A stretch of DNA of 64,000 bases from an uncultured Lachnospiraceae bacterium (lineage in GTDB: Bacteria > Bacillota > Clostridia > Lachnospirales > Lachnospiraceae): NCBI GenBank assembly GCA_947632515.1, contig CANRPO010000013.1:1-64000 (forward strand), read 5' to 3'. Positions 1 to 64,000 of this stretch are shown piece after piece (within the stretch, counting starts at the first letter, position 1; every line of letters begins with the position of its first letter). The notes beneath the pieces are model-generated. The model saw only the letters and a list, made by a program, of their open reading frames with translations. It did no database searches and had not been told where the DNA came from. The translations under genes were made by a program, and so were the position numbers.

Positions 1-2
1 CA

Positions 3-233
3 ATCCACAGCATCTTAAACAGCATACCCGAAACCATAGAATTGGTAAAGAGTGGGTATGACTCTATAATACGAGGAGGGGATATAATAACCTTGCAATT
101 ATTTTCAAGAATGCGAGATCAGAATTGAAAAATTAGCGCATCTACGGTTAGAGAATTATTAAAAAATAGATTCGAAGACGCAGTTCCATTGTTATCGGTA
201 TTTAGCAGAAAAAGGATAGAGAGACAGTTATGA
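3..233 (+). pseudogene. 3' end of a HIGH-superfamily nucleotidyltransferase (cytidylyl/adenylyltransferase, CitC/TagD-like C-terminus), interrupted by an in-frame TGA at 126-128; truncated by window start
   Basis: Frame 3 reads ...GYDSIIRGGDIITLQLFSRMRDQN-TGA-KISASTVRELLKNRFEDAVPLLSVFSRKRIERQL-TGA. The IS-A/S-T-x-VR motif is typical of nucleotidyltransferase C-termini. The final TGA (231-233) overlaps the next ATG (230-232) in an ATGA coupling. Confidence 0.5.
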
Positions 234-1483
234 AAAAAGTACTTTGGTTATGTAATACCATGTTGCCCGAACTGTTTGGCAGATTTAGGGTTTATAATGT
301 GAAAGAAGGTTGGCTGATTGGAATATCTCAGGAACTCAGAAAAAGAGATGATATAGAGTTACATTATGCCTGTCCGCAGGTAAATGAAAAACGTATTGTA
401 AATATTAAGAAAGATTCTATTTATTTCCATTGTTTTTATAAAAAATATGACAACCCGTATACTGTGGAAGAGGATGCCAAAAATCAGATAAAAAAAATAA
501 TTAATACGGTGCAACCTGATATTATTCATATTTTTGGCACGGAAATGTCACATACGATTGAATGTGTGGAAAGTGTGAAAGCGAAAGAGAAAATTGTTAT
601 TTCAATACAAGGTTTGGTATCAGAATACGCAAAATATTACTTAAATGGTATTCCGCGTAGCGCATATTTGAATGGTTGCATTTACAATGGAAAGTATCAG
701 ACAATTTGGGGACAGTATAAAGAGTTTTGTAAACGTGCAGAAAATGAAATCCGAGCAATTAAGAATGTAAAACATGTGATAGGGAGAACCAACTGGGATA
801 AAGCATGCACTAATACTATCAATAGTAATTGTATGTATCACTATTGCAGTGAAACGTTAAGAGATTGCTTTTATGGTAAGAACTGGGATATCCAAAAAAT
901 AGATCGGTATTCTATTTTTGTCAGTCAGGGCGATTATCCGATTAAGGGACTGCATACATTGCTTTATGCAATGCCATATATTCTAAACCGATTCCCTGAC
1001 ACGAATTTATATATTGCTGGTGATGATTCTTTTTTAAACAATACGGCATATGGAAAATATATTAAAAAATTGATTGGGAAACAGAAGCTAGATAAGGCGG
1101 TTCACTTCTTGGGATTCATTAGAGCGGAAGATATGTGTGACAGGATGCAGAAATCTCATGTGATGGTTTTGCCATCCAACTGTGAAAATTCACCGAATTC
1201 TGTTGGAGAGGCGATGCTTGTTGGACTACCGATTGTTGCTGCTGATGTTGGCGGGGTATCCAGTATTGCGCATCATGGGTGGGATGCGATACTGTTTGAT
1301 TCTTGTGATGTGAAAAAGTTAGCAAAGTATGTGTGCGCCATTTTCAATAATGATCGGTTTGCACAAAGGTTATCGAAAAATGGGAATTTGACGGCAGTAA
1401 AATTATATGACCCTCAAAAAAATGTGGAGCGACTTATAGAAATATACAGGGAAATCAATGAGAAAAGATGTAAAAATGAATAA
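230..1483 (+). CDS. Glycosyltransferase family 4 (group 1)
   Basis: C-terminal GT-B features: VSQGDYPIKGLHTLLYAM, LGFI..EDM, PSNCENSPNSVGEAMLVGLPIVAADVGGV. Confidence 0.9.
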   Translation: MKKVLWLCNTMLPELFGRFRVYNVKEGWLIGISQELRKRDDIELHYACPQVNEKRIVNIKKDSIYFHCFYKKYDNPYTVEEDAKNQIKKIINTVQPDIIHIFGTEMSHTIECVESVKAKEKIVISIQGLVSEYAKYYLNGIPRSAYLNGCIYNGKYQTIWGQYKEFCKRAENEIRAIKNVKHVIGRTNWDKACTNTINSNCMYHYCSETLRDCFYGKNWDIQKIDRYSIFVSQGDYPIKGLHTLLYAMPYILNRFPDTNLYIAGDDSFLNNTAYGKYIKKLIGKQKLDKAVHFLGFIRAEDMCDRMQKSHVMVLPSNCENSPNSVGEAMLVGLPIVAADVGGVSSIAHHGWDAILFDSCDVKKLAKYVCAIFNNDRFAQRLSKNGNLTAVKLYDPQKNVERLIEIYREINEKRCKNE

Positions 1484-1684
1484 ATGGAAAGTATTACGGG
1501 GAAATAGAAATATTTAAAATGCGGATTTATTTTATTTGTCTCCTAAACATTATGGATAAGAAAATAAAGATAAATAATATACTATATATGAGAATTTTTA
1601 GTATATATGATCCCAGAGGGCGTTTGAGTGATAGGCGTGTTATATCTAATTTTATTGTACAAGTGCTAATAGGAGGAGTATAAA

Positions 1685-2161
1685 ATGAAAAAATTAACAC
1701 TTTCAATATTATCGACATTGGTAGGTGCTGCAGCCGCAGCTGCAACGATTAAAAAAGTTACCGATAAAAAAACAGACGTACAACGAAAGATGTCAGAAAA
1801 GCATTTGGCGTTGTTCATGCTGATGAACCAGTGGGTAGCAGTAAAGCAGGAAGGGAAAAATTTGGCAGATTATTTCGTGAAAAGGGGATATAAGATCATA
1901 GCGATTTATGGAATGAGCTATGTGGGGGAACGTCTTTTGGAGGAATTAAGAGGTAGTGATATCCAAATAAAGTACGGTATTGACCAAAGGGCAGGTGCAA
2001 TTTATTCAGATATTGAAGTTGTAACCATGGAGGATGAGTTGACGTCAGTAGATGCGATCGTAGTTACGCCTGTCTTTTTCTATGATGAAATTGAAGAGAA
2101 ACTGTCAAAGAAAACAGATTGTCCAATTCTCTCGATAGAGGATATTTTATATGAAGTGTAG
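1685..2161 (+). CDS. Small protein with N-terminal hydrophobic segment and a stand-alone Rossmann-like (YGMSYVG) module
   Basis: N-term LTLSILSTLVGAAAAAATI; C-term IIAIYGMSYVGERLLEEL...IKYGIDQR...VDAIVVTPVFFYDEIEEKL. AGGAGG upstream. Confidence 0.7.
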   Translation: MKKLTLSILSTLVGAAAAAATIKKVTDKKTDVQRKMSEKHLALFMLMNQWVAVKQEGKNLADYFVKRGYKIIAIYGMSYVGERLLEELRGSDIQIKYGIDQRAGAIYSDIEVVTMEDELTSVDAIVVTPVFFYDEIEEKLSKKTDCPILSIEDILYEV

Positions 2162-2187
2162 AGCGTATTGATGGAGTGAGAGAAAAA

Positions 2188-3195
2188 ATGTTTTCAAATT
2201 TTGTGTCATTAGGTGGTTCTTGTTATACAGCGTCCTCTATGTCAAAATATGGACTGCGAAGTTGGTCTGGACCGTTTGATTGGTTGGTGAGTAATGATTT
2301 TGAATGGATATTGCATTATTTAGAAAATGATTTTGCAGATTTTTTACTTAGAGAGAATTTGGATCGTTGGAACGGATATGCCGGGAAATTTAGGGATAAG
2401 AAAAGCGGTTTTATTTTTCAGCATGACGAGGAATATCCATTTGAGGAGGAGTATGATAAACTGAGATTGAAATATCAAAAGAGAATTAATAAATTTCTGG
2501 AAGAAATAAAGAAACCTACATGTTTTTTACGTTTCACAGCAGATGCGCATGAAATGGAGTATATATCGAATAATTCTAATTATATTAAGGGAGTTATAAA
2601 GAGTAAGAACGAACACAATGAGATCGTTTTCCTGGTAAGGGATACGATAGAATATTCAGAAACGATTTCATTTAGACATTACATATTGTCAATCAAACAT
2701 GCTGGAAAAAATGCGCCTACCCGAGAAGAGCTTAGGAATGCATTTGACGGATCTGATGCATTCTTGGAATATTGTGCCTCTAATTATAATTCGTTGGAAC
2801 TTATGCGGAATATAATATTTGACCATAAAAAAGAGGAACGATTTCGACAAGATCAGGCCAGATATCATACATTGATAAAACTCTTAGAATTTGATTTTTC
2901 ACAAATTCAGTTTCCGGAAGAAATTATCATATATGGTGCGGGTAATATTGGTAAGTATTTATATCAGAAAGTGAAAGGGAAATGCAGAATAAGGTGTTTT
3001 GTTGATCAAGAGAAGGATGGAGTAATTGACGGAATACCCATAATGAAGTTGGAGGAGATTGATGCTGATGAAAATATAAATGTTGTTGTCACGCCTACAT
3101 ATGATTTCGCAAACATTTTTGAGAAAGTGAAGGCACACTGTAGTAAAGCAGTTGTGGATTCATTAGATGATATATTGGATATGCTTGAGTTTTAA
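2188..3195 (+). CDS. DUF1796 family (putative papain-like cysteine peptidase fold) with C-terminal Rossmann-like module
   Basis: FVSLGGSCYTASSMSKYGLRSWSGPFDWL matches the DUF1796 N-term signature; C-term IIIYGAGNIGKYLYQKVKG...FVDQEKDGVIDGIPIMKLEEI. Start could also be GTG at 2176. Confidence 0.75.
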   Translation: MFSNFVSLGGSCYTASSMSKYGLRSWSGPFDWLVSNDFEWILHYLENDFADFLLRENLDRWNGYAGKFRDKKSGFIFQHDEEYPFEEEYDKLRLKYQKRINKFLEEIKKPTCFLRFTADAHEMEYISNNSNYIKGVIKSKNEHNEIVFLVRDTIEYSETISFRHYILSIKHAGKNAPTREELRNAFDGSDAFLEYCASNYNSLELMRNIIFDHKKEERFRQDQARYHTLIKLLEFDFSQIQFPEEIIIYGAGNIGKYLYQKVKGKCRIRCFVDQEKDGVIDGIPIMKLEEIDADENINVVVTPTYDFANIFEKVKAHCSKAVVDSLDDILDMLEF

Positions 3196-3262
3196 TTGCA
3201 TTCATTGATATACTGGAATTTACAAATGCAAATATGTCAAAAGGAATAGGGAATTGGTATTT

Positions 3263-4450
3263 ATGAATCAGATAAAGCCCAAGATAACAGTTATCACTGT
3301 TTGTAAGAACAGCGATCGTACAATAGAGCAAACAATACAAAGTGTCATAACACAGAATTATTCTGATTTAGAATATATTGTTGTGGATGGTCGTTCTACA
3401 GATAAAACAGTGGATATAATTCACAAATATGAAAAGTATATTTCGTGTTGGTCAAGTGAATCGGATACTGGAATATATGATGCGATGAACAAAGGGATTA
3501 AAATGGCGACGGGAGATTATGTCGCTTTCCTGAATAGTGACGATTGGTATAATGAAGGAGCCATTCAGTATGTCGCTGAAGACATAATGAAATACGGGGC
3601 GGATGTTTCGTCTTTTAGTATGAATGTATATGACGGGGATGAGCAGTTAGAGTGGGGGGATGCTTTTTCGAAAGATATAAAAAATATCAGAATTGCCATG
3701 TGTCGCTGTCATCAAGCGATTTTTGCCAGGCGAGTGCTATTTGAAAAATATGGAGCGTTTAATGTAAAATATAAAGTTTCAGCAGATTATGACTGGTTAT
3801 TAAGATTGTATGATAATGGCGTAGACATCCGTTACGACAGCTATGCCATAGTGAATTATCGGTTGGGCGGTGTTTCTGACTACCGAGATATTGAAATGAG
3901 AAGAGAGGCGCAGGCTATTGCTACACTGGCATTAAATAGATTACGGGAGGAGAGAAAGATACGAGAAAAAGAATATTGTTTTTGGCAAGATAAGATTGTG
4001 AACCATTATAATAAAGCAAGAACGGATAGTGCGATGAAACGGTTGATCGAGGAGCCAAAGGCGCCAAAAGATGTTGAGATGGTAAAGAACAATTTGGAAA
4101 AAGAAGTATTAAGAGAAAACAGATATTCCATTTTTGGATGTGGAAATTTTGGCGTAGAATGCTTTAGGTTATTGCGGCTATTAGGTTATCAGGCGGATTG
4201 CTTTTGGGATAATGATCAGAAAAAATGGGGAACATTCTGGGAAGGAATTGTTGTAAGACCACCATATGAGATAGAAAAAGGGAAATCAAAAATAATTATT
4301 TCTACAGAAAAGTATTTTGAAGAGATCGGTAAGCAGATGCAGAAGATGGGATTGGAAGATAAAATTGACTATTTGGATTATAATATAATTCGTAAAAGGA
4401 TTGGGGAAATTATGGAAACGGCCATGATGTCTGATGAGTATGATGAATAG
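3263..4450 (+). CDS. Glycosyltransferase family 2 with C-terminal Rossmann-like module
   Basis: ITVITVCKNSDRTIEQTIQSVITQNYSDLEYIVVDGRSTDKT; FLNSDDW; C-term RYSIFGCGNFGVECFRLLRLLGYQADCFWDND. Confidence 0.88.
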   Translation: MNQIKPKITVITVCKNSDRTIEQTIQSVITQNYSDLEYIVVDGRSTDKTVDIIHKYEKYISCWSSESDTGIYDAMNKGIKMATGDYVAFLNSDDWYNEGAIQYVAEDIMKYGADVSSFSMNVYDGDEQLEWGDAFSKDIKNIRIAMCRCHQAIFARRVLFEKYGAFNVKYKVSADYDWLLRLYDNGVDIRYDSYAIVNYRLGGVSDYRDIEMRREAQAIATLALNRLREERKIREKEYCFWQDKIVNHYNKARTDSAMKRLIEEPKAPKDVEMVKNNLEKEVLRENRYSIFGCGNFGVECFRLLRLLGYQADCFWDNDQKKWGTFWEGIVVRPPYEIEKGKSKIIISTEKYFEEIGKQMQKMGLEDKIDYLDYNIIRKRIGEIMETAMMSDEYDE

Positions 4451-5870
4451 AGAAAAAATAGTAATTTTTGGCGTTGGAAGAAAGTATCGATATATCAGAG
4501 AAAAATATATTGATTTCCTGCAGAAATATGATATAGTTGCATATTTGGATAATAATGAGGATTTATGGGAAACCCCGCTTGATAATAGCATTATTATGCC
4601 CCCCAGGTTTATACAAAAAACAGAGTATGAAAAAGTGATACTTATGGCAGATTATGTAAAAGACATGAAAAAACAATTGCTTGGGTTGGGCGTGCCGAAA
4701 GATAAGATCGCGTTATGGGATGAATTTTTTTGTAAGGCTCAGCAGGGAGAGTTTTTTACATATGGGCAGATTCCATTCCATCTTTCAGCAAAAAAGCGCA
4801 TGCTGTTGATTTCTGTAGAACTTGCCTATAATGGGGGAACGATGGCTATTGTAAATGCGGCTATTGCATTAAAATTACAGGGCTATGACGTTACGATTTG
4901 TGCTGCCGGCGGAAATGATAAACTGATAGAGGAAATCGTTAGCCATAATATTCGGATCGTAATTGTGCCTGCTATTAATTATCCGGAAGAAATGGAATTA
5001 AATTGGGTTCGCCAATTTGACATTGTCATAGTAAATGTATTTCAGATGATCCGATGTGCCTGTGAGATCAGTTGTATTAAGCCTGTTATCTGGTGGATAC
5101 ATGAGTGCAGTCATGAACAAGTTGAAATTTATGCAAGGATCAGAGATAATTATTCCGAATATGATAATCTTGCAGCCATGAGGAATATAAGGATAGTGGC
5201 TGTAAGTGCTATTGCAGCAAAAAATTTTAATTTTTTTTATAAAGACAGAATTAAAGAAATTCTACCATACGGAGTATTGGATCTCTATTCCGATCGTAAT
5301 AATGATGTACATGGCAAGTGTGTTTTTGCAATAATTGGATCTGTATTGCCGAGAAAAGCCCAATCGGTTTTTTTAGATGCGGTGGCTATGTTGGCTAAGG
5401 AAGAAAAGGAAAATACAGAATTTTGGATTGTTGGGAACTGTGGAGAAGATCCATATTCTGTTGAAGTGCGTGAAAAATCAGAAAAAATGCCAGAAGTGAA
5501 AATGTTAGGGGAACTGGACAGGGAACATGTGCAGGAGAAGTATGCCCAAATATCTGTGGTAGTCTGTGCGTCGCTGGAGGAGACAATGTCTATGGCAATT
5601 ACTGAGGCGATGATGAATGAAAAGGTCTGTATTACTACAGATGCAACAGGAATGGCAGATTATATAGAAGATGGAGTAAACGGATTTATTTGTCATGCAG
5701 GCGATACAGAGAGTTTATATGAAAAAATGAAATGGGTATTAAATCATAAAGAACAGTGGAAAGAGGTCGAGAGAAACGCAAGAGATACTTATGAAAAATA
5801 TTTTACGTTGGATAAATTTGGGCAGCGATTGCAGAAGGTGATCGGGTCTGTCTTGGAAATGGAGCTATGA
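4434..5870 (+). CDS. Glycosyltransferase family 4 with N-terminal Rossmann-like module
   Basis: N-term EKIVIFGVGRKYRYIREKYIDFLQKYDIVAYLDNNEDLWETPLDNSIIMPP; C-term GT4 ASLEETMSMAITEAMMNEKVCITTDATGMADYI. Overlaps the previous CDS by 17 bp. Confidence 0.88.
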   Translation: MSMMNREKIVIFGVGRKYRYIREKYIDFLQKYDIVAYLDNNEDLWETPLDNSIIMPPRFIQKTEYEKVILMADYVKDMKKQLLGLGVPKDKIALWDEFFCKAQQGEFFTYGQIPFHLSAKKRMLLISVELAYNGGTMAIVNAAIALKLQGYDVTICAAGGNDKLIEEIVSHNIRIVIVPAINYPEEMELNWVRQFDIVIVNVFQMIRCACEISCIKPVIWWIHECSHEQVEIYARIRDNYSEYDNLAAMRNIRIVAVSAIAAKNFNFFYKDRIKEILPYGVLDLYSDRNNDVHGKCVFAIIGSVLPRKAQSVFLDAVAMLAKEEKENTEFWIVGNCGEDPYSVEVREKSEKMPEVKMLGELDREHVQEKYAQISVVVCASLEETMSMAITEAMMNEKVCITTDATGMADYIEDGVNGFICHAGDTESLYEKMKWVLNHKEQWKEVERNARDTYEKYFTLDKFGQRLQKVIGSVLEMEL

Positions 5871-5929
5871 CAAAAAGCAAGCAGAGGTATTAGGATAATA
5901 CGGATCAGGACACTGGAGAAAGAAGATCG

Positions 5930-7159
5930 ATGAAAAATGTTTATGATGTCCTAAAAGAAAATAACTTGGTTTACATACTATCGGAAGAATATTCAAAAAA
6001 GGAATATTCATATTCTGCTTTTGAATCCACAGTAATTGTAGTAAACTTGTATTATCCAGATCGCTTGAAAGCTTATTTTGCATATTTGGATCAGATTCCA
6101 TGTGAAATAAATGTATATATTATATCATCCAATCCATTGGCGGAGAAAGAAATAAAGAATTATGTCAGTAACAAAAATAATTTTCATTATATTAGGAAAG
6201 AAAACAGAGGTCGGGATGTCAGCGCATTATTGGTAACTGCAAGAGATATCATATTAAAATATAAGTATATCTGCTTTGTTCATGATAAAAAACCTAATTT
6301 TGATCATTTGTCAGAGGATATTAGTTTTTGGAATCGAAATCTATGGGACAATTCATTAAAATCAGAGCAGTATATCCATAATGTGTTGGAGATTTTTGAA
6401 AAACATGATGATATTGGACTTCTTGTGCCGCCGAAACCAATCGGACGGTATATGTCTGAATGGTATTCGAACGCATGGTATGAAAACTTCGAAATAGTAC
6501 AGCAACTCTGCAAAGAGTTTGATCTTAAATGCGATTTGGATCCTCGAAAACCGGTTATTACGCTTGGAACTGTTTTTTGGGGGCGGACACAGATATTTTG
6601 GAAAATTTTAGCAAGAAAGTGGAGATACGAGGATTTTGCGGACGAGCCGATGCCGATAGATGGAACTATCAGTCATGGATTGGAGCGTATTCTGGCATAT
6701 GCGGCACAGGATGCAGGCTTTAATACAGGTATAGTAATGTGTGATAGTTATGCAGGAACATTATATGGGAAAGTGCAGGATATGATGCAACGTACATATC
6801 AATGTCTGCAGGAAAATTTCCAGATTGGACAGATGGATCAGTTGGTGAATTATAAAAGGCAAAAGGAGCAGATAGTGGAGGCTTTTAAAAGGAATCAATC
6901 GGTGTATTTATATGGCGCCGGCCATTACGGAAGTCGGTTCCTTAAAATAATGCATTTATGGGGGTATCAGCCAAAAGGTTTCTTGGTGTCAGACGGATAC
7001 AGAAAAATGGATTTTATTGAGGAATATCCTGTGTGGGAGCTTGGAGAATTGCAGGATTCAAATGTTGTGATCGCTATTACGGCAAGCTATGAAAAACATT
7101 ATGAGATGGAGAGCAATTTGAAAGAATATGGCATAACAAACTATTTTTTCGCTTGTTAA
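5930..7159 (+). CDS. Rhamnan synthesis protein F (RgpF)-like glycosyltransferase with C-terminal Rossmann-like module
   Basis: FHYIRKENRGRDVSALLVTARDIILKYKYICFVHDKKP is RgpF-like; C-term SVYLYGAGHYGSRFLKIMHLWGYQPKGFLVSDG. Confidence 0.82.
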   Translation: MKNVYDVLKENNLVYILSEEYSKKEYSYSAFESTVIVVNLYYPDRLKAYFAYLDQIPCEINVYIISSNPLAEKEIKNYVSNKNNFHYIRKENRGRDVSALLVTARDIILKYKYICFVHDKKPNFDHLSEDISFWNRNLWDNSLKSEQYIHNVLEIFEKHDDIGLLVPPKPIGRYMSEWYSNAWYENFEIVQQLCKEFDLKCDLDPRKPVITLGTVFWGRTQIFWKILARKWRYEDFADEPMPIDGTISHGLERILAYAAQDAGFNTGIVMCDSYAGTLYGKVQDMMQRTYQCLQENFQIGQMDQLVNYKRQKEQIVEAFKRNQSVYLYGAGHYGSRFLKIMHLWGYQPKGFLVSDGYRKMDFIEEYPVWELGELQDSNVVIAITASYEKHYEMESNLKEYGITNYFFAC

Positions 7160-7208
7160 AACGCCATATCGGTTGCGGATAAGGTGGGATGATGGGGAAA
7201 TTAGAGCA

Positions 7209-8297
7209 ATGACATATTTATTTGCGCCAATAGCAGTGGATTTCAACCAAAATGAAAACAGCAATATCGCAGGAAAGATCAAGCTGTTGGGAGGAAATTC
7301 GGGGAATCTCGTATGGTTTGAGTCTGTTAGAAAAACTATAAAATATGATTTTATGGGTCAACAATTATCTGATGATATGAAGACGTCCAATATTGTATTC
7401 CCGATGGCCAATCAAATTAATGTACGAGACAGCGTTTTAGAGTTTTATGCCCTGCACACAAAAAATTATGATGGCAGGATAACCATGATCGGTCTTGGGG
7501 CACAGTTGACGAAGGAATTAAATACCCCTAAAAAACTTGTAGCAGCATTACCACAAAAACGGAAACATGCCTTGAAAGAACTTAGTTCCCGTACGGAAAC
7601 TATCGGAGTAAGGGGAAGTATTACTGCTGAATGTTTGGATCTGATGGGAATAACAAATTATAGAGTTATAGGCTGTCCGTCATTTTATATGAAATGCGAT
7701 ACGAAAGCTTATAGCAAAAAGGCATCAGCAGACAAGTTGTGTGTGAGCTGGGGGTCTGTCGATTATGTCAGAGAACAGTATGTAAGAGAGTTCTTCAGAC
7801 GCAGTATTCCTCGTGGCGGGGAAGATATCCTGTTATTGCAGGCAATGGATGACTTCCCGCGGGTCTTATATGAAGATGCCCCTTTATTGGAGCGACATAT
7901 TAAGAGCCGTTATCCGGATATATGGGGGGGGGTCAACGCCGATGAAATAGCGTCTTATATAAAAACGCGCGGGTGTATGTTTTTTGATTGGGATTCATGG
8001 CAGGATTTTTTGAAAAGAGAACAATTTACATTATCTGTAGGATGTAGATTTCATGGGAATATGATGTCATATCTTGCAGGGATACCCGCATTGTGGATCG
8101 TACATGACAGCAGAACATATGAATTATGCGAGACTATGGCATTACCTTATATAACGCTTGAACAGGCTGTAAAGATGGAAAGTCGTGAGCAGTTTGCAGA
8201 GTGTTGCACATATGGAGAAAAATTTTATAGGAATCGTGAACGGATGCAGCAGATATATGAGAGGTTTTTAGACGAGAATGGAATTGAGCGCATATGA
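7209..8297 (+). CDS. Polysaccharide pyruvyl transferase family protein
   Basis: ITMIGLGAQL...SSRTETIGVRGSITAECLDLMGI.NYRVIGCPSFY...LSVGCRFHGNMMSYLAGIPALWIVHDSRT. Internal ATG 7209 preferred over ORF start 7173. Confidence 0.85.
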   Translation: MTYLFAPIAVDFNQNENSNIAGKIKLLGGNSGNLVWFESVRKTIKYDFMGQQLSDDMKTSNIVFPMANQINVRDSVLEFYALHTKNYDGRITMIGLGAQLTKELNTPKKLVAALPQKRKHALKELSSRTETIGVRGSITAECLDLMGITNYRVIGCPSFYMKCDTKAYSKKASADKLCVSWGSVDYVREQYVREFFRRSIPRGGEDILLLQAMDDFPRVLYEDAPLLERHIKSRYPDIWGGVNADEIASYIKTRGCMFFDWDSWQDFLKREQFTLSVGCRFHGNMMSYLAGIPALWIVHDSRTYELCETMALPYITLEQAVKMESREQFAECCTYGEKFYRNRERMQQIYERFLDENGIERI

Positions 8298-9436
8298 AAA
8301 GAATTGACGTAATTGTTCCAATATATAAAGGGCAATGTTATGTAGAAGGAATGATTTCTCAGCTTGAGCAATCTGCAGAAAAGGTAGACAGAACTGTAAA
8401 GATCGGTTTGATCTTGGTAAATGACGATCCTAAAGATTATTTTCGAGAGAGCTATTGTTCGGAAAAGATAGATATTCTTGCAATGGAGACCGATCAAAAC
8501 AGAGGGATACATGGCGCGAGAGTGAGAGGATTAACTTATTGCACAGGGGATTATGTTGTTTTTTTGGATCAGGATGACAGGATTTCCCCGGACTATTTCG
8601 TTAGCCAATTGGGTTCGTTGGGGGAGGCGGATGCAGTCATATGCAGAGCGATAAATGGAGGACGGCTGTTTTATGCATATGATAAACCATTTAAAGAGAT
8701 GATTTCTTTGGGGCACATGTTTTCTAAGGGGAATGGAATTCTTTCACCAGGTCAGGTACTGATGCGACGGGAAGCGATCCCACAGTTTTGGCAGGAGAAT
8801 ATTTTACGGTACAATGGGGCGGACGACTGGCTGCTTTGGATATGTATGTTATATGAGGGGATGCGTTTTGCGGAAAATCAGGCGGTGTTGTATGAACATG
8901 TCATTGGCAGCGAGAACAGTTCGGGGAGTGCTTTTGGGATGTATCAGTCGGAGAGGGAAATGTATGGGATATTGCGGGAACAAAAATACCTTGACACGGG
9001 ACATCTGGCACAGTTGTGGCAGGCACTTCAGAGAGGTCTGGAAACAAGGTTAAAGGAGTTGGACAGGCTGAAGGCGGCAGAAGATATATATGCTATATGG
9101 CTGAATGCCAGGGGAGAAAAAGTTTCTGTTGCACAAATGTTAAAACTTGCAGGTTATAAAACGGTAGCAATTTATGGCATGGGCAAAATGGGAATGCGCC
9201 TATATCAGGAAATCAAGATGGAAATAGAGGTAAAGTGCTATATAGATAGAAATGCAGCATATTTGAAAGCAGATATACCGATTTATACTTTGGAAGATGA
9301 TATTCCGCAGGTGGATCTCGTTATTATTGCACTGGCTGACAGGGAGCACAGAATTCAAAAGGATGTTTCAAATACAATTAATTGCCCGGTTAAGGGGATA
9401 GAAGAAATTTTGCGGGATATGCTGGCAGAGAGGTGA
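8294..9436 (+). CDS. Glycosyltransferase family 2 with C-terminal Rossmann-like module
   Basis: RIDVIVPIYKGQCYVEGMISQLEQS; DYVVFLDQDDRISPDYF; C-term TVAIYGMGKMGMRLYQEIKMEIEVKCYIDRNA. ATGA overlap with the previous gene. Confidence 0.88.
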   Translation: MKRIDVIVPIYKGQCYVEGMISQLEQSAEKVDRTVKIGLILVNDDPKDYFRESYCSEKIDILAMETDQNRGIHGARVRGLTYCTGDYVVFLDQDDRISPDYFVSQLGSLGEADAVICRAINGGRLFYAYDKPFKEMISLGHMFSKGNGILSPGQVLMRREAIPQFWQENILRYNGADDWLLWICMLYEGMRFAENQAVLYEHVIGSENSSGSAFGMYQSEREMYGILREQKYLDTGHLAQLWQALQRGLETRLKELDRLKAAEDIYAIWLNARGEKVSVAQMLKLAGYKTVAIYGMGKMGMRLYQEIKMEIEVKCYIDRNAAYLKADIPIYTLEDDIPQVDLVIIALADREHRIQKDVSNTINCPVKGIEEILRDMLAER

Positions 9437-9443
9437 GTTATAA

Positions 9444-10526
9444 GTGGTAAAAATACGGAATTGCACATCAGATCAATTTGTGGGAAGGGTAGAAAACAGT
9501 AAATTGATTTGTATCTGCGCAGGTGATAATTTTAAAAAATTTTGTGAAGATTATCCGCTTGTGCCACAGATAGTATGTGTGGTGGATAATTTTAAAGCAG
9601 GGACAGTACTTCAGATTGGAAGTCGAAAAATCCCTGTGGTTTCTATGGAGCAAATAGAACAGATCCCGGAAGAGACGGTACTGATATTGACTTCCGTTAA
9701 AGTGGCAGATGAAATTATACCACAATTAGATCAGAGTAGCATATTTCAAGGTAAAATATTGTATGTACCTGAAATATTTAAAAGAGATAAAACGGAGTTT
9801 GCATTAAAGTCCGGTTCTGTACAAATCATTCCCAAAATCATACATTATTGTTGGTTTGGCGACAATCCTATGCCAAAGAGTTTTCAGGAAAATATTGATA
9901 CATGGAAGAGACACTGCGCTGATTATGAGATAAAACAGTGGAACGAAAGAAATTATGATATTTCAAAAAATAAATATATGTTGCAGGCATACGAAAATAA
10001 GAAATGGGGGTTTGTTCCGGATTATGCAAGGCTTGATATTGTAGCATCACAAGGGGGAGTATATCTTGATACAGATGTAAAAGTAGTACGGTCTTTTGAT
10101 TCGTTACTGCAGTTTGGGCTGTTTTGCGGCTTTGAGAGCAAAACAAGGATCAATTTTGGGCAAGGGTTTGGAGCGAGAAAGGGGCATCCGATAATAAAGG
10201 AGATGCAAAAAGAGTATGAAAATATGGAATTTGTAAATCCGGACGGGACCATGAATACAGATCCATCCCCTATATATCAGACTAGAGTTTTGAAGAGGCT
10301 GGGTTTGACTATAAATGGAACACTTCAACAAAAAGATGATGTCATTGTATTATCGCCGGAATATTTTTCACCAACAAATGAGTTTGGGTATGGCCGGCCA
10401 ACAGAAAATACTTTTTCGATACACCAATATGATGGTAGCTGGTATGATGAAGAACAACGTAAAATGAGAGAAAAAACGGCCAAAAATTACCAATATATAA
10501 TTGGACGAGCGGCGGGAGAAAAATAG
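9444..10526 (+). CDS. GT32/OCH1-like DXD sugar transferase with divergent N-terminal Rossmann-like module
   Basis: IPKIIHYCWFGDNPMPKSFQENIDTWKRHCADYEIKQWNERNYD...WGFVPDYARLDIVASQGGVYLDTDVKVV. GTG start. Confidence 0.87.
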   Translation: MVKIRNCTSDQFVGRVENSKLICICAGDNFKKFCEDYPLVPQIVCVVDNFKAGTVLQIGSRKIPVVSMEQIEQIPEETVLILTSVKVADEIIPQLDQSSIFQGKILYVPEIFKRDKTEFALKSGSVQIIPKIIHYCWFGDNPMPKSFQENIDTWKRHCADYEIKQWNERNYDISKNKYMLQAYENKKWGFVPDYARLDIVASQGGVYLDTDVKVVRSFDSLLQFGLFCGFESKTRINFGQGFGARKGHPIIKEMQKEYENMEFVNPDGTMNTDPSPIYQTRVLKRLGLTINGTLQQKDDVIVLSPEYFSPTNEFGYGRPTENTFSIHQYDGSWYDEEQRKMREKTAKNYQYIIGRAAGEK

Positions 10527-10529
10527 AAT

Positions 10530-11486
10530 ATGGTAATACTGTATGGGTTGGGTTCACATAGCAGAAATATAGCAACAATGTATAATATTCCAATGGATGA
10601 GATAGAAGTAATTATTGACAATAATCTTTCAAAATGTGAGCCGTATTATGGAATGGTTATTTCGTGGGAAGAGTATTTGCGCCGAAGGACAGAATACCGT
10701 TCTACGCAGTTGGTGATAGGTGCAAAGTATCGGTTTGATGAGATAAGAGAAGAAGTATTGGCAAGCGGATTATTTGGAATTGCCGATATTATTGGAATCG
10801 AAAAGTGGGCAGAAGAAAACTTTGTAAAGAGAAGATTATTAGGGCAATATATTGATGAGCGTGAATGTATGAACGCTAGGATACTCTCGGAACGAGTTGG
10901 AAGTATTTCGCAAAAGCTTCTCGAAGAAGCGATGGTTTTATGCAGTCGGTATGAAGCTTTAGACCGACTTCCCAAGGGTGGGCGAGTGGCAGAGATCGGT
11001 GTTGCATATGGAGATTTTTCAAAAGAAATTCTTACAAAGATGAAACCAGAGAAATTTTATGCAGTTGACCTTTTTTGCGAATCGGTTGGTTTTTGGAATA
11101 ACGGTTTATTCGAAGAGTCTCAGATGACACATTATGAATGGTATGCAGATAGATTTTCGGATTATATCAGTTCCGGAACGCTAATAATGGAAAAAGGCTT
11201 TTCCTGGGATGTGATGGAGAGGTTCCCTGATTGTTATTTTGATTATATATATCTTGATGCGGCGCATGATTATGCAAGCGTAGAAAAAGATATTATACAG
11301 ATCGTAAAGAAAATAAAACAAGGTGGTATTATTCAATTTAATGATTACACATTTCAAGAGGGATATGGAGTGATCCCGGCTGTGAATAGAATGATCAAAG
11401 AGATGAATGCAAAAGTATTGTATTATTGTCTTTCGCCTAATGGTTATGCAGATCTGGTCGTGCAGATGAGAAAACAGGAGTTGTAA
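10530..11486 (+). CDS. Class I SAM methyltransferase (Methyltransf_24 type) with N-terminal Rossmann-like module
   Basis: N-term MVILYGLGSHSRNIATMYNIPMDEIEVIIDNN; C-term GGRVAEIGVAYGDFSKEIL...FYAVDLF...YDYIYLDAAHDYASVEKDI. Confidence 0.8.
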   Translation: MVILYGLGSHSRNIATMYNIPMDEIEVIIDNNLSKCEPYYGMVISWEEYLRRRTEYRSTQLVIGAKYRFDEIREEVLASGLFGIADIIGIEKWAEENFVKRRLLGQYIDERECMNARILSERVGSISQKLLEEAMVLCSRYEALDRLPKGGRVAEIGVAYGDFSKEILTKMKPEKFYAVDLFCESVGFWNNGLFEESQMTHYEWYADRFSDYISSGTLIMEKGFSWDVMERFPDCYFDYIYLDAAHDYASVEKDIIQIVKKIKQGGIIQFNDYTFQEGYGVIPAVNRMIKEMNAKVLYYCLSPNGYADLVVQMRKQEL

Positions 11487-12680
11487 ATGATAAGTCTGAT
11501 TGTTCCGGTTTACAATATCAAAAAATACCTTGATCGATGTGTTTCAAGTATTCTTACGCAGACATATAAGGAATTTGAATTGATTTTGGTCGATGATGGT
11601 TCAACGGATGGTTCATCAGATGTATGTGATTTTTATGTAAGGCAAGATAGTAGAGTTATTGTCATACACAAACAAAATGGCGGACTTGTCAGCGCAAGAA
11701 AATCAGGGCTTAAAATTGCTCAGGGGGAGTATATAGGATTTGTTGATGGTGATGATTGGATAGAACCACAGATGTATGAACATCTGATGAGCTTGGTCAC
11801 AGAATATCAAGCGGATATGGCGCTTGGAGGCAGTATCGAAGATGTAAATGGGCAGACCATATATAAAACAAACTATTTAAAACCAGGAGTATATGATAAA
11901 GAAAGGCTCTGTAGGGATGTGTATCCTTATATGCTTTGTGCAGGGGAATTTTTTTGTATGGGAGTTCAACCATATATCTGGAACAAATTGATACGCCGCG
12001 ACCTTACAAATAAGCATATGTGGACGATAGATGACCGAATACGGATTGGCGAGGACGTGGCAGCAGTGGTGCCCATGCTTTTGATGGCGGATAAAGTCGT
12101 TATATCAGATGCCTGTGATTATCACTATTGTATTAGAGAAACATCTATGATGCGGCAGAAAAATGAGAACAGAGAATGGGATGAAGTGTGTATTCTGCAT
12201 AGGTTTCTTGAATCAGTATTTTCGATATATTTGTTGAAATATGCTGATTTGGAGCGTCAGTTAAGTCATTATACAATCGGAAATATGCTTACCAGAGCGT
12301 ATGAAAAGCTTGCAGGCAAAGACGGGGCGAATATTTTATGGCCCTTTGGTTATCAAATAGGCGCCAATAAGTGCATTGTGTATAGTGCCGGAAATTTTGG
12401 ACAGGCGGTGTATGGCTATTTGCAGAGAAACCACGGGGAAAAGTGCGCTCTTTGGGTCGATCGACAATATCAAAGGTATCGATCTTGTGGAATGTCTGTG
12501 TGTTGCGTAGAGGATGTACTCAAGGAAAAGCAGGCAGATATACTGATTGCTGTGCTTAGTCTGGAGTTGGCTAAGGTCATTCGGGAAGATTTGTTACGGA
12601 TGGGGATAAGCACTGAACGAATATATTGCATCAATGTAACAGATGATGACATTAAAGAAATACTTCTCAGTATATGCTAA
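11487..12680 (+). CDS. Glycosyltransferase family 2 with C-terminal Rossmann-like module
   Basis: MISLIVPVYNIKKYLDRCVSSILTQTYKEFELILVDDGSTDGSSDVCD; C-term KCIVYSAGNFGQAVYGYLQRNHGEKCALWVDRQY. Confidence 0.92.
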   Translation: MISLIVPVYNIKKYLDRCVSSILTQTYKEFELILVDDGSTDGSSDVCDFYVRQDSRVIVIHKQNGGLVSARKSGLKIAQGEYIGFVDGDDWIEPQMYEHLMSLVTEYQADMALGGSIEDVNGQTIYKTNYLKPGVYDKERLCRDVYPYMLCAGEFFCMGVQPYIWNKLIRRDLTNKHMWTIDDRIRIGEDVAAVVPMLLMADKVVISDACDYHYCIRETSMMRQKNENREWDEVCILHRFLESVFSIYLLKYADLERQLSHYTIGNMLTRAYEKLAGKDGANILWPFGYQIGANKCIVYSAGNFGQAVYGYLQRNHGEKCALWVDRQYQRYRSCGMSVCCVEDVLKEKQADILIAVLSLELAKVIREDLLRMGISTERIYCINVTDDDIKEILLSIC

Positions 12681-12698
12681 TTGGAGATGAAGGAAGTT

Positions 12699-13748
12699 AT
12701 GCAGAATATTTACATAGTCGGAGCCCATTCAAGAGCGCGTACACTAGGGGTGTATCTTAAGAAATTATATACGGACATAAGGATTGAGGCTTATTTGTAT
12801 GACAATGATGAACTAAATCCGGATAACATTGAAGGGATTCCGGTAATCCATTTTGATGAAAGTATGTTATTGAGGACGGATTATACTGTTTACTTAGGAA
12901 CAAGGGGCATTTACCACCCCGCACTGACGGAAAAATTACAGCGAATGGGAATGAAAAAAATTGTTCCGGTGACACCGCAATTGGATCTTGAACTGCGTAA
13001 TCACTTTCTGTCTCTATATTATGCGGAAACGGGAAGAAACTTTGACAAGCTTGATACTCTATCCAAGGCTGTCGTTATTTATGTAGTGAGGTCTGTGTTT
13101 GACAAACCACTCCAACAGTCATATTCGTTGTCCGCATTCCGGCAGGAGATCCAGGTAGGGGCAGCATTGACGGAAGAAAGAATATGTGAATTAGCTGATA
13201 ATACAGGAGAAAATATTTCCGAGAGAAATCGCCAGTTCTGTGAGTTGACAGCATTGTACTGGATTTGGAAAAATGCAAGGCAGGATATCGTGGGGCTTGA
13301 GCACTATCGCAGACATTTTTTGTTTCAGGATGACTGGTATCAGAAAATGCGAGATCATAATGTAGACGTGATTTTGCCGACGCCTCTTTATGTGACGCCG
13401 AATATTGCACAGAATTACAAGGACAGGCACATTGTTTCCGACTGGGAATTTATGATGGATTATCTGCGGCGGATCTATCCAAAAGACTATAAGAAAGCGG
13501 TTTCGTTTTTTGCTACTAATTTGTATTCGCCTTGTAATATGTTCGTCATGAAGAAAGATATTTTGGATGATTTATGCATGTGGCTGTTTCCCATTCTCTT
13601 TATCTGCGCAGAGCATGGCGGAGAGCGGGAAGATGCTTATCAGAATCGCTATCCGGGATTTCTGGCAGAGCGTTTGATGACTTTTTTCTTTGAAAAAAAC
13701 AGGGATAAATATAAGATCGTGTATGCAGACAAAGGGTTTCTTGGCTGA
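12699..13748 (+). CDS. DUF4422 (putative glycosyltransferase) with N-terminal Rossmann-like module
   Basis: N-term NIYIVGAHSRARTLGVYLKKLYTDIRIEAYLYDNDELNPDNIEGIPVIHF; C-term QVGAALTEERICELADNTGENISERNRQFCELTALYWIWKN...VGLEHYRRHF. ATG 12699 has a good SD (GAAGGAAG). Confidence 0.83.
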   Translation: MQNIYIVGAHSRARTLGVYLKKLYTDIRIEAYLYDNDELNPDNIEGIPVIHFDESMLLRTDYTVYLGTRGIYHPALTEKLQRMGMKKIVPVTPQLDLELRNHFLSLYYAETGRNFDKLDTLSKAVVIYVVRSVFDKPLQQSYSLSAFRQEIQVGAALTEERICELADNTGENISERNRQFCELTALYWIWKNARQDIVGLEHYRRHFLFQDDWYQKMRDHNVDVILPTPLYVTPNIAQNYKDRHIVSDWEFMMDYLRRIYPKDYKKAVSFFATNLYSPCNMFVMKKDILDDLCMWLFPILFICAEHGGEREDAYQNRYPGFLAERLMTFFFEKNRDKYKIVYADKGFLG

Positions 13749-13807
13749 CGATATGAAACAATGATGGCAGTTAAAAAATCAGAGAAAAACGATCGGAGAT
13801 AAAGCAT

Positions 13808-14479
13808 ATGTATTATGAATTGACCGCATCAATGATGTGCGCTGACTATGGCAATCTGGAAAAAGAGGTAAGGGAACTGGACGAAGGCGGCATAGACTCC
13901 TTCCACATTGACATCATGGACGGGCGCTATGTACCCAATTTTGCCATGTCGTTAAATGACATGAAGTACATAGCCGGCGCGACAAAAAGGCCGCTCGACG
14001 TACACCTGATGATAGAACATCCCAACAACAACGTCCAGCTTTTTTTAAACAATCTAAGACGTGGCGATACAGTCTACATCCACCCGGAGGCGGAATATCA
14101 TCCATCCACGACGCTGCAGAAGATCATCGATGCGGGCATGGTGCCGGGCATAGCTATCAATCCCGGGACGAGCGTGGAAACGGTCTATGAGATGCTGCGC
14201 ATTGTCAAAAAGGTGCTTGTCATGACCGTGAATCCCGGAAACGCGGGACAGATGTACATGCCCTATGTCGGGGAGAAGATAAAAAGGCTGCTGGCATTAA
14301 AGGAGAAGATGAAGTTCCGGCTCTACTGGGACGGCGCGTGCAGCGCGGATAAGATCCTGCAGTTCGCACCGATGGGAATGGACGGGTTCGTGCTGGGCAC
14401 AACGCTCCTTTTTGGGAAGGGAAAGCCATACAGCGGAGCCATACAGGAAATCCGTAAGTATTGCAGCGATATTGGATAA
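13808..14479 (+). CDS. Ribulose-phosphate 3-epimerase family protein, divergent (AlsE-like)
   Basis: SMMCADYGNLEKEV, FHIDIMDGRYVPNFAMS, LDVHLMIEHP, VMTVNPGNAGQMYMP, DGFVLGTTLLF. Confidence 0.85.
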   Translation: MYYELTASMMCADYGNLEKEVRELDEGGIDSFHIDIMDGRYVPNFAMSLNDMKYIAGATKRPLDVHLMIEHPNNNVQLFLNNLRRGDTVYIHPEAEYHPSTTLQKIIDAGMVPGIAINPGTSVETVYEMLRIVKKVLVMTVNPGNAGQMYMPYVGEKIKRLLALKEKMKFRLYWDGACSADKILQFAPMGMDGFVLGTTLLFGKGKPYSGAIQEIRKYCSDIG

Positions 14480-14502
14480 CGAAAATACCGTGGAGGATCA
14501 TG

Positions 14503-15201
14503 ATGGCAGTTGCATTGATTTTGTCAGGAGGGAATGGCGTGCGTATGGGGCTGGATATTCCCAAGCAGTACGTTGAGGTAAACGGCAGATCGGTCATTTC
14601 CTACTGCATTGAACGGTTATCGCGCCATGAACGGATCCATGCGATACAGATCGTGGCGTCATCCGACTGGCAGGCACAGATACGGCAGAGCCTTGAAAAA
14701 TATGATATTAACGGGAAATTCCGGGGTTTTTCGACTCCGGGACAAAACAGGCAGCTGTCTGTTTACCATGGACTGGAGGATGTCAGAAAATATGCGGAGG
14801 ATTCGGATGTAGCGCTGGTGCACGATGCGGCGAGGCCGCTGGTCTCTGAACAGATGATAACAGACTGTCTGGAGGCGGTACAGGGACATGACGGCGCAGT
14901 GCCTGTCCTGCCGATGAAGGATACGGTATATCAGAGCATAGATGGAAAGAGGATCAGCGGACTGGTAAGACGGAGCGAAATCTATGCGGGGCAGGCGCCG
15001 GAGGCATTTCGGATAGGGGCATACTATGAGGCGAACAGGAGGCTGTGCCCTGACAGGATATTGGAGATTAACGGCTCCACGGAACCTGCGGTCATGGCGG
15101 GGATGGATATTGTCATGATAGCGGGCGACGAGGGCAATTTTAAGATCACGACAATAGAGGATTTAAAACGGTTTCAGGAGATCGTAAGCAGGGAGCGGTA
15201 A
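14503..15201 (+). CDS. IspD/TarI-like cytidylyltransferase
   Basis: VALILSGGNGVRMGLDIPKQYVEVNGRSVISYCIE; VALVHDAARPLVSEQMI; EGNFKITTIEDLKRFQEIV. SD GGAGG at 14492. Confidence 0.88.
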   Translation: MAVALILSGGNGVRMGLDIPKQYVEVNGRSVISYCIERLSRHERIHAIQIVASSDWQAQIRQSLEKYDINGKFRGFSTPGQNRQLSVYHGLEDVRKYAEDSDVALVHDAARPLVSEQMITDCLEAVQGHDGAVPVLPMKDTVYQSIDGKRISGLVRRSEIYAGQAPEAFRIGAYYEANRRLCPDRILEINGSTEPAVMAGMDIVMIAGDEGNFKITTIEDLKRFQEIVSRER

Positions 15202-15202
15202 G

Positions 15203-16255
15203 ATGAGGGCATGGGTTTTGCATGGTGTTGACCACATATGTTTGGAGGAAACGGAAGAACCGGATCTGGCAGAAAATGAAACGCTTGTTTCAGTTAAGGC
15301 GGCCGGCATCTGCGGATCGGACATTCCCAGAATATACAAAACGGGAGCGCATGTGCATCCGCTGATACCCGGTCATGAATTTTCGGGGCAGGTAATAAAA
15401 ACGGGGGAAAAAGCAGACAGAAAATGGCTCGGTAAGCGTGTCGGTATTTTTCCGCTTATTCCGTGCGGGATCTGTACCGCGTGCAGGAAAAAACAGTACG
15501 AATTATGCCGTAACTACAACTATCTGGGTTCACGCACAGACGGCGGCTTTGCGGAATATGCGGCAGTCCCGGAGCGGAATCTGATAGAACTGCCCGACAG
15601 CGTATCCTATGAGGAGGCGGCGATGCTGGAGCCCATGGCGGTGGCAGTGCATGCAATGCGAAGAGTGCAGATGCAAAAGAGTGACACAGTTGTTGTCTAT
15701 GGACTTGGGACGATCGGCATGCTGCTTTTTCTGTTCCTAAAGGATGCCGGGTTTGAAAATCTTCTTGCGGTAGGGAACAAAGAGTTTCAAAAAGAGACGA
15801 TACTGAAATTTGGAGCGGATGAAACATGTTACTGTGACAGCAAAGCGCAGAATGTTTCCGAGTGGCTGATGCGGCGGACGGATCGAAGGGGAGCGGATGT
15901 GGTTTTTGAGTGTGTGGGAAGGAACGAGACCGTTTCGCAGGCGGTCGATCTGACAGCGCCGATGGGGCGCATTTGCATGGTCGGGAATCCATATTCGGAC
16001 ATGACTCTGGAAAAGAATGTCTATTGGAAAATTTTAAGAAACCAGATCACGATAACCGGTACATGGAATTCTGCTTTTACGCATCAAAACGATGACGACT
16101 GGCATTATGTGCTTGACAGACTGGCGCGGAAAAGAATTTCGCCGAGAGAACTGATCTCCCACGAGCTGGATCTGTGTGACGCGGAGAGAGGGTTCCTGAT
16201 CATGCGGGATAAAAGAGAAGATCATATGAAAGTGATGATACGCATATCCGGATGA
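15203..16255 (+). CDS. Zn-dependent medium-chain alcohol dehydrogenase (galactitol-1-P 5-dehydrogenase/TarJ-like)
   Basis: GICGSDIPRIYKTGAHVHPLIPGHEFSGQV; CGICTACRKKQYELCRNYNYLGSRTDGGFAEY; VYGLGTIGMLL. Confidence 0.88.
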   Translation: MRAWVLHGVDHICLEETEEPDLAENETLVSVKAAGICGSDIPRIYKTGAHVHPLIPGHEFSGQVIKTGEKADRKWLGKRVGIFPLIPCGICTACRKKQYELCRNYNYLGSRTDGGFAEYAAVPERNLIELPDSVSYEEAAMLEPMAVAVHAMRRVQMQKSDTVVVYGLGTIGMLLFLFLKDAGFENLLAVGNKEFQKETILKFGADETCYCDSKAQNVSEWLMRRTDRRGADVVFECVGRNETVSQAVDLTAPMGRICMVGNPYSDMTLEKNVYWKILRNQITITGTWNSAFTHQNDDDWHYVLDRLARKRISPRELISHELDLCDAERGFLIMRDKREDHMKVMIRISG

Positions 16256-16263
16256 TCTGCAGG

Positions 16264-16293
16264 TTGACATCCAGCGAACGCACGGTCTATAAT
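16264..16293 (+). promoter_or_regulatory. Sigma-A-type promoter upstream of the ECF operon
   Basis: TTGACA (16264-16269), 18 bp, TATAAT (16288-16293). Confidence 0.75.
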
Positions 16294-16368
16294 ATATCTG
16301 TATATTCCCGCACAAATATCCGGCGGGGAAAGTAGTTTCAGAAAGATACGATCAAGGAGGAGAAATTT

Positions 16369-16914
16369 ATGAAAAAGCTTTCTGTGAAAACCGTTGTTGC
16401 GATTGGTATCGGCGCGGCGCTGTTCTTTGTTCTGGGTAAGATCTCCATACCCACGCCGGTCCCGAATACATACATCAGTCTGCAGTATGCGATCGAGGCG
16501 GTGTTCGCGACGCTCTTCGGGCCGATCGCGGGTCTGCTGATCGGATTCATCGGACATACGCTTGTCGACGCGACGAGCTATGGACCGTGGTGGAGCTGGA
16601 TTATTGCGTCCGCGTGCGTTGGTCTGATTATCGGGCTTATCACGATGAAATTAGACTTAAGCGAGGGGATCGACACGAAGAAGATCGTCACTTTTAATGT
16701 GGCGCAGATCGTCGCACATCTGCTCGCCTGGGGGCTGATCGCCCCGGTGCTTGACATTCTGATCTACAGCGAGCCTATCGAGAAACTGTTCGCGCAGGGA
16801 TTGATGGCAGGCGTGGCAAATATCATCACGACGGGAGTTGTCGGCACGTTACTGCTGATCGCGTATGCGGAGACGGTCGTGAAGAGAGGCTCTTTGAAAA
16901 AGGAAGAGGACTAA
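16369..16914 (+). CDS. ECF transporter S component (UPF0397 family)
   Basis: [78 protein letters not shown]. Confidence 0.88.
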
Positions 16915-16932
16915 ACGATTATAGGTACAGCT

Positions 16933-16966
16933 GAGAGCTGCTGCTGATGAGGCGGCGGCTCTTTTT
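16933..16966 (+). terminator. Possible intrinsic terminator/attenuator between the S and A components
   Basis: AGAGCTGCTGC...GCGGCGGCTCT stem (with G-U pairs) followed by TTTTT. Confidence 0.5.
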
Positions 16967-17016
16967 GCGAAAAATTCTATTAAGGCATGGGCAGTACACA
17001 AGAAGGAGCGTAGAAC

Positions 17017-18726
17017 ATGGCAACTCCCATTATTTCTTTTCAGGATTACGGTTTTCAATATATGGCGCAGGCGAAACCGACGCTGTACAACATCAATCTG
17101 GACATCTATCCGGGCGAGAAGGTGCTTATCGCGGGCACGTCTGGCAGCGGTAAGAGCACCATCGGCAACTGCATCAACGGGCTGATCCCTTTCGCCTATC
17201 CGGGGCAGAAGACGGGAAAACTTCTGGTGGGAGGCAGAGAGCCGGACAAGAGCAGTATCTTTGAGATGAGCCATACGGTGGGCACGGTGCTGCAGGACAC
17301 GGACGGGCAGTTTATCGGGCTGACGGTGGGAGAGGATATTGCGTTCGCGCTGGAGAACAACTGTGTGCCGCAGGATGAGATGAAAGAGATCGTGGACCGC
17401 GTGGCGAAACTGGTGGACATCGACCACCATCTGCAGTATGCGCCGCATGAATTGTCCGGCGGGCAGAAACAGAGGGTAAGTCTGGCGGGGGTCATGGTGG
17501 AGGACGTGAAGGCGCTCCTGTTCGACGAGCCGCTTGCGAATCTGGACCCCGCCGCTGGAAGGACGACGATAGAGCTGATCGATACGGTGCATGAGCAGAC
17601 GGGAGCGGCGGTGATCATCATCGAGCACCGTCTGGAAGACGTTCTGTGGCGCAGGATGGACCGCATCGTGCTGATGGACGAGGGAAGGATCATAGCGGAT
17701 GTGCCTGTGGCGAAACTACTGACGGGAGGAGAACTGCCAGCGCACGGCATCAGGGAACCGCTGTACCTGACGGCGCTGAGATATGCGGGCGTAGAGATCG
17801 ACGAGCAGATGCACCCGGAGCATGTGGAGAAACTGCTGCTCACAGAGGAGCAGAAGGAAAAAGTGCGCGGGTGGTATCGGGCGCGTGAGACAGATAGGGC
17901 GCGGGAAGACCGGGGGCAGGAACTTCTCAGGGTCGAGCATCTGGATTTCGGTTATTCGCCGGAGACTCTGACCTTGCAGGATGTAAACTTTACGGTGCAC
18001 AGGGGCGAGATGGTCAGTATCGTCGGGCGAAACGGCGCGGGGAAGAGCACGCTGGCCAAGCTGATCTGCGGATTTGAGAGGCCGCTCTCGGGCGGGATCT
18101 ATATGGAGGGCAGGAATCTTTCGGGGGACACCATCAAGGAGAGGGCGGCTTTCATCGGCTATGTGATGCAGAACCCGAACCAGATGATCTCCAAGCCGAT
18201 GATCTGGGACGAGGTGGAGCTGGCGCTTGTCCAGAGCGGCATGCCGAAGGAGGAGCGGAAGGCGAGGGTGGAGGAGACGCTGCGCATCTGCGGTCTGTAT
18301 CCTTTTCGCAACTGGCCCGTGTCGGCACTGTCCTTCGGACAGAAAAAGCGCGTGACCATCGCCAGCATTCTGGTGCAGAGACCGCAGATTATCATTCTGG
18401 ATGAACCGACGGCGGGGCAGGACTATCGGCACTATACGGAGATCATGGATTTTCTGAAAGAGTTGAACGGACAGGGGTACACGATCCTGATGATCACCCA
18501 CGACATGCATCTGATGCTGGAATATACGCCGCGGGCGATCGTGTTCAGCGAGGGCAGGATGCTGGCGGACACGACGGCTGCGAAGGTGCTCAACGATCCG
18601 GAGCTGGTTCGGGCGGCGAACCTGAAAGAGACAAGTCTGTACACGCTCAGCCTGGCGTGCGGTATCGACGAACCTCAGAAATTTACGGAGCGCTTTATTG
18701 CATATGAGAAGGAGGAGGGACGCTAG
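17017..18726 (+). CDS. ECF transporter ATPase, fused tandem ABC domains (EcfA1-EcfA2/YkoD-like)
   Basis: Two Walker A (AGTSGSGKST; GRNGAGKST), two ABC signatures (LSGGQKQR; LSFGQKKR). Confidence 0.92.
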   Translation: MATPIISFQDYGFQYMAQAKPTLYNINLDIYPGEKVLIAGTSGSGKSTIGNCINGLIPFAYPGQKTGKLLVGGREPDKSSIFEMSHTVGTVLQDTDGQFIGLTVGEDIAFALENNCVPQDEMKEIVDRVAKLVDIDHHLQYAPHELSGGQKQRVSLAGVMVEDVKALLFDEPLANLDPAAGRTTIELIDTVHEQTGAAVIIIEHRLEDVLWRRMDRIVLMDEGRIIADVPVAKLLTGGELPAHGIREPLYLTALRYAGVEIDEQMHPEHVEKLLLTEEQKEKVRGWYRARETDRAREDRGQELLRVEHLDFGYSPETLTLQDVNFTVHRGEMVSIVGRNGAGKSTLAKLICGFERPLSGGIYMEGRNLSGDTIKERAAFIGYVMQNPNQMISKPMIWDEVELALVQSGMPKEERKARVEETLRICGLYPFRNWPVSALSFGQKKRVTIASILVQRPQIIILDEPTAGQDYRHYTEIMDFLKELNGQGYTILMITHDMHLMLEYTPRAIVFSEGRMLADTTAAKVLNDPELVRAANLKETSLYTLSLACGIDEPQKFTERFIAYEKEEGR

Positions 18727-19572
18727 ATGGCGCGGATCGCGATATTGAGTTATATCAAGCGGGAGAGTTTTGTACACGAGTTGACGGGAAGGGCAAAGCT
18801 GGTCTTTTTCCTCGCATGGAGCGTGGCCTCCATGGTGACCTATGACACGAGAGTGCTGGTCTGCATGCTGCTCTTTAGCTTTGTGATCTTTAAAGTCAGC
18901 CGGATCAGGGTGAAGGACATCAGCTTTGTGCTGGGGCTGGCGGCGGTCTTTCTGCTGATGAACAATCTGTTCGTCTATCTGTTCTCGCCGGAGTACGGCG
19001 TGGGGTTGTATCAGAGCAGAACGGTGCTTTTTACCATTGCAGGACCTTACACTGTCACGCTGCAGCAGTTGTTCTATCACCTGAATATGACGATGAAGGT
19101 GGTCTGTGTCGTGCCTGTGGCGCTTTTGTTTATCGCCTGCACGGATCCCAGCGAGTTTGCGTCCTCGCTGGCCAGCATCGGCGTCAGCTACCGCATCGGC
19201 TACTCGGTCAGTCTGGCGCTGCGCTATATCCCGGACATACAGCGCGAGTACCACAATATCAGCCAGGCGCAGCAGGCGCGGGGGATCGATCTGTCCGGCA
19301 AGGATAAGCTGTTTACGAGAATGAAAAATTCAGTGGCGATCCTGCTGCCTCTGGTGCTGTCAAGTTTAAACAGGATCGAGACGGTCAGCAACGCCATGGA
19401 GCTGCGCGGGTTCGGCAGGAACAGGAAACGGACCTGGTACAATCTGCGGAAAATGCAGAAGAACGACTGGATCGTGACAGCGCTTGCCATTGCGATCCTG
19501 GCGGTCGATCTGATCGTGACATTTTGGGACGGCAGCAGATATTACAATCCTTTTCTGTCCGGGCCATTCTGA
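18727..19572 (+). CDS. ECF transporter T component
   Basis: LRYIPDIQREYHNISQAQQARGIDL and multiple TM segments; adjacent to EcfA/S. Confidence 0.88.
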   Translation: MARIAILSYIKRESFVHELTGRAKLVFFLAWSVASMVTYDTRVLVCMLLFSFVIFKVSRIRVKDISFVLGLAAVFLLMNNLFVYLFSPEYGVGLYQSRTVLFTIAGPYTVTLQQLFYHLNMTMKVVCVVPVALLFIACTDPSEFASSLASIGVSYRIGYSVSLALRYIPDIQREYHNISQAQQARGIDLSGKDKLFTRMKNSVAILLPLVLSSLNRIETVSNAMELRGFGRNRKRTWYNLRKMQKNDWIVTALAIAILAVDLIVTFWDGSRYYNPFLSGPF

Positions 19573-19624
19573 GACGGCGGCAGGTACTGCGGGCTTTTTC
19601 TGTGTAGAGGAGTGAGGACGGGAT

Positions 19625-20545
19625 ATGCGTATACTGGTGATAGGCGGCAGTTATTTTTACGGCAGAGTGTTCGTCATGGAGGCGGCCGGGGAATACGGAG
19701 GGCATGACGTCACGCTCATAAACCGGGGGACATACTCTATGGACCGGTACGGCGTCCGCCAGATCGCGGGCGACAGACATGATGGGCGGACGTTTGCGGG
19801 GCTGGACGGAGATTATGATGCGGTGGTCGATTTCTGCGCCTACAGCGAGGGGGATGTGGAGACGGCGCTTGCGGGGCTCGGCCAAAAGATCGGACAGTAT
19901 GTGCTGATCAGCACGGTGGATGTGTACGAGCGCGGCAGCGGCGTCCTGAAGACGGAGGAACACGCTCTGGAGAAACGGACGTTCGGCGGGGAGGCCGGAG
20001 CCTATATCGCCGGCAAGGTGGCGCTCGAAAAGGAGCTGCAGAGAGCGTGCGGCGAGAGAAAAATCCCCTGCACGATCCTTCGTCCGGCCATTCTCTACGG
20101 CCCCTACAACTATGCGCCGAGAGAGTCCGTTTACATCCGGATGATGCTGCAGAGTCATGCATTGCCGCGCTTTACGGATGCGGACGGCAGATTTCAGTTC
20201 GTCTATGTGAAGGATGCGGCCCGCGCCATCTTACATGCGCTTGGCAATGAGAAGGCGTACGGGCAGGCGTATAATCTGTGTCAGGACGAGATCATGACAT
20301 ACGACAGCTTTTTCGGGGCGCTCAGGGAGGCGGCTGAGCCGGAAGTCAGAGCGGCGCTGCAGGAGATACCGCTTTCTGTGACGCAGGCGCAGGAGAGACA
20401 GATCCCGCTGCCCTTTCCCGCCACGGCGCAGGAGACGGAGCTGTGCGACAATGGGAAGAGCAAACAGGAATTGGGCATGGAGTACATTGACTTTGCGGAA
20501 GGCATCGGCAGGACTTACAGGGCATTTAAACCGATATATATGTAA
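19625..20545 (+). CDS. NAD-dependent epimerase/dehydratase (SDR)
   Basis: MRILVIGGSYFYGRVFV Rossmann; YVLISTVDVYERG; AYIAGKVALEKEL; ILRPAILYGPYNY. Confidence 0.85.
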   Translation: MRILVIGGSYFYGRVFVMEAAGEYGGHDVTLINRGTYSMDRYGVRQIAGDRHDGRTFAGLDGDYDAVVDFCAYSEGDVETALAGLGQKIGQYVLISTVDVYERGSGVLKTEEHALEKRTFGGEAGAYIAGKVALEKELQRACGERKIPCTILRPAILYGPYNYAPRESVYIRMMLQSHALPRFTDADGRFQFVYVKDAARAILHALGNEKAYGQAYNLCQDEIMTYDSFFGALREAAEPEVRAALQEIPLSVTQAQERQIPLPFPATAQETELCDNGKSKQELGMEYIDFAEGIGRTYRAFKPIYM

Positions 20546-20575
20546 TCTTTCGATCATAGGAGGCAGAGATACGTT

Positions 20576-20797
20576 ATGACATTGGATCAGGTGGCGATCG
20601 GAGAAGAAGTGAAGATCACTAAGGTGGGCGGCGAGGGAGAGCTGCGCTGCCGTCTGCTGGACATGGGGCTGATCCCCGGGACCGTCGTGCGCGTGCAGAA
20701 GGTGGCTCCGATGGGAGACCCGATCGAGATATGGCTGCGGGGGTACGAGCTGACGATCCGCAAGGAGGACGCGGGCAAGATCGAGGTAGCAAAGTAA
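20576..20797 (+). CDS. feoA: FeoA family protein
   Basis: Small SH3-like: LRCRLLDMGLIPGTVVRVQKVAPMGDPIEIWLRGYELTIRKEDA; adjacent feoB. Confidence 0.9.
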   Translation: MTLDQVAIGEEVKITKVGGEGELRCRLLDMGLIPGTVVRVQKVAPMGDPIEIWLRGYELTIRKEDAGKIEVAK

Positions 20798-20823
20798 ATT
20801 ACAAAACGGAAAAGGGCAGGATC

Positions 20824-22839
20824 ATGATATACGCACTGGTAGGCAATCAAAATTGCGGTAAGACGACACTTTTTAATCAACTGACAGGCTCCAACCAGCA
20901 TGTGGGGAATTTCCCGGGCGTGACGGTGGACTCCAAGACAGGAGAGATACGCGGGGACAAGGGGGACGCCGTGGTGGATCTCCCCGGCATTTACTCTATC
21001 CGCCCGTACACCAACGAGGAGCTTGTGACGCGAAGGTTTATTCTGAAAGAGCGTCCCGACGGCATCATCAATATCGTGGATGCGACGAACATTGAGAGAA
21101 ATTTATATTTGACGCTGCAGCTTTTGGAGATGCACATCCCGATGGTGCTGGCGCTCAACATGATGGACGAGGTGCGCGGTAACGGCGGCACCATCGATAT
21201 TGAGAAGATGGAGGAGGCGCTGGGGATCCCGGTCGTGCCGATCAGCGCGGCGAAGAACGAAGGGATCGAAGATCTGATCCATGCGGTCAAGGAAGTGGCG
21301 TCCCGCCGCATCTATCCCAAGGTGACGGACTTCTGTGAGAAGGGCGCCGTGCACAGATGTATCCATGCGGTCAGCCATCAGGTGGAGGACCACGCGGAGC
21401 GTATCGGCATCTCACCGCGGTTCGCGGCGACCAAGATCGTGGAGGGGGATCGCGACGTTATAGAGAGCCTGCAGCTGTCGGACAACGAGCTGGATCTGAT
21501 GGAACACAGCATCGTGGAGATGGAGAGGGACAGCGGGATGGACCGCAACGCGGCGCTGGCGGATATGCGGTATGACTTTATCGAAAAAGTATGCGGCCGG
21601 GCGGTCATCAAGTGCAGGGAGAGCAGGGAGCACAAGAGAAGTGTGCGCATCGACGCTGTGCTGACCAACAAATATCTGGCGATCCCTTCTTTTCTGGCGA
21701 TCATGTTTCTGGTATTCTGGCTGACCTTCGGGGTGATCGGCACATACTTAAGCGATCTCTTAAGTATGGGGATCGACAGGCTGGCGGCGGTGACGGAACG
21801 CGCCCTTGCCGCCTACGGCATCAACCCGGTGGTGGAGAGTCTGGTGATCGACGGCATTTTCGCGGGCGTGGGGAGCGTGCTGAGTTTTCTGCCGATCATC
21901 GTGGTGCTGTTCTTCTTTCTCTCCATTCTGGAGGATTCGGGCTATATGGCCAGGATCGCCTTTGTGATGGACAGACCCCTCAGAAGGATCGGTCTGTCCG
22001 GCAAGAGTTTCGTCTCCATGCTGATCGGTTTCGGCTGCAGCGTGCCGGCGGTCATGTCCACCAGAACGCTGTCCTCGGAGCGCGACAGGAGAATGACGAT
22101 CATGCTGATTCCCTTTATCAGTTGTTCCGCCAAAATACCGATCTACGCGCTGTTTGCCGCCGCGTTTTTCAGGAAATATCAGGCGCTTGTCATGATAGGG
22201 CTGTACGCGCTCGGCATAGCGGTGGGTATCGTCAGCGCCATGGTCTTACGGAAAACGCTCTTTAGCGGCAAACCGATGCCCTTTGTGATGGAACTGCCGA
22301 ACTACCGTTTCCCGTCGGCCAAGAGCGTGGCCCTTCTGATGTGGGACAAGGCGAAAGACTTCGTGCAGAGAGCCTTTACGGTGATCTTTATCGCAACGCT
22401 CATCATCTGGTTCCTGCAGACCTTCGACACAAGGCTGAACGTGGTGGAAGATTCGGGGAACAGCCTGCTTGCGCTGATCGGCAAGCTGATCGCGCCCCTC
22501 TTCATACCGCTCGGGTTCAACGACTGGAGGGCGGCGACGGCGCTGATCAGCGGTTTCAGCGCGAAGGAGGCGGTGGTCAGCACTCTGAGCGTGCTGACGG
22601 GCGCGGGCATGGCGGATCTGGGAGATGCGCTTGCCGGTATTTTCACGCCCCTCACTGCGGCGAGTTATCTGGTGTTCACGCTCCTGTATACGCCCTGCGT
22701 GGCGGCGGTGGCGACGATCAGGCGGGAGACGGGTTCCGCGTGGAAGACATTGGGGATCGTGTGCATGCAGTGCGGCGTAGCGTGGGTCGCAGCGTGCATC
22801 TTCTATCAGGCGGCGAGCTTGTGCTTGCATTTTCTGTGA
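20824..22839 (+). CDS. feoB: Ferrous iron transport protein B
   Basis: ALVGNQNCGKTTLFNQLTGSNQHVGNFPGVTV G1; DLPGIYS; TM core SFVSMLIGFGCSVPAVMSTRTL. ATG 20824 is the likely start. Confidence 0.95.
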   Translation: MIYALVGNQNCGKTTLFNQLTGSNQHVGNFPGVTVDSKTGEIRGDKGDAVVDLPGIYSIRPYTNEELVTRRFILKERPDGIINIVDATNIERNLYLTLQLLEMHIPMVLALNMMDEVRGNGGTIDIEKMEEALGIPVVPISAAKNEGIEDLIHAVKEVASRRIYPKVTDFCEKGAVHRCIHAVSHQVEDHAERIGISPRFAATKIVEGDRDVIESLQLSDNELDLMEHSIVEMERDSGMDRNAALADMRYDFIEKVCGRAVIKCRESREHKRSVRIDAVLTNKYLAIPSFLAIMFLVFWLTFGVIGTYLSDLLSMGIDRLAAVTERALAAYGINPVVESLVIDGIFAGVGSVLSFLPIIVVLFFFLSILEDSGYMARIAFVMDRPLRRIGLSGKSFVSMLIGFGCSVPAVMSTRTLSSERDRRMTIMLIPFISCSAKIPIYALFAAAFFRKYQALVMIGLYALGIAVGIVSAMVLRKTLFSGKPMPFVMELPNYRFPSAKSVALLMWDKAKDFVQRAFTVIFIATLIIWFLQTFDTRLNVVEDSGNSLLALIGKLIAPLFIPLGFNDWRAATALISGFSAKEAVVSTLSVLTGAGMADLGDALAGIFTPLTAASYLVFTLLYTPCVAAVATIRRETGSAWKTLGIVCMQCGVAWVAACIFYQAASLCLHFL

Positions 22840-22853
22840 AAACGTAGTATGAT
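22825..22853 (+). promoter_or_regulatory. Promoter for the GH13 gene, inside the 3' end of feoB
   Basis: TTGCAT (22825-22830), 17 bp, TATGAT (22848-22853). Confidence 0.6.
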
Positions 22854-22869
22854 TACTGCGTAACTGGTA

Positions 22870-22883
22870 GGAAAACGTTTTCC
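22870..22883. promoter_or_regulatory. LacI-family/CRE-like operator
   Basis: Perfect 14-bp palindrome GGAAAACGTTTTCC just downstream of the predicted -10 and upstream of the amylase-family gene. Confidence 0.65.
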
Positions 22884-22923
22884 GATACGGCAGCGCAAGG
22901 GCCGGATCGGGCGGAGGTATCTT

Positions 22924-24684
22924 ATGGATTTTAACGCGGTATATCACAGGGCAAACGACAATTACTGTTATCCGTTGGACGGGGAGCAGCTCGTCATCAA
23001 CATCAAGACAGGTTATGACGTGCGCTATGTCAATCTGGTGCAGGGGGATCCTTTTAAGTCGGGCATTCTGGGCGGCGGCGAGAGCTGGAGCGGCGACTGG
23101 GTCAACATCCCCTTCAAGAAACGGCTGAAAAACCAGCTCTGGTGGACGACGACGATCAGACCGGAATTTAAACGGTTAAAATACTATTTTGAGCTGCAGA
23201 CGGACGACGAGAAGTGGTTTTATTTCGAGGACGGTTTCGTGTCGGAAGAGCAGCTGCAGCTGGCGGGGAGGAGCAGACAGTGTTTTGTGTTCCCGTGGAT
23301 GAATCCGGCGGATATTCCCACGACGCCCGCGTGGGTGAACGAGACGATCTGGTATCAGATCTTCCCGGAGCGGTTCTGCAACGGCGATCCCTCCAACGAT
23401 CCCGAGGGGACGCTGCCGTGGAGAAACAGCGGCCCGGTGACAAACCAGGAGTTTTTCGGCGGGGATCTGCAGGGCATCATCGACAAGCTGGACTATATCA
23501 AAGGGCTGGGGGTATCGGGGCTGTACCTGACGCCGGTCAACGAGGCGCCCTCCTCCCATAAGTACGATACCACCGACTACACGAAGATCGATCCGCATTT
23601 CGGCACGGAGGAGACGATGATCGCGCTTGTACAGGGGGCGCATGACAGAGGGATCCGTGTGATGCTGGACGGTGTCTTCAACCACAGCGGGCCGGACTTC
23701 GCGCCGTGGCTGGATGTGAAGGAGAAAGGGCCGCAGTCGGCATACTGGGACTGGTTCATGGTCAACGAGTGGCCTTTCAGGGAGGACGGCGGCTGCGCTT
23801 GGGCGAAACAGTACTATACATTTGCGTTTTTCGACCGGATGCCGAAGCTGAACACGAACAATCCGAAGGTGCGGGAGTATCTGATCGGCGTGTGCGAAAA
23901 CTGGGTGAAAAACTATGATGTGGACGGGATCAGGCTCGATGTGGCGAACGAGATCTCCCACGCTTTCTGCAAGGAATTGCGCGCGCGCTTAAAAGCGATC
24001 AAGCCGGACCTCTATATTCTGGGCGAGATCTGGCATGACGCCATGCCGTGGCTGAGGGGCGACGAGTTCGACGCGGTCATGAACTATCCGCTGGGGGAGA
24101 GCATCAAGGACTTCTGGATCGACAAGAGCCTGACCAACGAGGATTTCGAGTTTACGATCAACCGCTGCTACACGGGCTATATGCAGCAGACCAACGATGT
24201 GCTGTTCAATCTGCTCGACTCCCACGACACCAAGAGGCTGCGCAGCGAAGTGAAGAATCTGGACGAATATTTTCAGCAGCTGGCGGTGTTGTTTACCATG
24301 CCGGGATCGCCGTGCATCTACTACGGCACGGAGATCGCCATGGAGGGCGGGCACGATCCGGACTGCAGACGCTGTATGCCGTGGGAGGAGATCGAGGAAG
24401 GCGCCTTTGACGAGCGCATCCGGATCGTCAGAAGTCTGCTGCAGCTCAGGCAGAGAGAGCCGCTCCTTCGCAGCAGGAACTTCCATTTCCCGAACAGGAT
24501 CAACAGGCCGCGGGTGATCGAGTTCAACAAGATCGGCTGGCTGGACAACTATGTGGAGGTGATCATCAACTGCGAGGAGGAGGACGTGGAGATCCCGAGA
24601 GAGGGGGAGATCCTGTTCTCAAGGCATTATATTGACGCCACGCTTCTCAGAAACGGCATTCTGATCCGAAAGATCCACGGCTGA
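22924..24684 (+). CDS. GH13 alpha-amylase family glycoside hydrolase (neopullulanase/cyclomaltodextrinase-like)
   Basis: ETIWYQIFPERFCNGDPSNDP; VMLDGVFNHSG; VDGIRLDVANE; YILGEIWHD; NLLDSHDTKRL. Confidence 0.93.
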   Translation: MDFNAVYHRANDNYCYPLDGEQLVINIKTGYDVRYVNLVQGDPFKSGILGGGESWSGDWVNIPFKKRLKNQLWWTTTIRPEFKRLKYYFELQTDDEKWFYFEDGFVSEEQLQLAGRSRQCFVFPWMNPADIPTTPAWVNETIWYQIFPERFCNGDPSNDPEGTLPWRNSGPVTNQEFFGGDLQGIIDKLDYIKGLGVSGLYLTPVNEAPSSHKYDTTDYTKIDPHFGTEETMIALVQGAHDRGIRVMLDGVFNHSGPDFAPWLDVKEKGPQSAYWDWFMVNEWPFREDGGCAWAKQYYTFAFFDRMPKLNTNNPKVREYLIGVCENWVKNYDVDGIRLDVANEISHAFCKELRARLKAIKPDLYILGEIWHDAMPWLRGDEFDAVMNYPLGESIKDFWIDKSLTNEDFEFTINRCYTGYMQQTNDVLFNLLDSHDTKRLRSEVKNLDEYFQQLAVLFTMPGSPCIYYGTEIAMEGGHDPDCRRCMPWEEIEEGAFDERIRIVRSLLQLRQREPLLRSRNFHFPNRINRPRVIEFNKIGWLDNYVEVIINCEEEDVEIPREGEILFSRHYIDATLLRNGILIRKIHG

Positions 24685-24718
24685 TCTGCGGAGCGGATAG
24701 AATGGCAATAATTTTTCG

Positions 24719-24747
24719 TTGCAAAAATAAGGGATTGCTTTTATACT
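24719..24747 (+). promoter_or_regulatory. Promoter upstream of the HPr-like gene
   Basis: TTGCAA (24719-24724), 17 bp, TATACT (24742-24747). Confidence 0.55.
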
Positions 24748-24834
24748 AATGTGGGTGGAATTCCGGAGATGGAAGTGACTGCAGGATGGTCATTCCGGCT
24801 ATGACTGAAAAAGAAGAGGGATGAGGTATGCGGA

Positions 24835-25071
24835 ATGAAAAGTTACTTATTGGATCTGCACTCCATTGAGAGGGTCAAGGGTTTTGTCACCGCGATCATA
24901 GGATTTGACGGATATTTCGATCTGGTGTCCGGCAGATATGTGATCGACGCAAAATCCATCATGGGCATTTTTTCCATGGATCTGTCCAAGAACGTGGAGT
25001 TCAGGATCTTGGAGACGAATGACAGGATCGCGGAGGTGGAAGACGCGATCGCGCCGTATCTGGCACGATAG
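24835..25071 (+). CDS. HPr-like/Crh-like protein lacking the HARP phospho-histidine motif
   Basis: 78 aa; YVIDAKSIMGIFSMDLSKNVEFRI aligns with the HPr Ser46 region (LKSIMGVMSLGIAKGAEITI); N-terminal HARP absent. Confidence 0.75.
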   Translation: MKSYLLDLHSIERVKGFVTAIIGFDGYFDLVSGRYVIDAKSIMGIFSMDLSKNVEFRILETNDRIAEVEDAIAPYLAR

Positions 25072-25097
25072 AACGGAATCGCATAGGACACGGACAG

Positions 25098-25138
25098 AAG
25101 ACTGCCGGCATATGAGTAAATCGTATGCCGGCAGTTTT
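25098..25138 (+). terminator. Intrinsic terminator after the HPr-like gene
   Basis: ACTGCCGGCATA ... TATGCCGGCAGT perfect 12-bp stem followed by TTT. Confidence 0.8.
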
Positions 25139-25254
25139 GAAAACAGGCGGGACGCCGGAGACGTCAGCGCGGCATTTGCGAACCGCGCGATTCTGTGGTA
25201 TGATATGCTAATAGGTTTCCTGCGGGAAGGGACGTATGGAGACAGAGCATAGGA

Positions 25255-26796
25255 ATGAGGAAACTATTTCATATTGCGTTAAACAGAGTGGTGATCACAG
25301 GCCTGCTCGTGGTTTTGCAGATCGGCTTTTTTATGCTGGAGATATTTCGGTGGGGCAACTACTATGTGGCGATCGCGATCGCTCTGCGGCTGATCAGTTT
25401 CGGCGCGGTCATTGCGATCATTCTCAGAACGAGCGACCCCGCGATAAAGCTGGCGTGGATCGTCCCGATCCTGATGTTTCCGCTGTTCGGCGGGATCATG
25501 TATCTCGCGTTCGGACATGTCTTCCTGCCGGGCAGGCTGCGCAGGGCATGGGAGCGGACATCCTTTCAGATCAGGCAGAGTCTGCATCAGGAGCAGGCGG
25601 TCATGGACAGGCTGAGAGCGGAGTCGCCGGAGGTCGCCAACCAGTGCGGGTATCTGGCGCGCTACGCGGGAACGCCCGTGTGGGACAGGACGAAGGCCGT
25701 TTACTATGAGGACGGACTGCCCTATTGGAAACAACTGCTCGAGGATCTGGAGCAGGCGCAGCATTTTATCTTTCTGGAATATTTTATTGTGGGCGAGGGC
25801 GTGATGTGGAACGCGGTCCTTGAGGTGCTTGAGCGCAAGGTCAGGGAGGGCGTGGAGGTGCGCCTGATCTATGACGATGTGGGAAGCGTCTTTGTCCTTC
25901 CGAAGAATTACAATGAGATCATGGAAAAAAAGGGGATCAAATGCGTTGCCTTCAACCGGATCATTCCGTTTATGGCGCTGATCCTGAACAACAGGGATCA
26001 CCGGAAGATCGTCGTGATCGACGGCCGGATCGGCTATACCGGCGGCATCAATATGGCGGACGAGTATATCAATTATACGCATCCCCACGGCGACCACTGG
26101 AAAGACGCGGGGATCCGCATCGAGGGGGAGGCCGTGAAGAATTTTACGGTCATGTTTCTTCAGATGTGGAATATGTGCCGCTTTACGGAGGAGGATTACA
26201 GCCCGTACTTCTACCGTTTCGACGACGCCCGGGAGCGGGAGACGGTTTCAGGGTATGTGCAGCCCTATATGGATTCCCCGCTGGACAGCGAGCTGATTGG
26301 CGAGAGCGTCTATCTGAATATGATAGGACATGCCGGGAAGTATATCTATATCTACACGCCGTATTTTGTCACGGATAACGAGGTGGTCACGGCGCTCAAG
26401 CTGGCGGCAAAGCGGGGCGTGGATGTGCGCATCGTGACGCCCGGCGTGCCGGATAAGAAGACGATCTACTGGCTGACGCAGTCCAACTACCGGACATTGA
26501 TCGAGGCGGGAGTCAGGATCTACCAGTATACGCCCGGATTCCTGCATTCCAAGTGCGTGCTCTGCGACGATGAGACGGCGGCGGTGGGCACGGTGAACTT
26601 CGACTACCGCAGTTTCTATCATCATTTCGAGTGCGGGGTCTTCCTGTATCGCGTGGAGGCTTTGCGCGACATCAGGAAGGACATGGAAGAGGCGTTTGCC
26701 GTATCGGAACTGATCACCGTGGAGTGGTGCAGGAAGAAATTTGTGAAGAGCAACGTGATCGGTCCGATCTTGAAATTGTTTTCACCGCTGCTGTAG
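25255..26796 (+). CDS. cls: Cardiolipin synthase (phospholipase D family)
   Basis: Two HKD motifs: DHRKIVVIDGRIGYTGGINMADEY and LHSKCVLCDDETAAVGTVNFDYRSF; N-terminal TM segments. Confidence 0.93.
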   Translation: MRKLFHIALNRVVITGLLVVLQIGFFMLEIFRWGNYYVAIAIALRLISFGAVIAIILRTSDPAIKLAWIVPILMFPLFGGIMYLAFGHVFLPGRLRRAWERTSFQIRQSLHQEQAVMDRLRAESPEVANQCGYLARYAGTPVWDRTKAVYYEDGLPYWKQLLEDLEQAQHFIFLEYFIVGEGVMWNAVLEVLERKVREGVEVRLIYDDVGSVFVLPKNYNEIMEKKGIKCVAFNRIIPFMALILNNRDHRKIVVIDGRIGYTGGINMADEYINYTHPHGDHWKDAGIRIEGEAVKNFTVMFLQMWNMCRFTEEDYSPYFYRFDDARERETVSGYVQPYMDSPLDSELIGESVYLNMIGHAGKYIYIYTPYFVTDNEVVTALKLAAKRGVDVRIVTPGVPDKKTIYWLTQSNYRTLIEAGVRIYQYTPGFLHSKCVLCDDETAAVGTVNFDYRSFYHHFECGVFLYRVEALRDIRKDMEEAFAVSELITVEWCRKKFVKSNVIGPILKLFSPLL

Positions 26797-26825
26797 CGGT
26801 GAGCGCAGAGGGAGAAGGAAACAGT

Positions 26826-27536
26826 ATGTTACGATTTATACAGGTGATCGTGTGTAATCTGCCGAGGATCTATATGATCCCGAAGATGCGGTACAAGGCG
26901 AACAGCAGCAGGTATACCGAAGAACAGCGGTATGCGTACGCGAGACTGACGGTGGAGCGCATGAAACGTTCGGGGCATATCAGGACGCGCAGCTTTGGCA
27001 CGGAAAATCTGCCGAAGGAAGGCGGTTACGTCATGTTCCCGAACCATCAGGGCAAATATGACGCGCTCGGCATCATAGCCACCCACGACAAGCCGTGCAC
27101 CGTCGTGATCGACGATGCGAAATCCCATATGATACTGACCACGCAGTTTGTAGACATGCTGCACGGCAAACGCCTGATGAAGGACGATATGAGGCAGTCG
27201 GTCCGCCTGATCTCGGAGGTGGCCGCGGAAGTCGCGCAGGGGCGGCGCTATATCATTTTTCCGGAGGGCGGTTATTTTCATAATCACAATGAGGTGCGGG
27301 AGTTTAAGCCGGGCTGTTTCAAGAGCGCGATGAAGGCGAAGGCGCCGATCGTCCCGGTGGTGTTGATCGACTCCTACAAGGTGTTCGAGGAGTGGTCGCT
27401 CAAACCGGTCGCCACACAGGTCCATTACCTGCCGCCGCTCACCTACGAGCAGTACAAGGGCATGAGTACTCTGGAGGTGTCCGATCTGGTTCACGATCAG
27501 ATTAAGAGCTATATCGCGAAAGTTACGAGACAGTGA
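26826..27536 (+). CDS. 1-acyl-sn-glycerol-3-phosphate acyltransferase family (PlsC-like)
   Basis: MFPNHQGKYDALG (NHxxxxD-like), IIFPEGGYFHNHNEVREFKPGCFKSAMKAKAPIVPVVLIDS. Internal ATG 26826. Confidence 0.87.
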   Translation: MLRFIQVIVCNLPRIYMIPKMRYKANSSRYTEEQRYAYARLTVERMKRSGHIRTRSFGTENLPKEGGYVMFPNHQGKYDALGIIATHDKPCTVVIDDAKSHMILTTQFVDMLHGKRLMKDDMRQSVRLISEVAAEVAQGRRYIIFPEGGYFHNHNEVREFKPGCFKSAMKAKAPIVPVVLIDSYKVFEEWSLKPVATQVHYLPPLTYEQYKGMSTLEVSDLVHDQIKSYIAKVTRQ

Positions 27537-27559
27537 CATGACGATGGGAGATAAGGGTT

Positions 27560-29752
27560 ATGCAGATAGTATGGCTATGGATTCATATATTTGGAGTGCT
27601 GGTGTCCTTCTTCCTTCTGGCCTCCATACTGAAACAGAAGGACTCGGCTTACAAGAACAGGCTGATCATGACGGTCAGCTGCTGTCTGATCGCGCTTGTC
27701 TCCCGCACGCTGTTTATCATGGCCGGGCCGGATATGCGGGAGCTTGTGGCGCTCGGCAAGACGGAATATCTGGGGAAATGTTTCGCCAATTTTCTGGCGC
27801 TGGCGTTCGTGCTTTCCTACTATAAGATCCAGTGGCCGCGCAAGCTGATGCTCACGCTCTTCGGGATCAATCTGGCATTCTTCGGGATCATTATGACCTG
27901 CGATCATCACAGTCTTTACTACACGTCCTATGAGATCGCCTCCACTTCCAACGGCAACATCCTTATCCTGGGCAAAGCGCCGCTCTATTATTTCTATATG
28001 CTGTTCTGTCTGGTGGAGATGATACTGTATCTGTATGTGTGCGTGAATCCCGCCTACCATCCGGTCAAGAAAGGGACGCGGACGATCCAGGGACTTCTGA
28101 TCGCGGCGGGAGTCATACCGTTTTTTATGCTGCTGCTCTATCTGAGCGGCGTCACGGGCGGGTTTGACACGACGCCCCTCGGCATCTGGTGCTCTGTGCT
28201 CTGCCTCTTTACGGCGGTCAACCGGTACGGGCTGTTCGATCTGGTGCAGAACGCCAAGGAGGCGGTGATCGAGAGCATGGACGAGGGCATCATCGTGTCC
28301 GACAATCAGATGAAATTCCTCTACGCGAACCCGGCCGCCTGCGAGCTGTTCCCGGATATGCGTCTGGGGGAGGGCAGAGTCAGCGAGTCCGAGATCCAGG
28401 CCATCTATGAGCAGACGGGCACGGTGATCGAGCTGAAAGACAAGAGTTATGAGATCAGAAACGCGGAGATCCGCGACGAGGTGCAGGTGCAGGGCTACAT
28501 GCTGTCGGTCATCGACGTGACCGACGTGATGGCGCAGGCGAGGCTTATGCGCGAGTTAAAGGAGAAGGCGGAGAACGCCTCCCGTGTCAAATCCGCGTTT
28601 CTGGCCAACATGAGCCACGAGATCAGAACGCCGATGAACGCGATCTTAGGCATGACGGAGATCGCGCTCAGGGGGAAACTGGACGAGCAGCAGAGGGATG
28701 CCATCGAGCAGATCAAGTCCGCCAGCACGACGTTACTCACGATCATCAACGACATATTGGATTTCTCCAAGATGGAGTCGGGCAAACTGGAGATCGTGGA
28801 GGCGGACTATGACGTGAAAACGCTGGTGCAGGATGTGTACCATATCTTCTCGGGCAAGGTGGAGGAGAAGAATCTGCGGCTGGAGATCGGGCTGGATCAG
28901 ACCATGCCCAAGGGACTGCACGGCGACGAGATCCGGCTGAAACAGGTGCTGATCAATCTGGTAAACAATGCGGTGAAATTTACGGAGACAGGCAGCATAC
29001 AGCTGAACGTCGGCTATGAGAGAGCGGAGGACGGGATACTGCTCAAAGCGTCGGTACAGGATACGGGCATCGGCATCAAGCCGGAGGATCTGGAGCGCAT
29101 CTTTAACTCCTTTGAACAGTCCGACACATTCAGGAACCGCAAAAAGGAGGGGAGCGGTCTGGGTCTGGCGATCTCCCGGCAGCTCATCAGCCTGATGGGC
29201 GGCGACATCCATGTGGAGAGCGTCTATGGGCAGGGCAGCCGTTTCTTCTTCGAGGTGCCGCAGCGTGTCGTTGACGAAACGCCGTGCGGCGCCCTGGAGC
29301 TGAGCGAGAAACTGCAGCGCACGCAGCAGGCGGTCAGATATGAGGATTTCCGCGCGCCGGGGGCGAAGGTGCTTATCGTGGACGACAATCTTGTCAACAG
29401 GAAGGTGGCGGTGGGCCTGATGCGGCCCTTCGCCATGCAGGTGGACACCGCCAAGAGCGGTAAGGAGGCTCTCGAGATGATCCGGGAAAAAGAGTATCAT
29501 CTGATCTTCATGGATCACATGATGCCGGACATGGACGGCGTGGAGACGACCCATCTTATCCGGCAGATGGAGGGGGATTACTATCGGAACGTGCCGATCA
29601 TCGCGCTGACGGCGAACGCGATCAACGGCGTCAAGGAGATCTTTTTGAAGGAGGGCATGAACGATTTTATCCCGAAACCCATCAACATGAAGGAGCTGAG
29701 CGAGAAGATCCTCCGGTGGCTGCCCTTTGAATTGTTGGAAAATGCGGAATGA
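27560..29752 (+). CDS. Hybrid sensor histidine kinase: N-terminal multi-TM (7TM-type), PAS, HisKA, HATPase, REC
   Basis: FLANMSHEIRTPMNAILGMTEIAL; DTGIGIKPEDLERIFNSFEQ; GSGLGLAISRQL; KVLIVDDNLVNRKVA; LIFMDHMMPDMDGVETT. Confidence 0.93.
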   Translation: MQIVWLWIHIFGVLVSFFLLASILKQKDSAYKNRLIMTVSCCLIALVSRTLFIMAGPDMRELVALGKTEYLGKCFANFLALAFVLSYYKIQWPRKLMLTLFGINLAFFGIIMTCDHHSLYYTSYEIASTSNGNILILGKAPLYYFYMLFCLVEMILYLYVCVNPAYHPVKKGTRTIQGLLIAAGVIPFFMLLLYLSGVTGGFDTTPLGIWCSVLCLFTAVNRYGLFDLVQNAKEAVIESMDEGIIVSDNQMKFLYANPAACELFPDMRLGEGRVSESEIQAIYEQTGTVIELKDKSYEIRNAEIRDEVQVQGYMLSVIDVTDVMAQARLMRELKEKAENASRVKSAFLANMSHEIRTPMNAILGMTEIALRGKLDEQQRDAIEQIKSASTTLLTIINDILDFSKMESGKLEIVEADYDVKTLVQDVYHIFSGKVEEKNLRLEIGLDQTMPKGLHGDEIRLKQVLINLVNNAVKFTETGSIQLNVGYERAEDGILLKASVQDTGIGIKPEDLERIFNSFEQSDTFRNRKKEGSGLGLAISRQLISLMGGDIHVESVYGQGSRFFFEVPQRVVDETPCGALELSEKLQRTQQAVRYEDFRAPGAKVLIVDDNLVNRKVAVGLMRPFAMQVDTAKSGKEALEMIREKEYHLIFMDHMMPDMDGVETTHLIRQMEGDYYRNVPIIALTANAINGVKEIFLKEGMNDFIPKPINMKELSEKILRWLPFELLENAE

Positions 29753-29755
29753 TCC

Positions 29756-30994
29756 TTACATAACAACGATCTGTCTGCTGTATTCGCAAGGCGGAGCGCC
29801 GCCGAATTTCTGCTGTATCGGAAGAGAATAGATCTGTGCCGCGCGAATGTCGGCGGCGAGCATTTTTCTGCCGTCTGCGGAGACGATCAGGCGGTCGGCG
29901 TCCGCGAGCTTGGAGAGAAGCGGGACCTCTGAATGCTCTTTGACAGAGCTTAAGAGAGGTTCCTTTTCTTTTTTGAAACCCAGCATTCTGGCGTAGTATA
30001 TGTAGTCTTCCCGGCGGTAAGTGTCCACGTCCCGCCGGTAGATGTTCAGCAGGATGTGCAGGAGGTTTCTGGACACTCTGGTGTAAGTCATATTCTTCGT
30101 CTTGAGTCTGTCGCAGAAAGCGGAAAAGCTCTCGCAGGAGGACAGCATGCCGAGCAGCCTGTCGGAGAAGGCCTGATCCACGTCCAGGTATGCCCGGTAG
30201 CCCTGTTCCTGCTCCAAGAGCAGCTTGTAGGACAGGAGCGCGGAGAAGTCGTCGGGAAAGATGGGGAATGTGCGCCCGAAGGACGCCTCCATCGCAGCGT
30301 AGACGGAGGAAGGGATCTGCTCTTTCACATGGCGGATGTGGCCGCACTCCCGGATAGATTCTCTGATGGCGAGAGCGGAGCTGTAGGATGGCTCCAGATC
30401 TGCCGCGTGATAGCCGGAACCGCGCCGGCGCAGCGTGTACGGTTGTATGCGGCTATGGCGTCTCATGAGCGCCTTGAGGTATTCCAGACCGAGAATGTTG
30501 TTCGGGGACTGCAGCACGCTGAGCGCGCCTGTCAGGTGGGGCGCGGTCGCACAGAGCGCCTGGTTGCGCGCCTGCGGATAGGTGAGCCCCTCTTTCATCC
30601 GCTGCCGCAGAGCGCTCTTGAACGCAGGAGTCTCGGCAAGCAGTTCTCGCGCAAGCAGGGACAGCGTCTCGATGTCTCCGCACTCGCTGCCAAAGCAGAG
30701 CGCGTCTACCACGCCCAGCTTGTCGAGCAGGGCTACTGCGCCGGAGGCGAAATATTCCGCGCTGCCGACAGCATAGCAGACAGGCAGCTCCAGCACCAGA
30801 TCGGCGCCGTTCTCCAGGGCGGACTGCGCGCGCAGATACTTGTCCATGACGGCGGGAATACCCCGCTGCACGAAGTCGCCGCTCATGACGACCACGCAGC
30901 GGTCCGCGCCGGTGATCCTCTTCGCCTCGGCGATCTGATAGGCATGTCCGTTGTGAAACGGGTTGTATTCTGCGATGATTCCCACTGTTCTCAT
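29756..30994 (-). CDS. tmcAL: tRNA(Met) cytidine acetate ligase TmcAL-like
   Basis: MRTVGIIAEYNPFHNGHAYQIAEAKRITGADRCVVVMSGDFVQRGIPAVMDKYLRAQSALENGADLVLELPVCYAVGSAEYFASGAV; start corrected to 30994. Confidence 0.9.
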   Translation of the reverse strand: MRTVGIIAEYNPFHNGHAYQIAEAKRITGADRCVVVMSGDFVQRGIPAVMDKYLRAQSALENGADLVLELPVCYAVGSAEYFASGAVALLDKLGVVDALCFGSECGDIETLSLLARELLAETPAFKSALRQRMKEGLTYPQARNQALCATAPHLTGALSVLQSPNNILGLEYLKALMRRHSRIQPYTLRRRGSGYHAADLEPSYSSALAIRESIRECGHIRHVKEQIPSSVYAAMEASFGRTFPIFPDDFSALLSYKLLLEQEQGYRAYLDVDQAFSDRLLGMLSSCESFSAFCDRLKTKNMTYTRVSRNLLHILLNIYRRDVDTYRREDYIYYARMLGFKKEKEPLLSSVKEHSEVPLLSKLADADRLIVSADGRKMLAADIRAAQIYSLPIQQKFGGAPPCEYSRQIVVM

Positions 30995-31113
30995 AGTGTA
31001 TTCCCTTTCCCATAAGCGGCACGCCGTTTTTCCCAGTGTATCACAAAAAAGGAGTCTTGTGTGCGCGACGGTGAAAATTATGGAAAAATCTTTTGCCAAA
31101 AGAGGAATATATC

Positions 31114-31142
31114 TTGTACAAAATCAATAAATTCTGTATAAT
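31114..31142 (+). promoter_or_regulatory. Promoter for pta
   Basis: TTGTAC (31114-31119), 17 bp, TATAAT (31137-31142). Confidence 0.7.
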
Positions 31143-31203
31143 TTTACATGTATGGAAAACTGCCATATGATCAGTCACAATGATGTATTAGGAGGGAAAG
31201 AAT

Positions 31204-32205
31204 ATGAGTTATATCGATGTGATCAAAGAGAAGGCAAAAAGTGACAAAAAGAGCATCGTTCTGCCGGAGACGAACGACAAGAGAACGCTGATCGCGGCCT
31301 CGAACATTCTGAAGGACGGCATCGCGGACATCATCATGATCGGCAACGAGGAGAAGATCATGGACGGCGCGGGCTGGCTGGAGGTAGAGCTGGACGGCGT
31401 CAAGATCGTGGATCCCGAGCGGACGGACAAATTTGACGAGTACGCGGATCTCTTGTACGAGACAAGAAAAAATAAAGGGATGACGCCGGAGATGGCGAGA
31501 GACATCCTTCTGAAAGATTACCTCACCTTCGGCGTTGTCATGGTAAAGGCCAACGATGCGGACGGCATGGTGGCCGGCGCGTGCCACGCCACGGCGGACA
31601 CGTTAAGGCCTGCGCTGCAGATCTTAAAGACCGCGCCCGGCGTCAAGCTGGTCTCCGGTTTCTTCATCATGGATGTGCCGGACTGCGAGTTTGGAGAGCA
31701 CGGCACGTTCCTCTTCGCGGACTGCGGTCTGAATCAGGATCCCACCGCGGAGGAGCTGGCGGCGATCGCCGATACTTCCGCCAAGAGTTTCAAGAGTCTG
31801 GTGGGCGCGAAACCGATCATCGCCATGCTGTCCCACTCCACCAAGGGGAGCGCGAAACATCCTCTCGTGGACAAGGTCGTGGAGGCCACGAGGATCGCTC
31901 ACGAGCAGTACCCGCATCTGTGTCTCGACGGCGAACTGCAGACCGACGCTGCGCTGGTTCCGCAGGTGGCGAAGTCCAAGGCGCCGGGCAGCGAGGTGGC
32001 AGGCAAGGCGAACGTGCTCATCTTCCCCAATCTGGACTGCGGCAATATCGGCTACAAGCTCGTGCAGAGACTCGGCAAGGCGGAGGCCTACGGTCCCATG
32101 CTGCAGGGGATCGCGAAACCCGTCAACGATCTCTCCAGAGGCTGTTCCTGGGAGGACATTGTGGGCGTCGTAGCGCTCACGGCGGTGCAGGCGCAGCTGT
32201 CATAG
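31204..32205 (+). CDS. pta: Phosphate acetyltransferase
   Basis: SIVLPETNDKRTLIAASNIL; VAGACHATADTLRPALQILKT; MLSHSTKGSAKHPLVDKV; LDGELQTDAALVPQVAKSKAPGSEVAGKANVLIFPNLDCGNIGYKL. Confidence 0.95.
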   Translation: MSYIDVIKEKAKSDKKSIVLPETNDKRTLIAASNILKDGIADIIMIGNEEKIMDGAGWLEVELDGVKIVDPERTDKFDEYADLLYETRKNKGMTPEMARDILLKDYLTFGVVMVKANDADGMVAGACHATADTLRPALQILKTAPGVKLVSGFFIMDVPDCEFGEHGTFLFADCGLNQDPTAEELAAIADTSAKSFKSLVGAKPIIAMLSHSTKGSAKHPLVDKVVEATRIAHEQYPHLCLDGELQTDAALVPQVAKSKAPGSEVAGKANVLIFPNLDCGNIGYKLVQRLGKAEAYGPMLQGIAKPVNDLSRGCSWEDIVGVVALTAVQAQLS

Positions 32206-32327
32206 TCTTATGGCAGCTGACGGCATACATACGCGGAGAAAGATAAGATCCGAATGCCGGAGAGAGGCGGGATGCCGGAAACGAGAGGCAAGGCAGGAGA
32301 TCAGAGGATAAAATGTGAATTTAGTGG

Positions 32328-32356
32328 TTGACAAACCATATACGCATCAGTATAAT
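32328..32356 (+). promoter_or_regulatory. Promoter for yceD-rpmF
   Basis: TTGACA (32328-32333), 17 bp, TATAAT (32351-32356), full consensus. Confidence 0.8.
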
Positions 32357-32382
32357 AGTTTGAGTGTGGATAGGAGTCGGTT

Positions 32383-32901
32383 ATGTTCGTGAACTTGACT
32401 GATGTGTTTACAAGCGAGGGCAAGACAGTTGCGGTCGAGGCGGAGACAGAACTTCGGCAGATCGAAGTTGCCGATGAGGTGATTCCGTTTACGGATGTAT
32501 CGCCGGTCAGTCTGACGTTTACCAATATCGGTAAGGGGCGGGCGCGTATCGTCGGTCACGCGAAAGTTACGCTCGCCATGCGCTGCGACAGATGCCTGAG
32601 ACCCGTGGAAGAGACGCTGGATCTCTCGTTCGACAGAGAAGTGTTCGCACCTGACATATCGGGTGTGCCGCAGGACGATCAGGAGTTTATGAACGGCTAT
32701 GAGATGGATGTGGACGACTTTTTGCACATTGAGATCGTGATCAACTTGCCTATGAAGGTTCTGTGCAAGCCTGACTGCAGAGGGATCTGCCGTCAGTGCG
32801 GCAGGGATCTGAATACGGGAACATGTGACTGTGACACCTTTGTTCCTGATCCAAGGATGGCGGCAATAAAGGATATTTTTAACGGGAATAAGGAGGTGTA
32901 A
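32383..32901 (+). CDS. yceD: YceD/DUF177 family protein
   Basis: MRCDRCLRPVEETLDLSFDREVF; CKPDCRGICRQCGRDLNTGTCDC; upstream of rpmF. Confidence 0.9.
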   Translation: MFVNLTDVFTSEGKTVAVEAETELRQIEVADEVIPFTDVSPVSLTFTNIGKGRARIVGHAKVTLAMRCDRCLRPVEETLDLSFDREVFAPDISGVPQDDQEFMNGYEMDVDDFLHIEIVINLPMKVLCKPDCRGICRQCGRDLNTGTCDCDTFVPDPRMAAIKDIFNGNKEV

Positions 32902-32903
32902 CG

Positions 32904-33083
32904 ATGTCTATTTGTCCTAAGAACAAATCTTCTAAAGCCAGAAGAGACAAGAGAAGAGCAAACTGGAAAATGTCTGCTCCCACATTGGTAAAATGCAGCA
33001 AGTGCGGCGCTTTGATGGTACCTCACAGAGTTTGTAAGAAATGTGGAACATACAACAAAAAAGAGATTATCTCTGTGGATTGA
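32904..33083 (+). CDS. rpmF: 50S ribosomal protein L32 (59 aa, absent from the supplied ORF track)
   Basis: MSICPKNKSSKARRDKRRANWKMSAPTLVKCSKCGALMVPHRVCKKCGTYNKKEIISVD; SD AGGAGG; zinc ribbon. Confidence 0.95.
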   Translation: MSICPKNKSSKARRDKRRANWKMSAPTLVKCSKCGALMVPHRVCKKCGTYNKKEIISVD

Positions 33084-33097
33084 TTGTTGTGAAAACG

Positions 33098-33132
33098 GGC
33101 TTTTCGGGATATTCCGAAAAGCCTTCTTTTTT
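33098..33132 (+). terminator. Intrinsic terminator after rpmF
   Basis: GGCTTTTCGG-GATATT-CCGAAAAGCC 10-bp perfect stem followed by TTCTTTTTT. Confidence 0.85.
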
Positions 33133-33165
33133 GTTGCAAAAACTGTTTCCCCGTTCTTTTAGAAC

Positions 33166-33194
33166 TTGATTTTTGCAGGTATATTTAGTATAGT
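33166..33194 (+). promoter_or_regulatory. Promoter for plsX
   Basis: TTGATT (33166-33171), 17 bp, TATAGT (33189-33194). Confidence 0.55.
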
Positions 33195-33236
33195 AGAGAT
33201 GATATTTTAGCAGCGGCGGGAGGGTGCGGTATCATC

Positions 33237-34268
33237 ATGAGCGAATGGATCAAAGTAGCGGTAGATGGGATGGGCGGAGACAACGCGCCGGGAGAGATCG
33301 TGAAGGGCGCGGTGGAGGCCGTCAATGAAAGTGAGAAGGTAAAGGTTTATCTGACAGGCCCGCAGGACGTTTTGGAGAGGGAGCTTGCCGGTTATACCTA
33401 TCAGAAAGACAGGATCGAGATCGTTCAGGCATCGGAGATCATCGAGACGGCGGAACCGCCTGTCATGGCGATCCGCAAGAAGAAGGATTCCTCTCTGGTG
33501 AGGGCGTTGAATTTGGTGAAGGACGGCATCTGCGATGCGTTCGTGTCCGCCGGGAGCACCGGGGCGACTCTGGTGGGCGGACAAGTCATCGTCGGGCGCA
33601 TCAAGGGCGTGGAGCGGCCCCCTCTCGCCCCGCTTATCCCGACGGAGAGAGGCTGTTCGCTGCTCATAGACTGCGGCGCCAACGTGGACGCAAGACCGTC
33701 CCACCTCGTACAGTTTGCCAAGATGGGTTCCGTGTATATGGAGCATGTCATGGGCGTGAAGAATCCCAAAGTCGGCATCGTGAACATCGGAGCGGAGGAG
33801 GAGAAGGGAAACGCGCTTGTGAAGGAGACGTTTCCGCTCCTTAAGAACTGTCCTGACATCAACTTCATCGGCAGCGTGGAGGCGCGGGATATTCCGGCGG
33901 GCGCGGCGGATGTGGTCGTGTGCGAGGCGTTTGTGGGCAACGTGGTGTTGAAGACTTATGAGGGCGTGGGCAGCACGCTCATTAAGAAAGTCAAGGAGGG
34001 CATGATGACGAGCCTGCGCAGCAAGATCGGGGCGCTGCTTGTGAAACCGGCCCTGAAACAGACATTGAAGGCGTTTGACTTAGAGCAGTACGGCGGCGCG
34101 CCTTTGCTTGGCCTGAAAGGTCTGGTCGTCAAGACGCACGGAAGTTCCAAGTCCGTCGAGATCAAGAATTCGATATTGCAGTGCATCACCTTTACGGAAC
34201 AGAAGATCAACGAGAAGATCAGAGAGATGCTCTTGACGGAAGAGATCGTATCCGAAGAGGATCAGTAG
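33237..34268 (+). CDS. plsX: Phosphate acyltransferase PlsX
   Basis: VAVDGMGGDNAPGEIVKGAVEAV; SAGSTGATLVGG; VGIVNIGAEEEKGNALVKE. Confidence 0.95.
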   Translation: MSEWIKVAVDGMGGDNAPGEIVKGAVEAVNESEKVKVYLTGPQDVLERELAGYTYQKDRIEIVQASEIIETAEPPVMAIRKKKDSSLVRALNLVKDGICDAFVSAGSTGATLVGGQVIVGRIKGVERPPLAPLIPTERGCSLLIDCGANVDARPSHLVQFAKMGSVYMEHVMGVKNPKVGIVNIGAEEEKGNALVKETFPLLKNCPDINFIGSVEARDIPAGAADVVVCEAFVGNVVLKTYEGVGSTLIKKVKEGMMTSLRSKIGALLVKPALKQTLKAFDLEQYGGAPLLGLKGLVVKTHGSSKSVEIKNSILQCITFTEQKINEKIREMLLTEEIVSEEDQ

Positions 34269-34301
34269 ACGATAGAGAAGAGGAAGGGAGAAACTGCAGG
34301 C

Positions 34302-34532
34302 ATGGAGTTTGATAAATTAAAGGAAGTCATTGCGGACGTGTTGAGCGTAGACCCGAATGAGATAACGCCTGAGACAACTTTTACGGAAGACTTGGGAGCG
34401 GATTCGCTTGACGTATTCCAGATCATTATGGGGATCGAGGAGGCTTTTGAGATAGAAATTCCGGCCGACAAGGCGGAACATATTACGACGGTAGGGGAAG
34501 CGGTGGCCTTGATCCAAAATTCTATGTCATAA
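34302..34532 (+). CDS. acpP: Acyl carrier protein
   Basis: FTEDLGADSLDVFQIIMGIEEAFEIEIPADKAEHITTVGEAV; DSL serine. Confidence 0.95.
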   Translation: MEFDKLKEVIADVLSVDPNEITPETTFTEDLGADSLDVFQIIMGIEEAFEIEIPADKAEHITTVGEAVALIQNSMS

Positions 34533-34542
34533 TAAAGCAGGG

Positions 34543-34569
34543 AAACCCTTTCTGCAGGAAAGGGTTTTT
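34543..34569 (+). terminator. Intrinsic terminator between acpP and rnc
   Basis: AAACCCTTTC-TGCAG-GAAAGGGTTT 10-bp perfect stem followed by TT. Confidence 0.65.
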
Positions 34570-34585
34570 CTATGTGGAGGGTTTC

Positions 34586-35287
34586 ATGTTGGGGGATCGG
34601 ATAGAGGAACTGGAACAAAAGATACGGTATTCCTTTCGTGATAAGCGGCTTTTGGAGCGTGCGCTGACCCACAGCTCCAGCGCTAACGAGCGTAAGATCA
34701 ATAAGACCGAAGATTATGAGCGGCTGGAATTTCTGGGCGACGCCGTGCTGGAGCTGGTCAGCAGCGAGCATATATACAGGGAACACCCGGAGATGCCGGA
34801 GGGGAAGATGACCAAATTCCGCTCGTCGATCGTCTGTGAGCCTGCGTTGGCGTTCTGCGCCAGAGAGATCGGGGTGGAACGGTATATTCTGCTCGGCAGG
34901 GGCGAGGAGGCTACCGGGGGAAGGACGCGGGATTCCATCATCTCCGACGTCATGGAGGCCATCATAGGGGCGGTCTATCTGGACAGCGGTCTCGAGGAGG
35001 CACGGGATTTTATTCATCGCTTTATCCTGTCCGATCTGGAGAACAAACAGCTTTTCTATGACGCCAAGACGATCCTGCAGGAGCTGGTGCAGAAGGAGAA
35101 CATGGGAGCGCTGCGCTACGAGCTCGTGCGCGAGGACGGGCCGGAGCATGACAAGACCTTTGTGGTGGAGGCGTTTATCGGGGAGAAAAAGGCCGGGGAC
35201 GGGACCGGACACTCTAAGAAAGCGGCGGAGCAGAAAGCCGCCTATGAGGCGCTTGTGCGCATGGACAGAGGCAGACAGCCGCACTGA
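34586..35287 (+). CDS. rnc: Ribonuclease III
   Basis: ERLEFLGDAVLELVSSEHIY; dsRBD at C-term (DPKTxLQE-like AKTILQELVQ). ATG 34586 with GGAGG preferred over GTG 34574. Confidence 0.95.
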   Translation: MLGDRIEELEQKIRYSFRDKRLLERALTHSSSANERKINKTEDYERLEFLGDAVLELVSSEHIYREHPEMPEGKMTKFRSSIVCEPALAFCAREIGVERYILLGRGEEATGGRTRDSIISDVMEAIIGAVYLDSGLEEARDFIHRFILSDLENKQLFYDAKTILQELVQKENMGALRYELVREDGPEHDKTFVVEAFIGEKKAGDGTGHSKKAAEQKAAYEALVRMDRGRQPH

Positions 35288-35309
35288 GGCTGCGAGACGA
35301 GAGGTACGT

Positions 35310-38300
35310 ATGTATTTAAAAAGCATTGAAGTGCACGGATTTAAATCCTTTGCAAATAAGATCACCTTTAAATTCCACAACGGCATCACGGGCATCGTGG
35401 GGCCAAACGGTTCCGGAAAGAGCAATGTGGCGGACGCCGTCAGATGGGTCCTGGGGGAACAGCGCATCAAGCAGCTGCGCGGCGCGAGCATGCAGGACGT
35501 CATCTTTTCGGGGACGGAGCTGCGCAAGCCTCTGGGCTATGCCTACGTGGCGATCACCCTCGACAACACCGACCATCAGTTGGCCATCGACTACGACGAA
35601 GTGACCGTCTCCAGAAGACTGTACCGCTCCGGCGAGAGCGAGTACATGATCAACGGCACGGTCTGCCGCCTGAAGGATGTCAACGAACTGTTCTACGACA
35701 CGGGTATCGGCAAGGAAGGCTACTCCATCATCGGGCAGGGACAGATCGACAAGATCCTGAGCGGCAAGCCGGAGGAGAGGAGAGAACTGTTCGACGAGGC
35801 CGCCGGCATCGTGAAGTTTAAGCGCAGGAAGTATGCGGCGCAGAAGAAACTGGAGGACGAGAAACAAAATCTGGTCCGCGTCAACGATATTCTGGCTGAG
35901 CTGGAGAATCAGATCGGGCCGTTGGAAAAACAGTCCGAGAAGGCGAGAGTCTACCTGAAAAAGAAGGAGGAACTAAAGACCCTCGACGTCAATGTGTTCC
36001 TGCTGGAGAATATACGTGTGAGACAACAGCTTGACGAGGTGGACGGCAAGTTAAATATCGCCGGCACAGACTTGGAGGAGACGACGAAGAAGTACGAGCA
36101 GATCAAGGACGAGTACGAGCAGATCGCCGGCCGTATCGAACTGCTGGATCAGGAGATCGAGGCGGCCCGCGCTACGCTGACGGACACGGGCGTGACGCGC
36201 TCCAAGCTGGAAGGGGAGATCAATGTCTTAAAAGAGCAGATCCGCTCCGCGGAAGGCAACGAGGAACATCTGCAGACCCGCATTCGGAACATTCAGGAGC
36301 AGATCGACGGGCGCACCGCAGAGAGAGAGCAGATCCTCTCGGAGAAGGCGGGGACCGATGAGAAACTGGAACAGCTCGAACAGGCGAGAAGCGAGGCCCG
36401 CAGACTCTTGGAGGAGACGCAGGGTAGGATCGAGGAACTGAACAACAACATTGAGAGCGGCAAGAATACGATCATCGACGCCCTCAACAACCGGGCTACG
36501 ATCAAGTCCAAGCTGGGACGCTGCGACACGATGTTAGAGCAGATCAATATCCGCAAGGCGGAGCTGAATTCCAGGCTGCTGCGCGTCAAGTCAGACGAGG
36601 CTGAACAGGCCGAGAATATCAGGAAACTGGAAGAGGAATTCGAGGCTGTCAACGCGGTGATACGCGAACTGAGCGACAGACAGGCGACCATGGAGGAACA
36701 GCTTGTGGCGATCAGGGAAGAGCTGTCCGGCAGGGATCAGAAACTGCGCGACACGCAGGTGCTCTACCATCAGGAGAAGTCCAAGCTGGAGGCGTTGTCC
36801 AACCTGACGGAGCGCTATGAGGGCTATGGCGGCAGCGTCAAGGCGGTCATGGAGCAGAAGGGGCAGGAGAAGGGGATCATCGGCGTCGTGGCCGACATCA
36901 TTCAGGCGGAGGCCAAGTACGAGACGGCCATCGAGACGGCTCTGGGCGGCAACATCCAGAATATCGTCACCGAGGATGAGGAGACGGCCAAGCGCATGAT
37001 CGGCTATCTGAAGAAGACGCGGGCGGGGCGGGCCACGTTCCTGCCGCTCACAAGCATCACGCACCCGCAGGAGTTCAAGACCCCGGAGGTTCTGGACGAG
37101 GAGGGCGTCATCGGCATGGCGGACGAGCTGGTGAAGATCGAGAAGAAGTACCGGAACGTGGCGAAAGCGATGCTGGGGCGCATCGTGGTCGTCGATCATG
37201 TGGATCATGCCGTAAAGATCGCCAGAAAATACGATTACGGTATCCGCATGGTCACATTGGAGGGAGAGCTTCTCGTGCCCGGCGGCGCCATCAGCGGCGG
37301 CGCGTTCAAGAACAACTCCAATCTGCTCGGCAGACGCCGCGAGATGGAGGAACTGGAGAAAAAAGTAAAGCAGTACGTCGTCGAGATCGACAAGCTGCTC
37401 AACGACATAGAAGATACGAAGAAGAGAAGAAACAAGCTGCGCCTCGACGTGGAGGATGTGAAGGGACAACTGCAGCGCAGGTTCATCGAGCAGAACACCG
37501 CCCGGATCAACGTGATGCAGGCCAGAGACAAGAAGAGCGAGACGGAGGAAGGTTTCGGCGAGCTGAAGAGCGAGGAGCAGGAGATCGAGCTGCAGATCAG
37601 GGAGATCCAGGTGGGGAAGGACGAGATCGCCAGGGAGCTGGAGGATTCCGAGACGCTGGAGAAAAACGTGGGACTGCAGATCGAAGAATTCCGGAAACAG
37701 TTGGAAGAGCGGCGCGCGGAGGAGTCCGGGCAGGCGGCGAAGGTCTCCGAGTGGGATGTGGAAGTCGAGAAGATGCGTCAGAGCGAGGAGTTCCAGAGAC
37801 AGAATCTGGAGCGTGTGGAGGGCGAGATCGCCAGACATACGGAGGAGCTCGACGAGGTGCGGGAGGGCCTGCATCTGGGCAAGGAGGAAGTGGAGCGCAA
37901 GAGGGAGAGCATCGTCGAGATCGAGAAGACCATCGCCTCCTCCTACACGGCGCAGAGCGATGCCGCGAGGAAACTGCAGGAAGACACCGCGGCGAAGGAG
38001 GAATTATCCGGCAGACAGAAGAATTTTTTCAATTCCAGAGAAGAACTGTCGGAGCGCATGGCGGCGCTGGATAAGGAAGTGTATCGTCTGGAGAGCCAGA
38101 AGGAGCGCATGCAGGAATCCATAGAGTCCCAGATCAACTACATGTGGGACGAGTACGAAATCACGCTGTCCGACGCGGAATCGCTCAAGGATGAGTCCAT
38201 GACCGATCTTCCCGCCATGAAGAGGGAGATCGCGGCCCTCAAGGATGCCATCAGGAAACTGGGCGACGTCAACGTCAACGCGATCGAAGACTACAGAAAT

Positions 38301-38870
38301 CTGATGGAGCGCTATACGTTCCTAAAGACGCAGCACGACGATCTGGTGGAGGCGGAGAAGACGCTGCTTGGCATTATAGACGAGTTGGACGCCTCCATGC
38401 GAAAGCAGTTTAACGAGAAGTTTGCCGAGATCAACAGAGAGTTTGACAAGGTGTTCAAGGAGCTGTTCGGCGGAGGCAAGGGAACGCTGGAACTGATAGA
38501 GGACGAGGACATACTGGAGGCGGGCATCCGCATCATTGCCCAGCCCCCGGGCAAGAAACTGGTCAACATGATGCAGATGTCGGGAGGCGAGAAGTCGCTG
38601 ACGGCGATCTGTCTGCTGTTTGCCATCCAGAATCTGAAACCGTCCCCCTTCTGTCTTCTGGATGAGATCGAGGCGGCTTTGGATGAGAACAATGTGGGAA
38701 GATTTGCAAAGTATCTGCATAAACTGACCAAGAATACACAGTTTATTGTTATCACCCACAGGCGCGGAACCATGGAGAAGGCCGACCGTCTGTACGGTAT
38801 CACCATGCAGGAGAAGGGCGTTTCGACGCTGGTGAGCGTCAATTTGATCGATAAGGAATTGGATGACTGA
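35310..38870 (+). CDS. smc: Chromosome segregation protein SMC
   Basis: [51 protein letters not shown]; coiled coils; hinge; C-term [17 protein letters not shown]; start corrected from ORF start 35058. Confidence 0.97.
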   Translation: [1186 protein letters not shown]

Positions 38871-39856
38871 TGAGTGAAGAGAAGAAAGGTTTTTTCAGCA
38901 GGCTGAAAGACGGCCTGACTAAGACGCGGGACAACATCGTACACGGGATCGACGCCGTGTTCGGCGGTTTTTCCGGGATCGACGAGGATTTCTATGAGGA
39001 GCTGGAAGAAGTTCTGATCATGGGCGACATCGGCGTGCAGGCCACAGAGGCGATCCTTGAGAAACTGCGGGCACAGGTGAAGGAGAACCACATCAAAGAA
39101 CCGGCGGACTGCAAGCAGTTTCTGATCCGGAATATCGTCGAACAGATGCAGGTAGGCGAGACGGCGTACGAATTTGAGCACAGGCAGTCGGTGGTGCTTG
39201 TGATCGGCGTCAACGGCGTCGGCAAGACGACTACGGTGGGGAAACTCGCAGCCAAACTGAAGGCGCAGGGACGCAGGGTGATCCTGGCGGCGGCCGACAC
39301 TTTCCGCGCGGCGGCGGGAGAACAGCTTGGCGAGTGGGCGCACCGCGCGGGCGTGGACGTGATCGGCGGCAGCGAGGGCTCTGATCCCGCCAGCGTGATC
39401 TATGACGCGTTGAGCGCGGCCAAAGCGCGGGGCGCGGACGTGCTGCTGTGCGATACGGCGGGCAGGCTGCACAACAAGAAAAACCTGATGGAAGAGCTGA
39501 AGAAGATCGACCGCATCATCGACAGGGAGTTCCCGGACGCACACAGGGAAAATCTGGTGGTGCTGGATGCGACGACGGGGCAAAACGCGCTGCAGCAGGC
39601 GAAAGAGTTCGGCGAGGCCGCGGATCTGACAGGCATCATACTCACCAAGATGGACGGCACGGCCAAGGGCGGCATCGCGGTGGCGATCCAGTCGCAGCTG
39701 CAGATCCCCGTAAAGTATATCGGGGTCGGCGAGTCCATAGACGATCTGCAGAAATTTGATGCGGAGCAGTTTGTGAACGCGCTGTTCGATGTGCCTAAGG
39801 GCGAAGGAGAATCGGAGGAGGAGACTGAGGAAGAGGTATGGAGAGGGATAGAATAG
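38870..39856 (+). CDS. ftsY: Signal recognition particle receptor FtsY
   Basis: [61 protein letters not shown]. Confidence 0.96.
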   Translation: MSEEKKGFFSRLKDGLTKTRDNIVHGIDAVFGGFSGIDEDFYEELEEVLIMGDIGVQATEAILEKLRAQVKENHIKEPADCKQFLIRNIVEQMQVGETAYEFEHRQSVVLVIGVNGVGKTTTVGKLAAKLKAQGRRVILAAADTFRAAAGEQLGEWAHRAGVDVIGGSEGSDPASVIYDALSAAKARGADVLLCDTAGRLHNKKNLMEELKKIDRIIDREFPDAHRENLVVLDATTGQNALQQAKEFGEAADLTGIILTKMDGTAKGGIAVAIQSQLQIPVKYIGVGESIDDLQKFDAEQFVNALFDVPKGEGESEEETEEEVWRGIE

Positions 39857-39867
39857 AGGAGGAAACC

Positions 39868-41085
39868 ATGAAGGAGTTGACATTGGATAAGTTTGAGGAG
39901 GCATACGAGGTAGTCAGGGAGGTCGCCTCGGAGACAAAACTGGTGTACAGCGATTACTTCAGTGCACAGACAGAGAACAAAGTGTATCTGAAACCGGAAA
40001 ATATGCAGCTGACGGGCGCGTACAAGCTGCGCGGCGCATACTATAAGATCAGTACGCTGACAGAGGAAGAGCGGAAGAAAGGGCTGATCACGGCGTCGGC
40101 GGGCAACCATGCGCAGGGCGTCGCCTACGCCGCGAAGTGCTATGGCGTGAAGGCGGTCATCGTGATGCCTACGACCACGCCGCTCATCAAGGTAAACCGC
40201 ACGAAGAGCTATGGGGCCGAGGTGATCCTGAGCGGGGATGTGTATGATGAGGCGTGCGCGTACGCATACCGGCTTGCGGAGGAGAAGGGATATACCTTCG
40301 TGCATCCCTTCGACGATCTGGACGTGGCCACGGGACAGGGCACGATCGCCATGGAGATCATCAAGGAACTGCCGCTCGTGGATTACATACTCGTGCCCAT
40401 CGGCGGCGGCGGGCTTGCCACGGGCGTGTCCACGCTGGCGAAACTGCTGAATCCCAAGATCAAGGTGATCGGTGTGGAGCCGGCGGGCGCAAACTGTATG
40501 CAGGAGTCTATCCGCGCGGGCAAGGTGACGACGATGGAGCATGTGAGCACCATCGCGGACGGCACGGCGGTGAAGACGCCCGGAACGAAGATTTTCCCTT
40601 ATGTCAGCAGGAATCTGGACGACATCATCACTGTGGAGGACGAGGAGCTGGTGGTGGCGTTCCTTGATATGGTGGAGAATCACAAGATGATCGTGGAGAA
40701 CTCGGGACTTCTCACGGTGGCGGCGTTAAAGCACCTCCCTGTGAAGAACAAAAAGATCGTCTCCATCCTGAGCGGAGGAAACATGGACGTGATCACCATG
40801 TCCTCGGTGGTACAGCAGGGGCTTGTGCTGCGGGACAGGATCTTTACGGTGTCGGTGCTGCTGCCGGATAAGCCGGGAGAGCTGACCAGAGTGAGCGGCA
40901 TCATCGCCAAACAGAACGGCAATGTCATCAAGCTGGAGCACAACCAGTTCGTGTCCATCAACCGCAGCGCGGCGGTGGAGCTGCGCATCACGCTGGAGGC
41001 GTACGGCACGGAGCACAAGGAGCAGATCATAGAGGCGCTTCATGAGAATGGGTACCAGCCGAAGGTCGTGCGCGCAAGCATCTGA
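39868..41085 (+). CDS. ilvA: Threonine ammonia-lyase with C-terminal ACT domain
   Basis: LKPENMQLTGAYKLRGAYYKI PLP lysine; SAGNHAQGVAYAAK; IGGGGLATG; C-term ACT-like VLLPDKPGELTRVSGIIA. Confidence 0.9.
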   Translation: MKELTLDKFEEAYEVVREVASETKLVYSDYFSAQTENKVYLKPENMQLTGAYKLRGAYYKISTLTEEERKKGLITASAGNHAQGVAYAAKCYGVKAVIVMPTTTPLIKVNRTKSYGAEVILSGDVYDEACAYAYRLAEEKGYTFVHPFDDLDVATGQGTIAMEIIKELPLVDYILVPIGGGGLATGVSTLAKLLNPKIKVIGVEPAGANCMQESIRAGKVTTMEHVSTIADGTAVKTPGTKIFPYVSRNLDDIITVEDEELVVAFLDMVENHKMIVENSGLLTVAALKHLPVKNKKIVSILSGGNMDVITMSSVVQQGLVLRDRIFTVSVLLPDKPGELTRVSGIIAKQNGNVIKLEHNQFVSINRSAAVELRITLEAYGTEHKEQIIEALHENGYQPKVVRASI

Positions 41086-41132
41086 TGAGGCGTGTGCAGA
41101 TACCGATGTGACGTAAAACAGGAGAGACGGCT

Positions 41133-42431
41133 ATGGAAGGGCAGTTAAAAAGCGGGACGGCGCTCACTTCCGAGAGCGGCTGCAAATACAGAGTGACAAA
41201 GCTCTTGGGCTCGGGCGGACAGGGCGAAGTGTACGAGGTGGAGTCGCGCGGCAAGACTTACGCGATGAAGTGGTACTACAGGAACACCGCCACGGAGAAT
41301 CAGAAAGAGATCTTGGACAATCTGATCCGGAAAGGACAGCCGGACGTGTCGTTTTTGTGGCCGCAGGATATGATCTTCCGCGCTTACGGGGAGTCCTTCG
41401 GCTACGTTATGCCGCTCAGGCCGAAGAATTATAAAAGTATCGTAGATATGATGAAGAGAAGGGCGGAGCCTTCTTTTTACTGCCTGTGCAGGGCTGCCTA
41501 CAATCTGACAAAAGGGTACAACGCGCTGCACGCCAAGGGGTACAGCTACCGGGATATCTCCTTCGGCAATGTGTTTTTCGATCCTGATACGGGGGACGTC
41601 CTGATCTGTGACAACGACAATGTCTCCTACAACGGCGACAAGAGCGGCGTCTATGGAACGCCCCGTTTCATGGCCCCCGAGATCGTTCTCGGCAAGGCGA
41701 AACCGTCGAGAAACACGGATTTGTTTTCCCTCGCGGTGCTGCTCTTCTATATGTTTATGCTGAACCATCCGCTGGAGGGCAAGAGAGAGGCGCAGATCAA
41801 GTGCATGGATATTCACGCGATGAACAGGCTGTACGGGACGGACCCGCTTTTTATCTTCGACCCGGACAACAGGGACAACAGGCCGCTTGCAGGCTATCAG
41901 GACAATGCCCTCGTCTTCTGGGATCTGTACCCGCAGCAGCTGAGGGATCTGTTCATCACGTCGTTTACGGTGGGGTTGAGAGAGCCGAACCGCAGGATCA
42001 CGGAGACGAAGTGGCTGGAGACTTTCGCGAACCTGATGTCGGGCATCATCCTCTGCCCGCACTGCGGCTCGGAAGTGTTCTACGACGCGAAGAAAGAGGA
42101 GAACGGCGTGGCCCACACATGCTGGAACTGTCAGAAACCTGTGACGGTTCCCGCAAAGATCGTCATCGGCAGGAGTACGGTGCTTTTGCATGCGGCGACG
42201 AAACTCTACAGGCACCACACGGACGGCGGTTACGATATGGAGACTGTGGTCGGCGAGGTCGTGCAGAATCCCAACAATCCGAATATCTGGGGCATCAAAA
42301 ACCTCACGAAGGAGAACTGGACTTACAGCAAGCCGGACGGAACGCAGATCCCCGTCGGGGAGGGCCGCTCCGCTGCCATCGCCAAAGATGTAAAGATCGA
42401 TTTTGGCCAGTTGAAAGGAGAATTCTGTTAA
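41133..42431 (+). CDS. Ser/Thr protein kinase-like protein with C-terminal zinc ribbon and beta-rich tail (TerY-P-type kinase)
   Basis: LLGSGGQGEVYEV; TYAMKWYY; YSYRDISFGNVFF; ICDNDNVSY (DFG equivalent); GTPRFMAPEIVLG; CPHC...CWNC ribbon. Confidence 0.88.
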   Translation: MEGQLKSGTALTSESGCKYRVTKLLGSGGQGEVYEVESRGKTYAMKWYYRNTATENQKEILDNLIRKGQPDVSFLWPQDMIFRAYGESFGYVMPLRPKNYKSIVDMMKRRAEPSFYCLCRAAYNLTKGYNALHAKGYSYRDISFGNVFFDPDTGDVLICDNDNVSYNGDKSGVYGTPRFMAPEIVLGKAKPSRNTDLFSLAVLLFYMFMLNHPLEGKREAQIKCMDIHAMNRLYGTDPLFIFDPDNRDNRPLAGYQDNALVFWDLYPQQLRDLFITSFTVGLREPNRRITETKWLETFANLMSGIILCPHCGSEVFYDAKKEENGVAHTCWNCQKPVTVPAKIVIGRSTVLLHAATKLYRHHTDGGYDMETVVGEVVQNPNNPNIWGIKNLTKENWTYSKPDGTQIPVGEGRSAAIAKDVKIDFGQLKGEFC

Positions 42432-42432
42432 A

Positions 42433-43608
42433 GTGGTTTTGATGGAAGATCACAGGATCCTGGCAAGGATCATAAAAGATTATCCTGACGCCCTTTCAGA
42501 CCGAAAGAAACTGCAGGCGCTGTTCGCTGATTTTTTCCCGGAGGACAGACTGAAAAGAAATATCCTGCTGATGGTCTTCGACGACGGCGCGGTCGAGAAG
42601 ATGAGGGAGCTGACAAGGCTTGACAGAATGGAATTGCACCGTTTCGTCAGGTCCATAGGACAGGGGTACGGCGTCGCGGACGAGAAGGCGGAGACGGCGG
42701 TCCTCACGTGGGCGAGGGCGCTTGGCGTTTCCCTCGACACGGGGGACAGAACGGCGGCGGAAGAAGAAGGGAGCGGCCTTTTGGAGGAGCCGTTCGCACC
42801 TGTGAATGGCGACGGCGCTTACGAGTATGAAGATACGCCGCGCGGCGTCAAACTTTTGCGGTATATCGATTTCGATGATGAGGTCGTGACGGTCCCGAAC
42901 AGGATCGGCGGCAAGCGGGTCGTGGAGGTAGGAAACCACGCGTTTAAGGGCTGTGTCGGTATCGGGAAGATCATTGTGTCGGAAGGGATCGAGATATTGG
43001 GAAACGGCGTATTCTTGAATTGCAGGGAGCTGCGGGAAGTTGTTTTGCCGGGCACGCTGAAGCGTATCGGCACATCGGATCCGACGGGCTGCCCGAAGAT
43101 TCTGGGGACCATGACGAAGCTGGAGGGGACCTTCGAGTACACCGGGCTGGAGAGCATCACCGTGCCGGACAGTGTGAAGTACATCGGCGAATACGCCTTT
43201 TCTGGATGCGCCAAGCTGAGAGAGGCGGTCCTTCCGGCGGAGTTAAAAGAGATCAGAGAGTATGCGTTCTGCTGGTGTAAAAATCTGCGGGAGGTGACGT
43301 TCCCGCAAGCGTTAGAATCGATCAGGACGGAGGCGTTCGAGGGCTGCGAGTCGTTAGAGACGGTGATCCTGCCCGAGGGTGTGGAGCGCATCGAGCAGGG
43401 AGCCTTCGCAGGCTGCAGAAACATGCGGAGCATCTATCTGCCAGATTCCGTCAGTGAGATCGACGGCGGGCGGGGAAGCGGCTTTCTTCGGACGTTCGGA
43501 CAGCCGGAGGACAGGCATCAAGATTTTACCATACTGTGCAACGCCGGCTCTTACGCTATGAGCTATGCGAGAAAACAGCAGATCAAATGTGCGAAGGCAC
43601 AATTTTAA
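42433..43608 (+). CDS. BspA-type leucine-rich repeat (LRR_5) protein with N-terminal helical domain
   Basis: Repeats IGKIIVSEGIEILGNGVFLNCRELREVVLP, ITVPDSVKYIGEYAFSGCAKLREAVLP, LKEIREYAFCWCKNLREVTFP, LESIRTEAFEGCESLETVILP. N-term LSDRKKLQALFADFFPEDRLKRNILLMVFDDGAVEKM. GTG 42433 or ATG 42442 start. Confidence 0.85.
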   Translation: MVLMEDHRILARIIKDYPDALSDRKKLQALFADFFPEDRLKRNILLMVFDDGAVEKMRELTRLDRMELHRFVRSIGQGYGVADEKAETAVLTWARALGVSLDTGDRTAAEEEGSGLLEEPFAPVNGDGAYEYEDTPRGVKLLRYIDFDDEVVTVPNRIGGKRVVEVGNHAFKGCVGIGKIIVSEGIEILGNGVFLNCRELREVVLPGTLKRIGTSDPTGCPKILGTMTKLEGTFEYTGLESITVPDSVKYIGEYAFSGCAKLREAVLPAELKEIREYAFCWCKNLREVTFPQALESIRTEAFEGCESLETVILPEGVERIEQGAFAGCRNMRSIYLPDSVSEIDGGRGSGFLRTFGQPEDRHQDFTILCNAGSYAMSYARKQQIKCAKAQF

Positions 43609-43619
43609 GGAGGGATATT

Positions 43620-44342
43620 ATGGCAGCAATGAAAAGACCGGGCGGGGAACTGGCGAGCAGACCGCTGCATTTCTTCTGGATCGTGGACTGCTCCGGCTCC
43701 ATGCACGGGGAGAAGATCGGCACCGTAAACCACGCGATCCAGTCCACGATCCCCGAGATGGCGGCGGCGGCGGAGAACAATCCCAACGCGCAGCTTATGA
43801 TCCGCACGCTGAAGTTCTCCACGGGCGCGTCATGGGTGACGGGCAATCCCGTGAATGTGGAAGATTTCGCGTGGGACGATCTGGAGGCGGAGGGCGTGAC
43901 CGATCTAGGCAAGGCGTTTGAGCTTCTGGCGGCGCAGCTCACCATACCGCCCATGTCCGACAGGGCGCTGCCGCCCGTGCTCGTCCTTCTGTCGGACGGA
44001 CAGCCCACGGACGATTACAAGAAGTCTTTGGCCGAGCTGAAGAAACTGCCCTGGGGTAAGAAGGCGGTCAAGATCGCCATCTCCATCGGACAGGACGCAG
44101 ACGACGCGGTTTTGGAAGAGTTTACGGGAAATAAGGAGCTTGTATTGCAGGCGAACAACGCGGCGGCTCTCACGAAGATGATCAAGTGGGCCTCCACTGC
44201 GGCCTCTCTGGTGTCCGCTCCCGCCAGCGTCGCGGCGGATACCTCAGACGGCGGAACGGGCGGTGCGAACGCGCCGATCATTGTGGATATGGGAGGCAGA
44301 CTGCCCGATCCGGACGATATTCAGGAAGGAGACGTTTGGTAG
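43620..44342 (+). CDS. VWA domain protein (TerY-like)
   Basis: FFWIVDCSGSMHGEKIGTVNHAI MIDAS DxSxS; VTDLGKAF; LLSDGQPTDDY. Start corrected to ATG 43620. Confidence 0.9.
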   Translation: MAAMKRPGGELASRPLHFFWIVDCSGSMHGEKIGTVNHAIQSTIPEMAAAAENNPNAQLMIRTLKFSTGASWVTGNPVNVEDFAWDDLEAEGVTDLGKAFELLAAQLTIPPMSDRALPPVLVLLSDGQPTDDYKKSLAELKKLPWGKKAVKIAISIGQDADDAVLEEFTGNKELVLQANNAAALTKMIKWASTAASLVSAPASVAADTSDGGTGGANAPIIVDMGGRLPDPDDIQEGDVW

Positions 44343-44356
44343 AGAGGGTGTTATCT

Positions 44357-45175
44357 ATGGCGCGAAGTATATTCGGGGAGTCCGTGCGGGGAGCATCACA
44401 TATCAGAAACGGCAGGGAATGTCAGGATAGTCTGAAAAAGGTCGAGAAGGACGATGACACGGTCATCCTGTCGGTAGCCGACGGTCACGGGAGCGAGGCG
44501 TGTCCCTACAGCAGGACCGGGGCGGATGTGGCGGTGAACGTGTTCTGTAAGATCATGGAAGATTATCTGGACACCTACGCCGGGCAGCGGGAGTTGCTGC
44601 TGACTTTCCTGAAACGTGAGGGCGACACAAAGGTGGCGCAGGCGATCGATGCGGAGTGGAAACGCAGAATACTGAAGATCCATGCGAACAATAAGCGCGA
44701 AGTCACAGCGGACGCGGAGGGCAATAAGGACAAAACGGCCGTCTACGGACTGTATGGGAGCACGCTGTTAGGGCTTGTTCTCACGAGAGGATTCCTCTTC
44801 GCATTCCAACTTGGAGACGGAGACATTGTGGAGGTGTCCAAGAAAGGCGTGCAGAGCGTGATCGAGGCTGACAGGATCCTCGGGACAGAGACGCACTCGC
44901 TCAGCAAGCCGGAGTCCTGGAGGAAAGCCGTCACCTGCGCCGCAAGGACAGAGGAGGCGCGGGAGAGGCCCGTACTTTATATGCTCTCCACGGATGGTAT
45001 GGCAAACAGCTACAAGAATGAAGAAGAATTTCAGAGGACCTGTAAAGACTACTATGAGCTGCTCAAAAAGCACGGAGCAAAGGCCGTGTCCGACAGTCTG
45101 AAAGGCTGGCTGGAGGAGACCAGCGAGCTCGGCTGCGGGGACGACGTCACGGCGCTCTTTGCCTATCTCGACTAA
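44357..45175 (+). CDS. PP2C-family serine/threonine phosphatase
   Basis: SHIRNGRECQDSLKK; VILSVADGHGSEACPYSRTGADVAV; FLFAFQLGDGDIVEV; LSTDGMANSY; CGDDVTALFAYLD. Start corrected to ATG 44357. Confidence 0.9.
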   Translation: MARSIFGESVRGASHIRNGRECQDSLKKVEKDDDTVILSVADGHGSEACPYSRTGADVAVNVFCKIMEDYLDTYAGQRELLLTFLKREGDTKVAQAIDAEWKRRILKIHANNKREVTADAEGNKDKTAVYGLYGSTLLGLVLTRGFLFAFQLGDGDIVEVSKKGVQSVIEADRILGTETHSLSKPESWRKAVTCAARTEEARERPVLYMLSTDGMANSYKNEEEFQRTCKDYYELLKKHGAKAVSDSLKGWLEETSELGCGDDVTALFAYLD

Positions 45176-45284
45176 AAAGAAACGGTCGCATATCATGACA
45201 TGAATTGCCGGAAACGGGACATGCTAATCATTGACCCGTAACCATATCGGCAGGGAAAATGCCACAGCGAGGAGCGAACAGGAT

Positions 45285-46178
45285 ATGTCGATCATAAAAA
45301 AGAAAAAAGAAAAGACAGGGACAGGAAAAACAGACAACCTAAAGAAATATATTGTTATAACGGCAGCCTCCTTCGTCTACGCGGCGGGAGTCAGTCTGTT
45401 CATCGATCCGAACAGCATCGCGCCCGGCGGGGTCACGGGCATATCGATCATTTTGAGCAGACTGGTTCCGGTGAATACGGGAACGCTGATCCTTCTTCTG
45501 AACATACCGATCCTGCTTTACGCTGTGTGGAAATTCGGCCTCAAGCTGGCAGTATCGACGGTCTATGCCACGGCGCTCATATCGGTCTTTACCAATCTGC
45601 TGGCGGTTTTCCCCAAAGCTACGGGCGACAGGCTGCTGGCGGCTGTAGCGGGCGGCATCCTGTCGGCGGTGTCCATCGGCGTGATCTTTAAGGAAGGAGC
45701 CACCACGGGCGGCATGGATATTGTGGTGAAAGCGCTGCGCCTGAGGCTGCCGCATCTGCGGACAGGGAATCTGTTCTTTCTTGCGGACGCCGTGGTCGTG
45801 ACCCTGTCCGGCATTGTCTTCCGGGATGTGGACGCGGCGCTGTATGCGGCGATCACGGCCACCTGTACCTCGGTGGCCCTGGATGTGGTACTCTACGGAA
45901 GGGACGAGGCAAAACTTCTGTATATCATAAGCGGCAGGCCGGAGGAGATCACAGCGCGCATACTGAAGGAACTGGACATCGGGCTGACTCTGATCGACGG
46001 CCGCGGGGCTTACAGCGGGGACAGGAAACAAGTGCTCATGTGCGCCATGAAGAAGACGGTGTTTCCCCGCGTGGAGCGCATCGTGCGGGAGGAGGACGCG
46101 GATTCCTTCATGATCGTGACGAGCGCCTCTGAAATCTTCGGGGAAGGCTACAAAAGTTATTTCAGCGAAAGAATATAA
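45285..46178 (+). CDS. YitT/DUF2179 family membrane protein
   Basis: GVSLFIDPNSIAPGGVTGISIIL; GVIFKEGATTGGMDIVVKAL; C-term DUF2179 ITARILKELDIGLTLIDGRGAYSGDRKQVLMCAM. Confidence 0.9.
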   Translation: MSIIKKKKEKTGTGKTDNLKKYIVITAASFVYAAGVSLFIDPNSIAPGGVTGISIILSRLVPVNTGTLILLLNIPILLYAVWKFGLKLAVSTVYATALISVFTNLLAVFPKATGDRLLAAVAGGILSAVSIGVIFKEGATTGGMDIVVKALRLRLPHLRTGNLFFLADAVVVTLSGIVFRDVDAALYAAITATCTSVALDVVLYGRDEAKLLYIISGRPEEITARILKELDIGLTLIDGRGAYSGDRKQVLMCAMKKTVFPRVERIVREEDADSFMIVTSASEIFGEGYKSYFSERI

Positions 46179-46226
46179 AGGCAGAGTACATGGGAATGAC
46201 GCAGAAAAGAAATATGGGGAGCGGCT

Positions 46227-47351
46227 ATGCGGGAATATCATTTGCAGAGTAAGAGACATAAGAAAAAGCGAAAAAGAAGTGAGAACGGCATCCTGTTAGG
46301 ATCGATCATCCTGTGCGTGGTCACGCTGTTCGCGATCACCATCTGTCTGATGATGGTGTTTAAATACCGTGCCGTACAGATGGAGAATGCGGTCGTCATG
46401 GATGAGCTGGAGGCCATCCGCATGGACGAGACGGTCACCTACACGCAGAGCGAGGTGGACGCCATGCTCGCCCGGACAACAGAGGAAGTCTCGCAGCGCA
46501 CGGCGGAGGAAACGCAGCGGGAATTTCTGAATAAAATGAAAGAGTTCGCGCTGTCCGACGAGAGCACCACGGCCATGTTCCGCTATTTCTATCCGGACGA
46601 GATCGTGCTGGCGGATGCGGGGGAATACTATTTCTTTCCGATTTCGGATGAGCTGAGACACAATACATACAGCCAGGAGCAGTTCGTCCTGGACGAAGAC
46701 CGGATCATGGCCTACTATGACGGGGACGGCCGGCGGATCTCCCACAAGGGGATCGACGTGTCCAGATACCAGGGAGAGATCGACTGGGAGAAGGTGGCGC
46801 AGGACGAGGTGGAGTACGCTTTTATCAGACTTGGCATCAGAGGGTACACGGAGGGCGCGATCCAGGAAGACGAACAGTTTGAAAAAAATATCAGGGGCGC
46901 GCGCAATAACGATATTGCCGTGGGCGTGTATTTCTTCACCCAGGCCACCAGCGTGGAGGAGGCCGAGGAGGAGGCGCAGTATGTGCTGGATAAGATAGCG
47001 CCGTACAAGGTGGACTATCCTGTGGTGATCGACGTGGAGGCGGTGGCCAACAGGCGCGCGCGGACAAGGGAGCTTACGAAGGAGGAGCGCACGCAGTACT
47101 GCATCGCCTTCTGCGAGAAGATCAGGGCCGCCGGATATACGCCGATGATCTACGGCAATCTGAAGACCTTCATGCTGATGCTCGACCTGGAACAGCTTGA
47201 GGACTACGACAAGTGGTTTGCCAACTATGACGACCGGTTCTATTATCCCTATGATTTCAAGATATGGCAGTACACGGACGAGGGCAGCGTGGACGGGATC
47301 GACGCGGCTGTGGACCTGAATATCAGTTTCGAGGATCCGACGGATGAGTGA
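46227..47351 (+). CDS. GH25 lysozyme-family hydrolase, membrane anchored
   Basis: N-term TM LLGSIILCVVTLFAITICLMMVF; HKGIDVSRYQGEIDWEKVAQDEVEYAFIRLGIRGY; YPVVIDVEAV; FKIWQYTDEGSVDGIDAAVDLNI. Confidence 0.93.
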   Translation: MREYHLQSKRHKKKRKRSENGILLGSIILCVVTLFAITICLMMVFKYRAVQMENAVVMDELEAIRMDETVTYTQSEVDAMLARTTEEVSQRTAEETQREFLNKMKEFALSDESTTAMFRYFYPDEIVLADAGEYYFFPISDELRHNTYSQEQFVLDEDRIMAYYDGDGRRISHKGIDVSRYQGEIDWEKVAQDEVEYAFIRLGIRGYTEGAIQEDEQFEKNIRGARNNDIAVGVYFFTQATSVEEAEEEAQYVLDKIAPYKVDYPVVIDVEAVANRRARTRELTKEERTQYCIAFCEKIRAAGYTPMIYGNLKTFMLMLDLEQLEDYDKWFANYDDRFYYPYDFKIWQYTDEGSVDGIDAAVDLNISFEDPTDE

Positions 47352-48219
47352 GACACTGGGAAAAGAGAGCGGAGCGGCAGAGTTTGAGCGCTATGAGAAG
47401 ACGGGTTATCTGGTGGAACCGTTCAAAATTTTTCATTTGAGAGACTGCACGGATCGGGAATTTGACTTCCACTATCACGAATTCTACAAGATCATTTATT
47501 TCGTAGATGGCAAGGTGGACTACAAGGTCGAGGGAAAGACCTATCACCTGAAACCGCATGACTTCGTGCTGGTGGGCGCCAACGTCATTCACAGGCCGGA
47601 GATCGACAGATCCACGCCCTATGAGCGCTACATCGTCTATCTGTCGGAGGCGTTTGTGGCGGAGGAGAACGAGCGCGGCGAGAGCCTGAGATTCTGTTTC
47701 GAGGAGGCAGGGCGGCTGCAGAACCGCGTCGTCCATTTCGCGCCTGAGAGCTGCGAACAGATCGTGGGCTGTCTGATGCGCATGGAACAGATCGAGGGGC
47801 AGAAGGACGCCTATATGGGAGATCTGCTCTTGAAGAGCGCCTTTCTGGAATTTATGGTGCTGTTCAACAGGAACGTCGTCGAGCAGCCGCAGTCGTTTAT
47901 CACCACAGCCGCGTACAATGAGAAAGTGATCGACGTGATCGCATATATCCGCGAGCATCTTTCGGAGGAGCTCAGTGTGGATATTCTGGCAAAGCAGTGT
48001 TATCTCAGCAAGTACCATCTGATGCGGCAGTTTAAGGAGGCGACGGGTTATTCGATCCACCGGTACATCAACGAGAAACGGATCCAGGCGGCGCGCAGGA
48101 TGATCCTGTCGGGCATGCCGGCGTCAAAGGCGTGTTACGAGTGTGGGTTTCGGGATTACTCCACTTTCGCAAGACGTTTTAAGATGATCGTCGGCAGAGC
48201 GCCGTCGAAACCGGAGTAA
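47344..48219 (+). CDS. AraC-family transcriptional regulator (cupin + HTH)
   Basis: FDFHYHEFYKIIYFVDGKVDY cupin; LAKQCYLSKYHLMRQFKEATGYSIHRYINEKRIQAARRMIL...CGFRDYSTFARRFKMIVG. Confidence 0.93.
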   Translation: MSETLGKESGAAEFERYEKTGYLVEPFKIFHLRDCTDREFDFHYHEFYKIIYFVDGKVDYKVEGKTYHLKPHDFVLVGANVIHRPEIDRSTPYERYIVYLSEAFVAEENERGESLRFCFEEAGRLQNRVVHFAPESCEQIVGCLMRMEQIEGQKDAYMGDLLLKSAFLEFMVLFNRNVVEQPQSFITTAAYNEKVIDVIAYIREHLSEELSVDILAKQCYLSKYHLMRQFKEATGYSIHRYINEKRIQAARRMILSGMPASKACYECGFRDYSTFARRFKMIVGRAPSKPE

Positions 48220-48348
48220 GGCGGTAATTTTCTCTTTCCTGTGCCATGGATCTGTGTTATAATATGCACGGAAACGATGAGCTGCGCGAAGACGATGGAC
48301 GGAGCGACGGCGGCTTACAGATGATTTATAAAGAAAGGCGGGGTTACA

Positions 48349-49020
48349 ATGAAATACGAGTTTGAAGGTACGGTGGAATTTCGAGAGAACGAGAACACGA
48401 TCGCTGTGCCGTTTAACGTGTGGGAGGTGTGCGAGAAGGTAGGAGACGCGCCGGTCAGGGTCTGCTTTGACGACGTCTGCTTTATCTGCGATCTGGTGCC
48501 TAAGGGACAGGGCTACTATGATATTCCCATCAACCAGGAGACGCTGTCGAAGGTGGAGCTTGGCAAGAGGTACACCATATCCATCGAGATCGTGGGCAAT
48601 GTGACGGCGCTGAGCGGGAACAGCCCCTACAGCACGGAGAATCCGATCCGTAAGATCGACGGCATCGATCTGGTGACACAGCCGTGGGACGGCCTGTGCG
48701 GGCAGTCCTGTATCGCCATGATCGCGGGCACTACGCTGGATGAGGCCTGCGATATCATGAAATGCCGCGAGTGGCAGGCGAACATGAGCAAGATGATCGC
48801 CACCCTGGAATATCTCGGCATCCGCCATGCGGACAAGATCGTATATACGTTAGGCAAGACCGTGGAGTTGCCAAAGTGCTGCATCATCATGGAGAAGATG
48901 GGGAGATACAGCCACTATCTGGTAGGGTATGACGGACAGTATTACGATCCGAATCTCGGCGTGCTCAAGGAGTTTGACCACGAGAAGATGGTGGGTTATC
49001 TGGAGGTTGTCGCGCAGTAG
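48349..49020 (+). CDS. DUF1905-like N-terminal domain fused to papain-like/C39-like cysteine peptidase domain
   Basis: N-term FRENENTIAVPFNVWEVCEKVGDAPVRVCFDDVCFICDLVPKGQGYYDIPINQETL; C-term QPWDGLCGQSCIAMIAG with downstream SHYLVGYDGQYYDPNLG. Confidence 0.7.
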   Translation: MKYEFEGTVEFRENENTIAVPFNVWEVCEKVGDAPVRVCFDDVCFICDLVPKGQGYYDIPINQETLSKVELGKRYTISIEIVGNVTALSGNSPYSTENPIRKIDGIDLVTQPWDGLCGQSCIAMIAGTTLDEACDIMKCREWQANMSKMIATLEYLGIRHADKIVYTLGKTVELPKCCIIMEKMGRYSHYLVGYDGQYYDPNLGVLKEFDHEKMVGYLEVVAQ

Positions 49021-49041
49021 AACAAGAGTTGCGTTAAATGG

Positions 49042-49071
49042 AAAAGAGCTTGCCGATCGGCAGGCTCTTTT
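49042..49071. terminator. Bidirectional terminator between convergent genes
   Basis: AAAAGAGCTTGCCG-AT-CGGCAGGCTCTTTT near-perfect stem with A and T tracts on either side. Confidence 0.8.
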
Positions 49072-49090
49072 GTCTGACGTTTTGCGATGT

Positions 49091-49555
49091 TCAGTTCAAT
49101 CTGAATATCATAAAATTCAGATACGCCGCGAACAGGCACCACAGCAGATACGGGATCTGCAGATAGGCGGCTTTCGGGCTGATCCGGTAGAACTCGCGGA
49201 TCATTTTGACGATCAGGAAGATCAGAGCCAAAAGCCACACGAAGGATGTAAAAAACAGATTCAGCCGAAAGAAGAGAATGCTCCAGAAAAAATTGAAGAA
49301 AAGCTGGAGCGCGTAAGTTCTCAGCGCCTCTTCGCTGTTGGGGTCGCCGGACGTATAGATGATGTAGGAGGAGACGCCCATGAGTATGTACAGGACCGTC
49401 CAGACGATCGGAAAGAGAACGCCCGGCGGGCTGAGCGGAGGCTTTGTGATCTCCGAGTAGATCGCCGTATTTCCGGCAAAGAATGCCGAAAGTGTGCCCA
49501 CGGCGATCGGAATAAGAATGGCTAGGATCAGGGTGCTTTTATCTTTTATTTTCAT
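49091..49555 (-). CDS. TspO/MBR family protein
   Basis: TKPPLSPPGVLFPIVWTVLYILMGVSSYIIY; ALQLFFNFFWSILFF; LQIPYLLWCLFAAYLNFMI. Confidence 0.92.
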   Translation of the reverse strand: MKIKDKSTLILAILIPIAVGTLSAFFAGNTAIYSEITKPPLSPPGVLFPIVWTVLYILMGVSSYIIYTSGDPNSEEALRTYALQLFFNFFWSILFFRLNLFFTSFVWLLALIFLIVKMIREFYRISPKAAYLQIPYLLWCLFAAYLNFMIFRLN

Positions 49556-49670
49556 GCTGACGTCCTATAGGTTCTTTATGCTATGATATGCAGGCGGAAA
49601 TCAAAATATGGCTGATATTATTCATGACAGGCTGTGTACCACACAACTGTCCGGAGGAAGGGAGAATACG

Positions 49671-49709
49671 ATGATACTCTGTATTGCAAAGGCTCCATGC
49701 AGAGCGTGA
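49671..49709 (+). CDS. Candidate 12-aa leader peptide MILCIAKAPCRA upstream of the MFS gene
   Basis: ATG preceded by a strong GGAGGAAGGGAG; stop TGA at 49707-49709; its 3' codons lie in a 9-bp hairpin. Confidence 0.45.
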   Translation: MILCIAKAPCRA

Positions 49710-49797
49710 GGAGAATGCATGGAGCGACGGCGCTGTGGCGCATTCCTCGGGCTTTGCTCTCGATTGTATCAAAGAGAAGAAGACAAAAGGAGCAAAG
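49692..49797 (+). promoter_or_regulatory. Candidate attenuator hairpins controlling the MFS gene
   Basis: Stem A GCTCCATGC (49692-49700)/GCATGGAGC (49717-49725); stem B CTTTGCTC (49752-49759)/GAGCAAAG (49790-49797), which would sequester the MFS SD (AGGAGC). Confidence 0.45.
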
Positions 49798-49800
49798 ACA

Positions 49801-51090
49801 ATGAAAAATATGGAAAAAAACAAAACCTCTGCGCTGCGGGATTTCCTGATCCTGTGGAGCACCCAGAGTATCTCCCAACTCGGGAGCAGTATCACGGCGT
49901 TTGCGCTGACCCTGTGGCTGTATGAGAGGACAGGGTCGTCGCTCAGTACGGCGGCGCTCGCCATATGTTTTTACGGGCCGTACGTGCTTATGAGCATCTT
50001 TGCCGGCGCATTGGCGGACCGATGGGACAAGAAACGCACGATGCTCGTCTGCGACCTGATCGCAGCCTTGTGTACGGTTCTCGTGTACGTGCTGTTTCGG
50101 GCCGATCGTCTGGCGGCGTGGCATCTGTATATTATGAACGGTATCTATGGGTTGATGAATACGGTGCAGCAGCCCGCGTCCGAGGTTGCCATGACGCTTA
50201 TCGTCCCCGAGAAGGATTACCAGAAGACGAGCGGACTCAGATCTCTGTCAAGGTCGCTGATCGACATATTGAATCCGCTGATCGCGACGGCGCTGTACTC
50301 TCTGGCGGGGCTTACCGCCGTCATAGCGGTCGATCTTGGCAGTTTTGCGGTGGCGTTTGCCGCGCTGTTTCTTTTTATCAGGATCCCGGAAAAGCAGTGT
50401 GAACAAGAGGAACCGCTGCTTGATCTTGCGCGGGAAGGACTTGTATTTTTAAGGGATAATCCGCTGATTATGACATTGATCCTGTTTATGGCGGGCGTCA
50501 ACCTGACGGCGTCGGCTTTCGACGCGGCGCTGCCGGGTTATGTGATTCCCAATCCGAGAGGCGGCACATCCATGCTGGGTATCGTTACGTCCTGTGCGGG
50601 GGCTGCGATGGTCATTGGCAGTCTGCTGGTTTCCGTCCTGCCGAAACCGAAGGACAGAGTGCGCGTCATTTACCTCACGATGCTGTTTTCCCTCGGCAGT
50701 GAGAATTTCCTGCTGGCTTTTGCCAGAGAGCCTGCGCTGTGGTGTGTGGGGCAGATCATCGGCTGGATCCTGGTGCCGATCATGGACGCCAATCTGGACG
50801 TGACGCTCAGAACGAACATTCCCATAGAACTGCAGGGACGGGTCTACGCGTGCCGCAATACGCTGCAGTTTTTTACCATACCGATCGGGCTGTTTCTGGG
50901 CGGTTTCATGGTGGACCGGGTGTGCGAGCCGTTCATGGCGGCTTACGGAGACTTGGCGGCCTTTAAGCTGTGTTTTGGGACGGGCAAGGGTTCCGGGGCG
51001 GCGCTGGCGATGTTTCTGCTCGGCGCAGGCGGCAGCCTTCTGTGCGTCGTCACGGGCAGAAGACTGCGGAAATACCGGCAGCAGAAATAG
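49801..51090 (+). CDS. MFS efflux transporter (DHA3/MefA-like)
   Basis: LWSTQSISQLGSSITAFALTLWLYERTGS; SIFAGALADRWDKKRTML; QQPASEVAMTLIVPEKDYQKTSGLRS. ATG 49801 with AAAAGGAG. Confidence 0.87.
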   Translation: MKNMEKNKTSALRDFLILWSTQSISQLGSSITAFALTLWLYERTGSSLSTAALAICFYGPYVLMSIFAGALADRWDKKRTMLVCDLIAALCTVLVYVLFRADRLAAWHLYIMNGIYGLMNTVQQPASEVAMTLIVPEKDYQKTSGLRSLSRSLIDILNPLIATALYSLAGLTAVIAVDLGSFAVAFAALFLFIRIPEKQCEQEEPLLDLAREGLVFLRDNPLIMTLILFMAGVNLTASAFDAALPGYVIPNPRGGTSMLGIVTSCAGAAMVIGSLLVSVLPKPKDRVRVIYLTMLFSLGSENFLLAFAREPALWCVGQIIGWILVPIMDANLDVTLRTNIPIELQGRVYACRNTLQFFTIPIGLFLGGFMVDRVCEPFMAAYGDLAAFKLCFGTGKGSGAALAMFLLGAGGSLLCVVTGRRLRKYRQQK

Positions 51091-51177
51091 ATGGAAATTG
51101 GCGGGCATTGCCGCTATAATATCACAAGCGGAAAAAATCAATTCCGCAGACTTTGTAAATGTAAAGGAGAGATTGCC

Positions 51178-51750
51178 ATGAAGAAAGATTTAGGAGTAAA
51201 ACCGTATCTGTTTCCTATGCCGACTTATATGATAGGAACTTACAATGAGGACGACACTGTTGACGTCATGATGATGGCGTGGGGCGGTATCTGTGCTGAA
51301 GATATGGTCGCGCTCAACCTCGAGGCGGAGCATAAAACGGTTGCCAATCTTGAAACGCGAAAAGCGTTTACCCTTGCCGTGCCGGGAACGGATACCCTGA
51401 AAGAATCCGACTTTTTTGGGATTGCAACGGCGAACAAAATGGCGGACAAATTTGAGCGCACCGGACTTCACGCCGTTAAGAGCGGGCGCGTCGACGCGCC
51501 GGTTATCACAGAATATCCCCTGACCCTTGAATGCGAGGTGGCGGAGATCCAGAGACAGCCTTACGGCCTGCGTGTTCTCGGCAGGATTGTCAATGTGATC
51601 GCGGACGAAAAGGTCCTGGATGATGCGGGAAAGATCGATGCCGCTAAATTAAACGCTTTTGTGTTTGACCAGATGCAGAACGGGTATTATGCGCTCGGGG
51701 AAAAAGTCGGGCAGGCATGGCACAGCGGCGCAGAGCTGATGAATAAATAA
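51178..51750 (+). CDS. Flavin reductase-like, FMN-binding split-barrel protein
   Basis: LFPMPTYMIGTYNEDDTVDVMMMAWGGICAEDMVALNLEAEHKTVANLETRKAFTLAVPG. ATG 51178. Confidence 0.87.
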   Translation: MKKDLGVKPYLFPMPTYMIGTYNEDDTVDVMMMAWGGICAEDMVALNLEAEHKTVANLETRKAFTLAVPGTDTLKESDFFGIATANKMADKFERTGLHAVKSGRVDAPVITEYPLTLECEVAEIQRQPYGLRVLGRIVNVIADEKVLDDAGKIDAAKLNAFVFDQMQNGYYALGEKVGQAWHSGAELMNK

Positions 51751-51885
51751 TGTGCCTGTTGCAGTTCTTATAGGGACCGGATTGTTTTACTCTTTCCCGG
51801 TACAAGCCATTTTGGATCAGAGCCAAACAGAAGTGATAAGCTGTCAGTGTGAGGCGTGGAAAGCACCCCGGAAGAAAGGAGTAAG

Positions 51886-52035
51886 TTGATAGATCAGACA
51901 AGCATAGACAAGACCTATTCCATGCCGAAATCATACGTTACTTACCGTAAGCCGAGAAAGATAAGCGATGAGCAGAGGGAGCAGGCAAGGCAGATGATGA
52001 TTGCAGAGAATAAGGGAAGATTAAGCAAAATTTAA
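51886..52035 (+). CDS. Small ORF (49 aa, TTG start) in an AT-rich scar; possible gene remnant
   Basis: LIDQTSIDKTYSMPKSYVTYRKPRKISDEQREQARQMMIAENKGRLSKI; AAAGGAG upstream. Family not recognised. Confidence 0.3.
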   Translation: MIDQTSIDKTYSMPKSYVTYRKPRKISDEQREQARQMMIAENKGRLSKI

Positions 52036-52106
52036 TGGAATTGTGTGTGCGGTTGTGATAAAATATCAGCGTTGAACAATTAAGAATCGGGATTGGAGTT
52101 GGAAAT

Positions 52107-52427
52107 ATGGCATCAAGCAAGGAATACTTAGAATTTATTTTAGGGCAATTATCCGAATTGGATGAAATCACATATCGGACTATGATGGGAGAATTTATCA
52201 TCTATTACCGTGGCAAAATCGTAGGCGGTATCTATGACGACAGGTTGCTTGTAAAACCGGTAAAAGCAGCAATCAGCTATATGCCAACAGCTCAGTATGA
52301 AAACCCTTATGAGGGAGCAAAAGAGATGTTGTTGGTAGACGAAGTTGACAACAGAGCGTTTTTGACAGGCTTATTCAACGCCATGTATGAGGAACTGCCG
52401 GCGCCAAAACCGAAAAAGAAGAAATAG
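52107..52427 (+). CDS. TfoX N-terminal domain protein
   Basis: SSKEYLEFILGQLSELDEITYRTMMGEFIIYYRGKIVGGIYDDRLLVKPVKA. Confidence 0.88.
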   Translation: MASSKEYLEFILGQLSELDEITYRTMMGEFIIYYRGKIVGGIYDDRLLVKPVKAAISYMPTAQYENPYEGAKEMLLVDEVDNRAFLTGLFNAMYEELPAPKPKKKK

Positions 52428-52437
52428 GCAGCTTCTT

Positions 52438-52689
52438 GTGGCAGAAACCCAAAATGAGCAACAGCCCCACAGTTTCAAAAGGAAGTTGGGGAATACCACT
52501 TACAACGTCAAAGTGCATTTCAGTAAAGACACTGACAAAACCTTTAAGGGCAGAGTGCAAAAGCTGATTATCAATGAGTGTCTTGAAAAAAATCAGAAAT
52601 CATCCACGTCAACACTTTACAACTCTTATCAGAGATTAGCAGACCGGGAGTTATCGGAAGGGAATTATAAAATTGGATATAGAATTTAG
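52438..52689 (+). pseudogene. TnpW-like transposon-associated protein, probably a remnant/chimera
   Basis: HSFKRKLGNTTYNVKVHFSKDTDKTFKGRVQKLIINECLEK resembles TnpW of Tn4451-like elements; the C-terminal tail looks unrelated. Confidence 0.5.
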
Positions 52690-53185
52690 GAAAATAACGG
52701 AATTTCCCCGCGGAACACTTGCGGCGCTCCTCCAAGACGGGTATTCATTTGAGCCGAGATTTGAGTCATATTGGAAAAATCAATGGACAGAGTTTGACAA
52801 CTTTTTTTATGATAATCCCCATATCGCCGATTTCAGCGGTTTCATGACTGTGTTGGATGGCGAACCCATCGGTTTTGTTTCATGGAATCCGACCCATCTG
52901 CCCGAATTCACGGAAGTCGGGCATAATTGTATCGCAACGAAATATAAGGGGAACGGCTATGGAAAGACGCAGATGAGGGAGGCGGTTCGGCGCATCAAAA
53001 AGCAAGGGGCGAAGAAGATTATCGTTTGGACGAATGAACGTTTGGCGGCTGCCCGTCACACTTATGAAAGCGCGGGCTTTCATTTTGTGAAGAAGAGCGA
53101 AGAGACCGTTTGTCCGGAATGCGCGGGATCAAGAATACACTATGAGATGACGGTTAAAGCAAACGAGGTCCCGGGAGGTGATTGA
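52673..53185 (+). CDS. GNAT family N-acetyltransferase
   Basis: EVGHNCIATKYKGNGYGKTQMREAVRRIKKQGAKKIIVWTNERLAAARHTYESAGFHFVKK; TTG start. Confidence 0.85.
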   Translation: MDIEFRKITEFPRGTLAALLQDGYSFEPRFESYWKNQWTEFDNFFYDNPHIADFSGFMTVLDGEPIGFVSWNPTHLPEFTEVGHNCIATKYKGNGYGKTQMREAVRRIKKQGAKKIIVWTNERLAAARHTYESAGFHFVKKSEETVCPECAGSRIHYEMTVKANEVPGGD

Positions 53186-53187
53186 TT

Positions 53188-53265
53188 ATGAATAAGAAAT
53201 GGTCCGAGCTTAATAAAAGGATACAAATACAAAGCAAATCGAAGACATTGTTGCGCATACGTTGA
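53188..53265 (+). pseudogene. Truncated N-terminal fragment (MNKKWSELNKRIQIQSKSKTLLRIR)
   Basis: Short ORF with GGGAGGTG SD; looks like a truncated gene start between the GNAT gene and a membrane protein. Confidence 0.3.
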
Positions 53266-53271
53266 TAAACG

Positions 53272-53928
53272 GTGATGATCAGGTATTCTTTGCGGGCAAT
53301 TATCAGAAACGTATGGAGGGAAAATGTGCGATACATACTTTCTAAAATGAGTGTTTTCGGCTGTTTTCTTTTTATTGTTGGCGCTGTCTTTACAATACAA
53401 GGTATTATAGTCAGATACAATGTGACGAATATCAAAGAATCCTACCGTAAGTCCGAAATAAGCAAGGGACGATATATCGAATATGATATATCAAAGGAAG
53501 ATCTGATAGGAAGCTATTATACGAATCCCGGCGGATCGATCGGCTATGGGCCTTATTGTACTGAGTTTGGCTATATGGCGGCTCAGACATATATCGTTTC
53601 TATCAATGAGGATTCAGATTATTACGTGCCACTGGTTGTTACGGATAAATATATTAAAAAATTTAGTAAAACAAGCTACGGCGACGAAAGTTACCATGTA
53701 TTTGGCAAATTTGAAAAATTAGCGTATGCATTGGATTATGACAGGATCGCTGAATGCTTAGGGACAGATAATCAATCTGAGATTGATGCATTGATATCTT
53801 CTGATTATCAAATCAGGATTGTCGATTTAGAAGACGAGAAAAAGCTATTGTACAAAGGTCTTTCCTTTTTCATAATAGGGATGCTTATTTTTCTCGTTAC
53901 ATTGGAGAGAAAAAAGATGAAGGCATAG
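53272..53928 (+). CDS. Hypothetical membrane protein with two TM segments
   Basis: TM1 MSVFGCFLFIVGAVFTIQGIIV; TM2 GLSFFIIGMLIFLVTL. Confidence 0.6.
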   Translation: MMIRYSLRAIIRNVWRENVRYILSKMSVFGCFLFIVGAVFTIQGIIVRYNVTNIKESYRKSEISKGRYIEYDISKEDLIGSYYTNPGGSIGYGPYCTEFGYMAAQTYIVSINEDSDYYVPLVVTDKYIKKFSKTSYGDESYHVFGKFEKLAYALDYDRIAECLGTDNQSEIDALISSDYQIRIVDLEDEKKLLYKGLSFFIIGMLIFLVTLERKKMKA

Positions 53929-53959
53929 CACGTCTCTCATATCTGTCAAGAAAAAATAC

Positions 53960-53988
53960 TTGACACCCATCTTATTTTATTATAGAAT
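53960..53988 (+). promoter_or_regulatory. Promoter for ylxM-ffh
   Basis: TTGACA (53960-53965), 17 bp, TAGAAT (53983-53988). Confidence 0.65.
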
Positions 53989-54029
53989 GCATAAGTCGGG
54001 ATGCGGGGAATATCCCATTGGGGTTTATC

Positions 54030-54383
54030 ATGGAGTGGATCGTAGAACAGGGCTTATTATATGATTTCTATGGAGAACTGCTGACAAAGCATCAACGGCA
54101 GATCTACGAGAGCGTTGTGTACGACAATCTCTCTCTGGGCGAGATCGCGCAGGAGGAGGGCATCAGCCGTCAGGCGGTGCACGACATCGTGAAACGCTGT
54201 GACAAGGCGCTGCAGGAATACGAAGAAAAGCTCAGGCTTGTGGCAAAGTTCACCCATATCAAGGACAAGGTGTCCCGCATCAATCGGCTGTCAGAGCAGT
54301 ATGAAAAAGGTGAATTGGCGGATCAGGCGGCATACAGTAGACAGATGAGACAACTGTCTGCGGAGATTCTGCAGGAGTTGTAG
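54030..54383 (+). CDS. ylxM: YlxM family HTH protein
   Basis: LLYDFYGELLTKHQRQIYESVVYDNLSLGEIAQEEGISRQAVHDIVKRCDKAL; upstream of ffh. Confidence 0.92.
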   Translation: MEWIVEQGLLYDFYGELLTKHQRQIYESVVYDNLSLGEIAQEEGISRQAVHDIVKRCDKALQEYEEKLRLVAKFTHIKDKVSRINRLSEQYEKGELADQAAYSRQMRQLSAEILQEL

Positions 54384-54415
54384 AGACTTAATCGCTTTGA
54401 AAGGGCAGAATGCAT

Positions 54416-55792
54416 ATGGCATTTGAGAGTCTTACAGATAAATTGCAGAATGTGTTTAAGAATCTGCGGAGCAAGGGCCGTCTCACGGAGGAGGACGTCA
54501 GGACCGCTTTGAAGGAAGTGAAGATGGCGCTCCTGGAGGCAGACGTCAACTTTAAGGTCGTCAAGCAGTTCGTCAAGTCCGTGGAAGAGCGCGCCATCGG
54601 CGCGGACGTTCTGAACGGGCTGAATCCCGGACAGATGGTGATCAAGATCGTCAACGAGGAGATGATCGCCCTGATGGGTTCCGAGACGACGGAGATCACG
54701 CTGCAGCCGGGCAAGTCGGTCACGGTCATCATGATGTGCGGTCTGCAGGGCGCCGGCAAGACGACCACCACGGCGAAGATCGCGGGCAAGCTGAAACTGA
54801 AGGGGAAGAAACCCCTGCTTGTGGCCTGCGACGTCTACAGGCCGGCGGCGATCAGGCAGCTGCAGATCAACGGGGAGAAACAGCAGGTGGATGTGTTCTC
54901 CATGGGAGAGAATCACAGGCCTGTGGATATAGCGAAGGCGGCCATGGAGCACGCGGAGAAAAACGGGCACAACGTTGTGATCCTGGATACGGCGGGACGC
55001 CTCCACATCGACGAGGAGATGATGGAGGAGTTAAAAGAGATCAAGGATAATGTGACGGTGCACCAGACGCTCCTCGTGGTGGACGCCATGACGGGACAGG
55101 ACGCCGTCAATGTGGCCAAGGATTTCGACGACAAGATCGGGATAGACGGGGTAGTCCTCTCCAAGATGGACGGCGATTCCAGAGGCGGCGCGGCGCTCTC
55201 GGTGAAGGCCGTGACGGGCAGGCCGATCCTCTACATCGGTATGGGCGAGAAACTGTCCGATCTGGAACAGTTCTATCCGGAGCGCATGGCGAGCCGCATC
55301 CTCGGCATGGGCGACGTGCTGACGCTGATCGAGAAGGCGCAGCAGAATATAGACATCGACGAAGAGAAAGAAAAGCAGATGGCTGCCCGCATGAAGAAGG
55401 GCAAGTTCGACTTTGAGGACTATCTGGAGAGCATGAAACAGATGCGCAACATGGGCGGTCTGTCGAGCCTGATGGGGATGCTGCCGGGCATGGGAAAGCA
55501 GATGGGCGACATCGACTCCATGGTGGATGAGAGACAGCTCGCGCGGATGGAGGCCATCGTGCTGAGCATGACGCCCGCAGAGCGGCAGAATCCCAAACTC
55601 CTGAATCCAAGCCGCAAGGCGCGCATCGCGCGGGGGTCCGGTGTGGACATCTCTGTTGTCAACCGCTTTATCAAGCAGTTTGAACAGTCCCAGAAGATGA
55701 TGAAACAGATCCCGGGCATGATGGGCGGCAAAAAAGGGCGCGGTCTGTTCGGCGGCATGGGCGGTTTAGGCGGTATGAAGTTCCCGTTTTAG
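54416..55792 (+). CDS. ffh: Signal recognition particle protein Ffh
   Basis: [60 protein letters not shown]; methionine-rich M domain. Confidence 0.97.
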
Positions 55793-55839
55793 GGTTTCAT
55801 CATAAATCTTTTAATTATTTTACATGGAGGCAAAGAAAA

Positions 55840-56085
55840 ATGGCAGTTAAGATCAGATTGAGAAGAATGGGACAGAAGAAATCTCCTTTCTACAGAATTG
55901 TAGTAGCGGATTCCAGAGCGCCGAGAGACGGCAGATTCATCGAGGAGATCGGCACATACGATCCGAACACGGATCCCAGCACCTACAAGGTTGACGAGGA
56001 GGCCGCTAAGAAGTGGCTCAACAACGGCGCGCAGCCGACAGAGATCGTCAGCAAAATTTTCAAGAGCGTAGGCATAACAAAATAG
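55840..56085 (+). CDS. rpsP: 30S ribosomal protein S16
   Basis: [42 protein letters not shown]. Confidence 0.97.
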
Positions 56086-56138
56086 TGACTTGCCGGTACG
56101 GATAAGTACGCAGGCAGCAAGGCTTTTGGAGGTGGACT

Positions 56139-56366
56139 ATGAAAGAATTGGTTGAAGTGATCGCAAAAGCTCTTGTCGAAAATCCCGATGAAGTGGTTGT
56201 GACCGAGAAAGAGGAAGGCAGGCATATTGTTGTGGAGCTTCATGTCGCGGCCTCGGATATGGGGAAGGTGATCGGCAAGCAGGGACGTATTGCCAAGGCA
56301 ATCCGCTCCGTGGTAAAAGCGGCGTCGTCGAAAGACAACAAGAGAGTGGATGTGGAAATCGTCTAG
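56139..56366 (+). CDS. khpA: KH domain RNA-binding protein KhpA
   Basis: VELHVAASDMGKVIGKQGRIAKAIRSVVKAAS; between rpsP and rimM. Confidence 0.93.
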   Translation: MKELVEVIAKALVENPDEVVVTEKEEGRHIVVELHVAASDMGKVIGKQGRIAKAIRSVVKAASSKDNKRVDVEIV

Positions 56367-56373
56367 TCTGGCG

Positions 56374-56404
56374 GCCTCATGGAATATCCCGTGAGGCTGT
56401 TTTA
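56374..56404 (+). terminator. Possible terminator/attenuator between khpA and rimM
   Basis: GCCTCATGG ... CCCGTGAGGC stem followed by TGTTTTA. Confidence 0.5.
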
Positions 56405-56442
56405 TATCTGCCGTAGAGCCGGAACAATGCGCGGAGGAGAGT

Positions 56443-56949
56443 ATGGTATCTGAAATGCAGGTGGGCGTCATCACGCAGACGCACGGAATCAGAGGGGAAG
56501 TCAAGGTGTTTCCCACGACGGACGACGCGGGCCGTTTCAAAAAACTGAAGGAAGTCATCTTGGACAACGGCAGGGAACGCCTGACGCTTGAGATCGAGGG
56601 AGTCAAGTTTTTCAAGCAGTATGCCATTCTCAAATTCAAGGGATACGACTCCATCAACGACGTCGAGAAGTACAAGGGCGCGAAACTCTGTATCAGGAGA
56701 GAGCAGGCGGTAAAGTTACAGAAAGACGAATATTTTATCGCGGATCTGATCGACATGGAAGTGGCGACGGAGGACGGCGCGCATTTCGGCAGGATCAGGG
56801 ATGTGCTTGTCACGGGGGCGAACGATGTCTACGTGGTGGCGAGAGAGGACGGGACGGAAGTCCTGCTGCCAGCGATACGGGAGTGCGTGAAAGCGATCGA
56901 TGTTGAGGAAGGCAGAGTGACCGTCCACATCATGGACGGGCTGCTGTAG
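56443..56949 (+). CDS. rimM: Ribosome maturation factor RimM
   Basis: QVGVITQTHGIRGEVKVFPTTDDAGRFKKL; DLIDMEVATEDGAHFGRIRDVLVTGANDVYVV. Confidence 0.95.
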   Translation: MVSEMQVGVITQTHGIRGEVKVFPTTDDAGRFKKLKEVILDNGRERLTLEIEGVKFFKQYAILKFKGYDSINDVEKYKGAKLCIRREQAVKLQKDEYFIADLIDMEVATEDGAHFGRIRDVLVTGANDVYVVAREDGTEVLLPAIRECVKAIDVEEGRVTVHIMDGLL

Positions 56950-56996
56950 CGGGAGGCTATGGCGGGCGGATAGCGTGTTAGGGAGCAGACGGCAGG

Positions 56997-57728
56997 ATGC
57001 ATTTTTATATTTTGACACTTTTTCCCGAGATGGTCATGCAGGGGCTTGGCACGAGCATTCTGGGAAGGGCTGCGGAGAGGGGACATATCTCCATAGAGGC
57101 GGTGAATATCAGGGATCACACGTTGGACAGGCACGGCAAGGTGGACGATTACACCTACGGTGGAGGCGCGGGTATGCTCATGCAGGCGCAGCCTGTCTAC
57201 GACGCGTGCATGGCGGTGCAGGAGAAGATCGCCGCTGCGGACGGAGAGAAAAAGGCGAGGGTCGTCTATGTGACGCCGCAGGGAGAAATTTTTCGGCAGG
57301 AGATGGCGAGGGAGTTCGCGAAGGAGGAAAATCTGATCTTCCTGTGCGGTCATTACGAGGGGATTGACGAGCGGGTCTTGGAGGAGGTCGTCACAGACTA
57401 TGTCTCCATCGGCGACTATGTGCTGACAGGCGGCGAACTGCCCGCCATGGTGATGGTAGACGCCATCGCCAGACTGGTCCCCGGGGTGCTGCACAACGCC
57501 GACTCCGCGGTGACGGAGACATTTCACGACGGACTGCTGGAGTATCCGCAGTATTCCCGCCCGGAAGTGTGGCGCGGCAGGAAGGTGCCTGAGATCCTTC
57601 TCTCCGGCGACCACGCGAAGGTGGACCGGTGGAGGCGCGATCAGTCCCTGGAGCGCACGAAGAGGCTGCGCCCGGATCTGTATGCGGCGTATGTCGAGAC
57701 GCATCCGGATGCGGCCGAAGATAAATAA
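56997..57728 (+). CDS. trmD: tRNA (guanine-N1)-methyltransferase
   Basis: LTLFPEMVMQGLGTSILGRA; DDYTYGGGAGMLMQ; CGHYEGIDERVLE; SIGDYVLTGGELPAMVMVDAIARLVPGVL. Confidence 0.96.
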   Translation: MHFYILTLFPEMVMQGLGTSILGRAAERGHISIEAVNIRDHTLDRHGKVDDYTYGGGAGMLMQAQPVYDACMAVQEKIAAADGEKKARVVYVTPQGEIFRQEMAREFAKEENLIFLCGHYEGIDERVLEEVVTDYVSIGDYVLTGGELPAMVMVDAIARLVPGVLHNADSAVTETFHDGLLEYPQYSRPEVWRGRKVPEILLSGDHAKVDRWRRDQSLERTKRLRPDLYAAYVETHPDAAEDK

Positions 57729-57740
57729 AGGAACAGATGC

Positions 57741-57769
57741 TTGCAATTTGCTCGGATCTATGCTAAATT
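57741..57769 (+). promoter_or_regulatory. Promoter for rplS
   Basis: TTGCAA (57741-57746), 17 bp, TAAATT (57764-57769). Confidence 0.5.
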
Positions 57770-57843
57770 ATTAATGTTGCGAAAAAAGATGGTCCTCTGT
57801 TACAGAAGGTATTAAGAACATCCGAATCAATAGGAGGCAGATT

Positions 57844-58191
57844 ATGAACGATATTATCAGAGAAATCGAAGCAGAGCAGTTGAAAGAGAACGTCAGCGAC
57901 TTCCGTGTCGGCGATACCGTTAAGGTGTACGGCAAGATCAAGGAGGGTAACCGCGAGAGGATCCAGGTGTTTGAGGGCACCGTATTGAAGATCCAGGGCG
58001 GCAGCAACAGGGCTACTTTCACTGTGAGAAAAGTATCTAACGGCGTCGGCGTCGAGAAGACATGGCCTATGCATTCCCCCAACGTGGAAAAGGTGGAAGT
58101 GGTGAGAAGAGGTAAGGTGAGACGCGCGAAACTGAATTACTTAAGACAGCGTGTCGGCAAGAAGGCTAAGGTCAAAGAGGTCGTAAGATAA
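57844..58191 (+). CDS. rplS: 50S ribosomal protein L19
   Basis: [66 protein letters not shown]. Confidence 0.97.
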
Positions 58192-58250
58192 TGCCGGTGG
58201 ACGCGGAAGGAAAATAAGTGACACGGCAGCGGCATTGAGAGCGCGTAAGA

Positions 58251-58285
58251 CAGATACCCTGAAGGGATTTGGGGTATCTGTTTTT
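58251..58285 (+). terminator. Intrinsic terminator after rplS
   Basis: CAGATACCC ... GGGTATCTG perfect 9-bp stem followed by TTTTT. Confidence 0.85.
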
Positions 58286-58293
58286 GTGTGTAA

Positions 58294-58322
58294 TTGCTTT
58301 TGCGCCCGTTTATTGGTATAAT
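58294..58322 (+). promoter_or_regulatory. Promoter for the first lepB
   Basis: TTGCTT (58294-58299), 17 bp, TATAAT (58317-58322). Confidence 0.65.
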
Positions 58323-58344
58323 GTAAATTCGGAGGAAATATTCC

Positions 58345-58929
58345 GTGCCAAGAAGAAAAGGATTGACTTTCTATCAGAAGAAAAATAAATTGAATCCTGC
58401 GCTGATCAAAGACGTTTTCGAGATGCTGATCGGCTCTGTTATCGTCATCTTTCTGGCGTTTGTGATTGTGTTTTCGGTGGGAATGAAAACCAGCGTCGTG
58501 GGCGATTCTATGGAGCCGGGCCTGAGTAACGGGCAGGAGGTCTTAGTGAACAGAGTCACGTACAGGCTGTCTGTGCCTAAGCGCGGGGATGTGATCGTAT
58601 TCCTGCCAAACGGCAACCGGAATTCGCATTATTATGTAAAAAGGGTAGTGGGACTGCCGGGGGAGACGATACAGATCGTGGACGGCAGCGTGTATGTGGA
58701 CGGCGTTCTGCTGAATGAGGGAGACTCTTTCGACAGGATGGCGGATGCGGGGATCGCGGAGAACGAGTTGCCTCTCGCGGCCGACGAGTACTTTGTGCTG
58801 GGAGATAACCGCAACAGCAGCGAGGACAGCAGATCGGGCAATATCGGCGCGGTCAGGCGTGATAACATTGTAGGGAAGGCGTGGTTTCGATTGTCTGAGG
58901 ACTGGGAGAATATCGGACTGATCGAGTAG
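58345..58929 (+). CDS. lepB: Signal peptidase I (copy 1)
   Basis: VVGDSMEPGLSNGQEVLVNRV; RGDVIVFLPNGNRNSHYYVKRVVGLPGETIQI; YFVLGDNRNSSEDSR. GTG start. Confidence 0.93.
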   Translation: MPRRKGLTFYQKKNKLNPALIKDVFEMLIGSVIVIFLAFVIVFSVGMKTSVVGDSMEPGLSNGQEVLVNRVTYRLSVPKRGDVIVFLPNGNRNSHYYVKRVVGLPGETIQIVDGSVYVDGVLLNEGDSFDRMADAGIAENELPLAADEYFVLGDNRNSSEDSRSGNIGAVRRDNIVGKAWFRLSEDWENIGLIE

Positions 58930-58950
58930 ACGTGAAGGGGTTTGGTACAT

Positions 58951-59853
58951 ATGAGTCATTATCAGTGGTATCCGGGTCACATGACCAAGGCGAAACGAAT
59001 GATGCAGGAGAACATGGGGCTGATCGATCTTGTGATCGAGCTGGTCGATGCGCGGGTCCCGTTCAGCAGCCGCAATCCTGATATAGATGAGCTGGGCAAA
59101 AATAAAGCCAGACTGATCCTGCTCAACAAAGCAGATCTGGCGGACGCGGAGGCGAACCGCATCTGGATGGAACACTTTCGGGGAAAGGGGTATCATGTGC
59201 TGGAAACGAATGCCAAGAGCGGGCAGGGATTGAAGGCGATCCACGGCGTTGTCAGGGAGGCGTGCAGGGAGAAGATCGAGCGCGACAGAAAGCGCGGGAT
59301 CAAAAACAGGCCGATCCGGGCGATCGTGGTGGGGATCCCGAACGTGGGAAAGTCCACTTTTATCAATTCCTTTGCGGGCAAGGCATGCACTAAGACCGGA
59401 AATAAGCCGGGCGTCACGAAGGGCAAGCAGTGGATCCGCATGGACAGGGAGCTTGAACTTTTGGATACGCCGGGCATCCTGTGGCCGAAATTCGAGAGCG
59501 AAGAAGTGGGGAAAAACCTTGCGCTGATCGGCTCCATAAACGACGAGATCCTGGAGATGACGCAGCTTGCCTCGGATCTGATCGTCTATCTTTTGGAGCA
59601 TTACAGAGAGCAGCTTGCGTGTCGGTATCAGATCGACGATCCTGACGATGGGATGACGCCCCTTGCGGTGCTCACGCATATCTGCGGGGTACGGGGGTGC
59701 TATAAGAAGGGGCAGGAGCCTGACTATGAGAAGGCTGCCTCGGTCCTGATGGACGATTTCAGGAGCGGCAGGATGGGCAGGATCACGCTGGAGCTGCCAC
59801 CGGACGTCGGTGGAAGTGCAGACTATGATGAAATCGAGGAAACAGAGCCATGA
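58951..59853 (+). CDS. rbgA: Ribosome biogenesis GTPase YlqF/RbgA
   Basis: QWYPGHMTKAKRMMQENMGLIDLVIELVDARVPFSSRNPD; GIPNVGKSTFINSFAGK; LLDTPGILWPKF. Confidence 0.96.
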   Translation: MSHYQWYPGHMTKAKRMMQENMGLIDLVIELVDARVPFSSRNPDIDELGKNKARLILLNKADLADAEANRIWMEHFRGKGYHVLETNAKSGQGLKAIHGVVREACREKIERDRKRGIKNRPIRAIVVGIPNVGKSTFINSFAGKACTKTGNKPGVTKGKQWIRMDRELELLDTPGILWPKFESEEVGKNLALIGSINDEILEMTQLASDLIVYLLEHYREQLACRYQIDDPDDGMTPLAVLTHICGVRGCYKKGQEPDYEKAASVLMDDFRSGRMGRITLELPPDVGGSADYDEIEETEP

Positions 59854-60389
59854 AAAAGGTGTTGAAAGAGGTGCTGAGCACCAGTATCTATATATTGTTT
59901 GTCCTGTGCGCAGTCTATCTTGTCATTCACTTTGTGGGACAGCGGACGCAGGTGCTCGGCAGTTCCATGGAGCCGAAACTGAGCAGCGAGGACAATCTGA
60001 TCGTCGATAAGATCAGCTATCGGTTCCATGATCCGGAACGGTTCGACATCATCGTATTTCCCTTTCGGTATGAGGACAATACTTACTATATCAAGCGCAT
60101 TATCGGGCTTCCGGGCGAGACGGTCCGCATCGACGAGGAAGGGAATATCCTGATCAATGGCGAAGTGCTTTCGGAGAACTACGGCAAGGAGGTCATTGAG
60201 AGCCCGGGGCGGGCTTACGAGGAGATCAAGCTTGGCGACGACGAATATTTCGTGATGGGGGACAACAGAAACAACAGCACAGACAGCAGGGACCCGTCGG
60301 TGGGGAACATCAGGCGGGAGGAGATCATCGGCCGGGCGTGGCTGCGCATCTGGCCGCTCGACAAGTTCGGATTGATCAGACACAGATGA
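59850..60389 (+). CDS. lepB: Signal peptidase I (copy 2)
   Basis: VLGSSMEPKLSSEDNLIVDKI; FDIIVFPFRYEDNTYYIKRIIGLPGETVRI; YFVMGDNRNNSTDSRDPSVG. ATGA overlap with rbgA. Confidence 0.93.
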   Translation: MKKVLKEVLSTSIYILFVLCAVYLVIHFVGQRTQVLGSSMEPKLSSEDNLIVDKISYRFHDPERFDIIVFPFRYEDNTYYIKRIIGLPGETVRIDEEGNILINGEVLSENYGKEVIESPGRAYEEIKLGDDEYFVMGDNRNNSTDSRDPSVGNIRREEIIGRAWLRIWPLDKFGLIRHR

Positions 60390-60401
60390 GGAAAGAGTAT
60401 T

Positions 60402-61160
60402 ATGGCAGAGGCGATCGGAGTCATCAAAGCAAAGCTACAGGCAGCCGGGATCAAAGAGCTGCCTGCGCTTTTTTCAGAGTATGAGCAGGACGGGCGCGCG
60501 GGGGTGAGAGCCGCCGTGGAGCAGGCGAAAAAACGGATTCTCGCCTATGAGAAGGAGGTGGCGCGCACTGAAACCCTCTGGAAGTATGAGCGGGAGTACG
60601 CCGCCTGCGCGCACATATGCGGCATCGACGAAGTGGGGAGAGGCCCGTTAGCGGGGCCTGTGGTGGCGGGAGCGGTCATACTGCCGAAAGATTGTGATAT
60701 TTTATATATCAACGATTCCAAGAAACTGTCCGAAAAAAAGAGAGAAGAGCTCTACGACGTGATTATGGAGCGCGCCGTCGCTGTCGGGCTCGGATACAGC
60801 GCGCCGGAACGGATCGACGAGATCAATATCTTGCAGGCGACCTACGAGGCCATGCGGGAGGCGATCTCGCAGCTTGCGGTGGAGCCCGATCTTCTCCTGA
60901 ACGACGCGGTCACCATACCGCAGGTGACGATCAGACAGGTGCCGATCGTCAAGGGGGACGCCAAGAGCATCTCCATCGGCGCGGCGAGCATCGTGGCGAA
61001 GGTCACCAGGGACCGTCTCATGGTGCGGTATGACGAGATCTATCCGGAATACGGGTTCGCGTCGAACAAAGGCTACGGCGCGCAGGCGCACATCGACGCG
61101 CTGAAAAAGTATGGGCCCTGTCCGATCCACAGGAGATCGTTCATCACACATTTTTGCTGA
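60402..61160 (+). CDS. rnhB: Ribonuclease HII
   Basis: ICGIDEVGRGPLAGPVVAGAVILP; DSKKLSEKKREELYDVI; KGDAKSISIGAASIVAKVTRDRLM. Confidence 0.96.
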   Translation: MAEAIGVIKAKLQAAGIKELPALFSEYEQDGRAGVRAAVEQAKKRILAYEKEVARTETLWKYEREYAACAHICGIDEVGRGPLAGPVVAGAVILPKDCDILYINDSKKLSEKKREELYDVIMERAVAVGLGYSAPERIDEINILQATYEAMREAISQLAVEPDLLLNDAVTIPQVTIRQVPIVKGDAKSISIGAASIVAKVTRDRLMVRYDEIYPEYGFASNKGYGAQAHIDALKKYGPCPIHRRSFITHFC

Positions 61161-61187
61161 CCATAGATGTGAGTAAGAGGGAAAAAA

Positions 61188-62957
61188 TTGAATCTGGGGA
61201 ATATTTTAAAAAAGGATAACCAAAATATCAGATCTGCGGAAACGGCCAAAGCGCCGGAATCCATGTCAAGAGGGGAACTGGCCTATCGGATCCGGAACGG
61301 GATCCGCAATCTTGTGCCGGGGCAGACGATACAGGGCTCCGTTGTCAGCCGCGACGGCAATTCCGTACAGATCGCTCTCAGACAGAATATGCTGATCAAT
61401 GCGCGGATCGATCAGAGTATCAGTCTGGCGCTGGGGCAGAATATGAGTTTTGAGGTGAAGGCGAACAACGGCTCCGTCCTCTCCCTGTCGCCCCTGTACG
61501 CCAACATGGCAGGCGAGGCCACGGTCATGCGGGCATTGAATGCGGCGGGTCTGCCCGAGACGGCCAACAACATAGAGATGGTGGCTGTCATGATGGAGGA
61601 GGGAATGCCGATCGACAGGGAATCCCTGGCCAACATCAGCAGGCTTATGATGGAATTTCCCACGCAGGATCCCGCGACGCTCGTGCAGATGACGAGACTG
61701 GGGATCCCGGTCACTGAGGCCGGCATCGAGCAGTTTGAACAGTACATGAACGCAAACCATCAGCTGCTGGGGAGCGCGGAGACGATCATGAGCGAGCTGC
61801 CGCAGGTCTTTCAGGAATTGATGGGCGAGGGAAAGATCGACCGGGCATTTGCCTTTTATGGGAAGGTGCTGGATATTTTTTTGGACAATGCGGAAGGGAA
61901 TGCGGAAGGGACAGTGTCGGTGAAAGGCGGGGCGCAGACCGCTGACGGCGCCGCCCCCACTGTGATCGCGGAGGACGCCGGAAAGGGCGCGGCGCTCTCT
62001 CAGACGGCGCAGGAGGCGGAGACAGAGAATGGGGCTGTCCGGATGAAGGGCGACGCGGCGCAGACGGTGATCGACATGGCGAGGCCGGAGGAGGGGAACG
62101 CCCCACAGGAAGAAGGGACGGCGGCCGGCAGAGAGACGGTGCTCACCCACAGGCAGTGGAGTGCGCTGGGCGATCTGATGAGGGAGCTGGGTGTTGACGA
62201 GCATACGGCGGAGCAGATCAAAAACGGAGAGCTGCCGCCAAAGGAGGCGCTCTCGCTGGTGCGGGAGTTTATGCCGAGGGCAGACACCGACGATCCCCGC
62301 GCCCCAATTATGGCCAGACTGCTTGGCAGCAGGGAGTTTGAATCGCTCCTGAAGGAAGAGATGGGAAAACAGTGGCTGATCGAGCCGAAGGACGTGGCCG
62401 ACCCCCACAAGGTGGAACAGCTCTATGAGAGAGTGCGGGAGCAGACGATGCGTCTGCACGAGGCGATGCAGGACGTCGGCAAGGGCGATCTGCCCGTGGC
62501 GCGCAGCGTGCAGAACATGCAGAGCAACGTGGATTTTATGAACCAGCTCAACCATGTATTCACCTATATCCAGCTTCCTCTCAAACTGGCGGGAAACAAT
62601 GCGCACGGCGATCTGTATGTATACACGAACAAGAAAAATCTGGCGGCAAAGGACGGCAGTGTGAGCGCTCTGCTGCATTTGGATATGGAGCATCTGGGCG
62701 CGCTCGACGTCTATGTGACAATGCAGCAGGAGAGGGTAAACACCAGCTTTACCCTGCAGGACGAGAGCGCGCTGGATCTGATCGAAGAGCATATCCATCT
62801 GCTCGACGAGCGTCTTGCAAAGAGAGGCTACAGCCTGAAGGCTCAGTTCTCCGTGAAAGAGGAAGATGCGCAGGAGAGCGGCATCATGCAGACGATCTTG
62901 AATCAGGAGAAAAATATCTCTGTGCTCAGCAGAACGTCTTTTGACATGCGGGCATAA
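61188..62957 (+). CDS. FliK-like (flagellar hook-length control C-terminal domain) protein, YlqG position
   Basis: C-term VFTYIQLPLKLAGNNAHGDLYVYTNKKNL...LLHLDMEHLGALDVYVTMQQERVNTSFTLQDESALDLIEEHIHLLDERLAKRGYSL; TTG start. Confidence 0.75.
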   Translation: MNLGNILKKDNQNIRSAETAKAPESMSRGELAYRIRNGIRNLVPGQTIQGSVVSRDGNSVQIALRQNMLINARIDQSISLALGQNMSFEVKANNGSVLSLSPLYANMAGEATVMRALNAAGLPETANNIEMVAVMMEEGMPIDRESLANISRLMMEFPTQDPATLVQMTRLGIPVTEAGIEQFEQYMNANHQLLGSAETIMSELPQVFQELMGEGKIDRAFAFYGKVLDIFLDNAEGNAEGTVSVKGGAQTADGAAPTVIAEDAGKGAALSQTAQEAETENGAVRMKGDAAQTVIDMARPEEGNAPQEEGTAAGRETVLTHRQWSALGDLMRELGVDEHTAEQIKNGELPPKEALSLVREFMPRADTDDPRAPIMARLLGSREFESLLKEEMGKQWLIEPKDVADPHKVEQLYERVREQTMRLHEAMQDVGKGDLPVARSVQNMQSNVDFMNQLNHVFTYIQLPLKLAGNNAHGDLYVYTNKKNLAAKDGSVSALLHLDMEHLGALDVYVTMQQERVNTSFTLQDESALDLIEEHIHLLDERLAKRGYSLKAQFSVKEEDAQESGIMQTILNQEKNISVLSRTSFDMRA

Positions 62958-62977
62958 AAATATGAGGGGTGACTGAC

Positions 62978-63274
62978 GTGGCGAAAGAAGAGCATACAAA
63001 ACCGAAACAGGCGATTGCGCTGGAGTACGATCCGTCGGATGAGGCGCCCCGCGTCATCGCCTCCGGGCGGGGCGCGCTGGCGGAGCGGATCATCGAGAAG
63101 GCGAAGGAGGCGGACGTGCCGATCCACCGCGACGACAAGCTGGCGGATACGCTGTCCCGCCTGGAGATCGGAGATATGATCCCGCCGGAACTGTACGAGG
63201 TCGTGGCGGAGATTCTCGTCTTCGTGGATTCCATGGACAAGATCAAGGCGAAGATGGCCAAGGCGAATCAATGA
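62978..63274 (+). CDS. FlhB C-terminal domain-like protein (YlqH position)
   Basis: KPKQAIALEYDPSDEAPRVIASGRGALAERIIEKAKEADVPIHRDDKLADTLSRLEIGDMIPPELYEVVAEILVFV; no TM helices. Confidence 0.85.
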   Translation: MAKEEHTKPKQAIALEYDPSDEAPRVIASGRGALAERIIEKAKEADVPIHRDDKLADTLSRLEIGDMIPPELYEVVAEILVFVDSMDKIKAKMAKANQ

Positions 63275-63292
63275 GAGGGCCGGGGATAAGAG

Positions 63293-63649
63293 ATGAATAC
63301 ACGCAGGATAGGGGCACAGAAGGAGGAAGAGGTCTGTGCCTATTTGTTGTCTGAGGGCGTCAGGATCACAGAGCGGAATTATCGGTGCAGACAGGGAGAG
63401 ATCGACATTGTCGGGTACGACGGCGCTTTTCTCGTGTTCTTTGAAGTCAAGTACAGGAGCGGCGGGCGTTCCGGGAGCGCGGCGGAGGCGGTCGGGTCTG
63501 CGAAACAGAGAAGGATCTGCCGCGTGGCGGACTATTACCGCATGATGCATCACTGCGCGGAGGATGTGCCGATACGTTTCGACGTGGTGGCGGTCGACGG
63601 GCAGAGGATCCGGTGGATCAGGGACGCTTTCTATTATATCCCCCGCTGA
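63293..63649 (+). CDS. yraN: YraN/UPF0102 endonuclease-like protein
   Basis: GAQKEEEVCAYLLSEGVRITERNYRCRQGEIDIVGYDGAFLVFFEVKYRSGG. Confidence 0.93.
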   Translation: MNTRRIGAQKEEEVCAYLLSEGVRITERNYRCRQGEIDIVGYDGAFLVFFEVKYRSGGRSGSAAEAVGSAKQRRICRVADYYRMMHHCAEDVPIRFDVVAVDGQRIRWIRDAFYYIPR

Positions 63650-63732
63650 GCGTCCCGCCGCGGCAAAGTCGAAGCGCGGGAGAAGGCGTCGGCGGGTTGG
63701 GCGGAGGATGCGTGTGAAAGGGAAAACGGCTT

Positions 63733-64000
63733 ATGGAATTATACAGGCATGAAAACAGAATGAAAGTGCAGGTCAACAGAGCGGGCGAGGTGGAGTATCT
63801 CACGTTTCCGCTGCTCGAACAGACAGGGATCGTGCGGCATCTTTTCTCCACAAGGGCAGGCGGCGTGAGCGAGGGGATCTACAGCTCCATGAACTTAAGC
63901 TATACCCGCGGCGACAGGAAGGAGGCCGTGGATGAGAATTTCAGACGGATCGCGGCCGTGCTGGGCTGCCGGGTGGAGGACATAGTCTGTTCCGACCAGA
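63733..64000 (+). CDS. pgeF: PgeF/YfiH laccase-domain polyphenol oxidase family, truncated at window end
   Basis: LLEQTGIVRHLFSTRAGGVSEGIYSSMNLSYTRGDRKEAVDENFRRIAAVLG; no stop before the window end. Confidence 0.85.
   Translation, partial: MELYRHENRMKVQVNRAGEVEYLTFPLLEQTGIVRHLFSTRAGGVSEGIYSSMNLSYTRGDRKEAVDENFRRIAAVLGCRVEDIVCSDQ

Follow-up and report, generated by a model that had tools for sequence, protein, structure and literature searches.

Organization of the glycan locus

The window analyzed here is a 64,000-nucleotide stretch of DNA from a gut bacterium of the Lachnospiraceae. Judged from their sequences, ten adjacent genes putatively responsible for the synthesis of a surface sugar chain carry one small, undescribed module. 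All features described below lie on the forward (+) strand, genes are named after their first position, and the ten module copies are delimited by profile matches. The stand-alone module protein (1685..2161) is 158 residues long, has a predicted membrane anchor, and contains module copy 1 (1886..2158). Directly upstream of its gene is a GT4 glycosyltransferase (230..1483; PF00534, 1.6e-27) that lacks the module.

Five proteins carry the module at the C-terminus. They are a DUF1796 protein (2176..3195; PF08795, 2e-14; copy 2, 2917..3192), an RgpF-like protein (5930..7159; PF05045, 1.9e-62; copy 5, 6893..7156), and three GT2 glycosyltransferases (3254..4450; PF00535, 1.2e-27; copy 3, 4112..4432; 8294..9436; copy 6, 9152..9433; and 11487..12680; PF00535, 1.1e-35; copy 9, 12366..12677). 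Copy 6 is of the stand-alone subtype, hereafter S-type, and includes the linker helix of that subtype, as the S-family profile matches positions 9032-9418. The module is N-terminal in a GT4 glycosyltransferase (4434..5870; PF00534, 8.8e-28; copy 4, 4449..4742), a GT32/DXD-type transferase (9444..10526; PF04488, 4.8e-12; copy 7, 9492..9791), a methyltransferase (10530..11486; PF13578, 5.5e-9; copy 8, the most divergent one, 10530..10823), and a WbbM-like DUF4422 transferase (12681..13748; PF14393, 2.8e-50; copy 10, 12699..13001). A polysaccharide pyruvyl transferase (7173..8297; PF04230, 1.7e-14) has no module. The layout of one stand-alone, five C-terminal, and four N-terminal copies, and the two genes lacking the module, agree with an earlier note on this DNA. 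Further downstream (13808..16255), a ribulose-phosphate epimerase, an IspD/TarI-like cytidylyltransferase, and a TarJ-like dehydrogenase (PF00834, PF01128, and PF08240), all devoid of the module, make up a CDP-ribitol supply.

A profile built from the modules of 567 relatives, with the window sequences left out, matched exactly ten of the 422 six-frame open reading frames in the window (E 8.6e-22 to 3.6e-7), the same ten that the earlier note had named. Reversed sequences gave zero matches to the profile, and the other Rossmann proteins of the window, the TarJ-like alcohol dehydrogenase and the epimerase, were unmatched. In a leave-one-out search among the ten window copies, E values ranged from 6e-13 to 5e-3. 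The weak copies were those of 10530, 12681, 4434, and 9444, the detection of which requires the profile of the relatives. A search of open-licence papers returned no earlier description of the module array.

Fold and conservation of the module

The module is a Rossmann-like domain of about 80 residues. AlphaFold2 models of the stand-alone protein 1685 (pLDDT 89.6) and of the N-terminal copy of 12681, both of high confidence, agree in the succession of their strands and helices. The top Foldseek matches of 1685 are Rossmann proteins with E values of at least 2e-3. The search with the full model returned nothing below 0.001, probably because the long helix was included in the query.

Across 796 copies, the fold, the first glycine, and the hydrophobic core have been kept, at an identity between copies of about 21%. 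The glycine-acid signature described earlier stands in part: the first glycine is kept in 95-97% of modules of every type, but the full set of G-x-[GA]-x-x-[GA] and the acid occurs in about a third to half of the family (42% of N-terminal, 57% of C-terminal, and 34% of stand-alone modules). Strand 2 ends in an aspartate in 72-76% of fused and 98% of stand-alone copies.

The stand-alone protein and its predicted anchor

The protein encoded by 1685 is composed of an N-terminal hydrophobic segment, a helix of about 50 residues, and the module. The predicted anchor and the long conserved linker helix span residues 3-55 (1691..1849), and a ribosome-binding-like aggagg precedes the ATG of the gene. 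The protein had been described as standing alone, which holds in that no enzyme is attached, but its hydrophobic N-terminus and helix had been overlooked.

By sequence, the stand-alone copy belongs to a conserved, putatively membrane-anchored family (S family). The single transmembrane segment, an anchor on one component as in a membrane scaffold, is predicted from hydropathy in 111 of 115 stand-alone members. The fused carriers are mostly soluble, with no transmembrane segment in 584 of 641. The stand-alone relatives are mostly 40-66% identical to 1685, and certain W, Y, G, and D residues do not vary among them. In their conserved linker helix, W50 is invariant, and K54 and Q55 are nearly so (1685 numbering). 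S-type modules are also fused to GT2, WbsX, and GT4 domains (57 cases, nearly all C-terminal). The gene upstream of the stand-alone gene most commonly encodes a GT4 (31 of 113), which lacks the module in 27 of those 31 cases.

A scan of GTDB genomes with the S family's own sequence found 80 loci, 77 of which have module-fused neighbors, with a mean of 6.9 carriers per ~20 kb. The scan used a 5-row alignment, as the 17-row version had no sufficiently conserved stretch. Of the 31 genomes that have four or more module matches, 21 contain S-type copies, as do 3 of 169 others (Fisher 5.5e-18, somewhat inflated by the S copies themselves counting among the module matches). S-type copies are missing from 11 of the 32 array slices, as far as the ~20 kb read extends.

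Distribution of the module over loci and enzymes

Arrays with several copies per locus recur: the survey identified 791 carriers in 121 loci, with more than 20 unrelated catalytic folds. The carriers are transferases and modifiers, and their folds include GT2, GT4, GT8, GT11, GT-D, RgpF, WbsX, CDP-glycerol transferase, LicD, FkbM, TylF, radical SAM, and WcbI. In the same loci, the module is present on 509 of 906 transferase-type reading frames and on 1 of 208 precursor-making enzymes, a class comprising SDR/NTP, DegT, cytidylyltransferase, epimerases, TarJ, and Asn synthase. FkbM (49/52), RgpF (30/31), GT-D (15/16), and TylF (12/12) carry the module almost constantly. GT2 (203/349) and GT4 (50/150) vary, with some members carrying it N-terminally, some C-terminally, and others lacking it, and the hexapeptide cluster includes just 7 carriers among 23. 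Natural proteins with tandem modules also exist (17101-19491 of locus L109 and 8035-10104 of locus L154). In the window's own genome, all four GT2 genes of the array carry the module, whereas the ~37 GT2 matches outside it all lack it. The module is locus-associated within one genome and does not belong to the GT families as such. The earlier note had named the opposite outcome, a module present in each GT family regardless of operon, as one that would refute its proposal, and this test came out in favor of the proposal.

The nearest relative of a module has the same partner cluster in 72% of cases (12% expected) and the same orientation in 91% (51% expected). Module identity is 20.8% within and 20.9% between loci, and a locus-specific likeness arising from gene conversion or a matching code was rejected. 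Adjacent C-to-N modules were likewise discarded as a pairing signal, with 24 observed and 24.3 expected when N/C labels are shuffled among carriers. The modules track their catalytic partner and not the locus, and thus give no sign of locus-specific matching.

Relationship to known domains

Profile comparisons indicate that the module is related to C2185_N (PF22674), PglD_N, the accessory domain of CapD and WbaP, and Rex. The resemblance to PglD_N and CoA-binding Rossmann domains noted previously extends to fold and profile, but the window copies remain below the Pfam cut-offs. C2185-like_N is also a small N-terminal Rossmann-like domain. The module profile matches PDB 2g6t, which from the family name we take to be CAC2185, with 7.3e-11 over profile positions 1-92. 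PF22674 matches 20 of 110 modules at E <= 0.01 (best 1.6e-13). All window copies are under its 27-bit cut-off, with the best at 19.2 bits, and the GT4 module of 4434 is matched at 0.0016. Unlike C2185-like_N, the module is also found C-terminal, stand-alone, and anchored, with ten or more copies per locus at most.

PglD_N (PF17836) of the PglD, NeuD, and VioB acyltransferases has the fold order and GxG...D layout in common with the module, and matches 19 of 110 modules at E <= 0.01 (best 2e-7). The window copies are far under its 23.4-bit gathering cut-off (best 13.4 bits), and a six-frame search of the window's own genome found no PglD_N. In contrast to PglD_N, the module is mostly fused to partners other than left-handed beta-helix acyltransferases, of which there are none in the window. 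CoA_binding_3 (PF13727) of WbaP and PglF/CapD is likewise a Rossmann-like accessory domain of membrane glycan enzymes, and the module profile matches 3nkl (1.2e-11) and WbaP (1.6e-4). However, the PF13727 domain is positioned between a four-helix transmembrane bundle and one catalytic domain, whereas the module behaves as a mobile tag carried by many folds. Module carriers do not combine such a bundle with a PGT or dehydratase on one chain: the fused ones mostly lack transmembrane segments, and the anchored copy has a single predicted one and no enzyme. Methyltransf_14 (PF08484), the N-terminal domains of FkbM (2py6), and Rex are related small Rossmann domains by profile, which however form part of one enzyme or of a DNA-binding redox repressor and are not repeated across a locus. 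No Rex-type N-terminal winged helix family is among the Pfam matches of the window proteins.

Possible role of the module

The analysis shows one module family, its association with particular loci, its enzyme-class pattern, a predicted anchor, and a conserved tendency to occur together with the anchored copy. These results suggest, but do not prove, that the module is a shared docking tag gathering different enzymes into a membrane-bound assembly line. We hypothesize, with a confidence just short of an even chance, that it is an accessory docking domain that recruits glycan enzymes to a membrane hub, for which 1685 is the candidate. The copy in 1685 and its family would be tethered to the membrane by the N-terminal anchor, presumably with the module facing the cytosol, and the other copies would bring along the soluble enzymes of glycan synthesis and modification to which they are fused. 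Through weak pairing of modules, both between fused copies and with the anchored one, these enzymes could be kept together on the cytoplasmic side of the membrane, the probable location of an acceptor that we assume to be lipid-linked. The free copy fits a docking or recruitment role. An assembly function was also proposed in the earlier note, and locus association, absence from precursor enzymes, and the free anchored copy speak for it, whereas the lack of locus-specific matching and the unenriched C-to-N adjacency do not. Docking is a tentative reading, because the modules travel with their catalytic partners and show no locus-specific similarity, and because some arrays lack the hub. That the module is a general plug-in address tag, which on either end of unrelated enzymes assembles glycan pathways on its own anchored copy, appears somewhat unlikely. 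If true, Lachnospiraceae could swap glycan enzymes yet keep them complexed.

The main rival explanation is that the module senses nucleotides or nucleotide sugars, and that a common small molecule (UMP, UDP, or NAD(H)) tunes each enzyme, providing one locus-wide feedback signal. We consider this unlikely. It stays a candidate because the WbaP accessory domain, the closest experimentally studied relative, dimerizes and binds uridine nucleotides: it provides most dimer contacts and is stabilized by UMP, UDP, and UTP, and UMP inhibits the full-length protein with an IC50 of 4.1 µM (PMC10942596). The other profile relatives, VioB, CapD-like 3nkl, and Rex, and the conservation of the first glycine and the strand 2 aspartate are also consistent with sensing. 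However, the complete glycine and acid set is limited to a fraction of each module type, the carriers include methyltransferases, radical SAM, LicD, and acyltransferases, for which no sugar-nucleotide requirement is known, and the makers of sugar nucleotides lack the module.

The shared partner cluster and orientation of nearest modules and the near-constant carriers such as FkbM and TylF could instead reflect an accessory domain that acts within its own protein, for instance in acceptor positioning or stability, and is inherited with the catalytic domain, the clustering being due to gene exchange within one kind of glycan locus. With a pTM of 0.87, the two-domain model of 12681 is compatible with a module packed tightly against the catalytic domain of the same protein, as an intramolecular part, which would also speak against docking. 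An intramolecular role is nevertheless quite unlikely: it leaves unexplained the free anchored copy without an enzyme, and the variable presence and orientation of the module on GT2 and GT4 argue against it. It is very improbable that the modules are functionless, degenerate leftovers of Rossmann enzymes spread through gene fusion. Their high divergence and frequently broken ligand motifs would agree with decay, but the retained fold, first glycine, and hydrophobic core, the conserved stand-alone relatives with their invariant residues, and the extreme enzyme-class bias argue against it.

For Gram-positive gut bacteria, little is known of how the soluble enzymes of a glycan pathway gather at the membrane. 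If docking is correct, a portable module shared by these enzymes, together with its free anchored copy, would offer a simple candidate answer. The module would also serve as a sequence tag marking glycan enzymes of unknown fold, and would suggest a route to designed enzyme assemblies. Even with a sensing role, a domain that is present on hundreds of glycan enzymes and has no description so far merits a family entry.

Membrane-associated proteins that gather glycosyltransferases offer a functional analogy and precedents for docking. In O-antigen synthesis, WbdD recruits WbdA, and WbbN and WbbO interact with WbbM (PMC11231755). The dimer contacts of the WbaP accessory domain are a further precedent (PMC10942596). 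The O-antigen assemblies rely on coiled coils or partner-specific contacts and not on a repeated shared Rossmann-like module. WbbM structurally resembles the DUF4422 domain of 12681 (Foldseek match to 6u4b, E 1.9e-17), a result that bears on that domain and less on the module.

Ten proteins of the window share one module

The ten module segments delimited in the earlier note have pairwise identities of 14–36% to the copy C-terminal on the GT2 8294. As its construction implies, a profile of these segments had exactly the same ten places as its top matches in the genome (E 4e-31 to 3e-21). An independent profile of 567 modules from other genomes, containing zero window sequences, matched all ten copies (E 8.6e-22 to 3.6e-7) and nothing else among 422 six-frame window ORFs, and nothing among reversed sequences. 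Leave-one-out matches within the ten were mostly significant, and weak for 4434, 9444, 10530, and 12681. The AlphaFold2 model of the stand-alone protein 1685, with pLDDT near 95 across the module, contains strands 71–75, 94–99, 124–127, and 148–150, and helices 79–88, 133–141, and 151–157. The N-terminal copy of 12681 is modelled with strands 8–13, 33–40, 53–57, 69–72, and 93–96, and helices 17–29, 76–88, and 99–116. The predicted folds of the two copies agree. The proposal of the earlier note that one module recurs in ten proteins is right, and holds generally.

The family profile matches the solved structures 3nkl (CapD-like, 1.2e-11), 2g6t (a homologue of HI1244, taken from the Pfam name to be CAC2185; 7.3e-11), Rex (1.3e-9), VioB (1e-5), WbaP (1.6e-4), and C-methyltransferase 4rv9 (2.7e-4). 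Pfam families C2185-like_N and PglD_N were matched at E ≤ 0.01 by 20 and 19 of 110 sampled modules, respectively, and every window copy fell short of the Pfam and NCBIfam cut-offs for domains of this kind. Together, these comparisons place the module, as judged from sequence, in a known superfamily and in no curated family.

Distribution of module arrays

Module matches at 1e-5 occur in 107 of 200 genomes of the family, about 31 of which have at least four, usually on a single contig. Several further families of the phylum also have arrays (e.g., G296:C4, G402:C13, and G228:C14), and single matches in these families are mostly of Rex size. The survey covered 40 array loci plus 80 located via the stand-alone protein, which with the window comprise 2070 ORFs. 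The 798 module copies are held by 791 ORFs, counts that are approximate because of the simple ORF caller, and the two sets may have some loci in common. The 796 copies that aligned well comprise 355 at the N terminus, 275 at the C terminus, 148 in short proteins, and 18 at internal positions. Such arrays are not described in the literature searched, which speaks weakly for their novelty. Seven surveyed proteins have two modules; tandem modules occur in the natural fusions GT2-module-module-DUF4422, resembling 11487 and 12681 of the window joined, and GT2-module-module-methyltransferase (L109:17101-19491 and L154:8035-10104).

This genome has 42 GT2 matches. The module is present on all four GT2s of its two arrays (three on contig C13, one on C27) and on none of the remaining GT2 matches on other contigs, so it is not an ordinary part of its enzymes; had it been one, this would by the earlier note's own criterion have refuted its proposal. 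Outside the arrays, only a few proteins match: a Rex-sized one of 216 aa (C11), a CapD-sized one of 636 aa (C14), one of 253 aa matching weakly (C7), and one of 395 aa (C6).

Enzymes carrying the module

More than 20 mutually unrelated partner clusters, whose labels are approximate since each derives from one representative, carry the module, among them the GT2 superfamily (203 of 349 members), GT4 (50/150), FkbM (49/52), RgpF (30/31), radical SAM (30/57), WbsX (16/28), GT-D (15/16), DUF268 (15/16), GT8 (12/17), TylF (12/12), WcbI (10/12), LicD (7/18), and CDP-glycerol transferase (7/29). In contrast, the module is almost never present in precursor-making clusters of the same loci: SDR/nucleotidyltransferase (1/98), DegT (0/34), Asn synthase (0/22), cytidylyltransferase (0/17), ribulose-phosphate epimerase (0/17), TarJ (0/11), and GlcNAc 2-epimerase (0/9). 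Pooled, carriers number 509/906 among transferase-type and 1/208 among precursor-making enzymes, a comparison internal to loci chosen for holding modules. Module presence follows action on the growing glycan rather than sugar-nucleotide use, because the module is found on methyltransferases, radical SAM enzymes, and LicD and is missing from sugar-nucleotide makers.

Stand-alone copy with a predicted membrane anchor

Proteins of the 1685 family are composed of a hydrophobic N-terminus, a linker helix with an invariant W and a conserved KQ, and the module with invariant Y75, G76, G81, D100, and D123. By simple hydropathy, the hydrophobic segment is present in 111 of 115 stand-alone proteins and absent from 584 of 641 fused carriers. 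Scanning 85,462 species genomes with five stand-alone members identified the 80 loci, mostly in Lachnospiraceae or gut-bacteria records; 77 have fused modules near the stand-alone copy, and the mean is 6.9 carriers per locus. Stand-alone copies are also present in records labelled Muribaculaceae and Bacteroides (L099 and L092), perhaps misbinned contigs. The stand-alone subtype also occurs fused to GT2, WbsX, and GT4 (n = 57), almost always C-terminally and including the linker in 53 cases; the copy on 8294 is one of these. Anchored or fused, the subtype is present in 21 of the 32 array slices of the family survey and absent from 11. Of 113 stand-alone genes, 31 have a GT4 gene directly 5' of them (background 8%), as at 230–1483, and 27 of these GT4s have no module.

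Possible roles of the module

Both the enzyme-class pattern and the existence of a free, anchored copy speak for membrane recruitment: the anchored copy would gather the module-bearing glycan enzymes there. The scaffold role suggested in the earlier note is the best single explanation, which we hold tentatively, because modules are inherited with their partners, locus-specific likeness was not seen, and the accessory domain of WbaP, the best studied relative, both mediates dimerisation and is a binder of uridine nucleotides (PMC10942596). That nucleotide binding, and the G and D conserved among stand-alone copies, which would suit a ligand, are consistent with a nucleotide sensor; however, this is rather unlikely given that methyltransferases, radical SAM enzymes, and LicD have the module and sugar-nucleotide makers lack it. 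By analogy, one module could combine dimerisation and sensing. It is improbable that the module serves as an intramolecular part of its enzyme.

Genomic surroundings of the window array

The window begins at the first position of its contig (G000:C13:1-64000), in a genome with Lachnospiraceae as relatives. The twelve co-directional genes at 230–13748 are separated by short gaps or overlap, except for a 201-base gap before 1685. In its model, the DUF4422 domain of 12681–13748 resembles PDB 6u4b, the glycosyltransferase WbbM, with 27% identity and a Foldseek E of 1.9e-17. The genes downstream (13808–16255) encode a ribulose-phosphate epimerase and proteins like IspD/TarI and TarJ, and suggest CDP-ribitol supply and a ribitol-containing glycan; across the surveyed loci, the epimerase and TarJ clusters have 17 and 11 members, respectively. 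Judged by sequence alone, the genes further 3' (16369–19572) likely encode an ECF-type transporter, with a double ATPase, a transmembrane component, and a small membrane protein as its parts. The second array of this genome, with its own anchored copy (L079, G000:C27:25000-42587), is located at the end of a different contig; it may be the upstream half that the window locus lacks.

Follow-up and report, generated by a model that had tools for sequence, protein, structure and literature searches.

A TerY-P-type kinase/VWA/PP2C triad in an uncultured Lachnospiraceae bacterium joined by an LRR protein whose helical domain recurs at TerY-P loci

Four + strand ORFs spanning 41133-45175 of the stretch of DNA analyzed here (the window, 64,000 nucleotides from an uncultured Lachnospiraceae bacterium) encode the three components of a TerY-P triad together with an LRR protein that carries a helical domain (ND) also found in proteins at other TerY-P loci. 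The unit is best explained as a cytosolic, self-contained TerY-P switch in which the LRR protein would be docked through ND while its LRR part would bind a conserved ligand or client; the probability of this reading is roughly 0.6, and within it we infer the docking, the signal, its direction and its output. The original prediction of a self-contained TerY-P triad with an LRR member fits in both respects, but overlooked the link that ND provides. The TerY-P triad itself is already known; as far as Pfam, NCBIfam, PADLOC and the PDB show, the recurrence of ND as a partner of TerY-P is new, as is the four-gene form, and an earlier mention in Anantharaman (2012) or the Gao (2020) supplement is possible.

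Components of the four-gene unit

The genes and domains of the unit are as follows.

41133-42431, + strand: Ser/Thr kinase (Pfam Pkinase, 9.3e-20)
Residues ~19-233 of the kinase: kinase domain
Residues 308-333 of the kinase: zinc ribbon CPHC/CWNC (CPHC at 308, CWNC at 330)
Residues ~341-432 of the kinase: C-terminal beta domain with a predicted FHA-like fold
42433-43608 (start at GTG 42433 or ATG 42442), + strand: ND-LRR protein, BspA-type (Pfam LRR_5, 2.7e-42)
42442-42732, + strand: ND of the LRR protein, an all-helical domain of ~97 residues common to other TerY-P-locus proteins
43620-44342, + strand: TerY-like VWA protein with intact MIDAS (Pfam VWA, 4e-8)
44357-45175, + strand: PP2C phosphatase with metal-site motifs kept (Pfam PP2C_2, 1.7e-35)

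The tight packing originally claimed is borne out, with gaps of 1 bp (10 bp if the LRR gene starts at its ATG), 11 bp and 14 bp, and the four protein assignments were likewise recovered by the domain searches. The ATG start of the VWA gene is preceded by AAGGAGGG. No promoter-like site was found in 41086-41132, where the scan was uninformative. Neither signal peptides nor TM segments were predicted from sequence and hydropathy in any of the four proteins, the maximum 19-residue hydropathy of the ND-LRR protein being 1.29, and the unit is best read as cytosolic. Genes adjoining the four encode FtsY, IlvA-like, YitT, GH25 and AraC-type proteins; further along the window (48349-49020) lies a gene for a DUF1905 protein whose C-terminal half resembles a C39-type cysteine peptidase.

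The kinase has a glycine loop (GSGGQGEVY) and the motifs AMKWY, YRDISFGN and MAPE, and is apparently competent despite the replacement of DFG by DND. All four cysteines of its zinc ribbon are kept in at least 90% of 49 kinase relatives. A structure model of residues 296-432, built with these relatives (pLDDT 94), was compared with the PDB, where the matches listed for the tail were mostly FHA domains (best E 3.9e-3, probability 1.00). The modeled FHA-like fold suggests phospho-dependent docking; the residues with which FHA domains typically bind phosphothreonine are not clearly retained. For the region concerned (42018-42428), the accessible part of the TerY-P literature mentions no more than a zinc ribbon, an OB fold or a domain described as beta-rich. 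PADLOC matches to the kinase (mad6, 8.6e-20; PD-T4-6) reflect the common kinase fold only.

In the VWA protein the MIDAS residues D23-S25-S27...T94...D126 are invariant across ten relatives, and the protein is ~33% identical to a VWA protein from a plasmid ter cluster. The phosphatase contains the motifs ADGHG, GDGD, STDGM and GDDVT. Kinase, VWA protein and phosphatase agree with the definition of TerY-P given in PMC11090510, which cites Anantharaman (2012), namely a TerY-like VWA protein, a PP2C and a Ser/Thr kinase with a C-terminal zinc ribbon.

Conservation and chromosomal sites within the genus

Absence of the LRR gene from the triads of close relatives had been named in advance as the outcome that would speak against its membership of the unit. 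The opposite was found. Among 77 congeneric genomes, the 43 that have a VWA gene are also those that have ND-LRR, and the other 34 have neither; the two are never present one without the other, and ND is single-copy in each genome that has it. The kinase search also returned 43 genomes, a figure that counts an unrelated kinase in one of them (G306), and in one fragmentary genome (G353) VWA and ND are present and a kinase match is absent. The order kinase/LRR/VWA is kept at all 41 congeneric loci read.

In this genus the unit occupies two stable sites behind housekeeping genes, with no defence genes adjoining, which fits the earlier description of it as self-contained. At the first site (11 loci, the window included) the four genes lie between ilvA and yitT, and at the second they lie directly behind rnfB of the rnf operon (29/29 loci with upstream sequence). 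In the kinase tree the two site groups part by one change with weak support. A TerY_C protein of 115-125 residues follows the PP2C gene at 26 of 30 rnf-site loci (L049-L079); no such protein was seen at the ilvA-site loci read.

All four genes are under purifying selection (dN/dS ~0.03-0.16), with the caveat that for many pairs dS is close to saturation or undefined. The kept order at 41 orthologous loci and the low dN/dS indicate that the gene cluster is more than chance, and the four genes are inherited as a unit. The LRR protein is the fastest-evolving of the four (dN/dS ~0.16). Its LRR part is nevertheless no more variable than ND (69% and 65% identity to the window, respectively), and this conservation, about equal to that of ND, is not what an arms-race receptor would be expected to show.

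Alternatively, the unit could be a domesticated regulator acting on the metabolism or redox state of these anaerobes, with the LRR protein as its client. Such a role could account for the purifying selection, for the vertical pattern of the two sites and for their location behind the rnf operon in one case and ilvA in the other. This interpretation is nonetheless doubtful, since 34 of 77 congeners live without the unit, no pathway is common to the two sites, and the context of the genes in relatives is one of defence or ter.

The ND domain and its partners in other bacteria

The LRR protein consists of the helical ND, a variable linker and the BspA-type LRR. ND was recovered in leave-one-out HMM tests with E-values of 2.4e-8 to 6e-28, and its structure model, built with 45 relatives, is all-helical with seven helices (pLDDT 95). 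Searches with 45 members against Pfam gave only scattered single-member matches (best E 0.0015), as did those against NCBIfam and PADLOC, and there was no credible match among PDB sequences. No known fold could be assigned from the PDB (best E 1.4), and no viral match was convincing (best E 0.29). That ND is a piece of the LRR fold is ruled out, as it is also fused to LRR-free proteins.

In other genera of the family the LRR gene precedes the triad at L082 and L083 and follows it at L085 and L087, and ND is also found in other neighbors of triads, including a protein of 390 residues (L082), an SF1 helicase (L084) and a Sel1-type protein (L088). Gut Firmicutes commonly carry BspA-type LRR genes, and an LRR gene could in principle have been caught among the triad genes as a passenger with an unrelated role. 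The perfect co-occurrence of ND-LRR and VWA within the genus, the persistence of the rearranged LRR gene beside triads in other genera, and the shared ND make this highly improbable, co-occurrence and the shared ND being the grounds on which it was rejected. A transglutaminase-like protein was also seen near the triad at four loci from several genera (L082:9427-10425, L084:228-1292, L085:1661-2683 and L112:11100-12110; the Pfam assignment was made on the L082 copy only).

ND is rare, being present in 2 genomes of a phylum-wide sample of 250 and in 15 of 397 genomes of the family, two of the latter as broken fragments, and the genomes with ND in these samples are mostly triad carriers. Its breadth was surveyed by scanning a genome collection with the VWA alignment alone, which yielded loci from many phyla. 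A 7-sequence ND model, the cleaner test, detected ND in 18 loci of this survey. With an iterated model that was partly trained on the surveyed loci, 18 of the 34 loci with a complete three-gene core had an ND gene; 24 of 26 ND genes lay no more than two genes from a core gene, 25 of 26 shared its strand, and the 297 ORFs at least seven genes away included no ND. ND was undetected in L086 and in 16 of the 34 three-gene loci, and triads without a detectable ND indicate that it is not essential to TerY-P. Conversely, two ND genes were seen away from any triad, one beside BREX (L111) and one alone (L114).

Domain searches identified WD40, TPR, FGE-sulfatase, WG repeats and SF1 helicase as ND partners, and inspection of the sequences added Sel1-type repeats, an FtsK-like protein and a degenerate VWA, the last (L152) being the only fusion seen to a core-like component. 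On a Methylomonas plasmid (L200:8587-16016) five ND genes stand in tandem behind the kinase, VWA and PP2C genes, and in two of them the sequence resembles Clp-type N-terminal and zinc-binding segments. At another locus (L113:8739-13507) ND forms the C-terminus of a 473-residue protein, whose neighbors resemble the ter biosynthetic set.

Defence and ter genes accompany several of these loci. One row (L110:3484-20000) comprises PglZ, an ATPase, BrxL, an ND-LRR gene, a cas9 operon and, further on, a TerY-P kinase, and L111 and L082 are partly similar to it; in L112 and L087 a triad and an ND-LRR gene lie behind TerD genes. The same combination of parts thus serves in three kinds of setting: BREX-linked, ter and stand-alone. 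Phage carriage was dismissed, with only one distant phage match (32%) and two viral contigs, as was plasmid carriage, the plasmid matches being almost all to distant ter VWA proteins.

TerY-P has been found to protect against phages, both T7-like ones (PMC7699616) and Autographiviridae (PMC10889362), and ND-LRR genes of relatives adjoin BrxL and PglZ and, in one case, Cas9 as well. The window unit might accordingly be a stand-alone antiphage TerY-P system in which ND-LRR recognizes a phage product and the switch stops growth or blocks replication. This remains on the unlikely side, given the two fixed sites behind housekeeping genes in this genus, the lack of a BrxL match in the incomplete host genome, an LRR part that is not hypervariable, a dN/dS of ~0.16, and the lack of any match of the LRR, VWA or PP2C proteins to PADLOC models.

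Co-occurrence, kept order, the shared ND and the proximity of ND genes to core genes tie ND-LRR to the triad, as the preferred reading of a cytosolic switch would have it. The varied ND partners, the FHA-like fold, the purifying selection and the lack of predicted export or membrane segments also speak for this reading, while the DND of the kinase, the poorly kept FHA binding residues, the triads without a detectable ND and the two ND genes apart from triads speak against it. In this switch the VWA protein may serve as a metal-dependent scaffold, with the ND-LRR protein docking on the triad through ND. Binding of a conserved intracellular ligand or client by the LRR would shift the balance between kinase and PP2C, and as output the LRR protein, the VWA protein or the bound target would become phosphorylated, a mark that the FHA-like domain may read and that PP2C would reset. 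The varied partners of ND in other bacteria suggest a division of labor in which ND would act as the plug, with the LRR as the working end in this lineage, while elsewhere ND may plug WD40, TPR, FGE, helicase and FtsK-like parts into the same hub. The odds appear about even that TerY-P systems of several phyla make general use of ND as an uncatalogued docking domain for exchangeable sensors or effectors (LRR, WD40, TPR, Sel1, WG, FGE, helicase and FtsK-like), whether the setting is ter, BREX-linked or stand-alone. Such a dedicated domain, with interchangeable parts attached, would offer a handle on what TerY-P triads sense and phosphorylate, and would allow partners of the hub to be predicted from sequence. 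The ND-LRR form would separate ligand recognition, in the LRR, from the switch, and the four genes, compact and stably placed on the chromosome, are testable without a surrounding defence island.

Relation to known systems

The window shares with TerY-P (PMC11090510) a MIDAS VWA protein, a PP2C with active-site motifs and a kinase with a C-terminal zinc ribbon, encoded by genes that are co-directed and adjacent except for one extra gene between them. It differs in that this fourth conserved gene (ND-LRR) lies within the triad and in the predicted FHA-like fold behind the zinc ribbon of the kinase. Linked ter genes are common for TerY-P but not obligatory. The absence of Ter proteins noted originally holds for TerD, which had no match in the host genome (~84% complete); TerY_C was likewise unmatched, a weak result as control genomes were also silent. 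Nuclease, helicase and McrBC genes have been reported with other triads, whereas none was seen beside the window unit.

In the plasmid ter cluster of IncHI, genes for VWA, TerY-C, PP2C and kinase stand in a row resembling that of the window, but the cluster also has TerD/A/B/C and ter biosynthetic genes, and its VWA protein is only ~33% identical to that of the window. Type II and III-A CoCoNuTs (PMC11090510) contain a TerY-P triad within a larger operon, as does the window, but bring McrB/CnuB, McrC, HEPN and coiled-coil genes, none of which was seen adjoining the window unit, and the CoCoNuT LRR, unlike that of the window, is fused to a CDC48-like ATPase. The likeness to BREX lies in relatives, where BrxL and PglZ stand beside ND-LRR (L110), while no BrxL match was found in the ~84% complete genome of the window.

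ND itself resembles the effector-associated domains, EADs (PMC7159879), which are also small, helical, non-enzymatic domains fused to varied effector-like parts (FGE, WD40 and TPR) and often present in several copies per locus. ND matches no Pfam model, and where EADs have a copy fused to a core component, this was seen for ND only once, with the degenerate VWA. The partners also differ, being VMAP or GAP1 systems for EADs (PMC7159879) and TerY-P for ND.
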